Shown: positions 1-64,000 of the stretch, in pieces
Layout: the number at the start of each line of letters is the position of its first letter
How positions within the stretch are numbered: position 1 is the first letter of the stretch
Source of the DNA: Sphingobium quisquiliarum P25
Lineage (GTDB): Bacteria; Pseudomonadota; Alphaproteobacteria; Sphingomonadales; Sphingomonadaceae
DNA: 64,000 nucleotides
Reading direction: 5' to 3'
NCBI RefSeq assembly: GCF_000445065.1
Contig: NZ_ATHO01000175.1
Span: forward strand, 1 to 64,000
Program-made: the position numbers and the translations under genes
The notes under the pieces: model-generated
What the model was told of the DNA's origin: nothing
Seen by the model: only the letters and a program-made list of their open reading frames with translations
Databases searched by the model: none

Positions 1-1238
1 ACACGTGCCCCGATCTTGATCAGCTTCAGTTGCAGGCTGGTCAACGACCAGTCGGCCATGGCCTCGGGCAGCTCGATGCAGCGCAAGAAGGTGGCCAGGT
101 TGTACGCCAGGGCGTGCAGTTGCAGCCGCACCTCATTGTCGCGGAACTTCCGGCACGACAGCCGCGTCCAGCGAAAGGCGTATTTGCCCTCTTTGATGTG
201 CTGCTCGGCGGTGCCGCGCTGGTTGTAGAACCGCACCACCCAGTCCGGCTCCATCGGCAGGTTGGTGACGATGAAGCCGACACGCGGGAACAGTTCGCCC
301 GGATGCCATTCGATCTTGGCGATCACCCGGCGTTCCTTGTCCCAGGACGCCGCCTGATACTCGAATTCCTCGAAGAACCGCTTGACCTTGGTCAGTGACG
401 GCCGCCCGACAGGGCGCGTTAGCCGATGCGCGATCTTGTCCTTGAGGACCGCGTTTGCGGGCAGCCGGATGGCGTAGAAGAACCGCGCTTCTTCCAATCG
501 CTCATAGATCGCCGGGATCGCGTAGGCAGCATCGGCCCGGAAGAACCTGCCACCAAGGTCGCGCTCCGCGTAGCGCGCAATGACGGGGTCGAGAACATCA
601 CGCCAGCCATCGGCGCTGTGGACGTTGCCATGGCGCAGGGCGCAGCGTTCCAGCATCCCGAACTGGTTGAACAGAAAGTTGGGGTGATAGCAGCTACAGT
701 CGAAATGGCCATTCCAGGCGGACCCTTCCTGGTCGCCATGGGTCGGGCTGACCGAGCTGTCCATGTCCAGAACGATGTACTTCAGCCCGTTACGGTCATG
801 GAACCGGTCGATCCATTGCCCGTTCAGGTCGGCCAGCGCGGCACGGTTCCCGGCCAGAGCCAGCGTCTCGGTCTCGAACCGTCCCATCTGCGATGCCGAG
901 GCCGCTTGTGCATCGACCGCTCTGCCGCCGACAACTTGGCGCATGACCGGATCGCAGGCGAGACGGTTGGCGTCGTTGACATCCTCGTATCCGGCCAGCC
1001 GCCCAAAGACTGATTGCCGGAACAGGCCGTCGAGCCGATGGACCGTGTTCTTGCCAGAGCGAGTATCGCGCAGCGCCGCTGACGCCAAATCGGACAACCC
1101 GAGCGCGTCATCAAGCTCGCGCATCACCAGAAGGCCGCCGTCGGAACTGAGCTGCGTGCCGCGAAATTCCAGCCGCACGCGAGGGTCGAAATCCACCCGA
1201 TCTGCCCGTTGCAAGCCCGCACCCTCTGGGTGATCCAT
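1..1238 (-). CDS. IS1380-family transposase (partial, runs off left edge)
   Basis: An uninterrupted minus-strand frame runs from an ATG at 1238 to the window edge, about 412 codons with no stop. The N-terminal region (SSDGGLLVMRELDDALGLSD, then LFRQSVFGRLAGYEDVNDAN) is the family hallmark. The DDE-type catalytic core follows, with VLDMDSSVSPTHG carrying the first catalytic Asp, RFFRADAAYAIPAIYERLEE the second acidic region, and YNQRGTAEQHIKEGKYAF the C-terminal Glu region. Full-length members have roughly 430-460 residues, so only a short C-terminal tail is missing. No frameshift is seen, so the element may still be active. The protein cuts and pastes its own element. Confidence 0.9.
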   Translation of the reverse strand, partial: MDHPEGAGLQRADRVDFDPRVRLEFRGTQLSSDGGLLVMRELDDALGLSDLASAALRDTRSGKNTVHRLDGLFRQSVFGRLAGYEDVNDANRLACDPVMRQVVGGRAVDAQAASASQMGRFETETLALAGNRAALADLNGQWIDRFHDRNGLKYIVLDMDSSVSPTHGDQEGSAWNGHFDCSCYHPNFLFNQFGMLERCALRHGNVHSADGWRDVLDPVIARYAERDLGGRFFRADAAYAIPAIYERLEEARFFYAIRLPANAVLKDKIAHRLTRPVGRPSLTKVKRFFEEFEYQAASWDKERRVIAKIEWHPGELFPRVGFIVTNLPMEPDWVVRFYNQRGTAEQHIKEGKYAFRWTRLSCRKFRDNEVRLQLHALAYNLATFLRCIELPEAMADWSLTSLQLKLIKIGAR

Positions 1239-1281
1239 GAAACGCGCCCCTCGCAGCCTTCAACACCATGTTTTATATAGG
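1..1281 (-). mobile_element. IS1380-family insertion sequence, left part cut by window edge
   Basis: The transposase gene fills most of this stretch. Upstream of its start, the minus-strand sequence ends (reading inward from 1281) with CCTATATAAAACATGG. IS1380-family ends typically begin with CCTA, as in ISEcp1, so 1281 is the probable element end. The flanking four bases (1282-1285, aaat) would be one copy of the target duplication. The other end is not in the window, so the terminal repeat match and the duplication cannot be checked here. Confidence 0.65.
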
Positions 1282-1435
1282 AAATATAATGGTCAGGACA
1301 GCGAAATCAGCGCCTTACTTGGGAAATGTGGGCGGAAGAGTTCTTCCGGCGCAGTTACAGGACGGCGTTCAGAATCTCTTGATGCAATTCGCCGTATTAT
1401 TTCAGAATTGAGCGGGAATGGGGAAAGCGAACTGA

Positions 1436-1897
1436 TTGTCCGACACGCCGAAAACATACCCTGGGGAATCCGCCACGCCTGAGCAAATACTCCGGTTGGC
1501 AGAAGAATACAGAAAAGCGGCCCATCTGCTGCTGCAACTCGGACGACGCGGAGATCCACTATCACGCGCTCCTTGCCGGTTGTCTGCCATTCACGCGATC
1601 GAACTTTATCTGAACGCGCTGCTTCTCTTCATGGGACAGGAAACATCCCGGATAAGGGGGCTGCAACATAACCTTGCCGCGCGATCCGAAATGGCGATCG
1701 CGAATGGCCTCCAACTGCGAAAGCGCACTGCTGCGCATCTGTCGGCCATGGCTGGGAACAGAGAATATCTCGTGACGCGGTATGGGCCGGAAATGACGGC
1801 AACGATCTCGCAGATCAACCGGCTCACGGCGACTCTGGATGAGGTCGCCAACAAGGTTTCTGCGATGATGGCCGTACCGAATAGAACTCGTGCCTGA
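1436..1897 (+). CDS. HEPN-like hypothetical protein
   Basis: The 153-residue product is mostly helical. Its central segment (AIHAIELYLNALLLFMGQE, then RGLQHNLAARSEMA) resembles HEPN-domain proteins, in which a basic-x-His motif follows the second helix. Catalytic activity cannot be inferred. The frame opens with TTG directly after an in-frame stop (1433-1435), with a purine-rich GGGGAAAG about a dozen bases upstream. The start is therefore uncertain, and the gene may have lost an original upstream part when the neighbouring IS inserted. HEPN proteins are common toxins or RNases in defence and toxin-antitoxin loci, but no nucleotidyltransferase partner is next to it. It stands alone between the IS and the convergent DUF2493 gene. 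Confidence 0.55.
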   Translation: MSDTPKTYPGESATPEQILRLAEEYRKAAHLLLQLGRRGDPLSRAPCRLSAIHAIELYLNALLLFMGQETSRIRGLQHNLAARSEMAIANGLQLRKRTAAHLSAMAGNREYLVTRYGPEMTATISQINRLTATLDEVANKVSAMMAVPNRTRA

Positions 1898-1934
1898 TGC
1901 CAGACATGGGATGGCCGTAAGAGGCAGGTGGCGC

Positions 1935-2861
1935 TCACGCGCCACCTGAGCCGAACCGGTAGACCGGGATACCGAGTTTGCGGGCCTTGTCGGCAAGATT
2001 GTCCTGAATACCCGTGCCGGGGAAAATTATAACGCCGATCGGCATGACGGCCAGCATCTGGTCGTTGCGCTTGAAAGGGGCGGCCTTGGCGTGCTTCGTC
2101 CAGTCGGGCTTGAAGGCGACCTGTGACACCTTGCGCGTGTCGGCCCAGCGGGCGGCGATCTTCTCGGCGCCTTTGGGCGAGCCGCCGTGCATCAGCACCA
2201 TATCAGGGTGCTTGGCGTGAACCTGATCGAGCTTGGCCCAGATCAGCTTGTGGTCGGTGCTGTCGCCACCGGAGAAGGCGATCTTTGGCCCGGCGGGCAA
2301 CAGGACTTCGGCCTCAGCGCGGCGTTTGGCGGCGATGAAGTCGCGGCTGTCGATCATCGCGGCGGTAAGGTTGCGATGGTTGACCATGGAGCCGGTGCGC
2401 GGTCGCCAGCTTGACCTGGTATGCCGCTCGAAGTGGTCGGCGGCTTGATCGCGCATCAGTTCGAAGGCGTCACGGCGTTCGAGAAGAGTCTGCCCCTCGG
2501 CGGTCAGGCGCTCCAACTCGACCGATTTCACCTCGCTGCCATCCTGTTCGCGCTGACCGCGGCGCTGTGCCTGCTCGTTGTCGTCCAGTTCGCGTTCGAT
2601 CCGCTCTGAGGCGCGATGGAAGAGATTGACGGTCGACCAGAGGAGATCGTCGAGGTCGGGTTCGAGGCGGGTGTCTTCGAGCGTCGAGATCAGGGCATCG
2701 AAGATGTCGGCGATGGCGCCAGCGATGCGATCGCCTTCGGGGAGTGGCCGGGGATCTGGTTCATCCTCGAAGGGACGATAGCCGTAGAGCTGAAGCTCGT
2801 GCAGGACGTGGGCGGTTGGGGATTCGCTGTGGTGGGGTTCGTAATCGTCGTGCCCGTTCAT
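1935..2861 (-). CDS. DUF2493 (SLOG/YpsA-related) domain protein
   Basis: A 308-residue protein. The first 160 residues are acidic and helical with a Glu/Arg-rich probable coiled coil. The last third holds the SLOG-type Rossmann fold: KIAFSGGDSTDHKLIWAKLD (glycine-rich nucleotide-binding loop), VLMHGGSPKGAEKIAARWA (the GGSPKGAE signature of YspA/DUF2493), and a C-terminal IIFPGTGIQDNLADKA element. SLOG domains bind or process nucleotide-derived ligands. In alphaproteobacterial plasmids and ICEs this gene is commonly the last of a block with the Toprim and strawberry-notch-like genes, as here. The minus-strand start is supported by GGAG eight bases before the ATG. The substrate is unknown. Confidence 0.85.
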   Translation of the reverse strand: MNGHDDYEPHHSESPTAHVLHELQLYGYRPFEDEPDPRPLPEGDRIAGAIADIFDALISTLEDTRLEPDLDDLLWSTVNLFHRASERIERELDDNEQAQRRGQREQDGSEVKSVELERLTAEGQTLLERRDAFELMRDQAADHFERHTRSSWRPRTGSMVNHRNLTAAMIDSRDFIAAKRRAEAEVLLPAGPKIAFSGGDSTDHKLIWAKLDQVHAKHPDMVLMHGGSPKGAEKIAARWADTRKVSQVAFKPDWTKHAKAAPFKRNDQMLAVMPIGVIIFPGTGIQDNLADKARKLGIPVYRFGSGGA

Positions 2862-3179
2862 GGGATGCTCCGTCGGTGTGGACCGCGACCGTCGCGGCCT
2901 TCATGGCGACGAAGCCCATGGGCGGGACGGCCTTGCACCTTGACGCGAAGCGTCAGGGCCGGAGCGTTAGCGGAGGATGGCAGAGGGCGACTATTTTGCT
3001 TCGCGATGGAAAGGCGCGGGACGCGCCGCCGGAAAATAGTCGGCCGCCGCCATTGCCGGGCCGCACCGGCTGTGGGCCGATCGCCCTCTCAAAGGCCGAG
3101 GCGCGGTTCATCTTCCGATGGAAGAACGCATCCGGACGGGCACGATGACGGAGCACCGTTATCGCTTCCCTGTTCCAGG
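2862..3179. other. Gene-free stretch with nested inverted repeats
   Basis: No convincing gene is present between the DUF2493 and Toprim genes. The stretch holds a short perfect hairpin (tgacgc/gcgtca at 2941-2955), a 10-bp perfect inverted repeat (2988-2997 with 3033-3042, cgactatttt/aaaatagtcg) and a 9-bp repeat (2982-2990 with 3081-3089, agagggcga/tcgccctct) that shares the same left arm. The two repeats could form alternative hairpins in the minus-strand transcript. It may be an untranslated leader of the DUF2493 gene or the scar of an older insertion. Confidence 0.5.
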
Positions 3180-4220
3180 CTACGCTGCCAGGAGCATGAA
3201 GCGGGCGACGTCCTGCGGGACGAGTTGCACCCGGATATGCGCCATCAGTGCGTCACGGCCGAACGTGCGGAGATCTTCATTGAAGTCCCCGAGCATGGGT
3301 GACAGGGCAATCGCCTCAATCCCCACCGCGTTTGCCCGTTCGATCAGCGTGTTCCGCGCACCGTCCCCGGCGCGATCATTGTCGCGGACGACATAGAGCC
3401 GGCGCAGTGGGTCGTGGAACTGGATGGCAGCTAGGTGCGCCGCGGAGAGTGCCGCTGCCGCCGACATGCCGGGCATGACCTCACGAGCCGATAGCACGCT
3501 TTCGATCCCTTCGCCGGCCGCCAGCACGTCACCGGAGAGCCCGAAGCGGACTGCATGCCCAAGAAGGTCGCCCATCGCCTTGCGCTGGACGTCGATCGGC
3601 GCCTTGCCTGAGCCGTCGGGCGCGAGCCAGGTCCGATGCGTGCCGGTAATCCTGTCGGCGAGGTCGGTGACGGCGGCGACCATGGCCGGCCAGGTCTCGG
3701 TCGGGCTGTGCTCGTCGGGTTTATAGTAGCAGCGCGGATGGAAGCGTAAGTTTCCGGTTCCGTGCAAAGCCGTAATGCCGCGATTGCGGAGATACGTTTC
3801 CACGAGTGTGCCACCGATTGGCTGCGATATGGCGAACAGCCGCCGTGCCGCTTCGGCTGAGCCTGACGGCGCCGGCGCTGTTGCGTGCCGCTTTTGTGCG
3901 GGCTCTGGTTCGGGATGCGGGATGCTCAGAAAGCTGCGAGCCTCTTCGGCAACATCTGCGAAGTCGATGAGGCCGAGTGCTTCCCGTATCACGTCGAGTA
4001 GATCGCCGTGTTCGCCCGTCGCCGCGTCGGTGAATTTACCGGCAAGCCCCTTGGGCGAGTCCTTCAGCCGCACGAACATAGATCGCCCGGGATTGTTGCG
4101 GGCATCGCCAACCTGCCAGTAGTTGCCCTGTTTGCGGCCTGCCGAGAGATAGTGGCGGCACACCGCTTCGGCCTGACGGCTGAGACGGTGGGCAAGATCG
4201 GAAGCGTCGTGACGCGCCAT
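3180..4220 (-). CDS. Toprim / DUF7146 primase-like protein
   Basis: A 346-residue protein. Residues 1-100 form a primase-like N-terminal region with a GNYWQVGDARNNPGRSMFVR core. A region around 125-200 (SQPIGGTLVETYLRNRGI, LRFHPRCYYKP) is typical of DUF7146 proteins. A Toprim domain follows, with catalytic Glu238 in AAGEGIES and the DxD-type metal site D280-N-D282 in YVVRDNDRAGDG. Toprim proteins of this type are replication-associated and are common on alphaproteobacterial plasmids and ICEs. Its ATG overlaps the stop of the strawberry-notch gene (TGATG), so the two are translationally coupled. It probably acts in element replication or repair, but no origin is identifiable. Confidence 0.85.
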   Translation of the reverse strand: MARHDASDLAHRLSRQAEAVCRHYLSAGRKQGNYWQVGDARNNPGRSMFVRLKDSPKGLAGKFTDAATGEHGDLLDVIREALGLIDFADVAEEARSFLSIPHPEPEPAQKRHATAPAPSGSAEAARRLFAISQPIGGTLVETYLRNRGITALHGTGNLRFHPRCYYKPDEHSPTETWPAMVAAVTDLADRITGTHRTWLAPDGSGKAPIDVQRKAMGDLLGHAVRFGLSGDVLAAGEGIESVLSAREVMPGMSAAAALSAAHLAAIQFHDPLRRLYVVRDNDRAGDGARNTLIERANAVGIEAIALSPMLGDFNEDLRTFGRDALMAHIRVQLVPQDVARFMLLAA

Positions 4221-7200
4221 CACGCAGCCTCCCGTTCGGAGATACGATCGATGGGGTAGGTGTCGAGCAACTTGCCGAGCACGGTCGGTCCCGTGCTGTC
4301 GACCGGCACGAAGAACCGCAGTGACCAGGAGATGATCTCGGTGAAGAGGCCGTAGGCCCGCAGGCGTTCGCGCATCGTTTCGGCGAAGCCGGAGAGTTCG
4401 ATGCGGTTCGCGCCCATGACGCGGACGCGGCGAAGCTGGAGGCCCTCGGCCAGATCAAGTATGGTCCGCCCATCGACCAACGCTGTATAGGCGTCGTCCG
4501 CCGTGAGGCTGGCTCTGCCGGTCGACGCGGCGTTTGCCGCCCATGCCGGAGAGACACGGCGGCCAATGACGCGCTCGCCGTTATCGGTCTGGAGCCGATA
4601 GACCCGCGTCGACTCGTTCGGCAGGCGTTTCCACACCGGCAGGAGGAGACCGGCGACGATATGGATAGTGCTGTCGGCGAAGGGTGGTGTCTCTAGCACC
4701 TCCCGCTGCCATGCGGCTGCGAAGCTGGCATGATCAGCTTCCTGCCAATGGCTCTCTGCCATCATCTTCAGCGGAGCGTGGGTGTGTTCCATCGGCCGGA
4801 TCAGCCGGACACGGCGTTCGATCTCGCCGTCATCAAGCATGAGCGAAGGGGCGGCCACCTGCACGGCAGCGCGGCCGGATTTGGCGTTCACCAGCAGCCT
4901 GCCGTGGTCATCTTCTACATGGGCAAGGGCGTCCGTCAGTGTCATCGGGCGATTGCGACGACGTTCGGTGATCGTAAGGAGCCGCGTTTGAGCACCCGTC
5001 GCGGGATGGGTGTAGATGGTCTTCCGGTCGGTGACGACGAAGCTCTCCGCCGTCAATGTCTCCAGCCCGATATCATATATGCCGCTGGCGATGGCGCCTT
5101 GGACCTTGGCATCGAGCAGTTGCTCGAAGGCGGTGAAGAGGATGCCCTGAAGCTCGATGGTCAGCGCCAGCAGACGGTTCAGGAACGTGGTGATCGGCGG
5201 CAGTTCGTCCTTGATACCGTTCATGTCCATCAGCTTCAGACCGGTGGAGGACTCGAACCGTTCCAGCGAGCAGCCGTCGATCTTGCCGCGCACGATCAGC
5301 ACATAGAGCTGGCGGAGCGCGCCGCGCGCATAGGGAGATTCAAGATTGTCCTCCGGCCGGAACAGGCCCTGGCCACCGGTCTGCCGTTGTCCTCGCGTGA
5401 TTGCGCCGAGCGTGTCGAGCCGCCGCGCGATGGTCGAGAGGAAGCGCTTTTCGGCCTTCACATCCGTTGCGATCGGGCGGAAGAGTGGCGGCTGTGCCTG
5501 GTTCGTGCGGTTGGTGCGCCCGAGCCCCTGAATGGCGGCGTCGGCCTTCCAACCCGGTTCGAGCAGATAGTGGACGCGCAGGCGTTGGTTCTTTGCTGAG
5601 AGTTCGGCATGATAGCTGCGGCCGGTGCCGCCCGCGTCCGAGAAGACCAGGACGCGCTTCAGGTCGTCCATGAACGCGGCGGTTTCGGCGAGATTGGCGG
5701 AGGGGGCGCGGTTCTCGACAACGAGGCGGTCGCCCTTGCGAACGATGCGGCGGGAACGGCCCGTTACTTCTGCCACCATGTCGGTGCCGAAGCGCTGGAC
5801 GATCTGGTCGAGCGCGCCAGGCACTGGCGGCAGCGATGCGAGATGTTCGATCAGCTCGTCACGCCGGGCAACAGCTTCCCGGCTCTCGACCGGTTGGCCG
5901 TTGCGAAACACTGGCCGCGAGGAGAGGTTGCCTTCGCCGTCGGTGAAGGGCTCATAGAGCTGCACCGGGAAGCCGGTCTGCAAGTACGACAGCACATACT
6001 CGCGAGGAGTAATGTCCACCCTGACGTCGTTCCATTCCTCGGTGGGGATCTCGGCCAGGCGCCGTTCCATCAGGGCTTCGCTGGTGGACACGATCTGGAC
6101 GACGGCGGCGTGGCCCTGCTCCAGATCGCGGTCGATGGACCGTATCAGGGTCGGCGTCTTCATGCTGGTCAGAAGATGCCCGAAGAAGCGCTGCTTTGCC
6201 TGCTCGAAAGCGCTGCGGGCGGCGGACTTGGCCTGGCGGTTCAGCGTGCCGTCGCTGCCGGTGATATTCGCCGCCTCCATCGCTGCGTCGAGGTGGTTGT
6301 GTATGACTTGAAAAGCTCCGGCATAGGCGTCGTAGATGCGGCGCTGCTCGTCGGTGAGCTGGTGCTCGACCAGTTCATATTCCACGCCGTCGTAGGACAA
6401 GGACCGCGCCGTATAGAGGCCAAGCGACCGAAGATCGCGCGCCAGAACCTCCATGGCCGCGACGCCGCCGTCTTCGATCGCCTCCACGAATTCGGCGCGG
6501 GTGGCGAACGGGAAATCCTCGCCGCCCCAGAGGCCGAGCCGCTGGGCATAGGCGAGATTGTGGACGGTGGTGGCGCCGGTGGCCGAGACATAAACAACGC
6601 GGGCATTGGGAAGCGCATGTTGCAGGCGTAGGCCGGCGCGCCCCTGTTGCGAGGGAGCGACGTCGCCTCGTTCTCCTTTACCGCCTCCGGCGTTCTGCAT
6701 CGCGTGGCTTTCGTCGAAAATGATCACTCCGTCGAAGTCGGAGCCCAACCATTCGACGATCTGCCGGACGCGCGAAACCTTCTCGCCACGGTCGTCGGAG
6801 CGTAGCGTGGCGTAGGTTGTAAATAGGACGCCTTCCAAGAGCGTGACCGGCTTGCCTTGGGGGAAGCGCGAAAGCGGTGTGACCAGCAGGCGCTCCATGC
6901 CGAGCGCGGACCAATCACGCTGCGCGTCCTCGATCAGCTTGTCCGACTTGCTGATCCAGACGGCCTTGCGGCGTCCGCGCAGCCAATTGTCGAGGATGAT
7001 ACCGGCCGACTGACGGCCTTTGCCCGCACCGGTCCCGTCGCCAAGCATGAAGCCACGACGGAAGCGGACGGAGTGCTCGGCGTCGGCGGGCGCGGCCCGA
7101 ACGACATCGAAGGTCTCATCGATCGACCACGATCCGGCGAGATACTCGCCATGCGCCTCGCCAGCATAGATTACCGTCTCGATCTGGGCATCGGACAGAA

Positions 7201-8509
7201 GGTCGTGGATGTTTGCCGGCAGCATCGGCCGATAGCTCGGCTTCGGCGGCGCAACGCTCGCCATCGCCGCTGACTGCACCAGCTTGGTGGGATGCGCCTG
7301 GGAGCCGGGAATACGGATCGACTGCAATCCGTATTCCTCATAGATGGCGTCGGTTAGCCGTGCGCCGTCCGGCGGCGTCCAGTCCATGGTTTCATAGGCG
7401 AGTTCGACGCCCTCGGGATCGACGGCAGCCATGGCGGGACGTGCGGCGGTCGAGCGGGCGAGGTAGCCACGAACAGTGCGTGGTGCGGTGATGGACGCCG
7501 TCGCGTTGCAAGTCGGCATGGCTGCGACAGGTCGCGGCGGAATCTGCGCCGCAATCCAGCCGAGCAGCGTGGCGATGTCCGGCGCCCTGCCGGGCGAGGT
7601 CGGAAAAATGGTCGGATCGTCGGCGGGCTGCTTGTCGATGACGGTGATCCGCGTCGGAAACGTGGTGCCGTGTTTTGCATAGACGGAACCATCGATCGCG
7701 GCCGTGAAGGCGACGCGGCTGCGCGACTGCAAGCGAATGAAGGCGTCGCGCCAGTCGGGGGCATCGGGCGCGAAGTTCGCGCCGGTGATCGTTACCAGAC
7801 GACCGCCGGGCGCGAGGCGAGCAAGCGCCGAGGCAACATGGCGGTAGCAGGCATCGGCCATGCGGCCCGAGACGTTCGCCATTGCCGAGAATGGCGGGTT
7901 CATCAGCACAACGCTGGGGACCGCGGTGTGACCCAGATGATCGTCTATTTGGGCCGCGTCGAAGCGCGTGACGGCGATGGCCGGAAAGAGCGAGGCGAGG
8001 ATATTGGCCCTGGTCTCGGCCAATTCATTGAGCAGCAGCGTGGCGCCGGAGATTTCGGCAAGGACCGCGAGCAAGCCCGTGCCGGCAGAAGGTTCCAGGA
8101 CGACGTCGTTTGCCGTTATGTCGGCGGCGGTGACGGCGGCGAGGCCGAGCGGAGCAGGCGTCGAGAATTGTTGTAGCGCCTGGCTCTGCTCGGAGCGGCG
8201 CGTATGCGTCGGCAGGAGACCTGCAATCCTTCCGATAGCGGAAAGTCGTGCAGGCGGAGATGCTGCTTTACGGAAAAGCGCCTTTCCGTATTTGCGCAGA
8301 AACAGGACGGTCGCCGCTTCGCAGGCGTCATAGGCCGTCTTCCAATCCCAGACGCCAGTTGAGTCGGAAGCGTCGAACGCGGATTCCATCGCGCCGCGCA
8401 GCACGGTGGCGTCGATGCGCTGCCCACGTTCGAGATGGTCGAGAAGACGATGCGCGGCGGCCAGAACGGTGGGTGCGGCTGCAGCGGCGACGGGAGATGC
8501 GATGTTCAT
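4220..8509 (-). CDS. Strawberry-notch-like NTPase with N-terminal methyltransferase domain
   Basis: A 1429-residue protein with two modules. Residues about 110-300 form a class I SAM-dependent methyltransferase: VVLEPSAGTGLLAVLAE near 137-151 is the SAM-binding motif and NPPF at 204-207 is the catalytic motif of N6-adenine or similar methylases. Residues about 430-900 form the strawberry-notch (SNO) helicase-like NTPase, with Walker A GDGTGAGKG at 490-498, FDESHAM at 598-604 and VYVSATGATTVHNLAYA. The remaining C-terminal part corresponds to the SNO C-terminal domain. This fusion is a hallmark of alphaproteobacterial mobile elements, where its role is unknown; protection or processing of the element's own DNA is a reasonable guess. 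It is followed by the coupled Toprim gene. Confidence 0.9.
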   Translation of the reverse strand: MNIASPVAAAAAPTVLAAAHRLLDHLERGQRIDATVLRGAMESAFDASDSTGVWDWKTAYDACEAATVLFLRKYGKALFRKAASPPARLSAIGRIAGLLPTHTRRSEQSQALQQFSTPAPLGLAAVTAADITANDVVLEPSAGTGLLAVLAEISGATLLLNELAETRANILASLFPAIAVTRFDAAQIDDHLGHTAVPSVVLMNPPFSAMANVSGRMADACYRHVASALARLAPGGRLVTITGANFAPDAPDWRDAFIRLQSRSRVAFTAAIDGSVYAKHGTTFPTRITVIDKQPADDPTIFPTSPGRAPDIATLLGWIAAQIPPRPVAAMPTCNATASITAPRTVRGYLARSTAARPAMAAVDPEGVELAYETMDWTPPDGARLTDAIYEEYGLQSIRIPGSQAHPTKLVQSAAMASVAPPKPSYRPMLPANIHDLLSDAQIETVIYAGEAHGEYLAGSWSIDETFDVVRAAPADAEHSVRFRRGFMLGDGTGAGKGRQSAGIILDNWLRGRRKAVWISKSDKLIEDAQRDWSALGMERLLVTPLSRFPQGKPVTLLEGVLFTTYATLRSDDRGEKVSRVRQIVEWLGSDFDGVIIFDESHAMQNAGGGKGERGDVAPSQQGRAGLRLQHALPNARVVYVSATGATTVHNLAYAQRLGLWGGEDFPFATRAEFVEAIEDGGVAAMEVLARDLRSLGLYTARSLSYDGVEYELVEHQLTDEQRRIYDAYAGAFQVIHNHLDAAMEAANITGSDGTLNRQAKSAARSAFEQAKQRFFGHLLTSMKTPTLIRSIDRDLEQGHAAVVQIVSTSEALMERRLAEIPTEEWNDVRVDITPREYVLSYLQTGFPVQLYEPFTDGEGNLSSRPVFRNGQPVESREAVARRDELIEHLASLPPVPGALDQIVQRFGTDMVAEVTGRSRRIVRKGDRLVVENRAPSANLAETAAFMDDLKRVLVFSDAGGTGRSYHAELSAKNQRLRVHYLLEPGWKADAAIQGLGRTNRTNQAQPPLFRPIATDVKAEKRFLSTIARRLDTLGAITRGQRQTGGQGLFRPEDNLESPYARGALRQLYVLIVRGKIDGCSLERFESSTGLKLMDMNGIKDELPPITTFLNRLLALTIELQGILFTAFEQLLDAKVQGAIASGIYDIGLETLTAESFVVTDRKTIYTHPATGAQTRLLTITERRRNRPMTLTDALAHVEDDHGRLLVNAKSGRAAVQVAAPSLMLDDGEIERRVRLIRPMEHTHAPLKMMAESHWQEADHASFAAAWQREVLETPPFADSTIHIVAGLLLPVWKRLPNESTRVYRLQTDNGERVIGRRVSPAWAANAASTGRASLTADDAYTALVDGRTILDLAEGLQLRRVRVMGANRIELSGFAETMRERLRAYGLFTEIISWSLRFFVPVDSTGPTVLGKLLDTYPIDRISEREAA

Positions 8510-8524
8510 GGGATGAGCTTTCGG

Positions 8525-8559
8525 GAGAGCGGGAACGGGAAAGCCCGGATGGCGCTCTC
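8525..8559 (-). promoter_or_regulatory. Structured leader before the strawberry-notch gene
   Basis: The untranslated region upstream of the 8509 start can fold with gagagc (8525-8530) pairing gctctc (8554-8559). It shares the GGTCGAGAGAGAG segment (minus strand) and the ccctcttcctct segment (near 8592-8603) with the leader of the ParB-like gene. This suggests a common regulatory RNA or protein-binding element in the module. Confidence 0.4.
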
Positions 8560-8625
8560 TCTCGACCGCCCGGCCTCATCTCGTCCCGGCGGCCCTCTTC
8601 CTCTCCGCGTCGCGACCGCGACATG

Positions 8626-8658
8626 AAAACAGCGCCCGGCCATGAGGCGAGGCGCTGT
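8626..8658 (-). terminator. Rho-independent terminator after the 98-residue gene
   Basis: On the minus strand acagcgcc pairs with ggcgctgt (plus-strand arms 8629-8636 and 8651-8658), and the stem is followed by TTTT. It lies just downstream of the 8665 stop and ends the three-gene small operon before the strawberry-notch leader. Confidence 0.65.
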
Positions 8659-8664
8659 GAAGGC

Positions 8665-8961
8665 TCAGTTCCAGAGTCCGTCGGCGATCTCACGGGCGAG
8701 CACGGCACGCGCCCTGCGCATCACCGTGTCGCCGCTCGTATCGACGTGCCCGAAGAAGCGGGCTCGGGCGCCGTTTTCGGTCCAATCGGAATAGGTGCAG
8801 TATTCCTTGGCATCGAGCCGGAACGCGCGAAGGTCGCCCGCCCAGTGAGGCTTTGGCTCGATGATGACGGTGACACCGCCAGAAGTTTCCGGCCACGGCA
8901 GCGACCGTTCCGGTGGCGGACGTGTGCGATCGTCCGCGAAGATTGTTTCGACATCGGTCAT
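8665..8961 (-). CDS. Hypothetical plasmid-type protein (98 aa)
   Basis: A 98-residue acidic protein with the order FADDRTRPPPERSLPWPET, VTVIIEPKPHWAGDLRAFRL, then a mixed alpha/beta region ending in VMRRARAVLAREIADGLWN. I recognise the type as a short protein that travels with the ParB/DUF932/strawberry-notch module, but know no function for it. Its ATG at 8961 overlaps the stop of the preceding gene (ATGA type), so it is coupled to it. No signal peptide or membrane segment is present. Confidence 0.65.
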   Translation of the reverse strand: MTDVETIFADDRTRPPPERSLPWPETSGGVTVIIEPKPHWAGDLRAFRLDAKEYCTYSDWTENGARARFFGHVDTSGDTVMRRARAVLAREIADGLWN

Positions 8962-9224
8962 GACGCCTCTCCCTGTGTATCAGGGCGCAGGAAGGTCGCG
9001 GGATCGTCGGGGGCTGGCGGAAGATAGGCGTCGTGGGGGTTCCCGTCGGCGAGATGACCGAAGGGCGTGAAGACGTAATCGCCGTTGTCTCGACCCACCG
9101 CACAGATCACATAGCGCCGGTTGCCGGATTGGGCGTCGAGGCACTCCATGAGCGCGAGATTGCCGTCCGCTGCTGCGCGCAGCAGGGTTTGGAAGTTGAT
9201 CCGGGCGAAAGAGGGGATGCTCAT
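8958..9224 (-). CDS. DUF6117-like small protein
   Basis: The 88-residue product begins MSIPSFARINFQTLLRAAAD and contains LALMECLDAQSG, RYVICAVGRDNGDYVFTPFG and HLADGNPHDAYLPP, matching my recollection of DUF6117 proteins of alphaproteobacterial plasmids. I chose the ATG at 9224 over an upstream in-frame ATG (9281) because it overlaps the stop of the preceding gene as ATGA and gives the family-like N-terminus. Its role is unknown. It is coupled to its neighbours on both sides. Confidence 0.7.
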   Translation of the reverse strand: MSIPSFARINFQTLLRAAADGNLALMECLDAQSGNRRYVICAVGRDNGDYVFTPFGHLADGNPHDAYLPPAPDDPATFLRPDTQGEAS

Positions 9225-9637
9225 ATCTGGTCCCCCTCGTTGGACAGCGTTTCGGCGAGCCAGCCGTCGGTGTAGGTCCAATCCAGCGTTTCACCGGTGG
9301 CGAGATCGAGAACGTGCGCGCCGCCGCCGAAGCCGTCGAGCCGGGGCTTCGAGCAGGTGTTTGCATATTGGAATCCCCAACGGCCCGTCAGGCTGAATTG
9401 GGCGGCGCAGAGCTTCACGAATTGGATCAGGCGTTCGGGGTCGCCCGTTTCGTCGTCGCGCATCCAAAGCTGCGGGCCGCCATGTTCAGGCTGGATAGAA
9501 AGGAGGAAGCCGTCGGAGGGTGGATCTTCCGATGCGCCTTCTTCTGAGAGCTTGTTGTAGAGATCGAGCGCGCCAGCAGCGTTCTCGGACGTACCAACAT
9601 CGAGCAGGCACGAGAAATGCGTGAAGTAGTCAGCCAT
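9221..9637 (-). CDS. Hypothetical protein, first gene of small operon
   Basis: A 138-residue acidic protein (MADYFTHFSCLLDVGTSENA, then DGFLLSIQPEHGGPQLWMRD, FVKLCAAQFSLTGRWGFQYA, then VLDLATGETLDWTYTDGW). It has no recognisable catalytic motif and no membrane segment. Its start is preceded by AGGAGCTCACC, a good ribosome site. A terminator-like hairpin (9655-9680) separates it from the ParB-like gene, so it probably begins its own transcript or is read by attenuation. I have only a general memory of such proteins in plasmid accessory blocks and cannot assign a function. Confidence 0.65.
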   Translation of the reverse strand: MADYFTHFSCLLDVGTSENAAGALDLYNKLSEEGASEDPPSDGFLLSIQPEHGGPQLWMRDDETGDPERLIQFVKLCAAQFSLTGRWGFQYANTCSKPRLDGFGGGAHVLDLATGETLDWTYTDGWLAETLSNEGDQI

Positions 9638-9654
9638 GGTGAGCTCCTGAAACG

Positions 9655-9680
9655 AAAACGCCCGGCGCAGGTCGCCGGGC
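9655..9680 (-). terminator. Rho-independent terminator downstream of the ParB-like gene
   Basis: On the minus strand gcccggcg and cgccgggc (plus-strand 9660-9667 and 9673-9680) form an 8-bp GC stem followed by a short T-run (aaaa at 9655-9658 on the plus strand). A second potential stem (9701-9707 with 9719-9725) with a seven-T tract further on (9693 to 9687) lies between it and the ParB stop. Confidence 0.65.
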
Positions 9681-9736
9681 TGAAGGAAAAAAAGTGGGAA
9701 GGGGCGGGACGGTTGATGCCGCCCCGCGTCGGTGTG

Positions 9737-11857
9737 CTATTCGGCGGCGATGGCGTGCAGGGCTTCATCCTCTTCTTCCGACAGCTCATCCTCGTCGTCG
9801 AGGAAGGCAGGGAGCGCATCGTCGCCGTCGCCGTCCGTCGCCGGCTCGCCCTGCTCGACCAGGCGCAGCGGTTCGGGGAGCCAACCGGTGTCGGCCAGCA
9901 GGCGCTCGGCCTCCTTGGCCATGTCGCCCTTCTTGAGATGCTCGATGAGCTGGGCGGCCCGTTCGCCGGCGCCCTCGCGAACGGCTTCGAGGATGCGGGG
10001 CTTGGTGACGCGGCCGAGATAGTTGCCGACGGTCGGCCGCCAGCCTGCCGCAACCATTTCGAGGCCGGTGGCCCGCGCAAGCCGGTCGGCCTGCGAGAGG
10101 CGCACATCCAGGCCATGCTGGCTGACACTCGATCCGCTGTGTGGGTTCGGCCGCTCGAACAGCGCGTTCACGCCGAAGCTGACGCAATGGGCGAGCAGAT
10201 CGAGCCGCGTCCCGTCGTCGAGATGGGTCAACCAGTCCCACAGAGCCTGATCGTCGGCGGGAACATGATCGCCCCATCGTTCATGCCGCTCGGTCACCTC
10301 ACGTGCCGGTATGCTGGCCTTCAGGTCCTCCGACTGAGCAGAGAAGAAGACATGGCGGACGCTCGCCTCCAGGCAGCCGGTTGGCGCGGTACGCAGGAAG
10401 GTGTCGCTGACCAGCTTGTGCAGCAGCATGGTCATGGCGACATCGGGATGTTCCGCAACGGCATTGCGCAGCGCCAGGGTGCGGTGCGCGGTCAGCTCGA
10501 TGACGAGGCGTTCGGGTAGCGGCTTGACGCCGTCGTCTTCGTCGTCTTCCGGTTCCGCAACCTGGCCGCCGATGGTGATGACCGCGCGCTGGATCGCAGG
10601 CGACCGGATTTCACCGGTTTCGGGATCGACCTCTTCATCCAACGTGTCGTGGTCGGCATCTTCGACCGGTCGCTCGTCCTCGGGACGGACATAGCCGCGA
10701 TCGACGGAGAGCGAGCCGTCTGAGTCGAGGCTGACGAAGACGCCAGCGATGGCGATGTCGGCTGGATCGTAGATCGTTGGGCGCTGTTCGAAGGCGTCGA
10801 GCGCCTGTTCGATCTCGCCAAGGCGCGCATCGATCTCCTCGGGCAGTTCGTCGGCTTCCGCATATTCGGCTTCGAGCCGGTCATATTCGTCTCGCAGAGC
10901 TTCGCGGGTGGTGCCTTCGTCGTCGGTCAGATCGACCGTGGTCCCGGTCAACGCACGAAGCCCGTGCTCGTGGCCATAGGGGAAACTCAAGGCGGCCTCG
11001 ACCCACTTCCAGCCTTCGCCCGCGATCTCGTCGGCAACGATCTTGAGCTTCTCGCTTACCAGGCGGTCGAGCAACCCAACATCTTGAAGCCAGCCGCCAT
11101 CATCGGACTGGAACAGGTCACGCAGGGCGATGCCGCCGGCTGCCTCATAGGCCTCGATGCCGACGAAGATCGCCCGCTTGTCGGACGCGCGTACCGAAGT
11201 CTCCGTCAGCATGCGGCGGATCTGGTAGGGTTCCTTCTGCCAACTGTCCTTGACGGCATCCCAGACCTGTTCCTGGCGGGCATGGTCCTGCGAGATGGTG
11301 AAAGCCATGAGCTGTTCGAGCGTCATGCCGTCATCGGCATAGATCTCCAGTAACACCGGCGAAACGGAGACGAGGCGCAGGCGTTGTTTCACGACGTTGA
11401 CGCCGACGAAGAAGGCAGCGGCGATGGCCTCCTCGGTCATGCCTTTGTCGCGCATGGCCTGGAAAGCGCGGAACTGGTCGAGGGGATGGAGCGGCGCACG
11501 GTCGATGTTCTCGACGAGCGACACTTCATCAATGGTCACGTCGCTGTTCGGGTCGCCGACGACGCAGGGGACCGGTGCGGTCTTGGCGAGGCGCTTCTGC
11601 TTCACCAGCAGTTCGAGCGCACGATAACGGCGGCCGCCGGCGGGCACCTCGAACATGCCGGTCTCGGCTCCGTCGGCATCGAGAACCGGCCGGACGTGGA
11701 GGCTCTGGATGAGGCCGCGACGGGCGATGGACTCGGCTAACTCCTCGAGCGAAACGCCGGCCTTCACGCGCCGGACATTGGACTGGCTAAGTACGAGCTT
11801 GTTGAAGGGAACGTCGCGCGACGACGACAGGATGATCTTCTGAACGGCAGTTGCCAT
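9737..11857 (-). CDS. ParB-like nuclease/partition domain protein (long form)
   Basis: A 706-residue protein, more than twice the length of chromosomal ParB. Residues about 15-120 form the ParB N-terminal domain (NVRR, SLEELAESIARRGLIQSLHV, VPAGGRRYRALE, VSLVENIDRAPLHPLDQFRA). This includes the GGRRYRA and ENIDR boxes that bind CTP in the ParB family. A helix-turn-helix region follows (MTEEAIAAAFFVGVNVVKQRLRL split across about 135-160). The rest is a long acidic extension with Asp/Glu runs at about 470 and at the C-terminus. This long form is typical of alphaproteobacterial ICEs and plasmids and has no adjacent parA, so a classical partition role is not shown. The GGAG before the ATG is conserved with the DUF932 leader. 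Confidence 0.88.
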   Translation of the reverse strand: MATAVQKIILSSSRDVPFNKLVLSQSNVRRVKAGVSLEELAESIARRGLIQSLHVRPVLDADGAETGMFEVPAGGRRYRALELLVKQKRLAKTAPVPCVVGDPNSDVTIDEVSLVENIDRAPLHPLDQFRAFQAMRDKGMTEEAIAAAFFVGVNVVKQRLRLVSVSPVLLEIYADDGMTLEQLMAFTISQDHARQEQVWDAVKDSWQKEPYQIRRMLTETSVRASDKRAIFVGIEAYEAAGGIALRDLFQSDDGGWLQDVGLLDRLVSEKLKIVADEIAGEGWKWVEAALSFPYGHEHGLRALTGTTVDLTDDEGTTREALRDEYDRLEAEYAEADELPEEIDARLGEIEQALDAFEQRPTIYDPADIAIAGVFVSLDSDGSLSVDRGYVRPEDERPVEDADHDTLDEEVDPETGEIRSPAIQRAVITIGGQVAEPEDDEDDGVKPLPERLVIELTAHRTLALRNAVAEHPDVAMTMLLHKLVSDTFLRTAPTGCLEASVRHVFFSAQSEDLKASIPAREVTERHERWGDHVPADDQALWDWLTHLDDGTRLDLLAHCVSFGVNALFERPNPHSGSSVSQHGLDVRLSQADRLARATGLEMVAAGWRPTVGNYLGRVTKPRILEAVREGAGERAAQLIEHLKKGDMAKEAERLLADTGWLPEPLRLVEQGEPATDGDGDDALPAFLDDEDELSEEEDEALHAIAAE

Positions 11858-11871
11858 GTGAGTTACTCCGC

Positions 11872-11911
11872 GACGGGCGCCGAGAGCCTCTCTCTCGACC
11901 CGAAACCCGTC
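11872..11911 (-). promoter_or_regulatory. Structured leader before the ParB-like gene
   Basis: A nested stem: outer gacggg (11872-11877) with cccgtc (11906-11911), inner cgagag (11881-11886) with ctctcg (11892-11897). The same layout precedes the DUF932 gene, with the inner stem sequence changed but still able to pair. It ends close to the shared GGAG ribosome site. Confidence 0.55.
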
Positions 11912-11990
11912 ACGAAGCGAAGCGCCGCCCTCTTCCTCTGAAGGGAGCAGCGCCGCCGTACCGGAAAAACGTGGAGACGGAGATGCACGC

Positions 11991-12022
11991 AGCCGGAAAT
12001 ACGGAGAACAGGATTTCCGGCT
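11991..12022 (-). terminator. Hairpin downstream of the DUF932 gene
   Basis: A perfect 10-bp stem (agccggaaat 11991-12000 with atttccggct 12013-12022) lies 10 bases past the DUF932 stop. No T-run follows, so it may be a Rho-dependent end or an RNA-stabilising 3' stem rather than a classical terminator. Confidence 0.45.
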
Positions 12023-12031
12023 TCGCGAGGT

Positions 12032-13225
12032 TCAGGCTGCCCGGTCCAGGAGTTTCTTCGCCTTGGCCTCCATATCGAGGCGAGCGTCCTGATGAGGCTT
12101 GGTGCGCGCGAGCGCGGTGATGCCCTGAACGAAATCGAAGATCGACTGGGGCGGACGACCTTCCTCGGCCAGCACCGTATCGATGATCTTTCCGGTTTCC
12201 GCTTTCGAGAAGCCGCGGCGGCGCAGGAAGTTCGTGCGGTCTTCGTCGGTCTTGGCCACGATCCGTTCGCGGGCCGCCTTGATGCCGTTGACGAAGGGCA
12301 TGGGCGACGAGTTAGCGAAGTTCAGCAGTGCCGGAGCCGCCTCATGGGCGAAGCGCGAGGCGGCGTATTTGCTGTGGCGAATGGTGATTTCCTCGAAATC
12401 CTCGACGCCCCACAAATTTCGATTCTGGCATACCGCTCGGAGATAAAAGGACGCAATCCCAAGGGTTTTCGCGCCCACTTCGCTGTTCCAGGCATAAAAT
12501 CCCCGGAAGTAGAGATCGGGCGATCCGTCCGGCAGGCGGCCGGCTTCAATCGGGTTCAGATCGTCGACAAGAAAGAGAAAGACGTCGCGATCGGAGGCGT
12601 AGAGCGTGGTGGTATCCTTCGAGATATCGACGTTGGGATTGTAGATCCCGCTTGACCAGTCGAGCACGCCGGGGACCTTCCAGCGCGTGTCACCCGTGCC
12701 GTTGCCCGCGATGCGCTGTACGGCCTCCACCAGTTCGTAGTCATGAATCCTGCCGTAATCGGGTCCGGTCACGGCGCGCAGCTCGACCCGTCCGTCCTCG
12801 ATCTCGAAGGTTTTGATCTGCTCGGCCCGGTGCGAAGACAGACCATATTGCAGGTTGATTCCGGCAAGCGCGGCGGGAAGCTGACGTAGATAGGCGGCCG
12901 GTGCTCCAACCAGGCTGGCAAGCTGGCCGAAGCTCCAGTGCGTCGGCGCGATGGGGGCATCGGCGTCGGGCAGGGTCAGCGCCAGGCGCTCGGGATCGGA
13001 GCGGCTGGCTTCGACATGGATCAGTTCGCTCTCGACTACGCGTGTGCGGCTGCGTTCGGAGCGCCCGCGAACCGTGCGTGCCAGATCCGACAGGGACAGA
13101 TAGCGCTCGTCGTCAGGGCGCGAGAACCATTCGGACGAGACGCGGCCGACGCGCTGGCCACGGGTGACATCGACCTTGTAGCCGCCGCTTACGTCGCGAC
13201 GGGCTTCCAGAACCTGCATATTCAT
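12032..13225 (-). CDS. DUF932 domain protein (phage/plasmid-like)
   Basis: A 397-residue protein of the DUF932 family, whose members occur widely on plasmids and phages and whose function is unknown. The recognisable core includes WSFGQLASLVGAPAAYLRQL, RAVTGPDYGRIHDYELVEAV, VFLFLVDDLNPIEAG and YFRGFYAWNSEVGAKTLGIA, with the family's C-terminal YAASRFAHEAAPALLNFANS. I chose the ATG at 13225 rather than 13240. The leader of this gene aligns with that of the ParB-like gene, and the conserved GGAG ribosome site overlaps the 13240 ATG while sitting nine bases before 13225. Confidence 0.85.
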   Translation of the reverse strand: MNMQVLEARRDVSGGYKVDVTRGQRVGRVSSEWFSRPDDERYLSLSDLARTVRGRSERSRTRVVESELIHVEASRSDPERLALTLPDADAPIAPTHWSFGQLASLVGAPAAYLRQLPAALAGINLQYGLSSHRAEQIKTFEIEDGRVELRAVTGPDYGRIHDYELVEAVQRIAGNGTGDTRWKVPGVLDWSSGIYNPNVDISKDTTTLYASDRDVFLFLVDDLNPIEAGRLPDGSPDLYFRGFYAWNSEVGAKTLGIASFYLRAVCQNRNLWGVEDFEEITIRHSKYAASRFAHEAAPALLNFANSSPMPFVNGIKAARERIVAKTDEDRTNFLRRRGFSKAETGKIIDTVLAEEGRPPQSIFDFVQGITALARTKPHQDARLDMEAKAKKLLDRAA

Positions 13226-13240
13226 GGGACGAAACTCCAT

Positions 13241-13280
13241 GACGGGCGCCGGAAGCCTCTCTCCCGGTCCTCAACCCGTC
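13241..13280 (-). promoter_or_regulatory. Structured leader before the DUF932 gene
   Basis: Outer stem gacggg (13241-13246) with cccgtc (13275-13280); inner pairing ccgg (13249-13252) with ccgg (13264-13267). The sequence between the arms keeps the cctctctc run seen in the ParB leader. Further upstream of the gene are two GC-rich palindromes (13321-13335 and 13371-13386). Confidence 0.55.
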
Positions 13281-13435
13281 ACGGACGATCCGGCCACTCT
13301 CTCACTCTACAGGGGGCGTTGCGGGGATCCCCCGCAGAAGGGGTCGGACGAGACCAAGGGCTCGGCCGCAGGGGAAGGCCTTCCCCCTTCACCCATTCCC
13401 GGATCACTGCGCTACCATTTCCAATCTACGGGTCA

Positions 13436-13463
13436 TTGACTTCCAATTATCATGCATCATAGT
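13436..13463 (+). promoter_or_regulatory. Probable promoter of the AAA/DUF6361/PLD/helicase operon
   Basis: TTGACT (13436-13441), a 16-bp spacer and CATAGT (13458-13463) form a reasonable sigma-70-type promoter 28 bases before the start at 13492. Two direct copies of TTCCAAT (13419-13425 and 13441-13447) are spaced 22 bp, two helical turns, around the -35 box, and could be a regulator site. Confidence 0.45.
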
Positions 13464-13491
13464 TCCAGTCGTCAAAGAATCGGAAACAGGC

Positions 13492-14712
13492 ATGTACGAA
13501 CGGCTCGTCGAGCATCGGGTGGAGGAAGCCCTTTCAGACACCCCGGTGGTCCTGATCGTAGGACCTCGCCGGGCGGGCAAGACCACGCTTGTCCGGAAGA
13601 TGGGGGAGGAGGGCCGGAGCTATATCACGCTCGACGATCAGACGGTGCTCGACGCTGCGCAGTCCGATCCGGCCGGTTTCATTCGTGGTCTGGATCGCGC
13701 GATCATCGATGAGATTCAGCGCGCGCCCGATCTGCTGCTGGCGATCAAGAAGACAGTGGACGAGGACTATCGCCCCGGCCGCTTCCTCCTGACCGGCTCG
13801 GCCAATGTACTTACCTTGCCGCGAGTTGCCGACAGCCTGGCGGGTCGAATGGAAACCATTCGAATGCTGCCGCTGGCCCGGGCGGAAATAACAGGCCAGG
13901 CGCCGACCTTTCTGGAGCGTTTGTTCGCGGGGAAACTTCAGGGGGACCGTGGGGCGATTGTTGGCGATGACCTCATCCAACTCGCCCTGTTCGGAGGCTT
14001 TCCCGAGGCGATCAGCCGTGACAGTGAACGGCGGCGGCAGGATTGGGCGCGGTCCTATCTGACGTCGGTTCTGACCCGTGATCTCAGAGACATCGCCGAG
14101 ATCGAGAAGCTGACCGAGCTGCCGAAATTCGTTCGCCTGCTGGCGGAGCATTCGGGGCAGTTGGTCAACTACTCGCAGTTCGGCTCCAGCATCAATGTCA
14201 GCCACAAGACGGGACAGCGCTATGTGGCGCTGCTGGAGCAGGTCTTCCTCGTCTCGACATTGCAGCCTTGGTACACAAACGCGCTGAAGCGGATCGCCAA
14301 GACGCCGAAGCTGCATTTCCTCGATTCCGGCCTTCTCGCCACGGCGCGCGGGTTGACGTTCGATCGGGTGAAGGCGGACCGCGGCGTATTCGGCGCGCTT
14401 CTGGAAAGCTTCGTGTTTGCCGAAGTCCTGAAGCTCATGGATGCGTCCGACTTACGGCTTACGCCATATCATTTTCGCGATCAGCAGATGCACGAGGTGG
14501 ATATTGTGCTGGAACGCGACGACGGCATGATCGTGGGGATCGAGGTCAAGGCGTCAGCGACGGTAAAGTCCAGCGACTTTGCCGGGCTGCGGACCTTGGC
14601 CGAAGCGTGCAAGGACCGGTTCGCCTACGGCGTCGTGCTCTACGATAGCACCGATCTCGTGCCCTTCGGCGACAAATTGGCCGCAGCGCCATTGTCCGCC
14701 TTGTGGAGCTGA
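13492..14712 (+). CDS. AAA_14 / DUF4143 ATPase
   Basis: A 406-residue protein with an N-terminal P-loop ATPase (Walker A GPRRAGKTT at 24-32, Walker B AIIDEIQ near 72-78, sensor TGSANVLT near 103). The C-terminal DUF4143 region contains HEVDIVLERDDGMIVGIEVK, a D-x(n)-ExK pattern like a PD-(D/E)XK nuclease fold. These ATPases are widespread and poorly understood; many bacteria carry several. Its stop overlaps the next ATG as TGATG, so it is the first gene of a four-gene coupled operon. That suggests a role in the same putative defence system. Membership is inferred from coupling only, since AAA_14 proteins often occur alone. Confidence 0.85.
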   Translation: MYERLVEHRVEEALSDTPVVLIVGPRRAGKTTLVRKMGEEGRSYITLDDQTVLDAAQSDPAGFIRGLDRAIIDEIQRAPDLLLAIKKTVDEDYRPGRFLLTGSANVLTLPRVADSLAGRMETIRMLPLARAEITGQAPTFLERLFAGKLQGDRGAIVGDDLIQLALFGGFPEAISRDSERRRQDWARSYLTSVLTRDLRDIAEIEKLTELPKFVRLLAEHSGQLVNYSQFGSSINVSHKTGQRYVALLEQVFLVSTLQPWYTNALKRIAKTPKLHFLDSGLLATARGLTFDRVKADRGVFGALLESFVFAEVLKLMDASDLRLTPYHFRDQQMHEVDIVLERDDGMIVGIEVKASATVKSSDFAGLRTLAEACKDRFAYGVVLYDSTDLVPFGDKLAAAPLSALWS

Positions 14713-15947
14713 TGGTCATGCGACAATCGGCAAAACCATCCCGCACCAGACGCAGCCCGTCTATCGAACCTGCGTTGGGATGGACCTATCTGTCGCGGGA
14801 GGCGCTGGCGCGCGCCAAGGCGCAAATGGACGAAGAATCCATGGGCGTGCGCGATGAGATCGGCTTCCTGACGATCCATCAGCGTTATGCCGACCGCTTC
14901 TTCCCGGGTACATCGGTGCTGCACACGCGTGCCCGCTATGCGCTCTTCGTGCCTTGGCTGTTCGAGGATCTGGCAGGCCTGACGGGACCGGCCGCCGTGC
15001 GTGCTCTGCGCGAACGCGAAAGGGAGCTTGCGGGCCGGCTTAAGGACGCGGGCGAATCCCAGGTGATCGGGGGACGTGTGTTTCCCAAGCCGTCGAGCCA
15101 ACCGCCATCGACCGTGTATTGGAATGCGCTTGCGGTCTGGGGCATATTGCGTCCCCGCATTGATGGGCGGACTATTTCGCGAGCACAGGCGCATCGGCTG
15201 TTGAAGAGCGCCGGAGCGGCGACCGATGACGATGGTCATCCGCTTGTCAGTTTCGACCCGCCGTTCGTGCCACTCCTCGATCGACCGGATAATTGGCTTG
15301 GCGGCCACATCACACTTCGGATGGCGGCCGCAGAAGCGGCTTTTCTGCGCGAGCATCTCGCACAGTTGCGTCGCGATGGTAGTCATGAGCTGTCCCTGCT
15401 CGCGAGACTGGCGCGTACCGAGGCTGCGGCGCCATCGGGGATGTGGGGAGCCGAGGTTAGCGCGGTCGCCGGTCCCGATCAGGCCGCGCTTGCCAGGGCA
15501 CGGCAGGCCGCAAGTCTCGCGGGTGTAGGCCGGGCCATCTATGACGCGCTTCTGGAGCGTGTCGTCGAGACCGGCGACAAGCGGGAGATATCGACCCGAC
15601 ATCGTGACCATCTCGTCGCGATCATCGAAGAGCACGGTTCCATCGCGGCCAAGCTCGATGTCGATGCGCTTGAGACGGACATTGGCGCGCTGCCGTCGAG
15701 GTTGCGTGCTGTTCTGACGGCCACGAAGGACTGGATAGCATCCAGATCGGGAAATCCCGCCCCGCTCTTCGACGTCTACGCCGCGGCTGAAGCCCGCAAG
15801 GGGCCGCGCGCACGGCTTGCTTTGACTGTTAATGGACGAGATCGGCGCCTCGAATGGTCGAGCGATGAACATGGCCTCGCTGGGCCGCTCCACTATAGAT
15901 GGGGGCAAGTCAGTACGCTCCTCGAAGATCTGGCGGACCCCGAATGA
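14712..15947 (+). CDS. DUF6361 family protein
   Basis: A 411-residue protein with the conserved start region GWTYLSREALARAKAQMDEE, then DEIGFLTIHQRYADRFFPGT and RARYALFVPWLFEDLAG, which I associate with DUF6361. No catalytic motif can be named. The middle is rich in Arg and Glu and mainly helical. I chose the ATG at 14712 (TGATG with the previous stop) over a GTG at 14703. Its own stop overlaps the next ATG as ATGA. Adjacency to a PLD-like nuclease and a large helicase points to a multi-gene DNA-targeting defence system in which this protein could be a structural or recognition subunit. This is inference from context. Confidence 0.75.
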   Translation: MVMRQSAKPSRTRRSPSIEPALGWTYLSREALARAKAQMDEESMGVRDEIGFLTIHQRYADRFFPGTSVLHTRARYALFVPWLFEDLAGLTGPAAVRALRERERELAGRLKDAGESQVIGGRVFPKPSSQPPSTVYWNALAVWGILRPRIDGRTISRAQAHRLLKSAGAATDDDGHPLVSFDPPFVPLLDRPDNWLGGHITLRMAAAEAAFLREHLAQLRRDGSHELSLLARLARTEAAAPSGMWGAEVSAVAGPDQAALARARQAASLAGVGRAIYDALLERVVETGDKREISTRHRDHLVAIIEEHGSIAAKLDVDALETDIGALPSRLRAVLTATKDWIASRSGNPAPLFDVYAAAEARKGPRARLALTVNGRDRRLEWSSDEHGLAGPLHYRWGQVSTLLEDLADPE

Positions 15948-17797
15948 GCGAGGTGGTCGAAAGCTGGCCGGCGCTCTCGTTCCTGGAGGGGTTGCGTCCC
16001 GGCCCCGATGAAAGCGTCGAGCTCGCCTTGCTGGCGTCCTATTCGGCGGATCTGGGATCGATCGGCGCCACTTTGCTCGCGCTGGCGGGCAAGGACACCG
16101 ACGCTGGCCGTGGCACTCCGTCCGATTTCGCCGATGCGGTCGAGAGGTTGCGCGGGAAAGTGCGCATTGTGATCCAGCGCGGCCGTCTCGCAAGAATGCG
16201 GCGTACCCCGCGCATCGCTGCCGTGCTGGATCAGTTCGTTCGCGAAGTCGATTTCGATGAGGCAACACATAGCTGGCACCCCAAGGCCGCTCTGGTGCGA
16301 ACGTGCGGCGCGGACGGCGAGATCGGCTGGCGGCTTTGGGTCGGCAGCCGGAACCTGACCGAATGCGTAAATCGCGACATTGGGCTGCTGCTTGTTTCTG
16401 GTGGCAAAGGTGGTGCTCGGATCCCTGGTGCGGAAGATCTGGCGCGCGGACTGGCCGAGAAGGCCGAGCTGAAAGGCGCGCGTTCCGCTTCCCTTGCGGC
16501 GACGATTGCGAAGGTGGCCTGGCGGGCGCCAGCAGGCGTGCGCGTTGAGCGGATTCGCTGGTCGGCCGGGACGGGAGATCAGGTCGTTCCTGTCCCGCCA
16601 CCGGGGACGGACGAGGTTGTCGTGGTGAGCCCCTTTGTCGACAAGAACTTTCTTGCCAGACAGACACCGAAGGGAACGAAACCGTCACGAAGCGTACTGC
16701 TGACGACAATGCGGGAGATCGAACGGGTCGGTCCGTCACTGGCGGTATTCGACGATTTGCTCGCACTCGATGCGCCCGACTATCCCATTGGCGATCCCGA
16801 ACCTGCGTCACAGCTCGCGGCGCTGCCGGTTGATGCCGGCGCGGCCGATGATGAGGAGGAGGAAGTCGGCCGCGGCCTTCATGCCAAGCTGTTGTTCATG
16901 CGTTCTGGGCGCAAGCGGGCACTATGGCTCGGAAGCGCGAACGCGACGCTGCGCGCCTGGACCGGACGCAACGCCGAGGTGACGGCTGAGTTGGAGGTTT
17001 CCGAGTCCGTCGAGAAAGGTCTGAAGGCGCTTCTCGGGTCAGCGCGTCCTGTCGAAGCACCCGGTGTGGAGCATTCGCCCGATGCGGCGACGCTGGAAGA
17101 GGAGGCGCTCGAACGGGCGCACGCCCAAGTGGCGGCGCGCTGGGCGGCAGAACTCAGCATCGACAACGAAGGGATGCGCCTCACTCATCGTTCCGATCTC
17201 CATCCTGGCGGTCCGCATCCCGATGACGCCGACATCCTGCTGGAAGTCGGCGCGCTTCATGGCGAGCTTGTGGCCTGGCCGGCGCAGCAACCCGACATGC
17301 TTCTGGGGCCTGTCACTCCCGCCGAACGAAGTGAGTTCGTGCGCTTGCGGGTCAGCCGTGGAGACAAGGGGCTTTCGTGGCTGCAACGCGCACCGGCCGA
17401 GCCACCTTTTGGGGAGGAACGCGACCGCGCCGCATTTGTGCGTTTCCTCGGAGCCAGAGGATTTCTTCTCTGGGTGGCCGGGTTGCTTGCCGAAGACGAC
17501 CGGCAGGGCGAGGGTGACTGGACGCATGACGAGCCGCAGGAACGCGCCGGTTTGGTAGCGAACCCGGTGCTGGACGCATCGCTGCCCACCTTGGAAGAGA
17601 TGTTGGCGGCATGGGCGCGCGACCCAGACAAGTTCCGCGAGATCGAGCGACGGGTCTCTCAATATCTGCCCGCCGTGCTTGAGCAGGCCGGACAGGAAGA
17701 CCCGCAAACCGCGGAGATGCTCAGACGCTTTGACGCATTATGGGGCAAGGTTCGAAGCGGGCTTGGCGCCGCCGAGATCAAGGGTAGACGCCGATGA
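15944..17797 (+). CDS. Phospholipase-D-like (HKD-type) protein
   Basis: A 617-residue protein with two PLD-like half-sites. The first is WHPKAALVR at about 111-119, followed by WVGSRNLTEC. The second is LHAKLLFMR near 312-320, followed by WLGSANATLRAW. Both keep His, Lys and the GSxN element, but an Arg replaces the Asp of the canonical HxKxxxxD. PLD-fold nucleases with this reduced motif exist (BfiI-type), and PLD proteins are core parts of DISARM (DrmC). The protein probably cuts or binds DNA together with the coupled helicase. The ATG at 15944 is preferred because it overlaps the DUF6361 stop. There is no signal peptide, so it is cytoplasmic. Confidence 0.8.
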   Translation: MSEVVESWPALSFLEGLRPGPDESVELALLASYSADLGSIGATLLALAGKDTDAGRGTPSDFADAVERLRGKVRIVIQRGRLARMRRTPRIAAVLDQFVREVDFDEATHSWHPKAALVRTCGADGEIGWRLWVGSRNLTECVNRDIGLLLVSGGKGGARIPGAEDLARGLAEKAELKGARSASLAATIAKVAWRAPAGVRVERIRWSAGTGDQVVPVPPPGTDEVVVVSPFVDKNFLARQTPKGTKPSRSVLLTTMREIERVGPSLAVFDDLLALDAPDYPIGDPEPASQLAALPVDAGAADDEEEEVGRGLHAKLLFMRSGRKRALWLGSANATLRAWTGRNAEVTAELEVSESVEKGLKALLGSARPVEAPGVEHSPDAATLEEEALERAHAQVAARWAAELSIDNEGMRLTHRSDLHPGGPHPDDADILLEVGALHGELVAWPAQQPDMLLGPVTPAERSEFVRLRVSRGDKGLSWLQRAPAEPPFGEERDRAAFVRFLGARGFLLWVAGLLAEDDRQGEGDWTHDEPQERAGLVANPVLDASLPTLEEMLAAWARDPDKFREIERRVSQYLPAVLEQAGQEDPQTAEMLRRFDALWGKVRSGLGAAEIKGRRR

Positions 17798-20700
17798 GCA
17801 CGCCCAAGCCATTCCAGGAAGCTGCTGTCAATGCGGCGCTCGCGGCCTTCGAGGATCTGACGGGGCGCCGTCGTTTTCTGGTGGCCGATGAAGTCGGCCT
17901 TGGAAAGACGGTCGTGGCGAAGGAACTGGCTCGCCGCATGTCCGAGGACGGCCGCCGGCCTTTGGTGATCTACTACATCGCCAATGGGCACGCGGTCTCG
18001 CATCAGAACAAGGGCCGGGTCGTTGGCTTCCTGAGCGATTCACAACGCAAGGCCGCAATTGCAACTCCGGATCGACTTTCGCTGATTGCGATCGCGAAGC
18101 AGCCGGACAATCCCGTCCTCATCTACGCCTTGACCCCCGCGACGTCATTTCCGGGAGCGCGCGCGCGTCTCACGGGAGGACGCAAGGAAGAGCGGGCGTT
18201 CCTCAAGGTGTTGCTTGAGCAGACCTATCCTGCATTCGCCCGCGATCTTGACCCGGACATATTGCGGCTCAGCGCGCGAGGTTCGTGGGACTGGGCTGTT
18301 AAGGATGCGGAGAACAAGTTCGCGACTTCGCCTCCCCATCTTCGCCAACGGTTTCGCGAAGCTCTGGCGGCCGAATTCGGTGAACCGGTACGCGCGATGC
18401 TCGATCTGGCGGTCCAGGGCGATGCGAAGAGAAAGGTCAATCCGCTCAAACCGACCACCTTTGTTGGTCGCCTCCGACGTGCCCTGGCGCTGGCGACACT
18501 GCGTCATCAGCCACCTGATCTTGTCGTTCTCGACGAGTTTCAGCGTTACCGGCAAATTCTCGACGAGAAGGACGCCGATCCGCTTCTGCAAGCGCTTCTG
18601 GAACCTGAAGGCTCGCTTGTTCCGCCTGCGATCCTGCTGCTCAGTGCGACGCCGTATCGGCTCCTGAGCACAAGATGGGAGGAGGCGCGCGGTGCGCTCG
18701 CCCATGCGGAGCTTCTGGACCTGATCGAGTTCCTGGCAGGCCTCGATGTTCGAGAGCGCGCCAAGACGCTGTTTGCCGATTTCGGCGACAAGTTGCGTGA
18801 CATCGCGGCGCATTCCGATGTGAATCATCCAGAGTTGGAGCGCGAGGTTGCTGAGGCGGCCAGGCTGAGGGATGAGCTTCGCGGACTGCTGACGCCCGTG
18901 ATGTCGCGGACGGAACGGGATAGTGTGGCGTCGGCCGACCCGCTCGCCGCAACGCAATTCCTTGATGCCGACCCATCGCCCGAGGATTTTCAGGTCTACC
19001 GGCATCTCGTGGAGAGTTTTGCCGAGCCGATGCGCTATGAGGCGTTGCCATATTGGTCCTCGGTTCCGTTGCCGGCTCAGGCGCTTGGCCCTCGCTATGC
19101 GGCCTGGAAGCGTGCCAAGATCAAGGCGGCGCCGAAGCTCACGCGGATGACGCGCGATCGCCGTAATAAACTCGATGCGCCAACCGCATGGCCCGACGCG
19201 AAGCTCCGCGCGCTCAGCGATGTTGCCCCGCCGAAGCTGCTGTCGCTCCCCTGGGTTGCCCCGTCGCTTCCCTGGTGGCCACTCGGCGGAGGTTGGAAGA
19301 GCACGGCGGCTGATCCCAAGCTGCTGATGTTCAGCCGCTTTCGAGCGACTCCGCCCAGCGTGGCTGCGCTTCTGAGCTTTGGTGTGGAAGCGCACTGCCT
19401 CCCCAAGAAACAAGGCGGCTATGAGAAGGCTTATAGGCGGCGGCGCTTCAAGTTGGCGGCCGTTCCCGGCCCCGTGATGGCGGCGTTCCATCCATCGCCA
19501 TGGTTGATCCGCAACACAGACCCGCTTGCGAAAGCTGGCGCGGCGCTCGGCGTCGTTCGCAAGGAGGTCCGGCGGCAGATCCTCGCCGCCTTGCCCAGGG
19601 GCATCATTGAGCGCGATACCGCGAAGGCCAGACGCCGGCACAGATCGATTGCGATGACGCTGGCGGCGATCGAACGGATGGCCGGTGTCGCCGAGCTGTC
19701 CGCCGCAGGCTGGCGCAGCGCGATCGGTGACGATCGTGCCGCGCAGTCGGCTGTTCAAAAGTGGCGCCAGGCGCAGCCGATCGACCGGCTCTCTCCCATC
19801 GAGCTTTCGGATCTCGTGGACTATGCGATTGGGGCGCCAGGCATCGCGCTCGGCCGGGCGTTGCTGCGGCATGACCCGACGATCCTTGACCCAACACGCT
19901 ATCCGGAGCTGGTTCAACTCAGTTGGCAGGGACTGCGCGCCTATCTCGACAATCCGGTGATCCTGTCATCGTTGGCGGGGAAAAGCGCGGTCGAGCAAGT
20001 CATGGGCGCGGTGGTGGACGGCGGCTTCGAGAGTGTTCTCGATGAGCATTGCTGGCTGCGCGCCCAAAATCTCCATGAAGGCGCTGCTGGCCTCGCCAAG
20101 GATCTGCAATCGTCGCTCGGCCTACGCGCCGGCAGCTTCAGCTTTCATGGCATTGGCGGGCCACCGCACAAGATCCCGGTGCGCTGTCACGTCGCGGTGC
20201 CGTTCGGTGACGCTGAGACCGAGCCCGTCGTCAAGGTGGAGGGCGGCGTGGCGCAAGCTGCTCCAGCCCGACCCGATGAAGTTCGCCGGAGTTTCAACAC
20301 GCCATTCTGGCCGCACGTTCTGGCGACGACGTCCGTGGGGCAGGAGGGGCTGGATTTTCACCCCTGGTGTTCGCATGTGGTTCATTGGGACCTCTCGTCC
20401 AACCCGCTTGATCTCGAGCAACGTGAAGGGCGCATACAGCGTTATGCGGGCTTGGCGGTCAGACGGCGGCTCGCAGCAACATTGCGTGACGAGGTGTTGA
20501 GAGATTCCACGCTGGCCGACGGTTCACCCTGGCGGTGTTTGCAGGGCCATGCGGAGAGGTCAGTCGATGCAAGCGGCCTTCGTCCCTGGTGGGTGCTTGA
20601 TGGCGCCGAAATCAGCCGCCATGTTTTCGAGCGCCCCTTTGGACGGGATGTCGTGCGTTTCGCCCAGCTTCGAGAGCAGCGCATGATCTATCGCCTGGCT

Positions 20701-20976
20701 CTCGGGCAGCCCAATCAGGAGGATTTCATCGACGTGTTGTCGCGGGGCGGCGAGGCGACCCGCGAGCTGCTGCAACCGCTCGTCCTCGATCTTTCCGCGA
20801 TGGGTCTTCGTCAGATAAAGGCGGCACAGGCAGCACCGGCGAACGGCCACGGGCTGACATCGACCATTGACGCACCAAATTTGAACGGGGGGGACGTGTT
20901 CGCGGCAGAGACCGAGGCGATGGCGATTGACCCCAGGCCATCCGAGCCGATCCTTCCGATCGCTGATCCGGGATGA
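17794..20976 (+). CDS. Large superfamily 2 helicase of the DUF6361/PLD operon
   Basis: A 1060-residue SF2 (SNF2/DEAD-like) helicase. Motif I is ADEVGLGKTV at 31-40, motif II is the variant DEFQ at 247-250, motif III is SATPYR near 285, and the C-terminal lobe has TTSVGQEGLDFHP and the arginine-finger motif EGRIQRY near 877. The first residues (STPKPFQEAAVNAALAAFED) form the Q-motif region. Between motif III and the second lobe lies a large family-specific insertion. It is coupled to the PLD gene (ATGA) and ends the operon. The ATP-driven translocase would move the nuclease or scan DNA. It resembles helicases of DISARM-like systems in general design, but no DUF1998 partner or methylase is present. 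Confidence 0.85.
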   Translation: MSTPKPFQEAAVNAALAAFEDLTGRRRFLVADEVGLGKTVVAKELARRMSEDGRRPLVIYYIANGHAVSHQNKGRVVGFLSDSQRKAAIATPDRLSLIAIAKQPDNPVLIYALTPATSFPGARARLTGGRKEERAFLKVLLEQTYPAFARDLDPDILRLSARGSWDWAVKDAENKFATSPPHLRQRFREALAAEFGEPVRAMLDLAVQGDAKRKVNPLKPTTFVGRLRRALALATLRHQPPDLVVLDEFQRYRQILDEKDADPLLQALLEPEGSLVPPAILLLSATPYRLLSTRWEEARGALAHAELLDLIEFLAGLDVRERAKTLFADFGDKLRDIAAHSDVNHPELEREVAEAARLRDELRGLLTPVMSRTERDSVASADPLAATQFLDADPSPEDFQVYRHLVESFAEPMRYEALPYWSSVPLPAQALGPRYAAWKRAKIKAAPKLTRMTRDRRNKLDAPTAWPDAKLRALSDVAPPKLLSLPWVAPSLPWWPLGGGWKSTAADPKLLMFSRFRATPPSVAALLSFGVEAHCLPKKQGGYEKAYRRRRFKLAAVPGPVMAAFHPSPWLIRNTDPLAKAGAALGVVRKEVRRQILAALPRGIIERDTAKARRRHRSIAMTLAAIERMAGVAELSAAGWRSAIGDDRAAQSAVQKWRQAQPIDRLSPIELSDLVDYAIGAPGIALGRALLRHDPTILDPTRYPELVQLSWQGLRAYLDNPVILSSLAGKSAVEQVMGAVVDGGFESVLDEHCWLRAQNLHEGAAGLAKDLQSSLGLRAGSFSFHGIGGPPHKIPVRCHVAVPFGDAETEPVVKVEGGVAQAAPARPDEVRRSFNTPFWPHVLATTSVGQEGLDFHPWCSHVVHWDLSSNPLDLEQREGRIQRYAGLAVRRRLAATLRDEVLRDSTLADGSPWRCLQGHAERSVDASGLRPWWVLDGAEISRHVFERPFGRDVVRFAQLREQRMIYRLALGQPNQEDFIDVLSRGGEATRELLQPLVLDLSAMGLRQIKAAQAAPANGHGLTSTIDAPNLNGGDVFAAETEAMAIDPRPSEPILPIADPG

Positions 20977-21043
20977 TCACGAAGCGCGATGGGTGTGCTT
21001 CCCTTGGCGGGGATACCTTAGGCTCACGGGTGCGGATGGACAG

Positions 21044-24000
21044 TCACGCGCTGCCGATGATCCTCAGCTTCATCGCGCGTGTCTCCATCAAATAGGTCTC
21101 GACCCCGGCCAAGAGGTGCAGACCTTCTTCGGTAATGGCTGCGCGCGAGAGGCCCGGCTGCACGATCCTGACATCGAACTCATAGCGATAGTCCTGCCAG
21201 CTTGCCTTCAGCTTCTTGAGAAAAGCTGCTGTTCCTTGCTCGAAGCGTGAACTCTGACCTTTGTCGAGACGCAGCTTTTCCCGCTTCAGCATGTGTGTGA
21301 ACATGCGATGGGGACGATCGCGCCATCGAGCGGATTTCTGTGCCTGGCCGCAGGCCTCGTAGAGATCCTTCACGCGCGCTCCCGGTGTGTCCGCGCTGGA
21401 ATACTTGCAGTGATGCAGAGTCACCTGCACCAGGCCTTCCGTCACGCGAAGGGTGACCACGTCGGCGATTTCGCCGGCGCCGTCGTCATCGAAGACAAGG
21501 TCATAGGCTTCATCATCGGCGAGCAACGCGTCGATCACCCGTCGTTGTACCGAGTCTGCGCGCTTTTCAGGTCCCTGCGCCTCAGCCCTGATATTTGTCC
21601 GGGACCAGTCCCAGACTTCGATCTGGTCCGAGGGGTAGGGGGCGAAGGCAACACCATCTGGCAAGGCGTAGAGATGGCTGTAGATCAGCAGTGATCCGTC
21701 CCCGAAATCGATCTGCGGGGAATCCTCGCCGAAGGATTCCGATAGAGTTTTCACTTTGCCGCCAACCTTGATGGTCGTTTTCGGTCCCGATCGTTGGGGA
21801 TAGCGAGCACCGCCTTCGGCGAACACAATCTCGAACTCAGCAACATCCACATCGCTCCGTACCGAGAAGCGCAGCGGTCCGGTGCGTTCATGATCGAGCA
21901 GTTCGATGTCGCATTCGGCGAATGGCATAGCCCGGTCGCCGAAGCTGATCTCTACGCGGTCCTCTATCTGTGTGAGCAGCGACTCCGGCCAATGGATGGC
22001 GACGGGCGGCACGGTCGGCCGGTCGCTGATCTGGCGGGGCCGCATAGCACTCTTGAACACGCCATCGGTGGTGATTCCCGGATCATTCACAGCCTTGCCG
22101 ATATCGGCACACCATTCGACCCAGTCGGTGAGATCGCGAACTGGAGAGATCGACCAGAATTTGCCTTTGGCCGAACAGCCGCGCGATGCGGGCACGCCAT
22201 CGAGGAAGCCGGTCGCAAAGACGTTATTTTTTATGCGGGACTGCGACTTGGCGGTATCGAGGCCGTCGGCGACATCGACGCCCATGTACATGGAGTAGCG
22301 AACGCCGCGGCCCTGATGATGGGTCAGGCCAAGGTTGCGCAAGATGAGGCGGTTGAACCCGTGCAAGCTGCGGAAGACTTCCTCGCCTTCGACGCGGCGT
22401 GTCGTGTCGCTACATATGGCTTTGGCGAGCCGATCGTAGGGGCCTTTGGCCGAACTGCTGATATAGAGAAGCTGTCGGTCCGGATCCCAGTGCATCATGT
22501 GCAGATCCCAGATGACATTGGTCGCATGTTGCGCGGTGGTCCAGCCAGCCTGTTCCTCGGATCGGGTGACGAAGATGGCAACGCGTTGGTGCGGGTTGAC
22601 CTTCATGCCGAGATAGACGCCGGGATTGTATAGGTCCTCGGCCCGGAGCGGTTCCCAGGCGTCGCACGACGTTCGATAAACCACGGCGTTCATCTTCGGT
22701 TCGAGCGTTTGAAGAGGGATGTCGCTGAGGTCGCCGACGAAGCCTTTGAACATTTCGGCGCGCCGAACCTGCCGGTCGATCTTTGCGGTACTGAGCGCCT
22801 CGACCAGCGCGTTCCAATCGGCGTCCTCCGCATAGAGCTTGGCAAGCGATCGGTCGATGTCGTCCACGCCAGTATTGGCGATGACCGTGGCATCACCCAG
22901 ACGCGGATCCTGCCGGGTGAAGCGGCCGACGAACTGGATGGTGACGGCGATGCTCTTGTGCGGATCATGCAGGCCCGCGATCTTCAGTTCCGGGAGATCG
23001 AAACCTTCGCCCAGCATATCGACGCAGATAATGACCCGACTTTCGAAGCGCCTCAGCGCGGCGAGGTTCGCGCGACGCTCGCGGATAGACTGCTGGCTGT
23101 GAACGATGACCGGCCGGAATTCCGGGAACATCGCGCTGTAGAGTTGGTGGAGGTCCTTGGCGCGGTCGATCGTCTGGCACCGTGCCATGGCAAGGTGATT
23201 CAGGCCCGCGTCCAGATCGCCCTGCAGAATCTCGCCGAGCTTCTCGGCAATGGCCAGGTCAGCATCGGCCTGGTCGAGCCCGAACACAGCCTCGAAACGG
23301 ATCGGTTTGAAATAGCCTTCGGTCTGCGCCTTTTTGAGCGGATATGTGTAGATGAACTCGCCATCGACTCGCCGGCCGTCCTCACGGAAGGGGGTGGCTG
23401 TAAACTGGACGATGGGCAGCGGCGGTTCCCGATCAATAAAGAGGCCGCGAAAACGAGCCCAGGTCGGGGCGCCGATATGATGCGCCTCGTCGATGAAGAG
23501 CGCCGAGGCGCGCGCTGCCATCTGCTCCTGAACGGGCGCGTCCGCACGCCCGGCGATCTGCATCGTGGTGACGACGACATTGGCGCTGTCGAAGATTTCA
23601 TCGACCTCCGCCGGGCTCGTCGGAATATGGGACAGCCGCATGACAAGCGGAAAGGCTGCTGCGTCGGCGAGACATTGCTGTTGCCTGAGAACACCGAAGG
23701 TCTCGAACTTGCCGGCGATCTGCTCGCGCAAGGCGTCGGTCGGCACCACAACCAGCAGCCGCTCGAAGTTCTGGTGGGCGTTGAGCGCGAGCATGGTCTC
23801 GGTCTTGCCCGTGCCGGTCGGCATGACCACGGTTGCCGGATCGGTTGACCGGGTTGCGTGGGCCAGTGCGGCGTGAAGCGCGCCGATCTGAGGACGCCGC
23901 AAACCCGGCCGCGCCGGCTCGCCGGTCTCCGCGGCACGTCCTTCGCGTAAATAGACCGCATCCGTCCAGGAGGCGGAGACGGCAGCCAGCCGATCGGCAC

Positions 24001-24385
24001 GCGCGGCACGATCCAGCGTGGCGATATTGGTCGGCAGCGAGTTGATCCAACGGCCTTCGCCCATTTCGAGCGTTTCGGCGATCCGCACCGCCTCCGTCGC
24101 GCCGGGCACCAGGAGAATGAGATCGGCGTCCAACGGCGTTGCCGTTTTCGCACTGATAATCTTCAGCGTCTCGCCCGATTTGAGGGTGGCCTCATGGCCA
24201 GTGACGCGGCGGATCGCGAAAGGGCGCAGTTTGCAGCGCACGCGCTGCGCCGGAACCGCCAACTGACGGACGGGGCTCGCCAGCACCTTGCCGTCTATGG
24301 CGAGGCGAGGGGGCAGCAGCAGCTCAACTTCGGGATTGAAGAGATCGTCCTGGCTGGAACTGGCGGTGCGCTTGCGGCTGGCCAT
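21044..24385 (-). CDS. DEAD/DEAH helicase with nuclease-like C-terminus
   Basis: A 1113-residue SF2 helicase in the style of type III restriction subunits. Walker A MPTGTGKTETM lies near 187-197, the DEAH box FIDEAHHIG near 298, QFTATPFRED near 330, and motif VI QFVGRFTRQDP near 478. After a long middle region, residues about 960-1000 contain LVFDDDGAGEIADVVTLR and LHHCKYS, a D-x(n)-(H)CK arrangement that could be a divergent PD-(D/E)XK nuclease. It is the third and last large gene of the minus-strand operon, 14 bases after the UvrD-like gene. It is convergent with the helicase ending at 20976. A DNA-degrading complex with the AddA/AddB-like neighbours is inferred. Confidence 0.85.
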   Translation of the reverse strand: MASRKRTASSSQDDLFNPEVELLLPPRLAIDGKVLASPVRQLAVPAQRVRCKLRPFAIRRVTGHEATLKSGETLKIISAKTATPLDADLILLVPGATEAVRIAETLEMGEGRWINSLPTNIATLDRAARADRLAAVSASWTDAVYLREGRAAETGEPARPGLRRPQIGALHAALAHATRSTDPATVVMPTGTGKTETMLALNAHQNFERLLVVVPTDALREQIAGKFETFGVLRQQQCLADAAAFPLVMRLSHIPTSPAEVDEIFDSANVVVTTMQIAGRADAPVQEQMAARASALFIDEAHHIGAPTWARFRGLFIDREPPLPIVQFTATPFREDGRRVDGEFIYTYPLKKAQTEGYFKPIRFEAVFGLDQADADLAIAEKLGEILQGDLDAGLNHLAMARCQTIDRAKDLHQLYSAMFPEFRPVIVHSQQSIRERRANLAALRRFESRVIICVDMLGEGFDLPELKIAGLHDPHKSIAVTIQFVGRFTRQDPRLGDATVIANTGVDDIDRSLAKLYAEDADWNALVEALSTAKIDRQVRRAEMFKGFVGDLSDIPLQTLEPKMNAVVYRTSCDAWEPLRAEDLYNPGVYLGMKVNPHQRVAIFVTRSEEQAGWTTAQHATNVIWDLHMMHWDPDRQLLYISSSAKGPYDRLAKAICSDTTRRVEGEEVFRSLHGFNRLILRNLGLTHHQGRGVRYSMYMGVDVADGLDTAKSQSRIKNNVFATGFLDGVPASRGCSAKGKFWSISPVRDLTDWVEWCADIGKAVNDPGITTDGVFKSAMRPRQISDRPTVPPVAIHWPESLLTQIEDRVEISFGDRAMPFAECDIELLDHERTGPLRFSVRSDVDVAEFEIVFAEGGARYPQRSGPKTTIKVGGKVKTLSESFGEDSPQIDFGDGSLLIYSHLYALPDGVAFAPYPSDQIEVWDWSRTNIRAEAQGPEKRADSVQRRVIDALLADDEAYDLVFDDDGAGEIADVVTLRVTEGLVQVTLHHCKYSSADTPGARVKDLYEACGQAQKSARWRDRPHRMFTHMLKREKLRLDKGQSSRFEQGTAAFLKKLKASWQDYRYEFDVRIVQPGLSRAAITEEGLHLLAGVETYLMETRAMKLRIIGSA

Positions 24386-24399
24386 CGCGGCGTCCTCTT

Positions 24400-27300
24400 T
24401 CAGACCGCCATCGTTTGCGGCGAGGGCGCGACGATGATAACCGTCGCGCTTGTCATCAGGACGATCAGGCCCTGTTCGCCGCCGGTCATGTCGAGATAGG
24501 CGCGCACCTGCGCCCGATAGTGATCGAGCGTTCGCGGATCTGGGCTCACGTCGCTCTTCCAGTCGATGACCACGACCGGCCGGCCGTCGGGGTTGACCGT
24601 CAGCGCATCGGCGATGCCCGCCGTCGCGACAAGTTCGGTGTCTTCGCCGCGAAGAGCGTAGACCGGAAATTCGGCGAGCAGCGCGGGCCGCAGGGCCGCG
24701 ATCTCCGGTAGCGCCAGCGTCCGCGTGACGCAGCCTGCCAGTTCCTCCGGGGCGAGCCCTGCCGCCGGATTGGCGACGGGAACCTTGCCGAGCGCCCGGA
24801 TGAGTTCCTCGGCGCGCCTCGCGAGTGCCGCAGAGGCGTCATCGGTCTCGCCGGTCAGTACCTCTTCCATGAGCTTGTGCAAGACGAGCCCGCGCTCACG
24901 TCCACCTTGGACGGCCAAGGGCACCCCCAATTCGCTCGGAGTGTCGTCGTCCGACCCTGCCCAGATGTTGGCTTCCTCTTCCTGCAATACCGTGCCGGTC
25001 GCATTCTCGTCGCGGCTCGGGGCGAGCCAGGTCAGTCGCACCTGCCTGTCGGCGATTGCGCCGGCCTCCGCGGCAAAACCCTCGCGGGTCTGATTATTGA
25101 TGGCGCTGCCGGCTGTGACAATCGCATCGAGCGGCAAGCGCGATACATCAAAAGCCGGAAGTTCGGCCAGCGTCAGGTCAACAAGGCCAATCCAGGCGGA
25201 CTTGGAGGGCGTCACATCGAGCCGTGGTAGAAGCAGCAATTCCCGGGCGCGTGTTGCTGCGACATACCAGAGGCGCACGCGTTCGCGATCCAGTTCATCC
25301 TTTTCGGCCTGGCGCGCAACGTCGTAGCCAGACGGCGCGGCGCCGAGAACGGGGCAATAGAAGGTGTCGGTCTGGCGATCGATCACCGCGCTGTCGGGCG
25401 CCATCACACCGGTCATGGTGTTGATGGGAATGACCACCGGCCATTCGAGGCCCTTGGCGGCGTGCATCGTGAAGAGCGCGACGGCTTCCTCCTGAGCGTC
25501 GGGCCGACCTTCGACCGCGCGAGCTTCATCGGTCCAAGCCGCTGTCATCGCCTCGGAGAAGGCCCGCATGCCACGCACCGCGTAGCTGGTCGAGAGGCTG
25601 AGATAGAGATCGACATTGGCGAGCGCGCGTTCGGCCTGGCCGCGATGCCGATCGAGCAGAATGGGACGCAACCGCAGGACATCCACGGCTTGCGAAAGCA
25701 GTTCATGCGGTGTCGTACTGTTTCCGCGCCGATAGAGCGCTTGCAGCTTTTCGACCACATCGCGCGCGAGCGGATGGACGATCGCCGTCGGGTCGACGCC
25801 GAGATCGAGGCGGGGGATCCGGTCGGGCTTGTCCTCGGTGCGCGGAAGCGCCCAGACGATGTCCAGCAGTTCCTCTTCGCTGAGCCCGACCAGCGGGCCG
25901 CGCAGCAGTGCGCCGAGCGCCAGGGTGTCACGGCGATCGGCCAGCACACGGGTCAGCGCAATGAGGTCCTGAACCTCCTGTCGGCGAAACAGGCCCTTGC
26001 CGGCCTGCGTCGCCACCGGAATGCCGCGCCGCTCGAGGGCTTCCTCATAGCGCCACAGATCCGCGCCGGTCGGCGCAAGGAGAGCAATGTCGCCCGGCTG
26101 GCAGGGGCGTTCGGTGCCGGCTTTGCGATCCAGAACCGGATGGCTGCCGATCAACCGGGCGCACAGGTCGGCCACGGCATCGGCTTCAGCGTCGCGTTGC
26201 CGCTCGGCGCTGGCCTTGCCATCTTCATCGGCGACGGCAATGTCGATCGCGGCGACGCAGATGCCTTCGCCGCGATCGTCATGGAAGGGATCAAGCGACG
26301 TAAAGCCGGGTTGGCCATCCGCCGACAGGATCGCCTCAAAACGCTCGTTGACGAAGGTGAGGATCGAGGCGCAGGAGCGGAAATTGGTCGAGATCGACAC
26401 GAGGCCGTCCGCATCCTGCACCGTGAAGGCGGTGCGGGCCTGAACATAGGCACCGACGTCGGCGCCGCGGAATCGATACACGGCTTGTTTGGGATCGCCC
26501 ACGAGGAAGAGTGCGCCCGGCCGAATCCGGAAGCCGGTCCAATCCTGCGGATCGTCCCCGGGTTCGCCGCACAAGCGCCAGAAGATTTCCGCCTGGAGCG
26601 GGTCGGTGTCCTGAAACTCATCGACGAGGACCTTCGCGAACCGCTGGCCAAGCGCCTGCCGCACCGCCTCATGATCGCGCAACAGATCGCGGGCGGCATA
26701 GATGAGGTCGTCGAAGTCAAGCTGGGCACTGGCGCGCTTGTGTTCGTGATAACGCTCCAGGATCGGCCTGGCTTCGTCGATCAGCGCCGCGAGAACCTGA
26801 CCGGAAACTGCCTGGAGAAGGGCGTCCCAGGCCGAGCAGCACGCTTCGAAATGGGCTTGAGCGGCATCGTTCAGTCGATCGCCGTCCGCCTTGGACAGAC
26901 CCGCCTGCTTGGCCGCGGCGGCCCATTTGCCCTTCTTTCGATAGGAGGAAAAGGTTCCGGCCTTGGTGCAGAGATCAGGATGGGGGCGCGAGACGAGCAG
27001 TCCGACCAGGCCTGCAGGCGCGGCAGCGTCTGCGGCGGTCGGCAGCATCGTTGCCATTTCGGAGAACCGTGCCGCGTAGACTTCCGTTTCCGGTTCACTT
27101 GCGGTGGTTGCCTGCATGAAAGCGGAGAAGTCGTCGGCCGTCTGCCGAAATGCCAGAAGATGGCCGGCGAGCGGTGTCACCGCTGGCGCCACGAGGCTCC
27201 TGCGACGGCGCAAAGCCTCGGCGATCTTGTGCATCAGTGCCACGGTCTCGCCGGGGCTGTGCAGCACCATCTCAGCCAGGATTCCACCTTGGCCGCCTGA

Positions 27301-27798
27301 CAGGCGCTCGCGCAGCCAGCCATCGGCGATTTCGAGAAAGGCGAGATCGGCCTGGTTGCGGTCCATGACCGCCGCGCCCGGATCGATATCGGCCTCGGCG
27401 GGATAGGGCTTGATTAGGCGCTGACAGAAACCATGGATGGTCGAGCAGGTGATCTCGTCGATGGCGGCGGTCGCTGCGATCAGATTATCGCGCTGCCCTT
27501 GTGACAGACCATCGGGTAGCCCGACCGCAAGCTCGGGTGCGATGTGACCTGCAGCGAGGTCGGCGACGAAATCTCGGACGCGGGCGAGGAGCTCGCTCGC
27601 AGCCAGTTCGGTGAAGGTGACAGCGGCGATTGCGCGTGGTGCAACGCCCTGCGCCAGCATGAGGGCAATCCGCCCAGCCATAACCGCGGTCTTGCCCGAC
27701 CCCGCACCTGCCTCGACGAGGATGGAACGATGGTGATGGCTGATCGCGTCACGCCGAGCGCCATCGTCCTTAAGAGTCTTCGACATCATGTTCATCAT
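24400..27798 (-). CDS. AddA/UvrD-like helicase-nuclease
   Basis: A 1132-residue SF1 helicase with Walker A EAGAGSGKTAV near 29-39, VTFTELAASELLAR (motif Ia), VLVDEFQDTDP near 396 (motif II) and VGDPKQAVYRFRG (motif III). The C-terminal RecB-type nuclease domain has GIADALTV then VVIDWKSDV near 1078 and AQVRAYLDM (QxxxY-like). This is the AddA architecture at a normal AddA length. Its start overlaps the stop of the AddB-like gene, the usual addB-addA arrangement. Lying on a mobile island and next to a DEAH helicase, it is more likely a defence nuclease or an element recombinase than the host's repair AddA, which would normally be elsewhere on the chromosome. Confidence 0.85.
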   Translation of the reverse strand: MMNMMSKTLKDDGARRDAISHHHRSILVEAGAGSGKTAVMAGRIALMLAQGVAPRAIAAVTFTELAASELLARVRDFVADLAAGHIAPELAVGLPDGLSQGQRDNLIAATAAIDEITCSTIHGFCQRLIKPYPAEADIDPGAAVMDRNQADLAFLEIADGWLRERLSGGQGGILAEMVLHSPGETVALMHKIAEALRRRRSLVAPAVTPLAGHLLAFRQTADDFSAFMQATTASEPETEVYAARFSEMATMLPTAADAAAPAGLVGLLVSRPHPDLCTKAGTFSSYRKKGKWAAAAKQAGLSKADGDRLNDAAQAHFEACCSAWDALLQAVSGQVLAALIDEARPILERYHEHKRASAQLDFDDLIYAARDLLRDHEAVRQALGQRFAKVLVDEFQDTDPLQAEIFWRLCGEPGDDPQDWTGFRIRPGALFLVGDPKQAVYRFRGADVGAYVQARTAFTVQDADGLVSISTNFRSCASILTFVNERFEAILSADGQPGFTSLDPFHDDRGEGICVAAIDIAVADEDGKASAERQRDAEADAVADLCARLIGSHPVLDRKAGTERPCQPGDIALLAPTGADLWRYEEALERRGIPVATQAGKGLFRRQEVQDLIALTRVLADRRDTLALGALLRGPLVGLSEEELLDIVWALPRTEDKPDRIPRLDLGVDPTAIVHPLARDVVEKLQALYRRGNSTTPHELLSQAVDVLRLRPILLDRHRGQAERALANVDLYLSLSTSYAVRGMRAFSEAMTAAWTDEARAVEGRPDAQEEAVALFTMHAAKGLEWPVVIPINTMTGVMAPDSAVIDRQTDTFYCPVLGAAPSGYDVARQAEKDELDRERVRLWYVAATRARELLLLPRLDVTPSKSAWIGLVDLTLAELPAFDVSRLPLDAIVTAGSAINNQTREGFAAEAGAIADRQVRLTWLAPSRDENATGTVLQEEEANIWAGSDDDTPSELGVPLAVQGGRERGLVLHKLMEEVLTGETDDASAALARRAEELIRALGKVPVANPAAGLAPEELAGCVTRTLALPEIAALRPALLAEFPVYALRGEDTELVATAGIADALTVNPDGRPVVVIDWKSDVSPDPRTLDHYRAQVRAYLDMTGGEQGLIVLMTSATVIIVAPSPQTMAV

Positions 27799-30449
27799 TC
27801 CGCCTCCCAGACCTGAGCGACATCGCCGAGCCGCTCAGTTGCGGCGGTTTGTTTACGTTTGCAGTAGGTGGCGCCGGCATTGGCCGGCAGCGCAAAAGCG
27901 AGATCGTCATAGTCACCGCCTGTATCCGGACCCGGCAGTGCCGCGCCGCTCGACAACGCAATCCGTGCGGCCTGCAGATAGCCGGTGATTTCCGCCAGCA
28001 CTGCCGCCGGATCGTCGAGTTGAAGGTCCAGCGGTTCGCGCGGGTAGAGCAGGGAGGCGCTGATCGCGACATGGTCGCCCAGGAGCGCCTTGACCGCGAA
28101 GGCGTAGAGACAGCGCTGAAGCTCGCGCCCTCCGTTCAGGCGGATATCGCTCTTTGGGGGCTTCCCGGTTTTATAGTCGCGCACCAGTGCGCGGCTGCCG
28201 TCGCCGGCGATGTCGAGCCGGTCGATGTAGCCAGCGATCTGGAGGTCTGTGCCCGGGATAGTTACGGGCAGGCTCGCATCCCAGGGGAGTTCCGCCTGCG
28301 ATTTGGGTTCGGACCCGCCGAAGGGCACTTCGCCATAGGAACGGCTGCCGGGCAAATGGTCGTCGCCGTAGGCGAGAGCTTGGCTGGAGAGAAGACGTGC
28401 ATCGCCAATCGTCCGGCCCCAGATAACTTTGGGCGGGACTGGTCGTTCGCTTTCCCATTCGGCAGCTACCGCGTCCGCAGCTTCGGCCACGGCAGCGTCA
28501 ATCGCGGACGCATCGGCGGAAGCCAGCCCTCCGGCCGCTTCGAGATTCCGCAAGGCGCGATCGAGCACCAGATGGATGAGATCGCCTGCCGCAAGCGCGT
28601 CGAGCACGAGGGGTTCGGCGCTGCTTTGCGGGGATTTCCAGCCGAAGGCATAGCGCCAGAGGAAGCCGAGCGGGCTGCGAAGCAACGTCTTTAGCGAGCT
28701 GGCCGACTGGGCTCGCGCAAGAATCGCGAGAATGAGCGGATGGTCAGGCCGGACGAGGCCGTCATGCGGTGTGACCTCGGCCTGGCGCCAGTCGCTCCAG
28801 CAAGCACGTGCGCTGATAGCCTGGGGATCGCTGGCGAACTCCTGCGGCCGGGCCATAAGCCGATCGGTCTCGCTGAAGGCATGGGTGGGGATCGCGTTGC
28901 GGCGCAAATAGGTTTCGTCGCCAAGGCCGGCGAGCAAGGGGCTCCGGCCCAGCAGCCGTCCGTCGTTGTCGCGCCGGGCGCGTGACAGGACCACCCCGCC
29001 GGAGGTTGTCGCGAGGATCGCTTCGAAATCGCGGCGGTCGGCCAGGCTCACGGGAAGCGGGTCGAGTTCGCCGGTCGGGACAATATGGTCTGGGATCAGC
29101 CGGTCCTCGGTGATTCCGCGTGGCCAGCGCGAGGAGTTGAGACCGACCAGCCGGACGAAACGACGAGGCGAGGCCGCAAGCGCGCTGGCCGGCATCCAGG
29201 CGACCGACACGCAGGCTTCCAGCCCGTCATCCTGTTTCAGCGTTTCGAGCGTGACATCGATTGAGGCGGCTGGTCCGGCGAGCAGCGCCTTGCGCCAGAT
29301 CGACAAGGCTCGTCCCTTGAGAAAGGCTTCCCCGATGTCCTGCGCGGCATCAGGCCCCTTCGCCAGAAGGTCGACCGCCGTGCGCAGTGCTGGGGCATGG
29401 TCCATGCCATCGGGCCAGTCGTCCGGTTTGAGGCGTGTCAGCAGGCGGCTCCAGGCCGTAGAGGTGGACAACGGCGCATCGCTCGGGAGGACACGCAACC
29501 ACCCGTCGGGAAGCGAGGCCAAGGGCGCCGACTCCCGGCACAAAGCCGAAAGGCGGCGCAGGCGCGATTGCGAGAGGCCGCGCACGACGATATCGGCAAG
29601 TGCTGCTGCGGCCTGTCCTTCGCGGGTCGTGGCGGTCCGGACGCCGTGAACGAAATGCAGGTCGATATTGGCGTCGGCGCGCAACGCCAGGAAATGGTCA
29701 TCATAATCGGCGGGCGACGCCGTGGCGATCGCGACGTCGGAAGGTGAGACGCCTGATGCAAGCAATGCGCGCGCCCAGCGCATCGCCTCAATGGCTTCGT
29801 GATAGGCGGTCGCGGCGCTGACGGAACCAACCGTCGGCCCTTCGGCCTTCGTCTGCACGACAACGACGCCGCTGTCGTGGAGCCAGTCTGGGACGAAACG
29901 GGGGCCTGCCGTCCATTGCACCGGAATGCGTGCGGCGAGTTCCTTCACCAGAGGGCGCCAGCACGGAGACAGTTCAGTCAGCCCGGCGATTTCCATGGTG
30001 CCGAGAACGGCTGGCGCGTGGGCGATACGGTTGCTGGCTGCGGCGACAATATCGACCGGACGCATCATCCCGTCGGGAAGTTGGGTGAGAACGGCCGCTT
30101 CCAAGCGAGCGATAGCGTCGAGACGGGGATGATATGTCGACCGGGCGGCCAAATCGATGCCCGAGCGCCAAGCCTTATGCAGCGTGTCCGCGGCCGCGCC
30201 AATCATGCCCGGCAGCATCTTGATGCCTTCCAGTTCCCCCATCGGCGTGGCGGGAAGCACGGCCTGGATCGCCGCGCGCAGGCTTTCCTCATCGATCGGC
30301 CGGACGAACCCGCCCGCGAGCCGCACGGCGGCTTGCTCGAAAGACATGATCTGGAGCCCATGGCGGCCGCTGCGCGCGGCCGCGAGGCGGGCCTCCCGCA
30401 TCGCGAGGCGACCATGGACGATAAGAGTGGATCGACTCGCGGCTGTCAT
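27795..30449 (-). CDS. AddB-like PD-(D/E)XK nuclease
   Basis: An 884-residue protein with a degenerate UvrD-like N-terminal half (STLIVHGRLAMREARLAA) and a C-terminal RecB-like nuclease (GYIDRLD, then VRDYKTGKPP near 760, then LQRCLYAFAVKAL). It is shorter than typical AddB (about 1000 or more). The C-terminal tail has one Cys (ATYCKRKQ), so the four-cysteine iron-sulfur staple known from Bacillus AddB is not evident. I chose the ATG at 30449 over 30455 because the GGGGG ribosome site lies seven bases upstream of 30449 but almost touches 30455. It is paired with the AddA-like gene by a 4-base overlap. Confidence 0.82.
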   Translation of the reverse strand: MTAASRSTLIVHGRLAMREARLAAARSGRHGLQIMSFEQAAVRLAGGFVRPIDEESLRAAIQAVLPATPMGELEGIKMLPGMIGAAADTLHKAWRSGIDLAARSTYHPRLDAIARLEAAVLTQLPDGMMRPVDIVAAASNRIAHAPAVLGTMEIAGLTELSPCWRPLVKELAARIPVQWTAGPRFVPDWLHDSGVVVVQTKAEGPTVGSVSAATAYHEAIEAMRWARALLASGVSPSDVAIATASPADYDDHFLALRADANIDLHFVHGVRTATTREGQAAAALADIVVRGLSQSRLRRLSALCRESAPLASLPDGWLRVLPSDAPLSTSTAWSRLLTRLKPDDWPDGMDHAPALRTAVDLLAKGPDAAQDIGEAFLKGRALSIWRKALLAGPAASIDVTLETLKQDDGLEACVSVAWMPASALAASPRRFVRLVGLNSSRWPRGITEDRLIPDHIVPTGELDPLPVSLADRRDFEAILATTSGGVVLSRARRDNDGRLLGRSPLLAGLGDETYLRRNAIPTHAFSETDRLMARPQEFASDPQAISARACWSDWRQAEVTPHDGLVRPDHPLILAILARAQSASSLKTLLRSPLGFLWRYAFGWKSPQSSAEPLVLDALAAGDLIHLVLDRALRNLEAAGGLASADASAIDAAVAEAADAVAAEWESERPVPPKVIWGRTIGDARLLSSQALAYGDDHLPGSRSYGEVPFGGSEPKSQAELPWDASLPVTIPGTDLQIAGYIDRLDIAGDGSRALVRDYKTGKPPKSDIRLNGGRELQRCLYAFAVKALLGDHVAISASLLYPREPLDLQLDDPAAVLAEITGYLQAARIALSSGAALPGPDTGGDYDDLAFALPANAGATYCKRKQTAATERLGDVAQVWEAE

Positions 30450-30470
30450 CGCCATTCCCCCTTTTCCGGA

Positions 30471-30614
30471 TCACTTCTTGTTCGGGCGCTGGGTCAGCGC
30501 CGAGGCTGCCGCGGTTTTTGCGGCTTTGCTGCTCTTGGGATCCCGCAAAACCTTCGATGCGGCGCTTGCCGCTTTCTTGCTGGTCACTTCGCGGTTTGGA
30601 CTACGCTTGGGCAT
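30471..30614 (-). CDS. Small Lys/Ala-rich protein (47 aa)
   Basis: A 47-codon frame (MPKRSPNREVTSKKAASAAS at its start, then KVLRDPKSSKAAKTAAASAL) ending in QRPNKK. It has a good ribosome site (GAGGAACGGCA before the ATG) and lies 21 bases upstream of the chosen AddB start. It is very basic and low in complexity, and probably binds nucleic acid or tunes expression. I remember similar short basic frames beside other defence or repair genes but cannot name a family. It is the first gene of the operon that diverges from brxR. Confidence 0.6.
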   Translation of the reverse strand: MPKRSPNREVTSKKAASAASKVLRDPKSSKAAKTAAASALTQRPNKK

Positions 30615-30742
30615 TGCCGTTCCTCACGAATTTCACGCTCGCCACCATTGACGAGTGGTGCGGATGGGAATAATAGTTATACGGATAGATCGGATATGTC
30701 CATATACTTTTTATTCCCATTGTGGATTTAGGGTGAGCGGCG
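30615..30742 (+). promoter_or_regulatory. Divergent promoter region with probable BrxR operator
   Basis: The 128-bp gap between the 47-aa gene (minus) and brxR (plus) holds TTGACG (30648-30653), a 17-bp spacer and TAATAG (30671-30676) as a plus-strand promoter. A perfect 10-bp inverted repeat, atgggaataa (30664-30673) with ttattcccat (30711-30720), overlaps that -10 box. A smaller palindrome atatgtccatat (30694-30705) lies between the arms. On the minus strand ATGGAC and TATAAC 16 bp apart form a candidate promoter for the divergent operon. BrxR proteins are known to bind inverted repeats upstream of their BREX loci. Confidence 0.6.
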
Positions 30743-31666
30743 ATGAAAGAAGGCGTTTCGGCGTTGAAATGGGGTGTGGAGCGCCGGCTCGAATTCATTG
30801 AGTTCCGGTTGTTCTGGGAGGGCGGCGTCAACCGCTCGGACATCATCGAGATGTTTGATGTCTCCGTGCCGCAGGCATCGAAAGACCTGACGCTCTATCA
30901 AGAGCGCGCGCCGCAGAACGCGATCTATGACAAGAGTGCGAAGCGCTATGTTGCTGCGCCTGATTTCTCGCCAATTTTCCTGAGGCCCGATCCCGATAGT
31001 TATCTTTCCCGGCTACGGTCTTTGGCAGAAGGGCTTGCCGATCCAAGCGAGTCGTGGATCTCGCATGCTCCCGAGATTGATGTTGCGCTGACGCCGCACC
31101 GGGCGGTGGACTCAGATGTGCTGAAGGCCGTGCTTGAGGCGGTGCGAGAAAGGCGCTCTATCGAGGTCTACTACCAATCAATGGGAAGCCGTCGGACTGA
31201 TCCGATGTGGCGGCGTATGACGCCGCACTCTTTTGGGTATGATGGTTTCCGCTGGCATGTCCGCGGCTATTGTCACATTGATGAAAAGTTCAAAGACTTC
31301 CTGCTGCCGCGCATTCTCCAAGTTCGAAACTTGGATGCGCCCGGACCTGGTGGTGATCAGGATACGCTTTGGAAGAAGACGTTTGACATCGAAATCGGCC
31401 CGCATCCGGGGCTGACCCCAAGTCAGCGCACAGTCGTAGCCAAGGACTACGGGATGACAAATGAGCGGGTGGTTCTGACTGTCCGCTACGCGATGCTGTT
31501 TTACGTTCTGAAGCGGCTAGGACTTCTCGGGGATGCGAGCCAGCAGAACCCCCGTACTCAGCATATCGTTGCGCTCAATCCGCATGAGACGGAACGAGCG
31601 TTGCGGCGTGCAGATTTCGAATTTGGGGAAGTTGAGAAGGCCCCCAGCGATTCTGGGAGCGCGTGA
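30743..31666 (+). CDS. brxR: WYL-domain transcriptional regulator of BREX
   Basis: A 307-residue protein. An N-terminal winged helix covers about residues 8-60 (GVNRSDIIEMFDVSVPQASK is the recognition region). A WYL domain at about 130-200 has SIEVYYQSMGSRRTDPMWRR, TPHSFGYDGFRWHVRGYCH and FKDFLLPRILQVRN. A C-terminal dimerisation domain ends the protein. This is the BrxR/CapW layout; such regulators repress defence operons by binding inverted repeats and are thought to sense a nucleic-acid ligand through the WYL pocket. It opens the BREX operon, and its stop overlaps the brxA start. It likely also controls the divergent AddAB-like operon. Confidence 0.88.
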   Translation: MKEGVSALKWGVERRLEFIEFRLFWEGGVNRSDIIEMFDVSVPQASKDLTLYQERAPQNAIYDKSAKRYVAAPDFSPIFLRPDPDSYLSRLRSLAEGLADPSESWISHAPEIDVALTPHRAVDSDVLKAVLEAVRERRSIEVYYQSMGSRRTDPMWRRMTPHSFGYDGFRWHVRGYCHIDEKFKDFLLPRILQVRNLDAPGPGGDQDTLWKKTFDIEIGPHPGLTPSQRTVVAKDYGMTNERVVLTVRYAMLFYVLKRLGLLGDASQQNPRTQHIVALNPHETERALRRADFEFGEVEKAPSDSGSA

Positions 31667-32286
31667 TGCCGGATTCGAGGGATCAGCCCTACCTTATGTC
31701 CTTCGGAACCGGGGGGCTGTACATCAATGAAAGTGTTGCCGTTGCCGGATTGCACGATGTCGTCGGAGACTGGGATGCGACGCTCGGTGCCGCGCTGGAG
31801 CGCGGCGTGTTTCCGGTGCGAAAAGCGAGCTCAGCGCGGCGTTCCGTTCGGGAAATCGTGAACCGCCTGAGATGTCTGACGCCGGCAGAGTTGACTTTAC
31901 TGATTGAAGGGGAGCGCAACGAGCAATGCGCTCTCCTCTGGCTGGCCACCTGTCGGGCCTACAGGTTCATCCGCGAATTTGCGATCGAAGTGCTCAGCGA
32001 CAGATTTCTGACCTTGAAGACAGAACTCACCTACGATGATTTCGACACGTTCCTGTCGGCGAAGGAGGAGTGGTCCCCTAGGCTTGCGACACTATCGGCC
32101 TCGACCCGTGCCAAGCTTCGCGCGGTGCTATTTCGCCTGATGCGCGAGTCAGAGATTCTATCGCAGGATGACCGAATACTTGGGGCGATGTTGTCGCCGC
32201 GCGTGTTGGCAATAATTCAGGCCGAAAACCCCAATGAATTGCGTTACTTCCCTGGTGCCGAACGGCAGAGGGGAGGGAGGAGATAG
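31666..32286 (+). CDS. brxA: BREX protein BrxA (DUF1819)
   Basis: A 206-residue DUF1819 protein, the first core gene of type 1 BREX. The N-terminus (YLMSFGTGGLYINESVAVAG) and the helical middle (CALLWLATCRAYRFIREFAI) fit BrxA, a small DNA-binding, winged-helix-like protein. I used the ATG at 31666 (TGATG with the brxR stop); a GTG at 31663 is also in frame. It is required for full defence in some BREX loci. It acts in the cytoplasm with BrxB, BrxC, PglX and PglZ. Confidence 0.85.
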   Translation: MPDSRDQPYLMSFGTGGLYINESVAVAGLHDVVGDWDATLGAALERGVFPVRKASSARRSVREIVNRLRCLTPAELTLLIEGERNEQCALLWLATCRAYRFIREFAIEVLSDRFLTLKTELTYDDFDTFLSAKEEWSPRLATLSASTRAKLRAVLFRLMRESEILSQDDRILGAMLSPRVLAIIQAENPNELRYFPGAERQRGGRR

Positions 32287-32897
32287 TGGCGCGTATGAGC
32301 AAGACGACAAACCCCAAGGACCGCTTCGACCACCTTCTCAAGGTTATCGCCAGCGAGAGATTCCTCAAGAAGCAGGGTCTCGGGAACGAAGTGCCATTCT
32401 TTATCTTCCCCTATCCGGCCGAGGAAGCGGTCGGCATCGATGCGATGCGCGCCAGCTTGGTGAAACAACTGGAGAATCGCGGTGTGCGTGTGGTTGAGAT
32501 CAACCTCTACGACCTCAGCATCTCTCTGCTGCACGATCGTGGCATTTGGGATGACGTTATCGCGGCAGAGCCAAGCATCGGAAAGGACGAACTCAAAGAG
32601 CTTTTGCAAGGGGTTCTCGATCCAGAAACCCATCTCATCCCCGCTATTGGGGCGATTCTCGCAGGCCAACAGTTCGATGTCTTGTTCCTGTCGGGTGTCG
32701 GTGAGGTTTACCCCTACATCCGATCCCACAATGTGTTGAATAACCTTCAGAGCACCGCCAAAGAAAAGCCGACGGTGATGTTCTTTCCAGGAAAATATAC
32801 GCACAGTCTGGCTAGCGGTGCGTCGCTCGATTTGTTTGGAATCATGCATGACGACAAATACTACCGAGCGTTCGATATAACGCACTATGAGATCTGA
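32286..32897 (+). CDS. brxB: BREX protein BrxB (DUF1788)
   Basis: A 203-residue DUF1788 protein with the family core DRFDHLLKVIASERFLKKQG, EVPFFIFPYPAEEAVGID, VLFLSGVGEVYPYIRSHNVL and VMFFPGKYTHS. BrxB is an essential component of type 1 BREX with no known catalytic activity. The GTG at 32286 is the better start because it has an ideal GGAGGGAGG ribosome site five bases upstream. An ATG at 32295 would be too far from that site. It overlaps brxA by one base. Confidence 0.9.
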   Translation: MARMSKTTNPKDRFDHLLKVIASERFLKKQGLGNEVPFFIFPYPAEEAVGIDAMRASLVKQLENRGVRVVEINLYDLSISLLHDRGIWDDVIAAEPSIGKDELKELLQGVLDPETHLIPAIGAILAGQQFDVLFLSGVGEVYPYIRSHNVLNNLQSTAKEKPTVMFFPGKYTHSLASGASLDLFGIMHDDKYYRAFDITHYEI

Positions 32898-32904
32898 GGG
32901 GGCC

Positions 32905-35900
32905 ATGACCACATTTCGTGATATCTTCGAAAAACCAGTCGATCGTGCGATTGAAGGGGTTATCAAGGCCGATGATGAGGCCAGCCTCCGGGTCGAACTT
33001 GAGGAATATGTCATCACAAACGAGATCGAGCGTCAGCTCGAGAAGTTCCTTGACGCCTACAATAATTACGGCTCGGCCAACGGGGTCTGGATCTCCGGCT
33101 TCTTCGGTTCGGGCAAATCGCATCTGCTGAAAATGCTTGCGCTCCTTCTGGAGAACCGAGACATTGGCGGGAGCCCGGCCTATGAGCTTTTCAAACAGAA
33201 ATGCGCGCATAATGAGATCCTCGCGGCCGATCTGCGCAAGGCCGTGTCGATATCGTCGAAGAGCATCCTGTTTAATATCGACCAGAAGGCCGACGTCATT
33301 TCGAAGGGACAAACCGACGCGCTGCTTTCGGTGTTCCAAAAAGTCTTCGACGAAATGGGAGGTTACTACGGCAAGCAGCCGCACATCGCGCAGTTCGAGC
33401 GCGATCTGGACAGTCGCGGGGTGCTCGAGGCGTTCAAGGAGGCATATCAGTCTGTCGCCGGGAAGCCTTGGGAGCGCGGACGCGAGCAGGCGCTGTTGGA
33501 GAATGCGAATGTCGCCAAGGCCTATGGCCAGGCCACCGGCGCCAATCACTCCGAGGGCGAAGGCATCCTGACGCGGTATCGTCAGGATTTCCGTTCGTCG
33601 ATCGAGGACTTCGCCGAGAAGGTGAAGGCCTACATCGAAACGCAGAAGCCGGGCTTCCGCCTGAATTTCTTCGTCGATGAGGTGGGCCAGTACATCGCGG
33701 ACAACGTCAAGCTCATGACGAATCTCCAGACGATCGCGGAGAGCTTGAATACGAAGTGCCGCGGCCGAGCCTGGATCATCGTCACGGCGCAGCAGGATAT
33801 GGCGTCCGTCATCGGCGATATGAACCAGCGGCAGGAGAACGACTTCTCCAAGATCCAGGCACGCTTCGCCAATCGCATGCCGCTCAACAGTGCCGATGTC
33901 GCGGAAGTGATCCAGAAGCGGCTGCTCAAAAAGACCGAGTCCGGCATCAGCAGCCTGTCCGACCTCTACCATCGCGAGTCGAATAACCTGAAGACGCTGT
34001 TTGACTTCACGGATGGCTCAATCCGGTTAGAGAACTTCCGCGACCGCGATCATTTCATCTACAGCTATCCCTTTGTTCCCTACCAGTATCCGCTGTTCCA
34101 GTTGGCGATCCAGAACCTGTCCCAGCACAACGCTTTCGAGGGAAAGCATAGCTCGGTCGGCGAACGGTCTATGCTGGGGGTTTTTCAGGAGGTCGCAGTG
34201 CGGCTCGCTGATCTACAGGTCGGCGGGCTTGCGACCTTCGATCAGATGTTCGAGGGCATCCGCACCGCGCTCAAATCGAATGTCCAGCAATCGGTTCTGA
34301 TCGCCGAGAAGAACCTGGGCGACGAATTCGCCACACGGATTCTGAAGGCGCTATTTCTGGTCAAATACGTGAAGGGCTTCAAGCCCACGGCCCGCAATGT
34401 CGCTGTCCTGATGCTGGACAGGTTCGACACTAACCTGACGAAGCATAAGCGGCGGGTTGATGAGGCCCTGAGCCTGCTGGAGCAGCAGACATATATCCAG
34501 CGCAACGGTGAGCTGTTCGAGTTTCTGACCGATGAAGAGAAGGATGTCGAACAAGAAATAAAGGCGATCGAAGTCGATACGGCAGAGATTGCCAAAGAGC
34601 TGGAGGCGCTGATTTTCGATGGCGTCGTCAAGAGCCGCAAGCTGCGGCACGAGGCATCTTCGCAGGACTACGCCTTTGCGCGCTACCTCGATGGCCGGCT
34701 ACTCGGTCGAGACTATGAATTGGCGATCAACGCCATCACGCCATTTCACGAGCAGAGCGGTAACGCCGAGGCGATCGCCATGCGCACCATGTCGAGGGAC
34801 GAACTCGCGATCATTCTCAATGCCGACAACCGCTTTGTCAGCGACTTGATGATGTTCAAGAGGACGGACAAATATATCCGTCAGGCGCGCTCCGTAGCGC
34901 AGCAGCCGAGCATCGAGCGCATCGTCCGCGAGAAGGGAGAGCAGAACAACATCCGGCAGCGAGATCTGACCCTTAAGGTCCGAGCCCTGGTGGGCGGCGC
35001 CCGGCTTTTCGTGCGCGGGCAGGAAGTCGAAGTGCGCTCCGAGGATGCACTGGCCCGGATCGAGCGGGCGTTCCAGACTCTCGTCGACAAGGTTCACGTC
35101 AATCTCGGTATGCTGCGCGGGGTTACCTATTCCGAAAACGAGATCGGCCGTTTCCTCACGCATGGCAATGACGGCATGTTTGGTGAGGATGGCGCCAATC
35201 TCACCGAGGCCGAGCTGGAGATCCTTAACTTCGCGCAATCAAACGCGCGTAATGGCATCAGGACGACCGTCAAGGCCGTCGTCGAGCGGTTCGAGCGCAA
35301 GCCCTATGGTTGGTCCTACGCTGCCATCCTTTGCACGACGGCCAGCTTGCTTGGCCGTGGCAAGATCGAAGCGCGCGCGGATGGTAGCCCGTTGGAAGGC
35401 GATGCCTTACTGCGCGGACTCCAGAACGCCCACGCGCTCGGTAATATCGTGCTCGAACTCCAAACGGAATTCACGCCAGCGCAGACGCGCAAGCTCAAGG
35501 AATTCTACCGCGAATTTTTTGATGCGCAACCGGCTGGAACGGAAGGAAAATCCCTTGGAATTGAGACGGCCGAGGCATTCGGTGCACTCAAAACCGAACT
35601 AGCGGTCCTGGAAGGGCAATCGTCGCGTTACCCCTTTCTGTCGGCGCTGGGTCAGCTTCAGGATGCGCTGCGTGAGGTCACCGGCAAGCCCTATGCCTGG
35701 TATCTTCAGGACCTCGGCCGTCACGTGGATCGGTTGCTCGATTTGAAGGAGGGCGTCCTTGACCCGATCCGTCGCTTCATGGGAGGTGGTCAGAAGGCGA
35801 TCTATGAAGAGGCGCGGAGCTATCTGGCCGATCAAAGCGCTAATTTCGGATATGGCGGCGAAGAGCAGGCCGGCGCCATTCACGAGGTTTTGGACGATCC

Positions 35901-36438
35901 AAACTGCTTCAAGGGCAACGCCATCCAGCAAATGAAGGGTGCCCTTGATGTCCTGAGAGCCGAGGTAAACAATCGGCTTTCAGCGGAACGCAAGACAGCG
36001 ATTGCCGACGTCGAGGAGCTTCGCACCAAGCTGCGGGCGCTGCCCGAATTCGCTTCCTTGGCCGAGCCTAGCCGCCGCGAAATCGAGGCGGCCTTTAAGA
36101 CGGTTCTGGACGCTATCGAGACCAGCAAGTTGATCGCGGTGATCCGGGAGCGCGTGAGCGGGTTCCGGGCGTCCGGCTATCCGGCGCTGCTCGGCCGCGT
36201 GACGGCGCCGCCTCCTGTGAAGAAGGACGGTGAGGACGATAAGCCGCGTGGCTTCACGGACAGCGGGTCCGATACACCACCGGCACCAACCCAACCGGAA
36301 TACGTGGCCGCCAGCGCGTTGCGCGTCACCTACGCCAAGCCATACCTCGCCGACGAACGGGACATTGACGCCTATCTGGATACCCTGCGTGAGACGTTGA
36401 TCGCGGAAATCCGCGCTGGCAAGCGGGTGACTGTGTGA
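32905..36438 (+). CDS. brxC: BREX ATPase BrxC
   Basis: An 1177-residue AAA-type ATPase (DUF499-related). It starts TTFRDIFEKPVDRAIEGVIK, and Walker A GFFGSGKS lies at 65-72. A Walker B-like FFVDEVGQYI and YPFVPYQYPLFQLAIQNLSQ are the conserved BrxC/PglY segments. It is a core BREX component thought to power or control the methylation and exclusion complex with PglX and PglZ. The ATG at 32905 follows a GAGGGGG ribosome site and is preferred over an in-frame start at 32887. Full length for the family. Confidence 0.92.
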   Translation: MTTFRDIFEKPVDRAIEGVIKADDEASLRVELEEYVITNEIERQLEKFLDAYNNYGSANGVWISGFFGSGKSHLLKMLALLLENRDIGGSPAYELFKQKCAHNEILAADLRKAVSISSKSILFNIDQKADVISKGQTDALLSVFQKVFDEMGGYYGKQPHIAQFERDLDSRGVLEAFKEAYQSVAGKPWERGREQALLENANVAKAYGQATGANHSEGEGILTRYRQDFRSSIEDFAEKVKAYIETQKPGFRLNFFVDEVGQYIADNVKLMTNLQTIAESLNTKCRGRAWIIVTAQQDMASVIGDMNQRQENDFSKIQARFANRMPLNSADVAEVIQKRLLKKTESGISSLSDLYHRESNNLKTLFDFTDGSIRLENFRDRDHFIYSYPFVPYQYPLFQLAIQNLSQHNAFEGKHSSVGERSMLGVFQEVAVRLADLQVGGLATFDQMFEGIRTALKSNVQQSVLIAEKNLGDEFATRILKALFLVKYVKGFKPTARNVAVLMLDRFDTNLTKHKRRVDEALSLLEQQTYIQRNGELFEFLTDEEKDVEQEIKAIEVDTAEIAKELEALIFDGVVKSRKLRHEASSQDYAFARYLDGRLLGRDYELAINAITPFHEQSGNAEAIAMRTMSRDELAIILNADNRFVSDLMMFKRTDKYIRQARSVAQQPSIERIVREKGEQNNIRQRDLTLKVRALVGGARLFVRGQEVEVRSEDALARIERAFQTLVDKVHVNLGMLRGVTYSENEIGRFLTHGNDGMFGEDGANLTEAELEILNFAQSNARNGIRTTVKAVVERFERKPYGWSYAAILCTTASLLGRGKIEARADGSPLEGDALLRGLQNAHALGNIVLELQTEFTPAQTRKLKEFYREFFDAQPAGTEGKSLGIETAEAFGALKTELAVLEGQSSRYPFLSALGQLQDALREVTGKPYAWYLQDLGRHVDRLLDLKEGVLDPIRRFMGGGQKAIYEEARSYLADQSANFGYGGEEQAGAIHEVLDDPNCFKGNAIQQMKGALDVLRAEVNNRLSAERKTAIADVEELRTKLRALPEFASLAEPSRREIEAAFKTVLDAIETSKLIAVIRERVSGFRASGYPALLGRVTAPPPVKKDGEDDKPRGFTDSGSDTPPAPTQPEYVAASALRVTYAKPYLADERDIDAYLDTLRETLIAEIRAGKRVTV

Positions 36439-37610
36439 TGATCGCTGGCGTCGAGATTGAGAGTTTCACGGCGTTCGGGAGCTTGCAGCTATCGCTGTCT
36501 CCGCGTGTGAACGTGGTTATAGGCTCCAACGGGACGGGGAAAACACACCTCCTGAAGGCGATCTATGGCCTGGCGCTGGCGGGCCTGTCTGCATCCGAGG
36601 ATCGTTCGGCCAAGGAGGTGGCGGCCGACATATCAAGGAAGCTGTTGCGGCTCTTCTCTCCCGAGGAAAGCAGGCTAGGCACGCTTCGTCCCAGCGGTGT
36701 CAAGGCCCCAACGCGGCTCAGCCTGGTGAGCAGCGATGACACCCGTGTAGCCATCTCGTTCGGCAACCGCTCCGAAACAGTGCAGATCGAGGCGGATGCC
36801 GGCAGCACGGGGCATGAACTGCAACCCGTGTTCATTCCGACGAAGGAGGTACTGTCGCTTGTCCGTGGCATGCGTCACCCGGATCATGATCGCGCCACCG
36901 TCGAGATGATCTTCGACGACGGCTATATCGACCTAGCGGAACTTCTCGTCCGTCCTGGTTTCGAGGATGAGGCTTCGAGTCTTGCGGAAGATCCCAGGCT
37001 TTCGAGCGTCGTCCGCGAGTTGGTCGACCTTGTCGGCGGGCGGTATCGCTGGACGGCTGGAAGCGCGTTCCGCTTCGAGCCTGGACGCTACGAGGAGAAG
37101 GCCGATCCCACCCGATCGAAATCAAAGATGGCGCAAGCTTATCAGGACGCGACCGTCACCCGTTTTGTGCCGAAAGGTGGGTCATCGCTGGCAAGCGGCA
37201 TGACCGCTGAGGGATACAGAAAAATCGGCGTGCTGCATCGGCTGCTTTGCAATGGCTCGATCAACCCCGGCACCACTGGCGTTCTCCTGTGGGACGAGCC
37301 GGAAGCGAACCTCAATCCGAAGCTGATGAAGAAGGTTGTTCAGCTTCTCCTGGAGCTTTCGCGTAACGGTCAGCAGATCATCCTCGCGACCCACGACTAT
37401 GTTCTACTGAAGTGGTTCGACTTACTCATGGACAAGGGCAAGGAGGATCATGTTCGTTTCCATGTGTTGGTCAAAGCGGAGAATAGTGCGGCGATCACCG
37501 TTCACTCTACCGATGACTACGACCAACTCGTGAATACCGGAATAGCGAAGACCTTTAGCGAGTTGTACGACGCTGAAATCGAGCGCTCCCTAGAGGGAGT
37601 CTCGCTATGA
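36438..37610 (+). CDS. AAA_21/ABC-type ATPase nested in BREX
   Basis: A 390-residue ATPase of the RecF/SMC/ABC type. Walker A GSNGTGKT lies at 29-36, a signature-like region at SLASGMTAEGYRKI, Walker B VLLWDEPEANLNPKL near 279-293, and an H-loop ATHDYVLLKWF near 313. These ATPases pair with small nucleases or toxins in many defence systems. It is not a BREX core gene; it sits between brxC and pglX with overlapping stops and starts on both sides (TGATG with brxC, ATGA with the next gene). The position matches a known place for accessory cargo in BREX loci. It likely acts with the following nuclease as a two-component system. Confidence 0.85.
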   Translation: MIAGVEIESFTAFGSLQLSLSPRVNVVIGSNGTGKTHLLKAIYGLALAGLSASEDRSAKEVAADISRKLLRLFSPEESRLGTLRPSGVKAPTRLSLVSSDDTRVAISFGNRSETVQIEADAGSTGHELQPVFIPTKEVLSLVRGMRHPDHDRATVEMIFDDGYIDLAELLVRPGFEDEASSLAEDPRLSSVVRELVDLVGGRYRWTAGSAFRFEPGRYEEKADPTRSKSKMAQAYQDATVTRFVPKGGSSLASGMTAEGYRKIGVLHRLLCNGSINPGTTGVLLWDEPEANLNPKLMKKVVQLLLELSRNGQQIILATHDYVLLKWFDLLMDKGKEDHVRFHVLVKAENSAAITVHSTDDYDQLVNTGIAKTFSELYDAEIERSLEGVSL

Positions 37611-38107
37611 CAACAGTGCAGGAATACGATCTGGAAATCGCGTTCCCGGAAGCGAAGGCAGTCATTCATTTTGATGACAGCGCCTATCATGGCAATAGCA
37701 CCATGCAGCGGGTCGATTACATAGCCGAATATGAAGATCGGTCTGTGTTCGTTGAAATAAAAGATCCTGACAACCCTATCGCACAGAACGTGCCGGCATT
37801 TGAGAACAAGCTGAACTCTGGCAAGCTTGTACAAAGCCTGTCCGGGAAATTCCGGGATACTCTTTTCTTTCGGTCCATTCAGGGGAAGGACGACCTGAGT
37901 GTCGTTTATGTGGTTCTTCTTTCAATGAGGAGATTGGAGGCGGCCTTACTGCTGGCAAAGCAGGACGAACTTAAGAAATCTATTCCGATCAGACATGTGG
38001 ATTGGGGGCGGGATTGCGCCGCAAGCTGCATCATCTTGAATATTGAGCAATGGAAAAAGCGGTTTGGTGATCAGTCAATCCGACGAATTAGTGAAGGGGC
38101 GGTTTGA
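37607..38107 (+). CDS. Small PD-(D/E)XK-type nuclease nested in BREX
   Basis: A 166-residue protein with D37 in RVDYIAEYED and the E50-I-K52 triad in VFVEIKDPDN, the D-x(n)-ExK signature of PD-(D/E)XK nucleases. The rest (GKLVQSLSGKFRDTLFFRSI and VVYVVLLSMRRLEAALLLAK) fits the alpha/beta fold that follows. It is probably the effector of the ATPase encoded immediately upstream (ATGA overlap). It is followed by pglX (TGATG). Family assignment rests on the motif and its spacing, since I do not recognise a named family. The substrate, DNA or RNA, is unknown. Confidence 0.7.
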   Translation: MTTVQEYDLEIAFPEAKAVIHFDDSAYHGNSTMQRVDYIAEYEDRSVFVEIKDPDNPIAQNVPAFENKLNSGKLVQSLSGKFRDTLFFRSIQGKDDLSVVYVVLLSMRRLEAALLLAKQDELKKSIPIRHVDWGRDCAASCIILNIEQWKKRFGDQSIRRISEGAV

Positions 38108-41100
38108 TGGACACGACGAAGCTCAAGAAGTTTGCGCAGTTTGCCCGCCGCACTTTGATGGGGCAGGTCAGCGCCAAGCTGGACTCCGTCCTCGCGCCAG
38201 ATGCAGCCGCGCGGCGCGAGCATCCGGAGGCGCTGAAGAAGCTCGACGCTGCCATCGCCCGGGACGGCAGGGGGCAGGTGATCGAGCGGGTGGCCTATAC
38301 CTGGTTCAACCGCTTCTCGGCTTTGCGCTACATGGACGTGAACGAGCTTAACCCCGTTCGCATCGTCTCACCTCTGTCCGGTCAGTTTCAGCCTGAAATT
38401 CTTGCTGAGGCCAAAGCCGGGAATATCGATGAGGAGCGTATCCCCGAGAAGATTCGGGCCAAGGTCCGCGCTCTTCTGGACGGACGCATCCCTAGCCCCG
38501 ACGCGCAGGCCGAGGCCTATCGGCTGCTGCTCGTCGCGATCTGCAATGACTGGTACACGGTCATGCCGTTCCTGTTCGAACGGATCGATGATTACACCGA
38601 GCTGCTGCTGCCCGAAGATCTGCTGTCGAACGCTTCGATCCTCACCTATTTGCGCGAGGCGATGACGCCGGACGCCTGCCAGGATGTAGAGGTTATCGGC
38701 TGGCTCTACCAGTTCTACATCTCCGAGAAGAAAGACGACGTCTTCGCTGGCCTGAAGAAGAATTTGAAGATCACGGCCGAGAATATCCCGGCCGCGACGC
38801 AGCTCTTCACCCCGCACTGGATCGTCCGCTACCTGGTCGAAAACTCGCTGGGCCGACTCTGGCTGCTGAACCGGCCAGGATCCAAGCTCGCCGAGCGGAT
38901 GGATTACTACATCGTGCCGGAAGAGCCGGAAACGGATTTCCCGACGATCGGCAAGCCCGAGGAGATCAGGGTCTGCGATCCAGCCTGCGGTTCCGGGCAC
39001 ATGCTGACTTATGCCTTCGATCTCCTCTACGTCATCTATGAGGAGGAGGGATATGACCCACCCCAGATCCCGGTGTTGATCCTGAAGCACAATCTGACCG
39101 GTCTGGAGATCGACGACCGCGCCGGGGCCCTGGCGGCCTTCGCGCTGGCGATGAAGGCGGCGGCGCGGCTGGGGCGGCGCCGGTTCGTACGGATGGAGGC
39201 TAAGCCCGATATCGTCGTGTTGCAGAATGTGACTTTCGCCGCGGCCGAGATGGCTGACGTGGCTGCAGTGGTGGGGCGCGACCTGTTCACGGATAACCTG
39301 CGCGAGACACTCATGCAGTTCGAGCAGGCGAAAAACTTCGGTTCACTGATCGTGCCGAAGCTGTGCGTCTCGGCCGAGACACTGCGCGTGGTGGAGGGGC
39401 GGGACTTCGGCAGCGATTTGCTGCTGAAGGAGGTGCAAGACAGAGTTTTGGCTGTGCTGCATATGGCTGAGGCGCTGTCGCCGAAGTATCATGTGGTGGT
39501 AGCCAACCCGCCGTATATGAACGCAAACGGCATGAATCCGAAGTTAAAGTCTCACCTTCAGACGGCTTATCCTAACTCGAAGTCCGATTTGATGACGGCC
39601 TTCATGGAAAGAGCTGTTGGCGCGCTTTTGCCTGACGGCATATACGGAATGATCAACCTTCCATCTTGGATGTTCCTTGGGTCATTTGAAAAGCTACGAC
39701 TTGAGCTTGTTGAAAGAACGTCCATTGTTGGGCTTCTCCACCTTGGAAGAGGAATTTTTGGTTCTGATTTCGGCAGCGTTGCCTTTCTCGTTAGGAAGAC
39801 GGCTCCAACTAAGAACACAACCGGACTGTACCGACGGCTTTTTGAAAAGCACGTTCAAGTCCGAACACCATCCGAGATCGAAGCCCTGTTTCTGGACCCT
39901 AGTTATGGCGGCTTCACCTTCAAGCAAACTGACCTTCTCTCAATCCCCGGGAATCCAATCGCGTATTGGCTTTCCGAAGAAATGCTTCATGCCTTCAAAG
40001 AGAATGAACGCCTTGGCGAGCGTTGCGACATCTGTGTCGGGTTACAGACTGGCGATAATAACAAATTCCTAAGATACTGGCATGAAACCGATCAAAGACT
40101 GCGCAAAGGTGCTACGAATTTAGGATGGAAGTGGGTGCCTTACACTAAGGGCGGAGAATTTCGTAAGTGGTATGGAAACAAAGACTACGTTCTGAACTGG
40201 TCCAATGATGGTCAAGAAATCCGCGCTCATCCAAGTGCGGTCTTACGCAATCATCGTCGATACTTCGAAAACGGCATCACTTACACAAACCTGAGCTCTG
40301 GTTCGTTTTCCGCACGTCTCAAAGACGACTTCGGGATTTTCGATCAGAAGGGTAGCGTTTTCTTGCCGCACGATGCAGATGAAACCAATTCGATCCTCGC
40401 CTTTCTCCTTAGCAAGCCTTGCGCTAAGATTCTTGAGATCCTCTGCCCGACACTCGACTTCAATCCGGGCAGCCTTGTGAACTTACCAATTTGTGATGAA
40501 ATTCGCGACACTAGGGTCCAACGCAACGCCTCAGCAGCTATACAACTTGGAAAATCCGACTGGGACGCCTACGAGACCTCCTGGGACTTCACCACGCTTC
40601 CGCTGCTCTCGTCCGAGCACCGGGCCGAGACGCTGGAGGGCAGCTATGCTCGCCTGCGCGCCCATTGGCAGGGCATGACGGACGAGATGCAGCGGCTGGA
40701 GGAAGAGAGCAACCGTATCTTCATAGACGCCTATGGTCTGCAAGACGAGTTGACCTCCGAAGTGCCAATCGAGGAGATCACACTCACTTGCAACCCAGCC
40801 TATCGCTACGGCGTGAAAGGCACGGAAGCGGAGCGTGAGGCGCGTTTACTTTCCGACACTATGGCCGAATTCCTGCATTATGCCGTAGGCTGCATGTTCG
40901 GCCGCTACAGTCTCGATATGCCCGGCCTGATCCTCGCCAACCAGGGCGAGGGTATGGAGGATTATCGCGCCAAGGTGCCGAACCCCACCTTTGAGCCGGA
41001 TGCCGATAACGTGATTCCCTTGCTCGATGGCGAGTGGTTCGCTGATGACATCGCCGCGCGTTTCCGCCGCTTCCTGCGTGTCACCTTCGGCGATGAGCAT

Positions 41101-41586
41101 TTCCAGGAGAACCTCGCCTTTGTCGAGGAGGCGCTGGGCAAGGACATCCGCAAGTACTTCACCCGTGACTTTTTCAATGATCATGTGAAGTGGTACAAAA
41201 AGCGGCCCGTCTACTGGCTATTCTCTAGCCCGAAGGGCACCTTCAACGCGCTGATGTACATGCACCGCTACCGCCCCGACACGGTGAGCGTGGTGCTGAA
41301 CGACTATCTTCGTGAATTTCGCTCCAAACTTGAAGCTCATCGCCGGGCGCAGGAAGCACTCAGCATCAGCGGGGATGCTTCGCCCGCGCAAAAGACCAAG
41401 GCGCTGAAGGAGATCGAGGCGACATCAAAGCAGATTGAGGAGCTCGATGCTTGGGAGCGTGATGTTCTCTTCCCACTGGCGACCCAAAAGATCGAGATTG
41501 ACCTCAATGATGGGGTGAAGGCCAATTACCCGAAGTTAGGCACCGCCCTAAAGCCCATCAAGGGGCTCAGCGATTCGGACGATTGA
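38107..41586 (+). CDS. pglX: BREX adenine-specific DNA methyltransferase PglX (BrxX)
   Basis: An 1159-residue methylase. The SAM site CDPACGSGH lies at 290-298 and the N6-adenine catalytic motif NPPY at 467-470, followed by a long target-recognition and C-terminal region. PglX methylates a non-palindromic site on host DNA and is needed for phage exclusion. The stretch at about 39541-40560 has clearly lower GC (hand counts of single 60-base lines give 43-50%) than the flanks (65-68% at 39361 and 40561). This points to replacement of the specificity region by recombination. The ATG at 38107 overlaps the previous stop. Full length for type 1 PglX. Confidence 0.93.
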   Translation: MDTTKLKKFAQFARRTLMGQVSAKLDSVLAPDAAARREHPEALKKLDAAIARDGRGQVIERVAYTWFNRFSALRYMDVNELNPVRIVSPLSGQFQPEILAEAKAGNIDEERIPEKIRAKVRALLDGRIPSPDAQAEAYRLLLVAICNDWYTVMPFLFERIDDYTELLLPEDLLSNASILTYLREAMTPDACQDVEVIGWLYQFYISEKKDDVFAGLKKNLKITAENIPAATQLFTPHWIVRYLVENSLGRLWLLNRPGSKLAERMDYYIVPEEPETDFPTIGKPEEIRVCDPACGSGHMLTYAFDLLYVIYEEEGYDPPQIPVLILKHNLTGLEIDDRAGALAAFALAMKAAARLGRRRFVRMEAKPDIVVLQNVTFAAAEMADVAAVVGRDLFTDNLRETLMQFEQAKNFGSLIVPKLCVSAETLRVVEGRDFGSDLLLKEVQDRVLAVLHMAEALSPKYHVVVANPPYMNANGMNPKLKSHLQTAYPNSKSDLMTAFMERAVGALLPDGIYGMINLPSWMFLGSFEKLRLELVERTSIVGLLHLGRGIFGSDFGSVAFLVRKTAPTKNTTGLYRRLFEKHVQVRTPSEIEALFLDPSYGGFTFKQTDLLSIPGNPIAYWLSEEMLHAFKENERLGERCDICVGLQTGDNNKFLRYWHETDQRLRKGATNLGWKWVPYTKGGEFRKWYGNKDYVLNWSNDGQEIRAHPSAVLRNHRRYFENGITYTNLSSGSFSARLKDDFGIFDQKGSVFLPHDADETNSILAFLLSKPCAKILEILCPTLDFNPGSLVNLPICDEIRDTRVQRNASAAIQLGKSDWDAYETSWDFTTLPLLSSEHRAETLEGSYARLRAHWQGMTDEMQRLEEESNRIFIDAYGLQDELTSEVPIEEITLTCNPAYRYGVKGTEAEREARLLSDTMAEFLHYAVGCMFGRYSLDMPGLILANQGEGMEDYRAKVPNPTFEPDADNVIPLLDGEWFADDIAARFRRFLRVTFGDEHFQENLAFVEEALGKDIRKYFTRDFFNDHVKWYKKRPVYWLFSSPKGTFNALMYMHRYRPDTVSVVLNDYLREFRSKLEAHRRAQEALSISGDASPAQKTKALKEIEATSKQIEELDAWERDVLFPLATQKIEIDLNDGVKANYPKLGTALKPIKGLSDSDD

Positions 41587-41588
41587 GC

Positions 41589-44090
41589 ATGCAAGACAGG
41601 ATAGCCAAGGGACTCGAAGCCCAATTTGACAAGCATCGGATCGTTTTCTGGTACGATCCAGGGCATGAATTCCGGCAGGCTTTCGATGCGCTGACGCTCG
41701 ACGGTGTCGAAAAGATCGAGGTGGCAAACACGGAGTTCTCGGTGAAGCATCGCGTCCTGCGTGAGGAGCCGAAGCGGCGCTTTCTGCTCTATCGGGACGG
41801 ACCGCGTCCGGCTGACATCGAGAACTGGCTCCTCGACATCGAACTGGCGCACGGGGTTTTCAAGAGCGATCAGGTTGCGATCTGGTTGGCGGACCTGGGG
41901 TTGCCGATCAGCTTCGAAGACGTTGTTCGGGAGCACCACGAATTCTTTCGCGCCGGGCGCCGGATGGAGAGGCTCAAAACCATCGTCCGCGGTGACGACA
42001 CGAAGGCGAAGCTGCGCCTGAGGATGCTGGGCGTGTGCGCCGGGGCCGACGGCGACTTCGATACCGTCATCGAGGCGCTGTTGGGAGAGCTGGCAGCCGG
42101 GAAGGATGACAGCCTACGGTTGATCGACCGCGTTGGCCTGAGTGGCTTCCTCTGGGATCAGATGGAGCGGTTCTTCGGCTATCGTGCCAACAAGGCAAGT
42201 ATCGGCGACTTCGCTATCGCTCTGTTCAAGTCCTGTTACCAGAGCGCGGTCGGCGGCGAAGCGATCCTGGCTCCGGAAGCCGTGGTGTTCTTCCGTCGCT
42301 GGAAGAACAACCGGAACGCGGAGGAGGCCTTCGCTACCCTCTCGGCCGAATATGCCGAGGCGTTAGGCGTTGCCCAGGATCTCATCAAACGCGACTTCCG
42401 CACCCTGATCGAAGTGGATTTCTTCGAGGAAGTCGACCGGGCGATCATCCGCGCCTTGGTCCGCGAGGTTGGCAATCAGACGGTGGCGCAGGGCGAAGTC
42501 CTGAACTGGATCCGTCAGCGTCGGCAGAGCCATTGGTACAGCGCTTATCGCGACCTCTACGAAGCGATCGGGTTCGCCGCCGAGTTCCAGCAAGCGATGG
42601 CGCAGGTCACGCTTGGTATGACCAGCCTCACGGAAGGCGTTGAACGTTATGCGAAGAGCTGGTTTAGGATCGATCAACTCTACCGGAAATTCATCTGGCG
42701 CATGCAGAAGTCCGGGCAGGCGACGCTGATGCGCGAGCTGTTCGAGCAGGTTGAGAACCACTACGTCAACAGTTACCTGATGCGCCTGAACGATGCTTGG
42801 CAGGCTCATGTCGACGGGACTGAAACCTGGTCGGCGACTCCGATCCCTGCGCAGCGTACTTTCTACAGGGAGCATGTGGGCGAATTTCGCCGGCGCGATC
42901 AGAAGGTGTGCGTCATCATTTCCGACGCGCTTCGCTATGAGGTGGCGGAGGAGCTGCGGGGGCGCATTCTTAGCCTTGACCGCTACGAGGCCGGCATTGA
43001 TCCGATGCTGGGCTGCCTTCCGAGCTACACCCAGTTAGGGATGGCGGCGCTTCTGCCAAATGGTGAGTTGCAGATTGCGGACAACGACAGCGGCACCGTG
43101 CTGGTGAATGGTCAGAGTTCACAGGGAATAGAGAACCGCAAGAAAATCCTGGCGAACGGAAGGACGGGAGACAGAACAACGGCCGTGAAGGCGGAAGACC
43201 TCATGGCACTGGACAAGGATGATGCACGAGCGCTCGTCCGCGATCATGATGTCGTTTATGTCTATCACAATTTGATCGACGCGATCGGCGACAAGCGGGA
43301 TTCAGAAGAGCGCGTTTTCGAGGCCGCCGAAGACACGATAGAGGAGATCGTGCGGGTCGTAAAAAAGCTCAATGGCGCGAACGCTAACAACATGATCGTG
43401 ACGTCCGATCATGGCTTCATCTACCAGCATCGGCCGATCGAAGAGAGCGACTTCTCCTCTGCGCAGGTCGAAGGGGACGTGATCCTTTTCCGCGACCGGC
43501 GTTTCATCCTCGGTCACAGTCTGAAGGGCAATCATGGCCTGCGACGCTTCGCGCCGGAGCAGGCTGGTCTCGAAGGTTCGGTGGAATTTCTCATCCCCAA
43601 ATCCATCAACCGGCTTCGTCGGCAGGGATCAGGGAGCCGATTCGTGCATGGCGGCGCGACCCTTCAGGAGATTGTCGTTCCCGTCGTCAAGATCAACAAG
43701 AAGCGGCAGAGCGACACAACAGCGGTTGAGGTAGAGATCATCGGAAGCTCCAACCAGTTGATCACGTCTAGCCAAATATCTGTCCGCTTCTACCAAGTGG
43801 AGGCCGTCACGGAGAAAACCCAGGCGCGCACGCTCAAAGCAGGGATTTATGCACAATCGGGCGAATTGATCTCGGACAGCCACGAGCTTGTGTTCGACTT
43901 CAGATCTGAAAACGCGCGCGAGCGCGAAGTTCCGGTCCGGTTCCTCCTGCTCCGCCAGGCCGACGAATTCAACGGTCAGGAGGTGATCCTGAAGCTGGAA
44001 GAGCGGCATGGTGATACGTCCCACTTCAGGGAGTACCGCACGGCTCGCTACACGCTGCGCCGCAGCTTCTCGAGTGATTTCGATTTTTGA
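41589..44090 (+). CDS. pglZ: BREX phosphatase-domain protein PglZ (BrxZ)
   Basis: An 833-residue PglZ. It starts MQDRIAKGLEAQFDKHRIVF with WYDPGHEF, the conserved PglZ N-terminus. The alkaline-phosphatase-like core includes VCVIISDALRYEVAEELRGR (metal-binding Asp), GCLPSYTQLGMAALLPN, VVYVYHNLIDAIGDKRDSE and VTSDHGFIYQ (metal-binding Asp/His). The C-terminal domain carries RFVHGGATLQEIVVPVVKIN. PglZ is the signature protein of BREX. A TTG at 41583 is also in frame, but the ATG at 41589 gives the family-like N-terminus. It is followed by brxL with a three-base overlap region. Confidence 0.93.
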   Translation: MQDRIAKGLEAQFDKHRIVFWYDPGHEFRQAFDALTLDGVEKIEVANTEFSVKHRVLREEPKRRFLLYRDGPRPADIENWLLDIELAHGVFKSDQVAIWLADLGLPISFEDVVREHHEFFRAGRRMERLKTIVRGDDTKAKLRLRMLGVCAGADGDFDTVIEALLGELAAGKDDSLRLIDRVGLSGFLWDQMERFFGYRANKASIGDFAIALFKSCYQSAVGGEAILAPEAVVFFRRWKNNRNAEEAFATLSAEYAEALGVAQDLIKRDFRTLIEVDFFEEVDRAIIRALVREVGNQTVAQGEVLNWIRQRRQSHWYSAYRDLYEAIGFAAEFQQAMAQVTLGMTSLTEGVERYAKSWFRIDQLYRKFIWRMQKSGQATLMRELFEQVENHYVNSYLMRLNDAWQAHVDGTETWSATPIPAQRTFYREHVGEFRRRDQKVCVIISDALRYEVAEELRGRILSLDRYEAGIDPMLGCLPSYTQLGMAALLPNGELQIADNDSGTVLVNGQSSQGIENRKKILANGRTGDRTTAVKAEDLMALDKDDARALVRDHDVVYVYHNLIDAIGDKRDSEERVFEAAEDTIEEIVRVVKKLNGANANNMIVTSDHGFIYQHRPIEESDFSSAQVEGDVILFRDRRFILGHSLKGNHGLRRFAPEQAGLEGSVEFLIPKSINRLRRQGSGSRFVHGGATLQEIVVPVVKINKKRQSDTTAVEVEIIGSSNQLITSSQISVRFYQVEAVTEKTQARTLKAGIYAQSGELISDSHELVFDFRSENAREREVPVRFLLLRQADEFNGQEVILKLEERHGDTSHFREYRTARYTLRRSFSSDFDF

Positions 44091-44101
44091 TGGGGGAAGC
44101 G

Positions 44102-46177
44102 ATGACCGCGCTGGATGATAAGATCAATGAACGCTTCCCGGGCCTCGTGGTTCGCAAGGACCTGGTCAAGGCGGTAAAGGGCAATGCCATTGTCCCGTCC
44201 TACGTGTTGGAGTTCCTGCTCGGCCAATACTGCGCCACCAATGACGAGAGCTCGATCCAATCAGGGATCGAGACCGTTAAGGAAATCCTTCGCAAGCACT
44301 ACGTTCATCGCAATGAGGCGGGGCTGATCCGATCGAACATCCGGGAAAAGGGCCGATGGAAGGTGATCGACAAAGTCAGCGTTGATCTCAACACTGACAA
44401 AGATGCCTATGAGGCGACCTTCGCCAACCTGGGCATCAAGAAGGTCATCATCGACTCAGACACTGTGAAGGCTCACCCCAAGCTGCTGGTTAGCGGCGTC
44501 TGGTGTATTGCCGACGTTGAGTACGAGCACAGCGAAGACAAGAACGTCGAACCTTGGATTCTAGGGAGCATCAAACCGATCCAGCTATCAAAGTTTGACT
44601 ATGAGGCATTTCTCGGCGCGCGCGCGGGATTTACGACCGATGAATGGATCGACCTGTTGTTCCAGACGGTCGGCTTCGATCCCGAGATGTTTGGTCGCCG
44701 TAGCAAGCTCCTGCAACTGATGCGCCTCGTGCCCTTCGTCGAGCGAAATTACAATCTGATCGAACTGGGACCGAAGGGTACCGGCAAGTCGCATATCTTC
44801 TCGGAGTTCTCGCCGCACGGCATCCTGATTTCAGGGGGCGAAGTGACGGTGCCCAAGCTGTTTGTCAACAACAGCTCGGGAAAGATCGGATTGGTCGGCT
44901 ACTGGGATGTCGTAGCCTTCGATGAGTTTGCCGGTCGGCAGAAGCGTGTCGACAAGGCGCTTGTTGACATTATGAAAAATTACATGGCCAACAAGAGCTT
45001 CTCGCGAGGAGTGGAGACGCTTGGCGCCGAGGCGTCGATGGTCTTTGTCGGGAACACCAAGCACAACGTTCCATACATGCTGAAGCACACAGACTTATTT
45101 GAGGAGCTTCCCGAGAAATACTATGATTCTGCCTTTATCGACCGGCTTCACACCTATGTCCCGGGATGGGAGATCGACGTTATCCGTGGGGAGATGTTTG
45201 CGTCCGGTTACGGTTTTGTCGTTGACTACCTCGCCGAAATCCTTCGACACATGCGTAATGACGACTACTCCAATCGCTATCAGGCCCTTTTCACGCTTTC
45301 AGCGGACATTTCGACTCGTGATCGCGACGGGGTGAATAAGACCTTTTCGGGCATGATGAAGCTGCTCTTTCCAGCAGACAATGCAACCGAGGCTGAAGTC
45401 GAAGAGATTCTGCACTTGGCTGTGGAAGGGCGGAAGCGGGTAAAGGATCAACTTCTTCGGATAGACAGCACATATCCGGAGACGGACTTCTCGTTCACGG
45501 CGCAAGATGGGCGGAAGGTCGTCGTCAAGACGCTCGAAGAGACAGAGTACCCGCAATATTATCACAAGCGTGCGGCGGGCCACGACGGTCCGACGCCCGA
45601 GAGCACAGGTGATGTCAAAGGTGCGTCCACCTCAAACGTCGTGCAGCCCGCGGCTGAAGCAAAAACAGATGCCGTTGGTCCGCGTGAAGGACACAAGGTT
45701 TTCAGTGAGAACCAAAAAGGGGTCACGTTCGCCGATCTCTTCTGGCCCTGGCTGAACGGGGCCACAAATATCGTCCTCACTGATCCCTACATCCGTATGT
45801 TCCATCAGCTACGGAACTTGATGGAATTCATAGAAATGATCGCTCAGCACAAAGCGCCGGAAGATGAGATGACGGTTCACCTGATAACCTGTGCAGACGA
45901 GGGTTACCCAGAAAAGCAACAATCTAATTTAATTGCGATTGAGGCTGCGGCGGAGGCTGCAGGAATCAAATTTTCTTGGGAGTTCGACGGGACCAACACG
46001 ATTCACGCTCGGCATCTCGTGACGGATCGAGGTTGGAAGATCAGCTTAGATCGGGGCCTCGACATATTTCAGAAATTTGAGCTGAACGATGCGTTTAACT
46101 TAGCCAATAGGTTGCAGGCGTATCGCCAGGTGAAAGCGTTCGAGGTAACGTATCTTCTCAAAGGCGATGCAACATGA
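44102..46177 (+). CDS. brxL: BREX protein BrxL (TIGR02688-like AAA ATPase) with MIT_C-type C-terminus
   Basis: A 691-residue BrxL. The N-terminus (TALDDKINERFPGLVVRKDL) and the AAA core (Walker A GPKGTGKS at 223-230, GKIGLVGYWDVVAFDEFAG) are those of BrxL. The C-terminal 150 residues (about 541-691) match the MITD1 C-terminal phospholipase-D-like domain: DPYIRMFHQLRN, FIEMI, HLITCADEG, IHARHLV and GWKISLDRGLDIFQK. The catalytic Ser-Lys signature of Lon proteases is not visible. The ATG at 44102 follows GGGGGAAG by three bases and is preferred over in-frame starts at 44087/44090. BrxL ends the BREX operon and is needed for exclusion in several type 1 systems. Confidence 0.88.
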   Translation: MTALDDKINERFPGLVVRKDLVKAVKGNAIVPSYVLEFLLGQYCATNDESSIQSGIETVKEILRKHYVHRNEAGLIRSNIREKGRWKVIDKVSVDLNTDKDAYEATFANLGIKKVIIDSDTVKAHPKLLVSGVWCIADVEYEHSEDKNVEPWILGSIKPIQLSKFDYEAFLGARAGFTTDEWIDLLFQTVGFDPEMFGRRSKLLQLMRLVPFVERNYNLIELGPKGTGKSHIFSEFSPHGILISGGEVTVPKLFVNNSSGKIGLVGYWDVVAFDEFAGRQKRVDKALVDIMKNYMANKSFSRGVETLGAEASMVFVGNTKHNVPYMLKHTDLFEELPEKYYDSAFIDRLHTYVPGWEIDVIRGEMFASGYGFVVDYLAEILRHMRNDDYSNRYQALFTLSADISTRDRDGVNKTFSGMMKLLFPADNATEAEVEEILHLAVEGRKRVKDQLLRIDSTYPETDFSFTAQDGRKVVVKTLEETEYPQYYHKRAAGHDGPTPESTGDVKGASTSNVVQPAAEAKTDAVGPREGHKVFSENQKGVTFADLFWPWLNGATNIVLTDPYIRMFHQLRNLMEFIEMIAQHKAPEDEMTVHLITCADEGYPEKQQSNLIAIEAAAEAAGIKFSWEFDGTNTIHARHLVTDRGWKISLDRGLDIFQKFELNDAFNLANRLQAYRQVKAFEVTYLLKGDAT

Positions 46178-46199
46178 GGTAAGGGACAAGTAGAGCCCA

Positions 46200-46619
46200 T
46201 CAATGGCCGCCCTCGGCAACGCCAGCAGCGCGCATGGCGTCTCCCAATGAACGGCCGTCGATCTGGCAGCGGGCGATCACGCGATCGAAGGATATGACAC
46301 GCTCGCTGCGTCCGCGTTCGGCCCTGCACAGGACGGATCGACCAAAAGCGATCCTGGTAAGTGTTTGTTTCGCCGCTTCACCCGCAGAGCCATGCAATTC
46401 CGGTGCGTTGAAGTCAGCGAGACGAACCTCGATCCATTCTTCCGGCCTGTTGGTTCGCCCGACGCACAGGCTGTCCCCATCGCCCACGTATCGTATGGTG
46501 CCCCCGAAGGTTGCCCCGGGTTGTTTGGGGAGAGGGCCTTCACATGGATCGGCCGCGGCTGGGGCGGCGAAGCCAAATAGCACAAAAATCGCGGGGACAA
46601 GGAGTGAGCACTTGTTCAT
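46200..46619 (-). CDS. Secreted thermonuclease-like (SNase) protein
   Basis: A 139-residue protein with a signal peptide (MNKCSLLVPAIFVLFGFAAP, cleavage near AAA-DP) and an SNase fold (GGTIRYVGDGDSLCVG, then WIEVRLADFNAPELHG). The usual DAPE element is NAPE here, and the YGR segment that carries the second catalytic Arg is replaced by DRVIAR. Nuclease activity is therefore doubtful. The ATG at 46619 gives a clean signal peptide and overlaps the integrase stop (ATGA), so the two are coupled. SNase-like genes next to integrases occur in alphaproteobacterial islands. The product is probably periplasmic or secreted. It is convergent with brxL. Confidence 0.75.
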   Translation of the reverse strand: MNKCSLLVPAIFVLFGFAAPAAADPCEGPLPKQPGATFGGTIRYVGDGDSLCVGRTNRPEEWIEVRLADFNAPELHGSAGEAAKQTLTRIAFGRSVLCRAERGRSERVISFDRVIARCQIDGRSLGDAMRAAGVAEGGH

Positions 46620-47869
46620 GCTGCTTTCCTTAGAGCGCGATTGCCCCGCTTCTTGGCTAAAAGTGTGCGGACAAATTTGTCCCATTTGGCCATGGCAGCC
46701 CGCTTCTCGGGCATATAGTTCCAGCGGTCATAGCTCTTCGAGCTGACGTCCTGAAGCGTGTGGTTTTGGAGGCGATCACGGATTTCCTTAGAGAGTCCTG
46801 CTTTGCCAGCCAGCGTCTTCCAGGTCCTGCGTAGGTCCCGGTTGGTGACATATGGAATCACCTCACGATCACGCTGTCGCCACATGAAGGAATAGAGCGT
46901 ACCATGGCTGACGGGCTTCGAAGGGTCCTTGGCTGACGGAAAAAACCAGCCGTGAGCGTTGGGTGTGATGGACTCGATCAGCTCGGCGGCGGCGCTGGGT
47001 ACAGGGATGGCATGAGGCTTGCCATTCTTTGTCTTGGACCAGTCGATTATACGCTCCTTGGCATCCCACTGATCGATGTGCAGCCGAGCGATCTCCTCTA
47101 CGCGCTGTCCGGTCAACATGAGAATGCGGACAGCCCTGGTGTAGGGCGGATGGACAGGCGTGTCGGGGCATTCGAGCCACCGATAGAGACGCAGGAATTC
47201 TTCCTCATCCAACCAGCGCGTCCCAACCTTCTTGGGTTCCGTCGGAATGCCGGCAGCAGGGTTGTAGACGAGGCGAAAGCGTCGAGAAGAAAACGATCGA
47301 TAGTCGTGCTCTGATTTCAGGCCCCAGCTAAAGGCGGAACGGATATAGCTTCGGACGTGGTCGGCCATCGACCGCTTTCCGCGCTCGTAAATGGGGCGGA
47401 TTACATCGGTAATTTCCTCGGGCTCAATGTCCCGCGCTGGGCGGTTGCGTCCGAGTGTGTCTGCGACTTTGTTCAACCCCTTTTCGGCTTCCTTCCAGGA
47501 AGGCTTCCCTGCGTCCTTGAGATAGGCGACATAGGCTTCGAAGAGGTCCGCGACTGTGCCAGGTCGGGTGTCGCCAGCGATCTTGATGCTCCGACCTTTC
47601 TGGATCATATCGGCAAAATCGCGCTGAAAGACCTCTCGCGCCTTCGAGAGTGGCATCGCGGGATACGCCCCGAGCTTCTTCTTGATCCGCTTTTGGTCCC
47701 GCCACTGCTGAGCCATCCAGTCCGCTGTCACACGTGTTGGCATTGGCTTCATCACCAGAACCAGGCGGCCGGTTCCGTGTCCCTCGCCATCGACGAGGCT
47801 AAGCTGCTTGCCGGTCTGCTCTACCTGTTTAAGGGCGCGGCGAATTTCTCCATCTGTAAGGCTTGGCAC
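46616..47869 (-). CDS. int: Tyrosine recombinase/integrase of the island
   Basis: A 417-residue phage-type integrase. The N-terminal arm-binding domain (residues about 1-100, RIKKKLGAYPAMPLSKAREV) is followed by a core-binding domain and the catalytic domain, with Arg in LTGQRVEEIARL, box II TNRDLRRTWKTL, a His in LQNHTLQDV, and the nucleophile Tyr in SKSYDRWNY. The first residue of box II is Arg where His is usual. The GTG at 47869 has a GGGAG ribosome site. The gene lies 0.2 kb from the radC junction and points away from it, as expected for the enzyme that placed the island in radC. The SNase-like gene follows by overlap. Confidence 0.9.
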   Translation of the reverse strand: MPSLTDGEIRRALKQVEQTGKQLSLVDGEGHGTGRLVLVMKPMPTRVTADWMAQQWRDQKRIKKKLGAYPAMPLSKAREVFQRDFADMIQKGRSIKIAGDTRPGTVADLFEAYVAYLKDAGKPSWKEAEKGLNKVADTLGRNRPARDIEPEEITDVIRPIYERGKRSMADHVRSYIRSAFSWGLKSEHDYRSFSSRRFRLVYNPAAGIPTEPKKVGTRWLDEEEFLRLYRWLECPDTPVHPPYTRAVRILMLTGQRVEEIARLHIDQWDAKERIIDWSKTKNGKPHAIPVPSAAAELIESITPNAHGWFFPSAKDPSKPVSHGTLYSFMWRQRDREVIPYVTNRDLRRTWKTLAGKAGLSKEIRDRLQNHTLQDVSSKSYDRWNYMPEKRAAMAKWDKFVRTLLAKKRGNRALRKAA

Positions 47870-47968
47870 TGGGGTCTCCCGTCGGCTTCCAAGTGGGGTC
47901 GCCAGACGATTTTGTGGGGTCGGCGACTGGGGTCAAAAAGGGCGTCGATCCCCTTAAAACCGACCCCA
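47870..47968. promoter_or_regulatory. Repeated TGGGGTC boxes, probable integrase arm-type sites
   Basis: TGGGGTC occurs at 47870-47876, 47894-47900, 47915-47921 and 47928-47934, and inverted (GACCCCA) at 47962-47968. The cluster lies between the integrase start and the radC junction, exactly where arm-type binding sites of a tyrosine integrase are found. It may also overlap the integrase promoter and so autoregulate it. Confidence 0.5.
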
Positions 47969-48016
47969 ATATGCCACGATATCCGGCAGTACGACAAGCC
48001 AAAAAATCATTGTGTT

Positions 48017-48610
48017 TCAATGGTATTGAGCGTGATCCAGCGTGATGGAAAAGGGGGTAGTAGGATGGTTGTGGACGAGGATCAGGCTGGCTGAGCCCAA
48101 CTCCATCGCGCGCTTGATGATTTCCCGCGTGTAGATGGCGGCCTGGTCGACCGATCCGTCGCCCATATGATCGTCCCGCAGCAACTGGTTCCGCGCGTTG
48201 AGATGCAGCACGCGCACCCGCTCCACGGACAGGAAGGCCATATCGGCGCGCAGATAGTCGAGCAGAGCCTGCCAACTGGCCAGCACCGGCTTTTCAGCGA
48301 CGCCGTTCCGCAGCATCCTGATCAGCGTGGCGTGGACGATCTTGATCGCGGCGATGCTGGTGTCGCCCATGCCGGGCACGCGCGCGATCGACTGCCAGTC
48401 GGCGGTCATCAGCCCGCCGATGCCGCCAAATTCGCGAAGCAGCGCCTTGGCGAGCGGCTTTGTGTCGCGGCGCGGAATGGCGAGGGCCAGCAGATATTCG
48501 ATCAGTTCATGATCATGCAACGCGTCCCCGCCGCTTTCCGCCAATTTCCGCCGCAGCCGGGCGCGGTGCCCAACCCCGTCATGGGGCGCACTTTCTTCCT
48601 TATTCGCCAA
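48017..48610 (-). pseudogene. radC: radC (JAB-domain DNA repair protein family), truncated by island insertion
   Basis: A 197-residue frame with the N-terminal helix-hairpin-helix region (ELIEYLLALAIPRRDTKPLA, GIGGLMTADWQSIARVPGMG) and most of the JAB/MPN domain (VRVLHLNARNQLLRDDHMGD, LGSASLILVHNHP). After HNHP the normal SGDP-x-S-x-x-D metal site and about 40 further residues are missing. They are replaced by an unrelated 14-residue tail read from island DNA (TTPFSITLDHAQYH). Metal binding is therefore lost. RadC-type proteins are dispensable in the laboratory, which makes the gene a tolerated integration target. Confidence 0.85.
48029..48067. other. Right attachment junction of the island in radC
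   Basis: The radC coding sequence (minus strand) follows the family as far as the HNHP residues of the JAB motif (codons at about 48063-48074) and then departs. The sequence just inside the junction has a direct repeat agcgtgat (48029-48036 and 48039-48046). The matching left junction is outside the window, so the exact core repeat cannot be defined. Confidence 0.55.
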
Positions 48611-48740
48611 CGCTCTATCATTCCCTGTTCAGCAAAGGACGCTATGCGTTGCACATTCGGCGGGCAAGGATATTTAGAGGCCATCAGACGTTATGATGCC
48701 GTTACAGATTTGAGGACATAAGCCGGGGTTGGCGACAGGC

Positions 48741-51700
48741 ATGGAAGATGAGGACGGCGAAACGGACGTTCGCCGGGCCTGGCTGCGCTGGCTGGGCGTG
48801 GGAACAGGGTCGCTGGCCCTGATTCTCGTCGCGCTCTGGACGCAGCGCGCGCCGATCGCGGAAAATTTCATCGGGCGGGAAATGAACCGCCGTGGCGTGC
48901 AGGCCCGCTATGACCTGACGCAGGTGGGGCTGCGCACGCAACGGATAGAGAATATCGTCCTGGGCGATCCGGCCCGGCCGGACCTGACGGCGAAATGGGT
49001 GGAAGTGGACATTGCCTTCACCAGCCTGTCGCCCCATGTCGCTGCGGTCCGGGCCGGGGGCGTGCGGCTGCGCGGGTCCTACCGGGATTCCGTGTTGCGG
49101 CTGGGCGAACTGGACAAGTTCCGCGACCCTTCCTCCACCACGCCGTTCAGCCTGCCCGATATCGTGCTGGCGCTGTCCGGCGCGCGGGTCGAACTGGACA
49201 CCGACGCCGGGCCGGTCGGCATGCAGATCGATGGCGAGGGCAATTTGCCGTCCGGTTTTCGAGGGAAGATCGCCGCAGCCATGCCGGATGCGCGCCTGGC
49301 GGGATGTGGGATGGCAGGCATGACGGCGACGCTGAATGTGGCCATGCAGGATGGGCGGCCGCGTCTTTCCGGCCCCGTAAGGGCGGCGGCGATCGGCTGT
49401 CGCGGCGCGGACATCGCGATCGCGAAGCCGGTCGCGGATGTGGATGTACGCTTTGGTAAGGCGCTCGACAGGTGGGAGGGGCATGCGGCGCTGTCGGGCG
49501 TGGCGCTGCGGTCGAATGGCGTGCTGCTGGCGCGGCCGGACGGGCGGATCGATTTCAATGGCTCGGCCAAGGCGATGGCGGGGCGGGTGCGGATCGGCGC
49601 CGACGCCCTGTCCGGCGCTGGCGCTGCGGCGGGGCGGACGGAGTTCAGCGGCGTCTGGCAAATGGGCGAAGGGGGTTCACGCGTGCAGGGCAGGCTGTCC
49701 GCTCATCAGCTTCGCATGGCGGGACGCGATCCTTTGGGCGATCTCAGCCGATCGGCCAGCGGCACGCCGGTCGGCCCGCTGGCGAATCGTCTGGCACAGG
49801 CGGTGCGCCGGGCCAGCGCGGGCAATGTGTTGCAGAGCAATCTCGCCTTCACACAGCGTGGAAGTGGGGGCAGCATCGTGTTGAACGGCGTCCGGTTCGA
49901 AGCGCGTAGCGGCGCCAGGGCTGCGATTCCCGGCGATGGCCGTGTCACCATCTCCTGGCCCGGACGGAGTGGCAGCGCGATCGACTGGGCGCTTGACGGG
50001 TCGATGACGACGGAGGGTGGCGGCCTTCCCAAATCGGCGTTGCGGCTGGCGCGCAGGACGGGCGGCGGTTTTGGCGGTCAGCTGTTCGTGGACAGCTATG
50101 CGGCGGATGGTGCGAAACTGGCGCTGGAGCCGGTGCGCTTCCAGGCCGGGCCGGGCGGCGACACGCGCTTTTCCACCACGGTCAGGCTGGATGGGCCTCT
50201 GCCGGGTGGACATTTGCGGGGGCTGACCATGCCGGTCGAAGGGCGGATGACGGCGGGCGGAGTGATTGCGATCAACAGCCGCTGCGTGCCGCTGTCGCTG
50301 GCCGAAGCGAAATATGGCAGCTTCACCATCGGGCGGACGCGCCAGACGCTGTGCCCGGTTGACGGGGCGCTGGTCGCAACCGGCCCATCGGGTTTGCGCG
50401 GCGGCGCGGAAATCCGGGGGCTGACGCTGTCGGGCAGGAGCGGGGACAACCCGATGCGGCTTTCCGCCGATCGCGCGCGACTGCTGCTGGGGCAGATGGG
50501 CTTTGCGCTGACGGGTGCGGAACTGGCCATCGGATCGTCCGAAGCGCCTGTCCGGTTGAGCGCGGCGAGCCTGAACGGCCAATCGTCGGCGCGGGGGTTG
50601 AGCGGGACGTTGAGCGGCGCTGGCGGGAAGATCGGCACCGTGCCGCTGATCATCGAGGACGGCGCGGGCAACTGGAGCTTTGCCGCCGGAACCCTCAAGC
50701 TCGCTGCTGGCGTCATGGTGCGCGATGCGCAGGCGCCCGGCCGGTTCCAGCCGCTGAAGGTTCCAGACTTCCGGCTGACCTTGAAGGATGGACGCATAGC
50801 CGCGACAGGTTCAATGCGGGTGCCGCGCAACGACGCCCTGGTGGCGCGCGCCGACATCGCGCATGACCTGTCGACCGGCCGCGGCAAGGCCGATCTGGCG
50901 GTGCCCGGCCTTGTCTTTGGACCGGACCTTCAGCCGGAGGAAGTCACCCGCCTGACCCTGGGCGTGGTCGCCAATGTGAAAGGCACCATCAGCGGTGAGG
51001 GCCATATCCGCTGGAATGGATCCAACGTCACCAGCGATGGTGTTTTCCGCACGGACAACGCCAATCTTGCCGCTGCTTTCGGCCCGGTGGAGGGGCTTTC
51101 GGGCGAGTTGCGCTTCACCGACCTGCTGGGCCTTGTCAGCGCGCCGGGGCAGGAGGTGCGGATTCGCTCCGTCAATCCGGGTGTGGAGGTGCGCGATGGC
51201 ATCGTCCGCTATCGGCTGGAACCGGGCCAGCATGTGCATATCGAGGGCGGCGGCTGGCCCTTTTCGGGCGGACGTCTGGACTTGCTGCCGACTATCATGG
51301 ATTTCAGCGCCGATGTGGACCGCTATCTGACGTTCCGCGTGATCGGCCTGGACGCGGGCGCCTTCATCCAGGCGATGGAGCTTGAGAATGTGTCCGCCAC
51401 CGGCACGTTCGACGGCATCATGCCGCTGATCTTCAATGCGGAGGGCGGGCGCGTGGCGGGCGGCGTGCTGGTCGCGCGGCAGCAGGGCATGCCGCCGCTG
51501 ATCATGCCCGAAGGCGTGCTGCCCTCCATCCCCTGCGACCCCAACCGGCAATCAGGCACGCTTTCCTATGTGGGGCCAGTGTCGAACCAGCAACTGGGAG
51601 CGATGGGGCGGCTGGCCTTCGACGCTCTCAAGGACCTGCAATATAAATGCCTTACCATCCTGATGGACGGCGCGCTGGATGGAGAGATGGTGACCAATGT

Positions 51701-51959
51701 CGTGTTCAACGGGGTGAATCGGGGAAGGATCGGCGATGCTCCGGCGGGGCTGGCGCGCAATTTCACTGGCCTGCCTTTCCTGTTCAACGTGCGAATCGCC
51801 GCGCCCTTCCGCGGATTGCTCGGCACGGCGAAATCCTTCATCGATCCCACGACCCTGATCCAGAACAGCATCGGCGATCAGATGCAGGAGAAGATCAGGG
51901 AAGGGATTGCAGTTCAGCCTGCGGAAAGCGACACTGTGCAAAAGACGGAGCAGAAATGA
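48741..51959 (+). CDS. ydbH: YdbH family intermembrane lipid transport protein
   Basis: A 1072-residue AsmA-like protein of the YdbH family. It has an N-terminal membrane anchor (WLGVGTGSLALILVALWT) followed by a long repetitive beta-strand body in the periplasm and a C-terminal YdbH segment (VLVARQQGMPPLIMPEGVLP). In E. coli YdbH acts with TamB and YhdP as a bridge-like phospholipid carrier between inner and outer membranes, with YnbE as its outer-membrane partner. Here the partner genes ynbE and ydbL follow with overlapping codons, the conserved operon order. The ATG at 48741 is preferred to a TTG at 48729. Confidence 0.88.
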   Translation: MEDEDGETDVRRAWLRWLGVGTGSLALILVALWTQRAPIAENFIGREMNRRGVQARYDLTQVGLRTQRIENIVLGDPARPDLTAKWVEVDIAFTSLSPHVAAVRAGGVRLRGSYRDSVLRLGELDKFRDPSSTTPFSLPDIVLALSGARVELDTDAGPVGMQIDGEGNLPSGFRGKIAAAMPDARLAGCGMAGMTATLNVAMQDGRPRLSGPVRAAAIGCRGADIAIAKPVADVDVRFGKALDRWEGHAALSGVALRSNGVLLARPDGRIDFNGSAKAMAGRVRIGADALSGAGAAAGRTEFSGVWQMGEGGSRVQGRLSAHQLRMAGRDPLGDLSRSASGTPVGPLANRLAQAVRRASAGNVLQSNLAFTQRGSGGSIVLNGVRFEARSGARAAIPGDGRVTISWPGRSGSAIDWALDGSMTTEGGGLPKSALRLARRTGGGFGGQLFVDSYAADGAKLALEPVRFQAGPGGDTRFSTTVRLDGPLPGGHLRGLTMPVEGRMTAGGVIAINSRCVPLSLAEAKYGSFTIGRTRQTLCPVDGALVATGPSGLRGGAEIRGLTLSGRSGDNPMRLSADRARLLLGQMGFALTGAELAIGSSEAPVRLSAASLNGQSSARGLSGTLSGAGGKIGTVPLIIEDGAGNWSFAAGTLKLAAGVMVRDAQAPGRFQPLKVPDFRLTLKDGRIAATGSMRVPRNDALVARADIAHDLSTGRGKADLAVPGLVFGPDLQPEEVTRLTLGVVANVKGTISGEGHIRWNGSNVTSDGVFRTDNANLAAAFGPVEGLSGELRFTDLLGLVSAPGQEVRIRSVNPGVEVRDGIVRYRLEPGQHVHIEGGGWPFSGGRLDLLPTIMDFSADVDRYLTFRVIGLDAGAFIQAMELENVSATGTFDGIMPLIFNAEGGRVAGGVLVARQQGMPPLIMPEGVLPSIPCDPNRQSGTLSYVGPVSNQQLGAMGRLAFDALKDLQYKCLTILMDGALDGEMVTNVVFNGVNRGRIGDAPAGLARNFTGLPFLFNVRIAAPFRGLLGTAKSFIDPTTLIQNSIGDQMQEKIREGIAVQPAESDTVQKTEQK

Positions 51960-52144
51960 GGAAAGAAGCGATCTTTGCAGTGGGCTGTGCGGGGCTGGCG
52001 CTGGGAGGCTGCATCCAGGTCAAGGCACCGGACAAGCCTATCGAAATCAACCTGAACGTGAAAGTGCAGCAGGAAGTCGTCGTGCGCCTGCAACGCGACG
52101 CGCAGGACCTTATCCAGAATAACCCGGAGTTGTTCCCGCAATGA
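51956..52144 (+). CDS. ynbE: YnbE-like lipoprotein
   Basis: A 62-residue lipoprotein. MRKEAIFAVGCAGLALGGC is a signal with lipobox LGGC, and the mature part (IQVKAPDKPIEINLNVKVQQ, then EVVVRLQRD) is the YnbE core. Its ATG overlaps the ydbH stop (ATGA) and its stop overlaps ydbL. YnbE stacks with YdbH at the outer membrane to complete the lipid bridge. Confidence 0.88.
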   Translation: MRKEAIFAVGCAGLALGGCIQVKAPDKPIEINLNVKVQQEVVVRLQRDAQDLIQNNPELFPQ

Positions 52145-52542
52145 CACGCAAATTTCTGATGATCGCCGGTTGTGCCGCCATTGCCCTGGCGACCGGGCTC
52201 GCCGCGACCGCTCCGGCCTGGGCACAGTCGGGCGCGGTGGCCGCCGCCATGGCGGAAGGGGCGGTGGGCGAACAGGCCGATGGTTATCTGGGCATCGCCG
52301 GAACCGTCAGTGCGGCGGTCCGCTCCGAAGTCGAATCGATCAACATCAAGCGCCGCGCCGCTTACACGGACCTTGCCAGCAAGCGGGGTGTCACCGTGCA
52401 GGACGTCGCCGCCGCCACGGGGTGCCAGACGCTCAGCAGCCGCGTGAAGGCGGGGCAGGTCTATCGCATCGGCGCCGGACCATGGCAGACCAAGGGCGCC
52501 GGGCCGATCGCCCTGCCGTCCTACTGCGCGACGGCGGGCTGA
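52141..52542 (+). CDS. ydbL: YdbL family protein (DUF1318)
   Basis: A 133-residue periplasmic protein with a signal peptide (cleavage near AWA-QS) and the DUF1318 core (GYLGIAGTVSAAVRSEVESI, NIKRRAAYTDLASKRGVTVQ, then DVAAATGCQTLSSRVKAGQ and YRIGAGPW). YdbL is the third conserved member of the ydbH-ynbE-ydbL operon and is thought to chaperone the YdbH-YnbE interaction. It overlaps ynbE by four bases. Confidence 0.9.
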   Translation: MTRKFLMIAGCAAIALATGLAATAPAWAQSGAVAAAMAEGAVGEQADGYLGIAGTVSAAVRSEVESINIKRRAAYTDLASKRGVTVQDVAAATGCQTLSSRVKAGQVYRIGAGPWQTKGAGPIALPSYCATAG

Positions 52543-52608
52543 CGGCGCGGGAGGCAGGGGTTTGCCCGGCGCTTCGAAGCTGCGGCGAAAACTCCTGCCC
52601 AACGATGG

Positions 52609-52637
52609 TTGACTATCCCGAAAGCCCTTTCTAAACG
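52609..52637 (+). promoter_or_regulatory. Probable promoter of the F0 ATP synthase operon
   Basis: TTGACT (52609-52614), a 17-bp spacer and TAAACG (52632-52637) lie about 80 bases before the atpZ start, after the ydbL stop. This is a close match to a sigma-70-type housekeeping promoter with optimal spacing. Confidence 0.55.
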
Positions 52638-52714
52638 GGCCGCGCCTTGACGGGTGCAGCCGCACACGCCATGCCACCGGACCTGGGCTGAAAGCCCGAA
52701 TGGAAGGATTGGCG

Positions 52715-53038
52715 ATGGTAGCGGAAGTGCCCGGGCAAGACCCGGCGGATGAGGACGCACGGATCGCTTCTTTGGAGGAGCGGATCGGGCGGGCTGAGCG
52801 CGCTGAACAGGTCAGGCAGGGGACCTCGGGACAAAAGGCGGACGATGGGTCGCGCCTTGGCAACCGGGTACTCGCCGAACTGATCGGGGGTCTGGCCGGT
52901 GGTGCCGTGGTAGGTGGGACTTTGGACTACTTCCTGCGGACATCCCCATGGCTTCTGCTCGCTTTCCTCGGTCTGGGCATCGTGGTGGCGTTCAGGAACA
53001 TCATCAGATTGACGACGGCAAAGCGTCCCGACCAATAA
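52715..53038 (+). CDS. atpI: AtpZ/AtpI family protein of ATP synthase operon
   Basis: A 107-residue membrane protein. It has a charged coiled N-terminus (ARIASLEERIGRAERAEQVR) and two membrane segments (LIGGLAGGAVVGGTLDYFL and WLLLAFLGLGIVVAFRNII). This AtpI/AtpZ type leads the F0 operon of alphaproteobacteria and assists c-ring assembly or Mg2+ handling. The ATG at 52715 is chosen because GGAAGGA lies six bases upstream. The in-frame ATG at 52700 has no such site. Confidence 0.88.
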   Translation: MVAEVPGQDPADEDARIASLEERIGRAERAEQVRQGTSGQKADDGSRLGNRVLAELIGGLAGGAVVGGTLDYFLRTSPWLLLAFLGLGIVVAFRNIIRLTTAKRPDQ

Positions 53039-53086
53039 GGGGCGCTTTTGTCTTAGTCGAAAAGGTTAGACGTTACAGGGGTCAAC

Positions 53087-53872
53087 GTGGCAGAATCCGG
53101 CAAAATCGATCCGATGCACCAGTTTGCGATCGAACCGCTGTTCGGTACGGATCACCTGTCGCTGGGCGGGTTCAATATCGCCTTCACCAACAGCGCGCTC
53201 TATATGGTGGCCGCCGCTGTGGTGCTGTGGATCTTCGTGGTCGGCGGCATGAAGCGCGAACTGGTTCCCGGCCGCTGGCAGATGGCGGTCGAATATATGA
53301 CCGGCTTCATCAAGAGCCTGCTGATCGCCAATGTGGGCGAGGGCGGCAAGAAGTATATTCCGTACGTCTTCTCGCTGTTCATGTTCATCCTGCTGGCGAA
53401 CCTGCTGGGCCTGCTGCCGCTGGGCCTGTTCGGCCTTCATCCCTTCACCTTCACCAGCCATTTCACGGCGACCGGGGTGCTGGCGATCCTCAGCTTCTCG
53501 ATCGTGCTGGCGGTCGGCTTCTACAAGCATGGCCTGCACTTCTTCTCTCTGTTCGTTCCGCACGGCACGCCGCTGCCGATGATCCCGGTGATCTTCCCGA
53601 TCGAGCTGGTGTCCTTCCTGGTGCGTCCGTTCAGCCTTGGCCTGCGACTGTTCGTCGCCATGACGGCGGGCCACGTCCTGCTCAAGGTGCTGGCAGGCTT
53701 TGTCATCAACAGTGCGAATGCGGGCGTGGGCTATGGCCTGACGGTCGGTTCGGCGAGCTTCATCCTGATGATCGGCATCAGCGCGCTGGAAGTGCTGGTC
53801 GCGGTCATCCAGGCCTATGTGTTCGCGCTGCTGACCTCGGTCTATCTGAACGACGCCGAGAATCTGCACTGA
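53087..53872 (+). CDS. atpB: F0F1 ATP synthase subunit a
   Basis: A 261-residue, multi-spanning subunit a of the proton channel. It has the conserved IDPMHQF start region, FTSHFTATGVLAIL, the essential Arg in FSLGLRLFVAMTAGH, and a C-terminal membrane helix (LMIGISALEVLVAVIQAYVF). It starts with GTG at 53087. Its position after the AtpI-type gene and before the c subunit is the standard order. Confidence 0.97.
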   Translation: MAESGKIDPMHQFAIEPLFGTDHLSLGGFNIAFTNSALYMVAAAVVLWIFVVGGMKRELVPGRWQMAVEYMTGFIKSLLIANVGEGGKKYIPYVFSLFMFILLANLLGLLPLGLFGLHPFTFTSHFTATGVLAILSFSIVLAVGFYKHGLHFFSLFVPHGTPLPMIPVIFPIELVSFLVRPFSLGLRLFVAMTAGHVLLKVLAGFVINSANAGVGYGLTVGSASFILMIGISALEVLVAVIQAYVFALLTSVYLNDAENLH

Positions 53873-53925
53873 GTTTCCGCAATTTCATCAACGTTTGTTA
53901 GAGTTTAGAAAAGGGAGTTTACGAC

Positions 53926-54153
53926 ATGGACGCAGAAGCCGCAAAGCTGCTCGGTGCTGGCCTGGCCGCCATCGGTGCGGGTCTCGCTTCGCTCGGTGTG
54001 GGCAATGTGTTCGCATCGTTCCTCGAAGGTGCGCTGCGCAATCCGGGTGCTGCTGACGGTCAGCAGGGTCGCCTGTTCATCGGCTTCGCCGCCGCCGAAC
54101 TTCTGGGCCTGCTGGCCTTCGTCATCGCCATGATCCTGGTGTTCGTGGCCTGA
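53926..54153 (+). CDS. atpE: F0F1 ATP synthase subunit c
   Basis: A 75-residue hairpin of two membrane helices. The first is glycine-rich (LLGAGLAAIGAGLASLGVGN), the loop is RNPGAADGQQ, and the second carries the proton-binding Glu58 in FAAAELLGLLAF. It forms the rotating c-ring. It follows a GGGAG ribosome site, and a stem-loop lies just downstream. Confidence 0.97.
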   Translation: MDAEAAKLLGAGLAAIGAGLASLGVGNVFASFLEGALRNPGAADGQQGRLFIGFAAAELLGLLAFVIAMILVFVA

Positions 54154-54162
54154 CCGTTTGGA

Positions 54163-54197
54163 AAGCGGGAGGGTGGCCCGGTGCCGCTCGCCCGCTT
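54163..54197 (+). terminator. Stem-loop between atpE and the b' gene
   Basis: aagcggg (54163-54169) and cccgctt (54191-54197) form a stem followed by CCCTTTGAATTTG, which is not a strong T-run. It may partly terminate transcription or protect the 3' end of the atpB-atpE message. Either would help produce more c subunit than b subunits. Confidence 0.45.
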
Positions 54198-54240
54198 CCC
54201 TTTGAATTTGACCGCGCCTTGATCGGACGGACCTCATAAT

Positions 54241-54735
54241 ATGCCTCAAATCGCGCAAATCGCCGAAACCTACGCTTCGCAGATATTCTGGATGCTGCTG
54301 ACGTTCGGCTTCGTGTTCTTCGTCATCGGCCTGGGCATGGTGCCCAAGGTTCAGGCGACGGCGGACGCGCGCGACGCCAAGATCACGGGCGACCTCGACG
54401 CCGCCAAGGCCGCCTTCGCGCGCGCTGACGAGGCGGAAGCCGATTACCGCGCCCGCGACGCTGAAAACCGCGCTGCGGTTCAGGCGACCCTGGCGCGGGC
54501 CAAGGCCGAAGCCGCCAAGGTTGCCGAAGGGCAGCTCGCCGCAGCCGACGCAGAGATTGCGAGCCGGATCGGCGCTGCGGAAGCACGCATCCAGGCCGCC
54601 AGCCAGGCGGCCATGGCAGAGATTGAGACCGTTGCGGCCGAAGCGGCGCGCGACATGGTGGCACGCATCTCCGGCGTTCAGGCGTCGGACGAAGCGGCCC
54701 GCAATGCAGTAAAGGCGGCCCTGGCCCATGGCTGA
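54241..54735 (+). CDS. atpF': F0F1 ATP synthase subunit b'
   Basis: A 164-residue peripheral-stalk subunit. One N-terminal membrane helix (SQIFWMLLTFGFVFFVIGLG) is followed by a long, Ala/Glu-rich coiled coil (DADARDAKITG-type repeats to the end). Alphaproteobacteria have b and b' instead of two identical b subunits, and the shorter b' precedes b. It overlaps the next gene by eight bases. Confidence 0.93.
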   Translation: MPQIAQIAETYASQIFWMLLTFGFVFFVIGLGMVPKVQATADARDAKITGDLDAAKAAFARADEAEADYRARDAENRAAVQATLARAKAEAAKVAEGQLAAADAEIASRIGAAEARIQAASQAAMAEIETVAAEAARDMVARISGVQASDEAARNAVKAALAHG

Positions 54736-55342
54736 CGCAGCAGCACAGCAAAGCGAAGCTACTCCTCCGCACCTGAATGAAGCGATCCATGCGGAAGGGC
54801 TGGAGCCTGTCGGCACCGTCGCGCATGAAGGGGTTGCTCCCCACAGCGATCCCAAGGCCGTCGGCATGGATGCCACCGCCTGGGTCAGCCTGGCGATGGC
54901 GGTGTTCATCATCATCCTGCTGGTCAAGAAGGTGCCGGGCCTGATCGGCGGCGCGCTCGATGGACGGATCGCTCAGATCAAGAGCCAGCTGGCAGAAGCG
55001 TCCAAGCTCCGCGCGGAAGCCGAAGCGTTGAAAGCGGAATATGAGGCGAAGATCGCCGCTGCCGCAGGCGAAGCCGAAGCCATGCGCAAGGCAGCCGAAA
55101 ACGATGCGGCGACACTGCTGGAGGACGCCAAGGCGAATGCCGCCGCTCTGGTCGCCCGCCGTCAGAAGATGGCGGAAGACAAGATCGGCGCCGCCGAACG
55201 CGCGGCGATCGCCGACATTCGTGCCAAGGCGGTCAATGCGGCGACAAGTGCGGCCGCGACCCTGATCGCCCAGAATCACGACGCGAACGCCGATCGTGCG
55301 CTGGTCGATGGCGCTATCCGGGGCCTTGGCACCAGCGTCTGA
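54728..55342 (+). CDS. atpF: F0F1 ATP synthase subunit b
   Basis: A 204-residue b subunit. A polar Pro/His-containing N-terminal extension (about 50 residues) precedes one membrane helix (WVSLAMAVFIIILLVKKVPG) and a charged coiled coil (LRAEAEALKAEYEAKIAAAA). It pairs with b' in the stator stalk. It ends the F0 operon, and a strong hairpin terminator follows 20 bases later. Confidence 0.93.
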   Translation: MADAAAQQSEATPPHLNEAIHAEGLEPVGTVAHEGVAPHSDPKAVGMDATAWVSLAMAVFIIILLVKKVPGLIGGALDGRIAQIKSQLAEASKLRAEAEALKAEYEAKIAAAAGEAEAMRKAAENDAATLLEDAKANAAALVARRQKMAEDKIGAAERAAIADIRAKAVNAATSAAATLIAQNHDANADRALVDGAIRGLGTSV

Positions 55343-55363
55343 TCACTGGAACAGCGCAACAGT

Positions 55364-55403
55364 CGAACAGGGCCGGTGCGGATCGTCGCACCGGCCCTGT
55401 TCG
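55364..55403 (+). terminator. Terminator of the F0 ATP synthase operon
   Basis: A perfect 17-bp stem, 55364-55380 with 55387-55403, with loop gatcgt. The T content after it is modest (TTGCGTTGG), but the stem is long and GC-rich and lies just after atpF. Confidence 0.75.
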
Positions 55404-55747
55404 TTGCGTTGGTAGACGATGCGCTTGTAAGCGGGGCCGGAATGCTGGGAGGCATGGCCATGACCGAGCCTTCACCGGCGTTGAATCCCTGACCATGCTT
55501 GACCCCTAGGACCGATCGACATTCGGGAGATGGGGAGCCGAGCCGAAGGCCAGCGTAGCGAAATGGTGATTTTCGTGACCCGGCGCGCAGCGTCTTTACA
55601 GTAGGTGAGCACCGGAAGCGCGAAGAACCGCCATTTGCAGGCCGCCAGAACTGAATGCCGGTCGCTCTTGGGGTTACGGCCGCGGATAGTCGGTGAGCCG
55701 CTGGTCAAGGCCATTGCGCTTGCCACAGCCACCGCTATCTCTGCCCT
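55404..55747. other. Intergenic region before uvrC, no supported gene
   Basis: No frame here has a ribosome site or recognisable product. The sequence is not simple or repetitive. It probably holds the uvrC promoter, although I see no clear consensus boxes. It may be a decayed insertion or an intergenic repeat shared among sphingomonads, which I cannot test here. Confidence 0.4.
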
Positions 55748-57664
55748 ATGTCGCATCCCCAATCGCCTGACCGTTTTCACGAAGACAAAGCCAGTTACAC
55801 CGTTCGCGGCGCAGGAACGCCGGACATAGAAGCTGGCGTGGAGGCGATCCGTACCACGTTGAAGACGCTGCCGGTGCGGCCCGGCGTCTACCGCATGCAG
55901 GACGCGCGGGGCGACGTGCTCTATGTCGGCAAGGCGCGCGCCCTGCGGAACCGCGTCGCCAACTATACGCAGGTGGACCGCCTTCCCAAGCGGTTGCAGC
56001 GCATGGTCTCGCAGACGCGGTCCATGACGATCGTGACCACCAACAGCGAGGCGGAGGCGCTGCTGCTGGAAGCGCAGCTGATCAAGCGCTTTCGCCCGCC
56101 CTATAATGTGCTGCTGCGCGACGACAAAAGCTTTCCCTTCATCCTCCTGCGGGAGGATCACGCCTTCCCCCGGGTGCAGAAGCATCGCGGCGCGCGCAAA
56201 TATAAGGGGCGCTATTATGGTCCCTTCGCCAGCGCCGGATCAGTGACGCGGACGATCAACGCGCTTCAGAAGCTGTTCCTGCTGCGGAGCTGCACCGACA
56301 GTTTCTTCGCCAACCGCTCGCGTCCCTGCCTCCTCTACCAGATCCGCCGCTGTTCCGCGCCATGCGTCGGGCGGATCGACGATGCGGGCTATGCCGAACT
56401 GGTGAAGGACGCGCAGGACTTCCTGGGCGGCAAGTCGACCGCGGTGCAGAAGAAGCTGGGGCAGGCGATGCAGGCCGCATCGGAAGCGCTGGATTTCGAA
56501 CAGGCGGCCGTGCTGCGCGACCGATTGAAGGCGCTGACCTTCATCCAGGGGAGCCAGGCGATCAACGCCGATGGGCTTGGCGACGCGGATATCTTCGCGC
56601 TCGCTGCCAAAGGCGGGGCGATGTGCATCCAGGCCTTCTTCATTCGCGGCGGCCAGAATTGGGGCCACCGCAGCTTCTTTCCCGTCCATACGGCAGAGGT
56701 CAGCGAAGATGAGGTGCTGGCGAGCTTCATGGCGCAATTTTACGAAGAAGTGCCGCCTCCAAAGCTGATCCTGTCCGATCGCGCGCCCGCAGAGTGCGAG
56801 CTGATGGCGCAGGCCTTGGGCGAACGGCTGGGAGCCAAGGTGCGGATAGAGGTGCCGCAAAGGGGCGCGCGCACGCGGCTGATCCAGCAGGCGCAGCGCA
56901 ACGCCGTGGAGGCGCTGGACCGGCGGCTGGCGGAAACGACGACGCAGGCCAGGGTGCTGGACGAGATGGTGGAGAGGTTCGGGCTGGACGGCGTGCCGGA
57001 CCGGATCGAAATTTACGATAACAGCCATATTCAGGGCACCAATGCGCTGGGCGCGATGGTGGTGGCGGGGCCGGAGGGTTTCCGCAAGAACGCCTATCGC
57101 AAGTTCAACATCCGCAATCCCGACACCACGCCCGGCGACGACTTCGCCATGATGCGGGAGGTGTTCGAACGGCGCTTCGGCCGGGCGGCGCGGGAGGACC
57201 CCGATCGCGACGGCGGGGAGTGGCCCGACCTCGTCCTGATCGACGGCGGCAAGGGGCAGCTTTCGGCCGCGCGCGCCATATTGGAAGATATGGGGATCGA
57301 GGATGTGTGCATGATCGGCGTGGCCAAGGGGCCTGACCGCAATGCCGGGCGGGAGGTGTTTCACATGCCCGATGGGCGGGAAATCACCTTCCCGCTGAAT
57401 CATCCCGTTCTTTTCTACCTCCAGCGGCTGCGGGACGAAGCGCATCGCTTCGCCATCGGCGCGCACCGGCAGAAGCGCAGCAAGGCGATCACCGTCAGTT
57501 CACTGGATGAAGTTCCAGGCATCGGCCCGTCGCGGAAGAAAGCTTTGCTGATGCATTTCGGCACAGCCAAGGCCGTAAAGAGCGCCGCGCTGGAGGATTT
57601 GCAGAAAGCGCCCGGCGTATCGAAAGCAGTTGCGCAACAAGTCTATGACTACTTCCACGGATGA
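55748..57664 (+). CDS. uvrC: Excinuclease ABC subunit UvrC
   Basis: A 638-residue UvrC. The GIY-YIG nuclease domain (GVYRMQDARG, LYVGKARALRNRVANY) makes the 3' incision, and a Cys-containing linker has CLLYQIRRCSAPCVG. The UVR (UvrB-binding) motif lies near 240 (LDFEQAAVLRDRLKAL), the RNase H-like endonuclease domain (IEIYDNSHIQGTNALGAMVV, LVLIDGGKGQL) makes the 5' incision, and a C-terminal helix-hairpin-helix pair (VPGIGPSRKKALLMHFG) closes the protein. It is the nucleotide-excision repair nuclease. Full length. Confidence 0.97.
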   Translation: MSHPQSPDRFHEDKASYTVRGAGTPDIEAGVEAIRTTLKTLPVRPGVYRMQDARGDVLYVGKARALRNRVANYTQVDRLPKRLQRMVSQTRSMTIVTTNSEAEALLLEAQLIKRFRPPYNVLLRDDKSFPFILLREDHAFPRVQKHRGARKYKGRYYGPFASAGSVTRTINALQKLFLLRSCTDSFFANRSRPCLLYQIRRCSAPCVGRIDDAGYAELVKDAQDFLGGKSTAVQKKLGQAMQAASEALDFEQAAVLRDRLKALTFIQGSQAINADGLGDADIFALAAKGGAMCIQAFFIRGGQNWGHRSFFPVHTAEVSEDEVLASFMAQFYEEVPPPKLILSDRAPAECELMAQALGERLGAKVRIEVPQRGARTRLIQQAQRNAVEALDRRLAETTTQARVLDEMVERFGLDGVPDRIEIYDNSHIQGTNALGAMVVAGPEGFRKNAYRKFNIRNPDTTPGDDFAMMREVFERRFGRAAREDPDRDGGEWPDLVLIDGGKGQLSAARAILEDMGIEDVCMIGVAKGPDRNAGREVFHMPDGREITFPLNHPVLFYLQRLRDEAHRFAIGAHRQKRSKAITVSSLDEVPGIGPSRKKALLMHFGTAKAVKSAALEDLQKAPGVSKAVAQQVYDYFHG

Positions 57665-57882
57665 TTTGTTTTTGATTCATAGATGCTTGGCCGTTCTCAA
57701 TAAGTCGGCAGTATAAGGAATATATTATAGAGGGCTGCAATACGATCTGCATGGCAGCCTGTTGCAGGCGCTGGCCCCGGTCCGAATTGACCACGCGCAG
57801 GAACCGAAATCACTCCATATCCGCTCTCATCAGCGTCGCGATGCCCATGGCGTTGGGGTGGGCGCGGCTGTAAGGGAGGGCC

Positions 57883-58617
57883 ATGCCGGCGCTGATCACT
57901 CCCGCTTTGGTTTGCGCCGCACGGCATCATGGCGAACATGGCGCGATCGCGCGGCTATTGACACCCCATCATGGATTGCTGGCGGGCTATGTCCGGGGCG
58001 GGCGGTCGCGCGCGATGCGGCCGGTGCTGCTGCCGGGTAACGCAGTGAAAGCGGAGTTCCGCGCGCGGACAGAGGAGCAACTGGCGGGTCTCAGCCTGGA
58101 ACTGGAGCATAGCCGCGCGCCCTTGCTGTCAGAGCCCTTGCCCGCCGCTGCCATCGATTGGGCGTGCGCGCTTACGGCGGCCGCCTTGTCCGAAGGGACG
58201 CCGCATCCGGCGCTCTTTCAGGCGCTCGACGGCGTGCTCGGTGCTGTCGAGGCTGCGCCCGCCGCGCGTGGATGGGCGGCGGCTCTGGTGCGCTATGAAT
58301 TGCTGCTGCTGGCGGAACTGGGTTTTGGGCTGGACCTTGGCCGGTGCGCGGCAACCGGGGGAGACACGGACCTTGCCTTTGTCAGCCCCCGCAGCGCGGC
58401 CGCCGTCAGCCGTACCGGCGCAGAGGGTTATGAAAGCCGCCTGCTGCCGCTCCCCGCTTTCCTGCTGGAAGGAGGGACGGGGGAGTGGCGGGCGATACTG
58501 GACGGGCTGCGCCTCACCGGCTTTTTCCTGGAACGGTCGGTGCTGACCGGCTGGCGCGCCGATGTGCTGGCAGCGCGGGAACGGCTGGTGGAAAGGCTGG
58601 GCCGGGTGGTGGGCTAG
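57883..58617 (+). CDS. recO: DNA repair protein RecO
   Basis: A 244-residue RecO. The N-terminal OB fold ([40 protein letters not shown]) binds DNA and SSB, and a helical C-terminal domain follows ([20 protein letters not shown]). The zinc-binding Cys cluster of some RecO proteins is incomplete here, as in many alphaproteobacteria. It acts with RecR in loading RecA at gaps. A gap of about 220 bases separates it from uvrC; that gap contains an AT-rich tract (tataaggaatatattataga) that may hold its promoter. Confidence 0.9.
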
Positions 58618-58713
58618 CTGCAAAACACGCCTTGCGCATGGCGTCCGCATCTTGCAAGGGCGGGCCGGTTGCCGCCGCCATGCGGACGATGTGAATTTTG
58701 GATGAGGTTGGAT

Positions 58714-59760
58714 ATGTTGATCGCCCTTTTTCCCGGAGACGGTATCGGCCCGGAGATCGTCGCGCAGGCGAGGCGGGTTCTGGACGCGCTGGGGATCGAC
58801 GGCCTCACCTATGAAGAGGGGCTGGTCGGCGGCGCTGCCTACAAGGCGGTGGGCCATCCGCTGCCGCCCGAAACGCTGGACCTTGCAAAGCGAGCCGACG
58901 CCATCCTGTTCGGCGCGGTGGGCGATCCCGACTGCGACTCGCTGGAGCGCCACCTGCGGCCTGAACAGGCGATCCTGGGCCTGCGCAAGGCGATGGGCCT
59001 CTTTTCCAACCTGCGCCCGGCCAAGGTCTTCCCCGAACTGGCGGACGCGTCCGCGCTGAAGAAGGAGGTGGCGAGCGCCATCGACCTGCTGATCGTGCGC
59101 GAGACCAATGGCGACGTCTATTTCGGGGAAAAGGGCATGCGCAAGACAGCCGATGGCCTGCGTGAAGGCTATGACATCATGTCCTATAATGAGGAACAGG
59201 TGCGCAAGATTGCGCATCAGGGTTTCCACGCGGCGCGCGCGCGGCGGGGCAAGCTCTGCTCGGTGGACAAGGCCAATGTGCTGGAAACCAGCCAGCTATG
59301 GCGCGATGTCGTGATCGAGGTGTCGGCCGAATATCCCGATGTCGCCCTGAGCCATATGTATGTGGACAATGCAGCGATGCAGCTGGTGCGCGATCCGGGC
59401 CAGTTCGACGTGATCGTCACCGGCAATATGTTCGGCGACATCCTGTCCGATCAGGCCAGCATGTGCGTCGGGTCGATCGGCATGCTGGCGTCGGCCACGC
59501 TCAACGACAGCAATCAGGGCCTCTATGAGCCGATCCACGGCTCCGCGCCCGATATTGCCGGGCAGGGCAAGGCCAATCCGCTGGCAACGGTCCTGTCGGC
59601 GGCCATGATGCTGCGTTACTCGCTCGCCATGCCGGAACAGGCCGACCGGATCGAGGCGGCCGTCGCCAGGGCGCTGGCGGGTGGCGCGCGCAGCCCTGAC
59701 CTGGGCGGCACGATGAGCACGGTCGAAATGGGCGATGCGGTGCTGGCCACGCTGAATTGA
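58714..59760 (+). CDS. leuB: 3-isopropylmalate dehydrogenase
   Basis: A 348-residue isocitrate/isopropylmalate dehydrogenase family member. It has [15 protein letters not shown] at the N-terminus, [20 protein letters not shown], the active-site region [13 protein letters not shown], the metal-binding Asp residues in [10 protein letters not shown], and [19 protein letters not shown]. It oxidises 3-isopropylmalate in leucine synthesis. The ATG at 58714 is chosen because the extra upstream residues in frame do not belong to the family. A 9-bp inverted repeat (58642-58650 with 58680-58688) precedes it. Confidence 0.95.
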
Positions 59761-59770
59761 GGAACGGAAT

Positions 59771-60979
59771 ATGAAGCGCAAGAGCGGTCAGGACCCGGAG
59801 ATCACCAAGAACTGGCGGCCTGCGACGCTCGCCGTGCGGGGCGGCAGCGCGCGCAGCGAGTGGGGCGAAACGTCCGAGGCGCTGTTCCTGACCAGCGGCT
59901 ATTGCTATGACCGGGCGGAGGACGCGGCGGCGCGCTTTGCCGGCGAGCAGCAGGGCATGACCTACAGCCGCCTTCAGAACCCAACCGTGGAAATGCTGGA
60001 AAAGCGCATCGCCCTGCTGGAAGGCGCGGAAGCATGCCGGTCCACGGCGAGCGGCATGGCGGCGATGACCGCGGCGCTGCTGTGCCAGTTGTCGGCGGGC
60101 GACCATGTCGTCGCTGGCAAGGCGCTGTTCGGGTCCTGCCGCTGGCTGACCGACACGCTGCTGCCCAAATTCGGCATTGAAACGACGACGGTCGATGCGA
60201 CCGACAATGATGCCTGGGAAAAGGCGGTCCGGCCCAATACCAAGGTCTTCTTCTTCGAAACGCCCGCCAATCCGACGATGGACGTTGCCGACATGGCGGC
60301 GATCTGCGGCATTGCCAGGGCGCATGGCATCACCAGCGTCGTCGACAATGCCTTTGCCACGCCCGCATTGCAGCGCCCGCTGGAATTCGGCGCTGACGTG
60401 GTGGCCTATAGCGCGACCAAGATGATGGACGGGCAGGGCCGGGTGCTGGCGGGCGCGGTCTGCGGCACGGAAGATTTCATCATCAACACGCTGCTGCCCT
60501 TCCACCGCAATACCGGGCCGACGCTCGCCGCATTCAACGCCTGGGTCGTGCTGAAGGGGCTGGAGACGCTGGACCTGCGCATTCGCCGCCAGAGCGAAAA
60601 TGCGCTGAAGGTCGCCAAATTCCTCGAGGGCCGGGTGGACAAGGTGCTTTATCCCGGACTTGAAAGCCATCCGCAACATGCGCTGGCCATGAAGCAGATG
60701 GAGATGGCTGGCCCCATCTTCTCGCTTTATGCCGGGGGCGGCCGGGAGGAGGCGCATGGCCTGCTCAACGCCCTGGAACTGGTAGACATCAGCAACAATA
60801 TCGGCGACTCCCGCTCGCTGATGACGCACCCGGCCTCCACCACCCATTATGGCATGGCGGAAGCGGCGCGGCTGGAGGTCGGCATTACCGAGGATATGCT
60901 GCGCCTGAACGTCGGGTTGGAAGACCCGCAGGACGTAATCGACGATCTGGATCGCGCGCTCAAGGCGATAGGCCGTTGA
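59771..60979 (+). CDS. metZ: O-succinylhomoserine sulfhydrylase
   Basis: A 402-residue PLP enzyme of the Cys/Met metabolism family. The PLP-binding Lys217 lies in AYSATKMMDGQG, and SRLQNPTVEMLEKRIALLEG and FFFETPANPTMDVADM are conserved. The MetZ-type length and the N-terminus (NWRPATLAVRGGSARSEWGE) favour direct sulfhydrylation of O-succinylhomoserine to homocysteine over cystathionine synthase activity. It follows leuB by 10 bases and may be cotranscribed. Confidence 0.9.
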   Translation: MKRKSGQDPEITKNWRPATLAVRGGSARSEWGETSEALFLTSGYCYDRAEDAAARFAGEQQGMTYSRLQNPTVEMLEKRIALLEGAEACRSTASGMAAMTAALLCQLSAGDHVVAGKALFGSCRWLTDTLLPKFGIETTTVDATDNDAWEKAVRPNTKVFFFETPANPTMDVADMAAICGIARAHGITSVVDNAFATPALQRPLEFGADVVAYSATKMMDGQGRVLAGAVCGTEDFIINTLLPFHRNTGPTLAAFNAWVVLKGLETLDLRIRRQSENALKVAKFLEGRVDKVLYPGLESHPQHALAMKQMEMAGPIFSLYAGGGREEAHGLLNALELVDISNNIGDSRSLMTHPASTTHYGMAEAARLEVGITEDMLRLNVGLEDPQDVIDDLDRALKAIGR

Positions 60980-61012
60980 CGGGCAAGGGGTGAAAGGCGC
61001 ATTCCTTTGGCC

Positions 61013-61411
61013 GTGAACGCGCTTTTCCCCTTCCATGCGACCACGCGCGGCATCAGCGTGCATGTGGCCGTGACATTCCTGCCCGAACAGTCGGAGCCCG
61101 ATCGCGGCCGATGGTTCTGGGCCTATCATATCCGCATCGAAAATGACGGGGAGCAGCCGGTGCAGTTGCTGACCCGTCACTGGATCATCACCGACGGGCG
61201 CGGGACGCAGCATCGGGTCGATGGCGACGGCGTGGTGGGAGAACAGCCCGTGGTGCATCCGGGCAAAAGCTATGATTATGTGTCCGGCTGTCCGCTCAAC
61301 ACGCCCACAGGGTCCATGCGGGGGCATTATCATATGATCGGCGCAAGCGGGGAGACGTTCGACATCGCGATCCCGCATTTCGCGCTCATAGCTCCGGCGG
61401 TCGCTGAATGA
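61013..61411 (+). CDS. apaG: ApaG domain protein
   Basis: A 132-residue ApaG with its Ig-like beta fold: NALFPFHATTRGISVHVAVT, WFWAYHIRIENDGEQPVQLL, RHWIITDGRG, and GSMRGHYHMIG near the end. It is linked to Co2+/Mg2+ handling and dinucleotide metabolism, and its exact function is not settled. The GTG at 61013 gives the usual N-terminus; a TTG at 61007 is also possible. It overlaps the LysR gene by four bases. Confidence 0.92.
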   Translation: MNALFPFHATTRGISVHVAVTFLPEQSEPDRGRWFWAYHIRIENDGEQPVQLLTRHWIITDGRGTQHRVDGDGVVGEQPVVHPGKSYDYVSGCPLNTPTGSMRGHYHMIGASGETFDIAIPHFALIAPAVAE

Positions 61412-62199
61412 AACGTACCCATTTGCCGCTGAACGGCCTGCGCGTTCTGGATGCAGCCGCGCGTCACCTGTCCTTCACGCGCGCTGCCGACGAACTGGCG
61501 GTGACGCCTGCCGCCGTCGGTCAGCAGATACGGGCGCTGGAGGATCTGCTGGGCGTCGTGCTGTTCCGCCGCACGCCCAAGGGGCTTGAGCTGACCCCGG
61601 AAACGGAAGCCGGGCTGGAGGCATTGCGGGCAGGCTTCCTGCAATTTGAGGAAGCGGTCCGCGCCATGCAGGCGGGGCAATCAAGCTCCTCGCTCACCAT
61701 CGCGGCGCCGCGCGACATCACCGCGAAATGGCTCCAGCCGCGTCTGGCAGCCTATGCGGCGAGCCAGCCGGACATCAAATTCTCCCTCGTCGCGGCGGAC
61801 GAAAGCCTGGACTTCACCGAAGCGAATCTGGACCTCGCCTTGCGCCTTGCCGAAGGGCCGGGCGAGCATGAAGGGGTGAAGCTGGGCGAAGCGTCTTTCG
61901 TGACCGTGGAAGGAACCGGGGGCGGCCCTGAGCACCGGATCGAATGGCCGGGTTGCCCGAACAGCGCGGAGCCGGCCACCATCCGCGTGGCCGATGCGGG
62001 GCTGGCGATCGAGGCTGCGGTGAACGGCTTTGGCCGTGCGACGGTGCCCTTGCTGCTGGCCCAGTCCGACATTGACGCGGGCCGGGTGCGGACGGTGGGG
62101 GATGCGCAGGGGTCGGCCTGCGGCTATTGGCTGATCGCGCCCTTGCCCCAATGGCGGCAGAAGAAGGTCAAGGCGCTGGTTGAGGCTTTGACCGGCTGA
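61408..62199 (+). CDS. LysR-family transcriptional regulator (GcvA-like, short)
   Basis: A 263-residue regulator with an N-terminal winged helix (PLNGLRVLDAAARHLSFTRA, VTPAAVGQQIRALEDLLGV) and an effector domain shorter than usual (typical total about 300). The helix-turn-helix and the LFRRTPKGLELTPE wing are of the GcvA type. It is coupled to apaG by ATGA overlap, so it probably does not control a divergent neighbour. Its target is unknown. Confidence 0.9.
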   Translation: MKRTHLPLNGLRVLDAAARHLSFTRAADELAVTPAAVGQQIRALEDLLGVVLFRRTPKGLELTPETEAGLEALRAGFLQFEEAVRAMQAGQSSSSLTIAAPRDITAKWLQPRLAAYAASQPDIKFSLVAADESLDFTEANLDLALRLAEGPGEHEGVKLGEASFVTVEGTGGGPEHRIEWPGCPNSAEPATIRVADAGLAIEAAVNGFGRATVPLLLAQSDIDAGRVRTVGDAQGSACGYWLIAPLPQWRQKKVKALVEALTG

Positions 62200-62282
62200 T
62201 CGCGCCTGCCGCCTGCCTTGGGTTCGCGCTTTCGTAACCGGACCGGCTGCATGGTGCGGGAGGCGAAGGGGGGAAGGCGTTC

Positions 62283-62870
62283 ATGTCCGGTCATGTTTTC
62301 AGGCTGAAATTCATTGCCGCTGCCGTGCTGCTGGGACTGGCGATGGCAGCGCAGGCGCAAGCGCCCTATGTCCCCGGCGTGACCGAGGCGCGGGAAAAGG
62401 AGTGGCGCGCATTGGTGGCGTCGGCGCAATCGGCTTATGCCGCCGGGCGCGCGTCCGATGGCGTGGAGCCTGCGCGCAAGGCCCTGGCGCTTGCGGAGGA
62501 GCTGTTCGGCCCGGATGATCCGCGTGCGCTGATTTCGGCCAATGATCTGGCGCTGCATCTGGAAGCCACCGGCCACTATCGCGAGTCCGAACTGCTGCTG
62601 CGCCGCGTCTTCGACGGCTATGCCCGCACGCGGGGCGAGGATGATCCCGGTTGCCAGATGGCGCTTGAAAATCTGGTCGACTTCTACGTCGCACGCAAAA
62701 GATTTGATGCTGCCCGGCCACTGGCGGACTATGCCCTGTCGACATTCCGCCGCACCACGGGCGCGCACAGCGGGCGGAGCAAGCGTATGGAAGGCGTGCT
62801 GGCCTCAATGCCTGCCGCTCCCAACGGTTCTGGCGGCGCAGCGCAGCAGGATGATGGCCATGGCGGCTGA
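62283..62870 (+). CDS. Exported tetratricopeptide repeat protein
   Basis: A 195-residue protein with a signal peptide (LKFIAAAVLLGLAMAAQAQA) and two or three TPR units (ARKALALAEELFGPDDPRAL, ANDLALHLEATGHYRESELL, ENLVDFYVARKRFDAARPLA). The tail is low-complexity Gly/Gln/Asp. TPR units of this kinesin-light-chain-like type mediate protein contacts. It is probably periplasmic and is followed by the putative RNA gene. Confidence 0.75.
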   Translation: MSGHVFRLKFIAAAVLLGLAMAAQAQAPYVPGVTEAREKEWRALVASAQSAYAAGRASDGVEPARKALALAEELFGPDDPRALISANDLALHLEATGHYRESELLLRRVFDGYARTRGEDDPGCQMALENLVDFYVARKRFDAARPLADYALSTFRRTTGAHSGRSKRMEGVLASMPAAPNGSGGAAQQDDGHGG

Positions 62871-62996
62871 GCACATCCGGCGCTCGTCAGCCAGTCATGG
62901 TGTAAGACCTCTTTAACAAAAGATATAACCCTTGGGGTGAATTGCCAACGCTTTACCAATCGTTATCCATGATGGCATCGGAGGGGCACCTTTTTT

Positions 62997-63114
62997 CCCA
63001 TAGGTTTTCACCGGCTCATGCGCCGGACCATGAGGAACAGGAACGGCTCCGGTAAGCCTATGGGTCGCATCATGAACGGGCGATCGGTCTCAAGGACTGG
63101 TCGCCCGTTTTTTT
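62997..63114 (+). ncRNA. Possible structured small RNA with intrinsic terminator
   Basis: The stretch can fold with an 8-bp closing stem (cccatagg 62997-63004 with cctatggg 63057-63064) around a hairpin ccggc/gccgg (63011-63015 with 63022-63026). A strong terminator follows immediately. No frame in it has a coding signal, and the upstream TPR gene ended 126 bases earlier. It could be an independent small RNA, a 3' UTR-derived RNA or a leader. I cannot match it to a named RNA family. Confidence 0.4.
63075..63114 (+). terminator. Strong intrinsic terminator
   Basis: aacgggcga (63075-63083) pairs with tcgcccgtt (63101-63109), with further inner pairing (85-89 with 95-99), and a seven-T run follows (63108-63114). 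This is the clearest Rho-independent terminator in the window. Confidence 0.8.
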
Positions 63115-63274
63115 CGCTGGAATGGATCAGCCACACGCAAACTCCCATCACCCCAGGCATGATATGCGGCGTCGAAATCCCTCACAGGACAAAAGTCCGT
63201 CCTCGCCTACCTCCTCAAACCCATCATCAAAGCAAGAGAAGAAGCTCTGAGAGAGCGGTGAGGGTCGTAACGGT

Positions 63275-64000
63275 TCAGCGGGCGGCGAACTGGACCGGCT
63301 GCGGCGGGGTCATGCGATAGCCGTGGGTCCAGCGGCCATAAGCGTTGAAGCTCATGATCGGGCGGTAGTCGCTGACCGAAGAGGATGGCAGAATCCGGTC
63401 GGTCATATTGTCGAGGATCATCAGATCGTCCCCGACCCGCGCCGCGAGAACTGCGTGGTCGGCCTGTCTCACCAGATCGCGGGCGATGACGAGGAACAGG
63501 GCGCGCCGGTCGAAGCCCGCTGCTTCGAGAAGCTGCATCTTGGCGATGGCATAATCTTCGCAGTCGCCCGCGCCGCGCCGCAGCGACTGGCTGGCCGAAG
63601 CCCAACTGTCATGGCCCTGCCGGTCGTCGGCGAAGCGTAGCTGGCGGTTGACCCAGCTGTTCACCATCGCCACCTGCTGCAAGCCTGTGGCGGCGCGGGC
63701 CGCCCGTATCAGGCTGGCCGGAAGTGCCGCGGCAGGGCTGGAACGAACGGCCGATGCCCATTTGTCATCGAGCGGCGTCCGGCTCACTGCCATGGCCACT
63801 GAGCCGAAAATGTCGGGCTGGCCATTGCGGGGAGCGGAGGTGATTGTCGCGGGCTTCGGCAGCAGGAAGGATTGCGGCTGAACCGGGGCTGCGGGCGTTG
63901 CCAGGAGGCCGCGCATGAAGGTGGGGACTAGGTCGGGCTGGCTGTAGCTGAAGGCAGGCGGGTTCAGCGTCAGGCGGACGCCCTGCAATTCCCATCCGGG
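63275..64000 (-). CDS. Bacterial transglutaminase-like cysteine peptidase (cut by right edge)
   Basis: The frame is open to the window edge; a TTG at 63988 is not a convincing start, because the residues before it (PGWE) continue in frame. The visible part has the catalytic Cys in GAGDCEDYAIAKMQLLEAAG, the His in ADHAVLAARVGDD and the Asp in LDNMTD, the triad of the BTLCP family (DUF920). MVNSWVNRQLRFADDRQGHD is the conserved segment before the Cys. In other bacteria (LapG) such enzymes cleave surface adhesins, often beside a GGDEF/EAL receptor and a type I secretion system. No such partner is visible here, so an adhesin role is only suggested. Confidence 0.88.
   Translation of the reverse strand, partial: PGWELQGVRLTLNPPAFSYSQPDLVPTFMRGLLATPAAPVQPQSFLLPKPATITSAPRNGQPDIFGSVAMAVSRTPLDDKWASAVRSSPAAALPASLIRAARAATGLQQVAMVNSWVNRQLRFADDRQGHDSWASASQSLRRGAGDCEDYAIAKMQLLEAAGFDRRALFLVIARDLVRQADHAVLAARVGDDLMILDNMTDRILPSSSVSDYRPIMSFNAYGRWTHGYRMTPPQPVQFAAR

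Follow-up and report, generated by a model that had tools for sequence, protein, structure and literature searches.

A predicted Azaca operon with an optional DUF4143 gene and AddAB-like neighbours in a BREX island of Sphingobium quisquiliarum P25

Azaca is a named three-gene anti-phage system, reportedly first described by Millman and colleagues in 2022, and the gene order A-B-C is its defining trait. DISARM, another defence system with a helicase and a phospholipase D (PLD)-like protein, includes DrmA, the DUF1998 protein DrmB, DrmD and a methylase (DrmMI or DrmMII). A passage of PMC12458937 identifies the PLD protein of DISARM as DrmC, and Hachiman is presented in part of PMC12278908 as a sensor helicase, HamB, with an effector nuclease, HamA. 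A methods passage of PMC12278908 names ZacC as the helicase of Azaca, a section of PMC10952713 credits Azaca with a PLD-like domain, and one passage of a 2026 review still gives the Azaca mechanism as unknown.

The ZacABC genes and the gene in front

The window analysed here is a stretch of 64,000 nucleotides from Sphingobium quisquiliarum P25 (contig NZ_ATHO01000175.1), in which four open reading frames follow one another on the plus strand at 13492-14712 (406 aa), 14703 or 14712 to 15947, 15944-17797 and 17794-20976 (1060 aa). The initial annotation had described these as four overlapping genes, and both the coordinates and the junction bases bear this out, with TGATG at 14710-14714 and ATGA at 15944-15947 and again at 17794-17797. 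Its family calls were also sound, as Pfam AAA_14/DUF4143, DUF6361 and Helicase_C/ResIII all scored above cut-off, with PLDc_2 at 21.3 bits, below its cut-off of 27. It had left the set unnamed and had held that a match to a named system would speak against novelty; PADLOC returned just such a match for three of the four genes. ZacA (DUF6361; 14712-15947, plus strand) matched the PADLOC ZacA profile at 1.4e-89 over positions 3-392 of 396 and Pfam DUF6361 at 1.2e-14. ZacB, a PLD-superfamily protein with two HxK motifs (15944-17797, plus strand), matched its profile at 4e-119 over 6-582 of 586, and ZacC, an SNF2-like SF2 helicase/translocase (17794-20976, plus strand), did so at 9e-271, with residues 1-1003 covering 10-1017 of 1019. 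By profiles and coordinates, the three genes are present, adjacent and in the order A-B-C, and from these matches genes two to four are almost certainly Azaca (ZacABC). A new, unnamed system is ruled out by the nearly full-length matches together with the Azaca name in PMC12278908, and the operon, having settled as Azaca, is therefore not to be pursued as a new system.

The predicted structure of ZacA is all-helical (pLDDT 88.8); searches of the PDB by Foldseek and by sequence, of a viral library and with VIA-align returned no usable structural relative, a result that does not in itself show a new fold. The double HxK motif ascribed to the PLD-like protein was confirmed, with both motifs found by pattern in 73 of 83 ZacB sequences, and in the distant clade and two others that the pattern missed, the alignment shows both HxK motifs with LSRN or SSRN replacing GSRN. 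Tdp1 ranked first among the Foldseek matches of ZacB, which also included SauUSI, BfiI and NgoAVII, restriction enzymes of the PLD type. Because VIA-align tied Tdp1 with other PLD enzymes, namely bacterial PLDs, PLD3/PLD4 and vaccinia F13, the idea of a Tdp1-like enzyme was dropped and ZacB was assigned to the PLD superfamily only. In ZacC, the core residues of the helicase motifs are invariant across 39 sequences.

The operon opens with a gene for an AAA_14 + DUF4143 ATPase (13492-14712, plus strand; Pfam DUF4143 1.9e-44, AAA_14 2.8e-25), which matches the PADLOC candidate PDC-S01 at 1.2e-169. Its stop codon overlaps the ZacA ATG at 14712 by one base, and intact upstream copies are found in L021, L029, L030, L093 and L137, as might be expected if the ATPase were a required part, such as a sensor or regulator, of a four-gene system. 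Among 80 related loci, however, the gene is intact in four, reduced to a C-terminal stub (74-103 aa) in four more and undetected in 72, a number that includes L063 and L090 with too little upstream DNA to tell. Moreover, L022, with a ZacA that is 95% identical, has DNA in common with the window from 14760 on, and the DUF4143 gene is absent there. The gene is thus a separable accessory outside the conserved Azaca core, and for that reason the four-gene system that had been proposed is unsupported; a required role for the ATPase is very improbable and already mostly refuted. The related proposal that all four genes are coupled stands in part. Relatives keep the order ZacA-ZacB-ZacC, with ZacA and ZacB overlapping by 4 bases in 57 of the 70 pairs and ZacB and ZacC likewise in 50 of 59, and given this recurrence the overlaps exceed chance, whereas the link to the first gene holds in the window without being conserved.

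The AddAB-like module and its island

Just beyond the stretch covered by the initial annotation lies a three-gene module on the minus strand (21044-30455). It consists of an AddB-like PD-(D/E)XK protein (27795-30455, minus strand; Pfam PDDEXK_1 5.3e-18) with no PADLOC match at E<=0.01, an AddA-like UvrD helicase with a C-terminal PD-(D/E)XK domain (24400-27798, minus strand; Pfam UvrD-helicase 4.1e-53, PDDEXK_1 2.7e-5), its gene sharing a 4-base overlap with that of AddB, and a RadD-like SF2 helicase (ResIII/Helicase_C; 21044-24385, minus strand; Pfam ResIII 4.6e-19), which matched NCBIfam RadD at 6.9e-14 and with 51 of 720 bits. The last was found at E<=1e-40 in eight of 396 genomes; since only one of these carriers, the window's own genome, also has ZacA, the RadD-like helicase is not tied to Azaca alone and was rejected as an Azaca gene. 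The AddA-like gene is, to judge from sequence, an accessory second copy in the genome. The pair has no full-length family in PADLOC 2.0.0 and is possibly new, novelty being judged against that catalogue.

On the far side of the module, a WYL regulator (30743-31666, plus strand; PADLOC WYL 1.1e-14) is divergent from AddB and precedes BREX, and a WYL gene next to AddB-AddA recurs in other records. Type I BREX is defined by BrxA, BrxB, BrxC, PglX, PglZ and BrxL, and this complete set is present at 31663-46177 on the plus strand, with a HEC-02A/B pair between BrxC and PglX. The BREX neighbour that had been reported is thereby confirmed, and the initial annotation was right to see genes translated together for defence, set in a defence island that includes BREX.

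Relatives of the AddAB-like pair flank Azaca in convergent, divergent and co-directional arrangements in eight of 16 sampled genomes (window included); the sample omits G219, G755 and G702, which have partial ZacA matches, and the contigs of G265 and G376 are too short to judge. Among 19 plasmid records, drawn from 21 with AddB identity of at least 60% by leaving out H58 and H66, the pair lies against Azaca in ten, against Shango in five and beside BREX in two. A PDDEXK_1 survey assigned hits to loci by coordinates and placed 45 of 147 in range, mostly coordinate coincidences on other contigs; 11 loci with agreeing frame lengths, together with L021 and L029, which are cut by the locus end and backed by tblastn, amount to 13 of 49 genomes. 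The ZacA tree shows at least nine changes of AddAB adjacency state, in a scoring that counts L030 and L081 as "none" though RadD-like DNA is present and includes the damaged L093, also "none" though AddAB adjoins. The number of changes alone counts and the tree fraction is without weight, because the plasmid AddAB rows were chosen for carrying AddB.

A possible mechanism and partner

Tentatively, and at something close to an even chance, the accessory, often plasmid-borne AddAB-like pair may be a DNA-degrading partner shared by several named alphaproteobacterial systems, functional in both AddB-AddA-ZacABC and SngABC-AddB-AddA, with the window holding the pair and its partners. If it is functional in these arrangements, Azaca would therefore have an extended five- or six-gene form. 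On this shared-partner reading, the window flanks the pair with Azaca on one side and BREX on the other. It is also quite conceivable, if short of an even chance, that these neighbours simply travel along in defence islands with no functional link to Azaca, as the pair also occurs beside Shango, BREX, Hma, SIR2-HerA or a type III enzyme, is without Azaca in five of nine genomes of the order sample and is convergent with the operon in the window, and the adjacency counts stand without a control family. Simple co-residence is harder to square with the repeated changes of adjacency on the ZacA tree and with AddA immediately preceding a co-directional ZacA, at a gap of about 0-200 bases, in several constructions, one of which carries a diverged pair whose AddA shows about 26% identity. 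RecBCD-type enzymes take part in the destruction of phage DNA, and an AddAB companion would be their counterpart. If an AddAB-type exonuclease were a real, exchangeable partner, it would offer a handle on the function of Azaca, Shango and BREX, all of which would produce or mark DNA ends. The operon itself is a known system, and the companion pair is the part that deserves follow-up.

For the operon, a DNA-targeting translocase, a PLD nuclease and an all-helical adaptor or sensor make up a possible mechanism, held with less than even confidence, in which we infer every biochemical step, alongside the observed gene identity, order and coupling, motif conservation and recurrent AddAB adjacency. 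ZacC would load onto double-stranded DNA and then move along it, and the two-lobed phosphodiesterase ZacB would cut or end-process the DNA that ZacC handles, with ZacA holding the two together and licensing both on phage DNA. Because the core operon has no methylase, the choice between self and non-self would probably depend on DNA state (ends, replication forks, damage) and not on a modification mark. The AddAB-like pair would probably degrade the DNA opened by Azaca, or by Shango or BREX. The four genes also lack a self-protecting methylase, and ZacB scores equally well against lipid enzymes and DNA enzymes of the PLD fold, which would fit abortive infection, with ZacA and ZacC sensing infection and ZacB hitting host DNA or membrane lipid, so that the cell dies before phage release. 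This is unlikely, as the SNF2-like translocase and the repeated AddAB adjacency suggest a DNA substrate, and the restriction enzymes among the ZacB matches point the same way. The full account, of a diverged-clade Azaca with an optional DUF4143 gene in a BREX island, a DNA-targeting mechanism and an AddAB-like companion, is considered likely.

Comparison with known systems

The operon resembles DISARM in that a PLD-like protein and an SNF2-like helicase come together in one defence operon, and the initial annotation was right that the helicase and double-HxK protein occur here without the DUF1998 and methylase genes. DrmB had no match in the four operon genes by PADLOC or Pfam, and neither search found a methylase (DrmMI/DrmMII) among the genes at 13492-20976, the downstream PglX belonging to BREX. 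The DrmA match in the four genes was a 44-residue motif only (PADLOC), ZacB had no PADLOC match to DrmC at E<=0.01, and ZacC matched DrmD over 59 helicase-motif residues at 1.1e-11, scoring 51 bits where the NCBIfam DrmD model requires 610. With DrmB and the methylase absent and only fragments of DrmA and DrmD, DISARM is excluded for the operon. A DISARM variant left by loss of DrmB and the methylase would account for the PLD-helicase combination and the short DrmD match, but it is scarcely credible against such scores, and three of the proteins have nearly full-length family matches of their own.

Hachiman (HamAB), compared by description and not by sequence, is similar in having a nuclease and a helicase without a methylase, although to our knowledge HamA is not a PLD enzyme. 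On five Rhodobacterales plasmids, SngC of Shango (SngABC) is immediately followed by the same AddAB-like genes, and four of these plasmids also have the RadD-like gene (PADLOC names are given for L145); no Sng match was found by PADLOC among the 16 window proteins scanned. The window pair is like AddAB/RecBCD in its UvrD helicase with C-terminal PD-(D/E)XK and its AddB-like PD-(D/E)XK partner. It differs from housekeeping AddAB in that its AddA, at 272.9 bits, misses the NCBIfam cut-off for alphaproteobacterial AddA (860.75), which a separate copy on contig C9 of the same genome exceeds, and in that its relatives are plasmid-borne beside defence systems. Compared with other Azaca, the window ZacA shares only 24-27% identity with nine of the other 13 rows in A1, all of which outscore it on the PADLOC ZacA profile, and the window adds an optional DUF4143 gene in front and an AddAB-like/RadD-like module convergent downstream.

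The operon at 13492–20976 and its relatives

The four head-to-tail plus-strand reading frames at 13492–20976, joined by a TGATG (14710) and two ATGA overlaps (15944 and 17794), are all present in the bases as the initial annotation had described, and its family calls (AAA/DUF4143, DUF6361, PLD-like and helicase) were borne out by Pfam, with PLDc_2 below threshold. The first frame (13492–14712, +) carries AAA_14 and DUF4143 and matched the candidate PDC-S01 of PADLOC 2.0.0 (1.2e-169). It is followed by a DUF6361 protein (14703(14712)–15947, +), a protein with the sub-threshold PLDc_2 match (15944–17797, +) and a protein with Helicase_C and ResIII (17794–20976, +), which matched ZacA (1.4e-89), ZacB (4e-119) and ZacC (9e-271) of Azaca in PADLOC 2.0.0 and cover these profiles almost end to end. 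The initial annotation had not recognised the set as a named defence system; three of its four genes do have a name. 'Azaca (ZacC)' appears among the helicase-containing DefenseFinder systems in a passage of PMC12278908, an entry in PMC10952713, which cites Millman et al. 2022, gives Azaca a PLD-like domain, and a table of PMC12926258 enters its mechanism as unknown. The profile matches and published listings together identify genes 2–4 as Azaca; the operon belongs to a diverged clade of this known system with a lineage-specific accessory gene. An antisense frame of 723 amino acids (14640–16811, −) across zacA and zacB is probably a by-product of base composition.

ZacA matches were found in 14 of 396 genomes sampled from the order and 7 of 398 from the phylum; pooling both samples, with G000 and G039 common to both and three partial matches excluded, left a full ZacA in 16 genomes. 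Scanning genome contigs confirmed at least 568 relatives, of which the best 80 were retained for comparison. Among these 80, the order is A-B-C on one strand wherever the genes co-occur, A and B overlap by 4 bases in 57 of 70 pairs and B and C do so in 50 of 59, and all three proteins satisfy the length rule in 59 loci, including L094, where one open frame covers parts of ZacB and ZacC. Damaged copies occur among the relatives (e.g., L037, L082, L085 and L094), and in L037 the end-less ZacA continues into an unrelated frame. A contig titled as a Hyphomicrobiales MAG (L021) is 94.6% identical to window positions 4733–25947 across 21 kb, which, as the window genome appears to be a sphingomonad, suggests recent transfer or misbinning. 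In G308, of the same family as the window genome, the ZacA (locus L120) is the same as that of Sphingomonas aracearum (L072), the ground for reading the window genome as sphingomonad.

An intact DUF4143 gene lies upstream of ZacA in 4 of the best 80 loci, a C-terminal stub of 74–103 residues in another 4 (L024 and L025 being near-copies), and none was detected in the other 72, among them L063 and L090 with too little upstream DNA. This rarity and decay, together with DNA similarity to the window that begins only at 14760–14766 in L022, L027 and L031, show the gene to be a separable accessory, able to decay while Azaca persists. L137 also carries an intact copy, L093 presents the reverse case of a damaged ZacA with an intact DUF4143 gene, and similarity stops near 20814 in loci whose neighbours otherwise differ.

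An AddAB-like companion

The BREX reported beside the operon is indeed a complete type I system (31663–46177, +), and the space between it and Azaca is occupied by minus-strand genes for AddB-like (27795–30455), AddA-like (24400–27798) and RadD-like helicase (21044–24385) proteins. The genome's own AddA, over the cut-off, is on another contig (C9), so the AddAB-like pair is a second, accessory one. Its AddB-like protein had no PADLOC match at E ≤ 0.01, and its AddA-like protein had partial helicase matches only. Two genes (36435–38107, +) that separate BrxC from PglX inside this operon matched the PADLOC candidate pair HEC-02A/HEC-02B of BREX's interior.

Among the 396 order genomes, AddB-like was found in 9 and ZacA in 14, with both in 4, always in one gene cluster (Fisher p 1.1e-4; 1.4e-3 without the window's own genome). 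Of the 16 full-ZacA genomes, 8 have the pair beside Azaca (G000, G178, G164, G282, G284, G308, G694 and G577, the region examined in the last stopping within AddA), all of the window's class; 6 have no AddAB-like genes there (G076, G039, G167, G105, G208 and G545), and adjacency could not be judged in G265 and G376. On a quick ZacA tree of 76 rows with several long branches, adjacency changes state at least 9 times, gains and losses lumped, with 6 changes forced by well supported branches.

The arrangement also varies: convergent downstream of Azaca (the window, L021, L022, L029 and L137), AddB-AddA-RadD-ZacABC on a single strand (the L044 group), AddB-AddA-ZacABC on a single strand (L119, the L143 group, L156 and L161), divergent (the L072 group and L120), or with an SF1 gene intervening (L118). 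Diverged pairs occur in L129 and L130 (AddA about 26% identical), and another in L136. An SF1 helicase/RNase_H_2 fusion (L128, 11102–14488, −) lies directly upstream of ZacABC; G076 has such a fusion there instead of the pair. Genome-wide, PDDEXK_1 gave 147 matches in 49 genomes, and a checked match lay within the Azaca locus in 13 of the 49, against about 0.6 expected by our own arithmetic (about 20 kb per genome), many of these 13 loci being one clade. Two side observations concern neighbouring genes: a UvrD-type-domain protein of 893–905 amino acids follows AddA in L118 (7216–9894, −; Azaca behind; no PADLOC match at 1e-10) and in L122 (16079–18754, +; beside BREX), and rhizobial and Shinella plasmids (L143, L146, L151, L157 and L162) carry a multiubiquitin-ThiF-DUF6527 set and a second UvrD helicase immediately before AddB-AddA-ZacABC.

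Companion or island clustering

The adjacency may also reflect the general clustering of genes in defence islands, a live rival since the pair is common to several defence systems, adjacency having been counted for the AddAB-like family alone. At E ≤ 1e-60, AddB-like proteins turned up on 60 plasmid records, and 21 of these reached 60% identity or more. The neighbours were read in 19 of the 21, several of which are close kin: in 10, AddA is followed directly by Azaca; in 5, AddB is preceded directly by Shango; in 2, BREX lies beyond a WYL gene from the pair; and in 2 none of the three adjoins it. The Shango cases are Rhodobacterales plasmids (L145, L148, L154, L155 and L163) with SngABC then AddB-AddA, and a RadD-like helicase behind in four of the five; the naming comes from PADLOC on L145, to which the other four loci are 96–100% identical. 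Among AddB-positive, ZacA-negative genomes, the pair lies by BREX (L122), Hma and SIR2-HerA (L125) or a type III enzyme (L123), and in L121 and L124 its neighbours matched none of 20 query proteins. The AddAB-like pair is not specific to Azaca, and this recurrent accessory companion is the one element here that may be new.

A working model

The combination of a helicase and a nuclease without a core methylase suggests that a DNA state is recognised, although L143, L153 and L162 each carry a gene for a DNA methyltransferase about 30 bases past ZacC in the same orientation. The model for the roles proposed here is Hachiman, described in a passage of PMC12278908 as a sensor helicase with an effector nuclease: by this analogy ZacC would serve as sensor and motor and ZacB as effector, with ZacA coupling them, and the opened DNA would then be consumed by AddAB.
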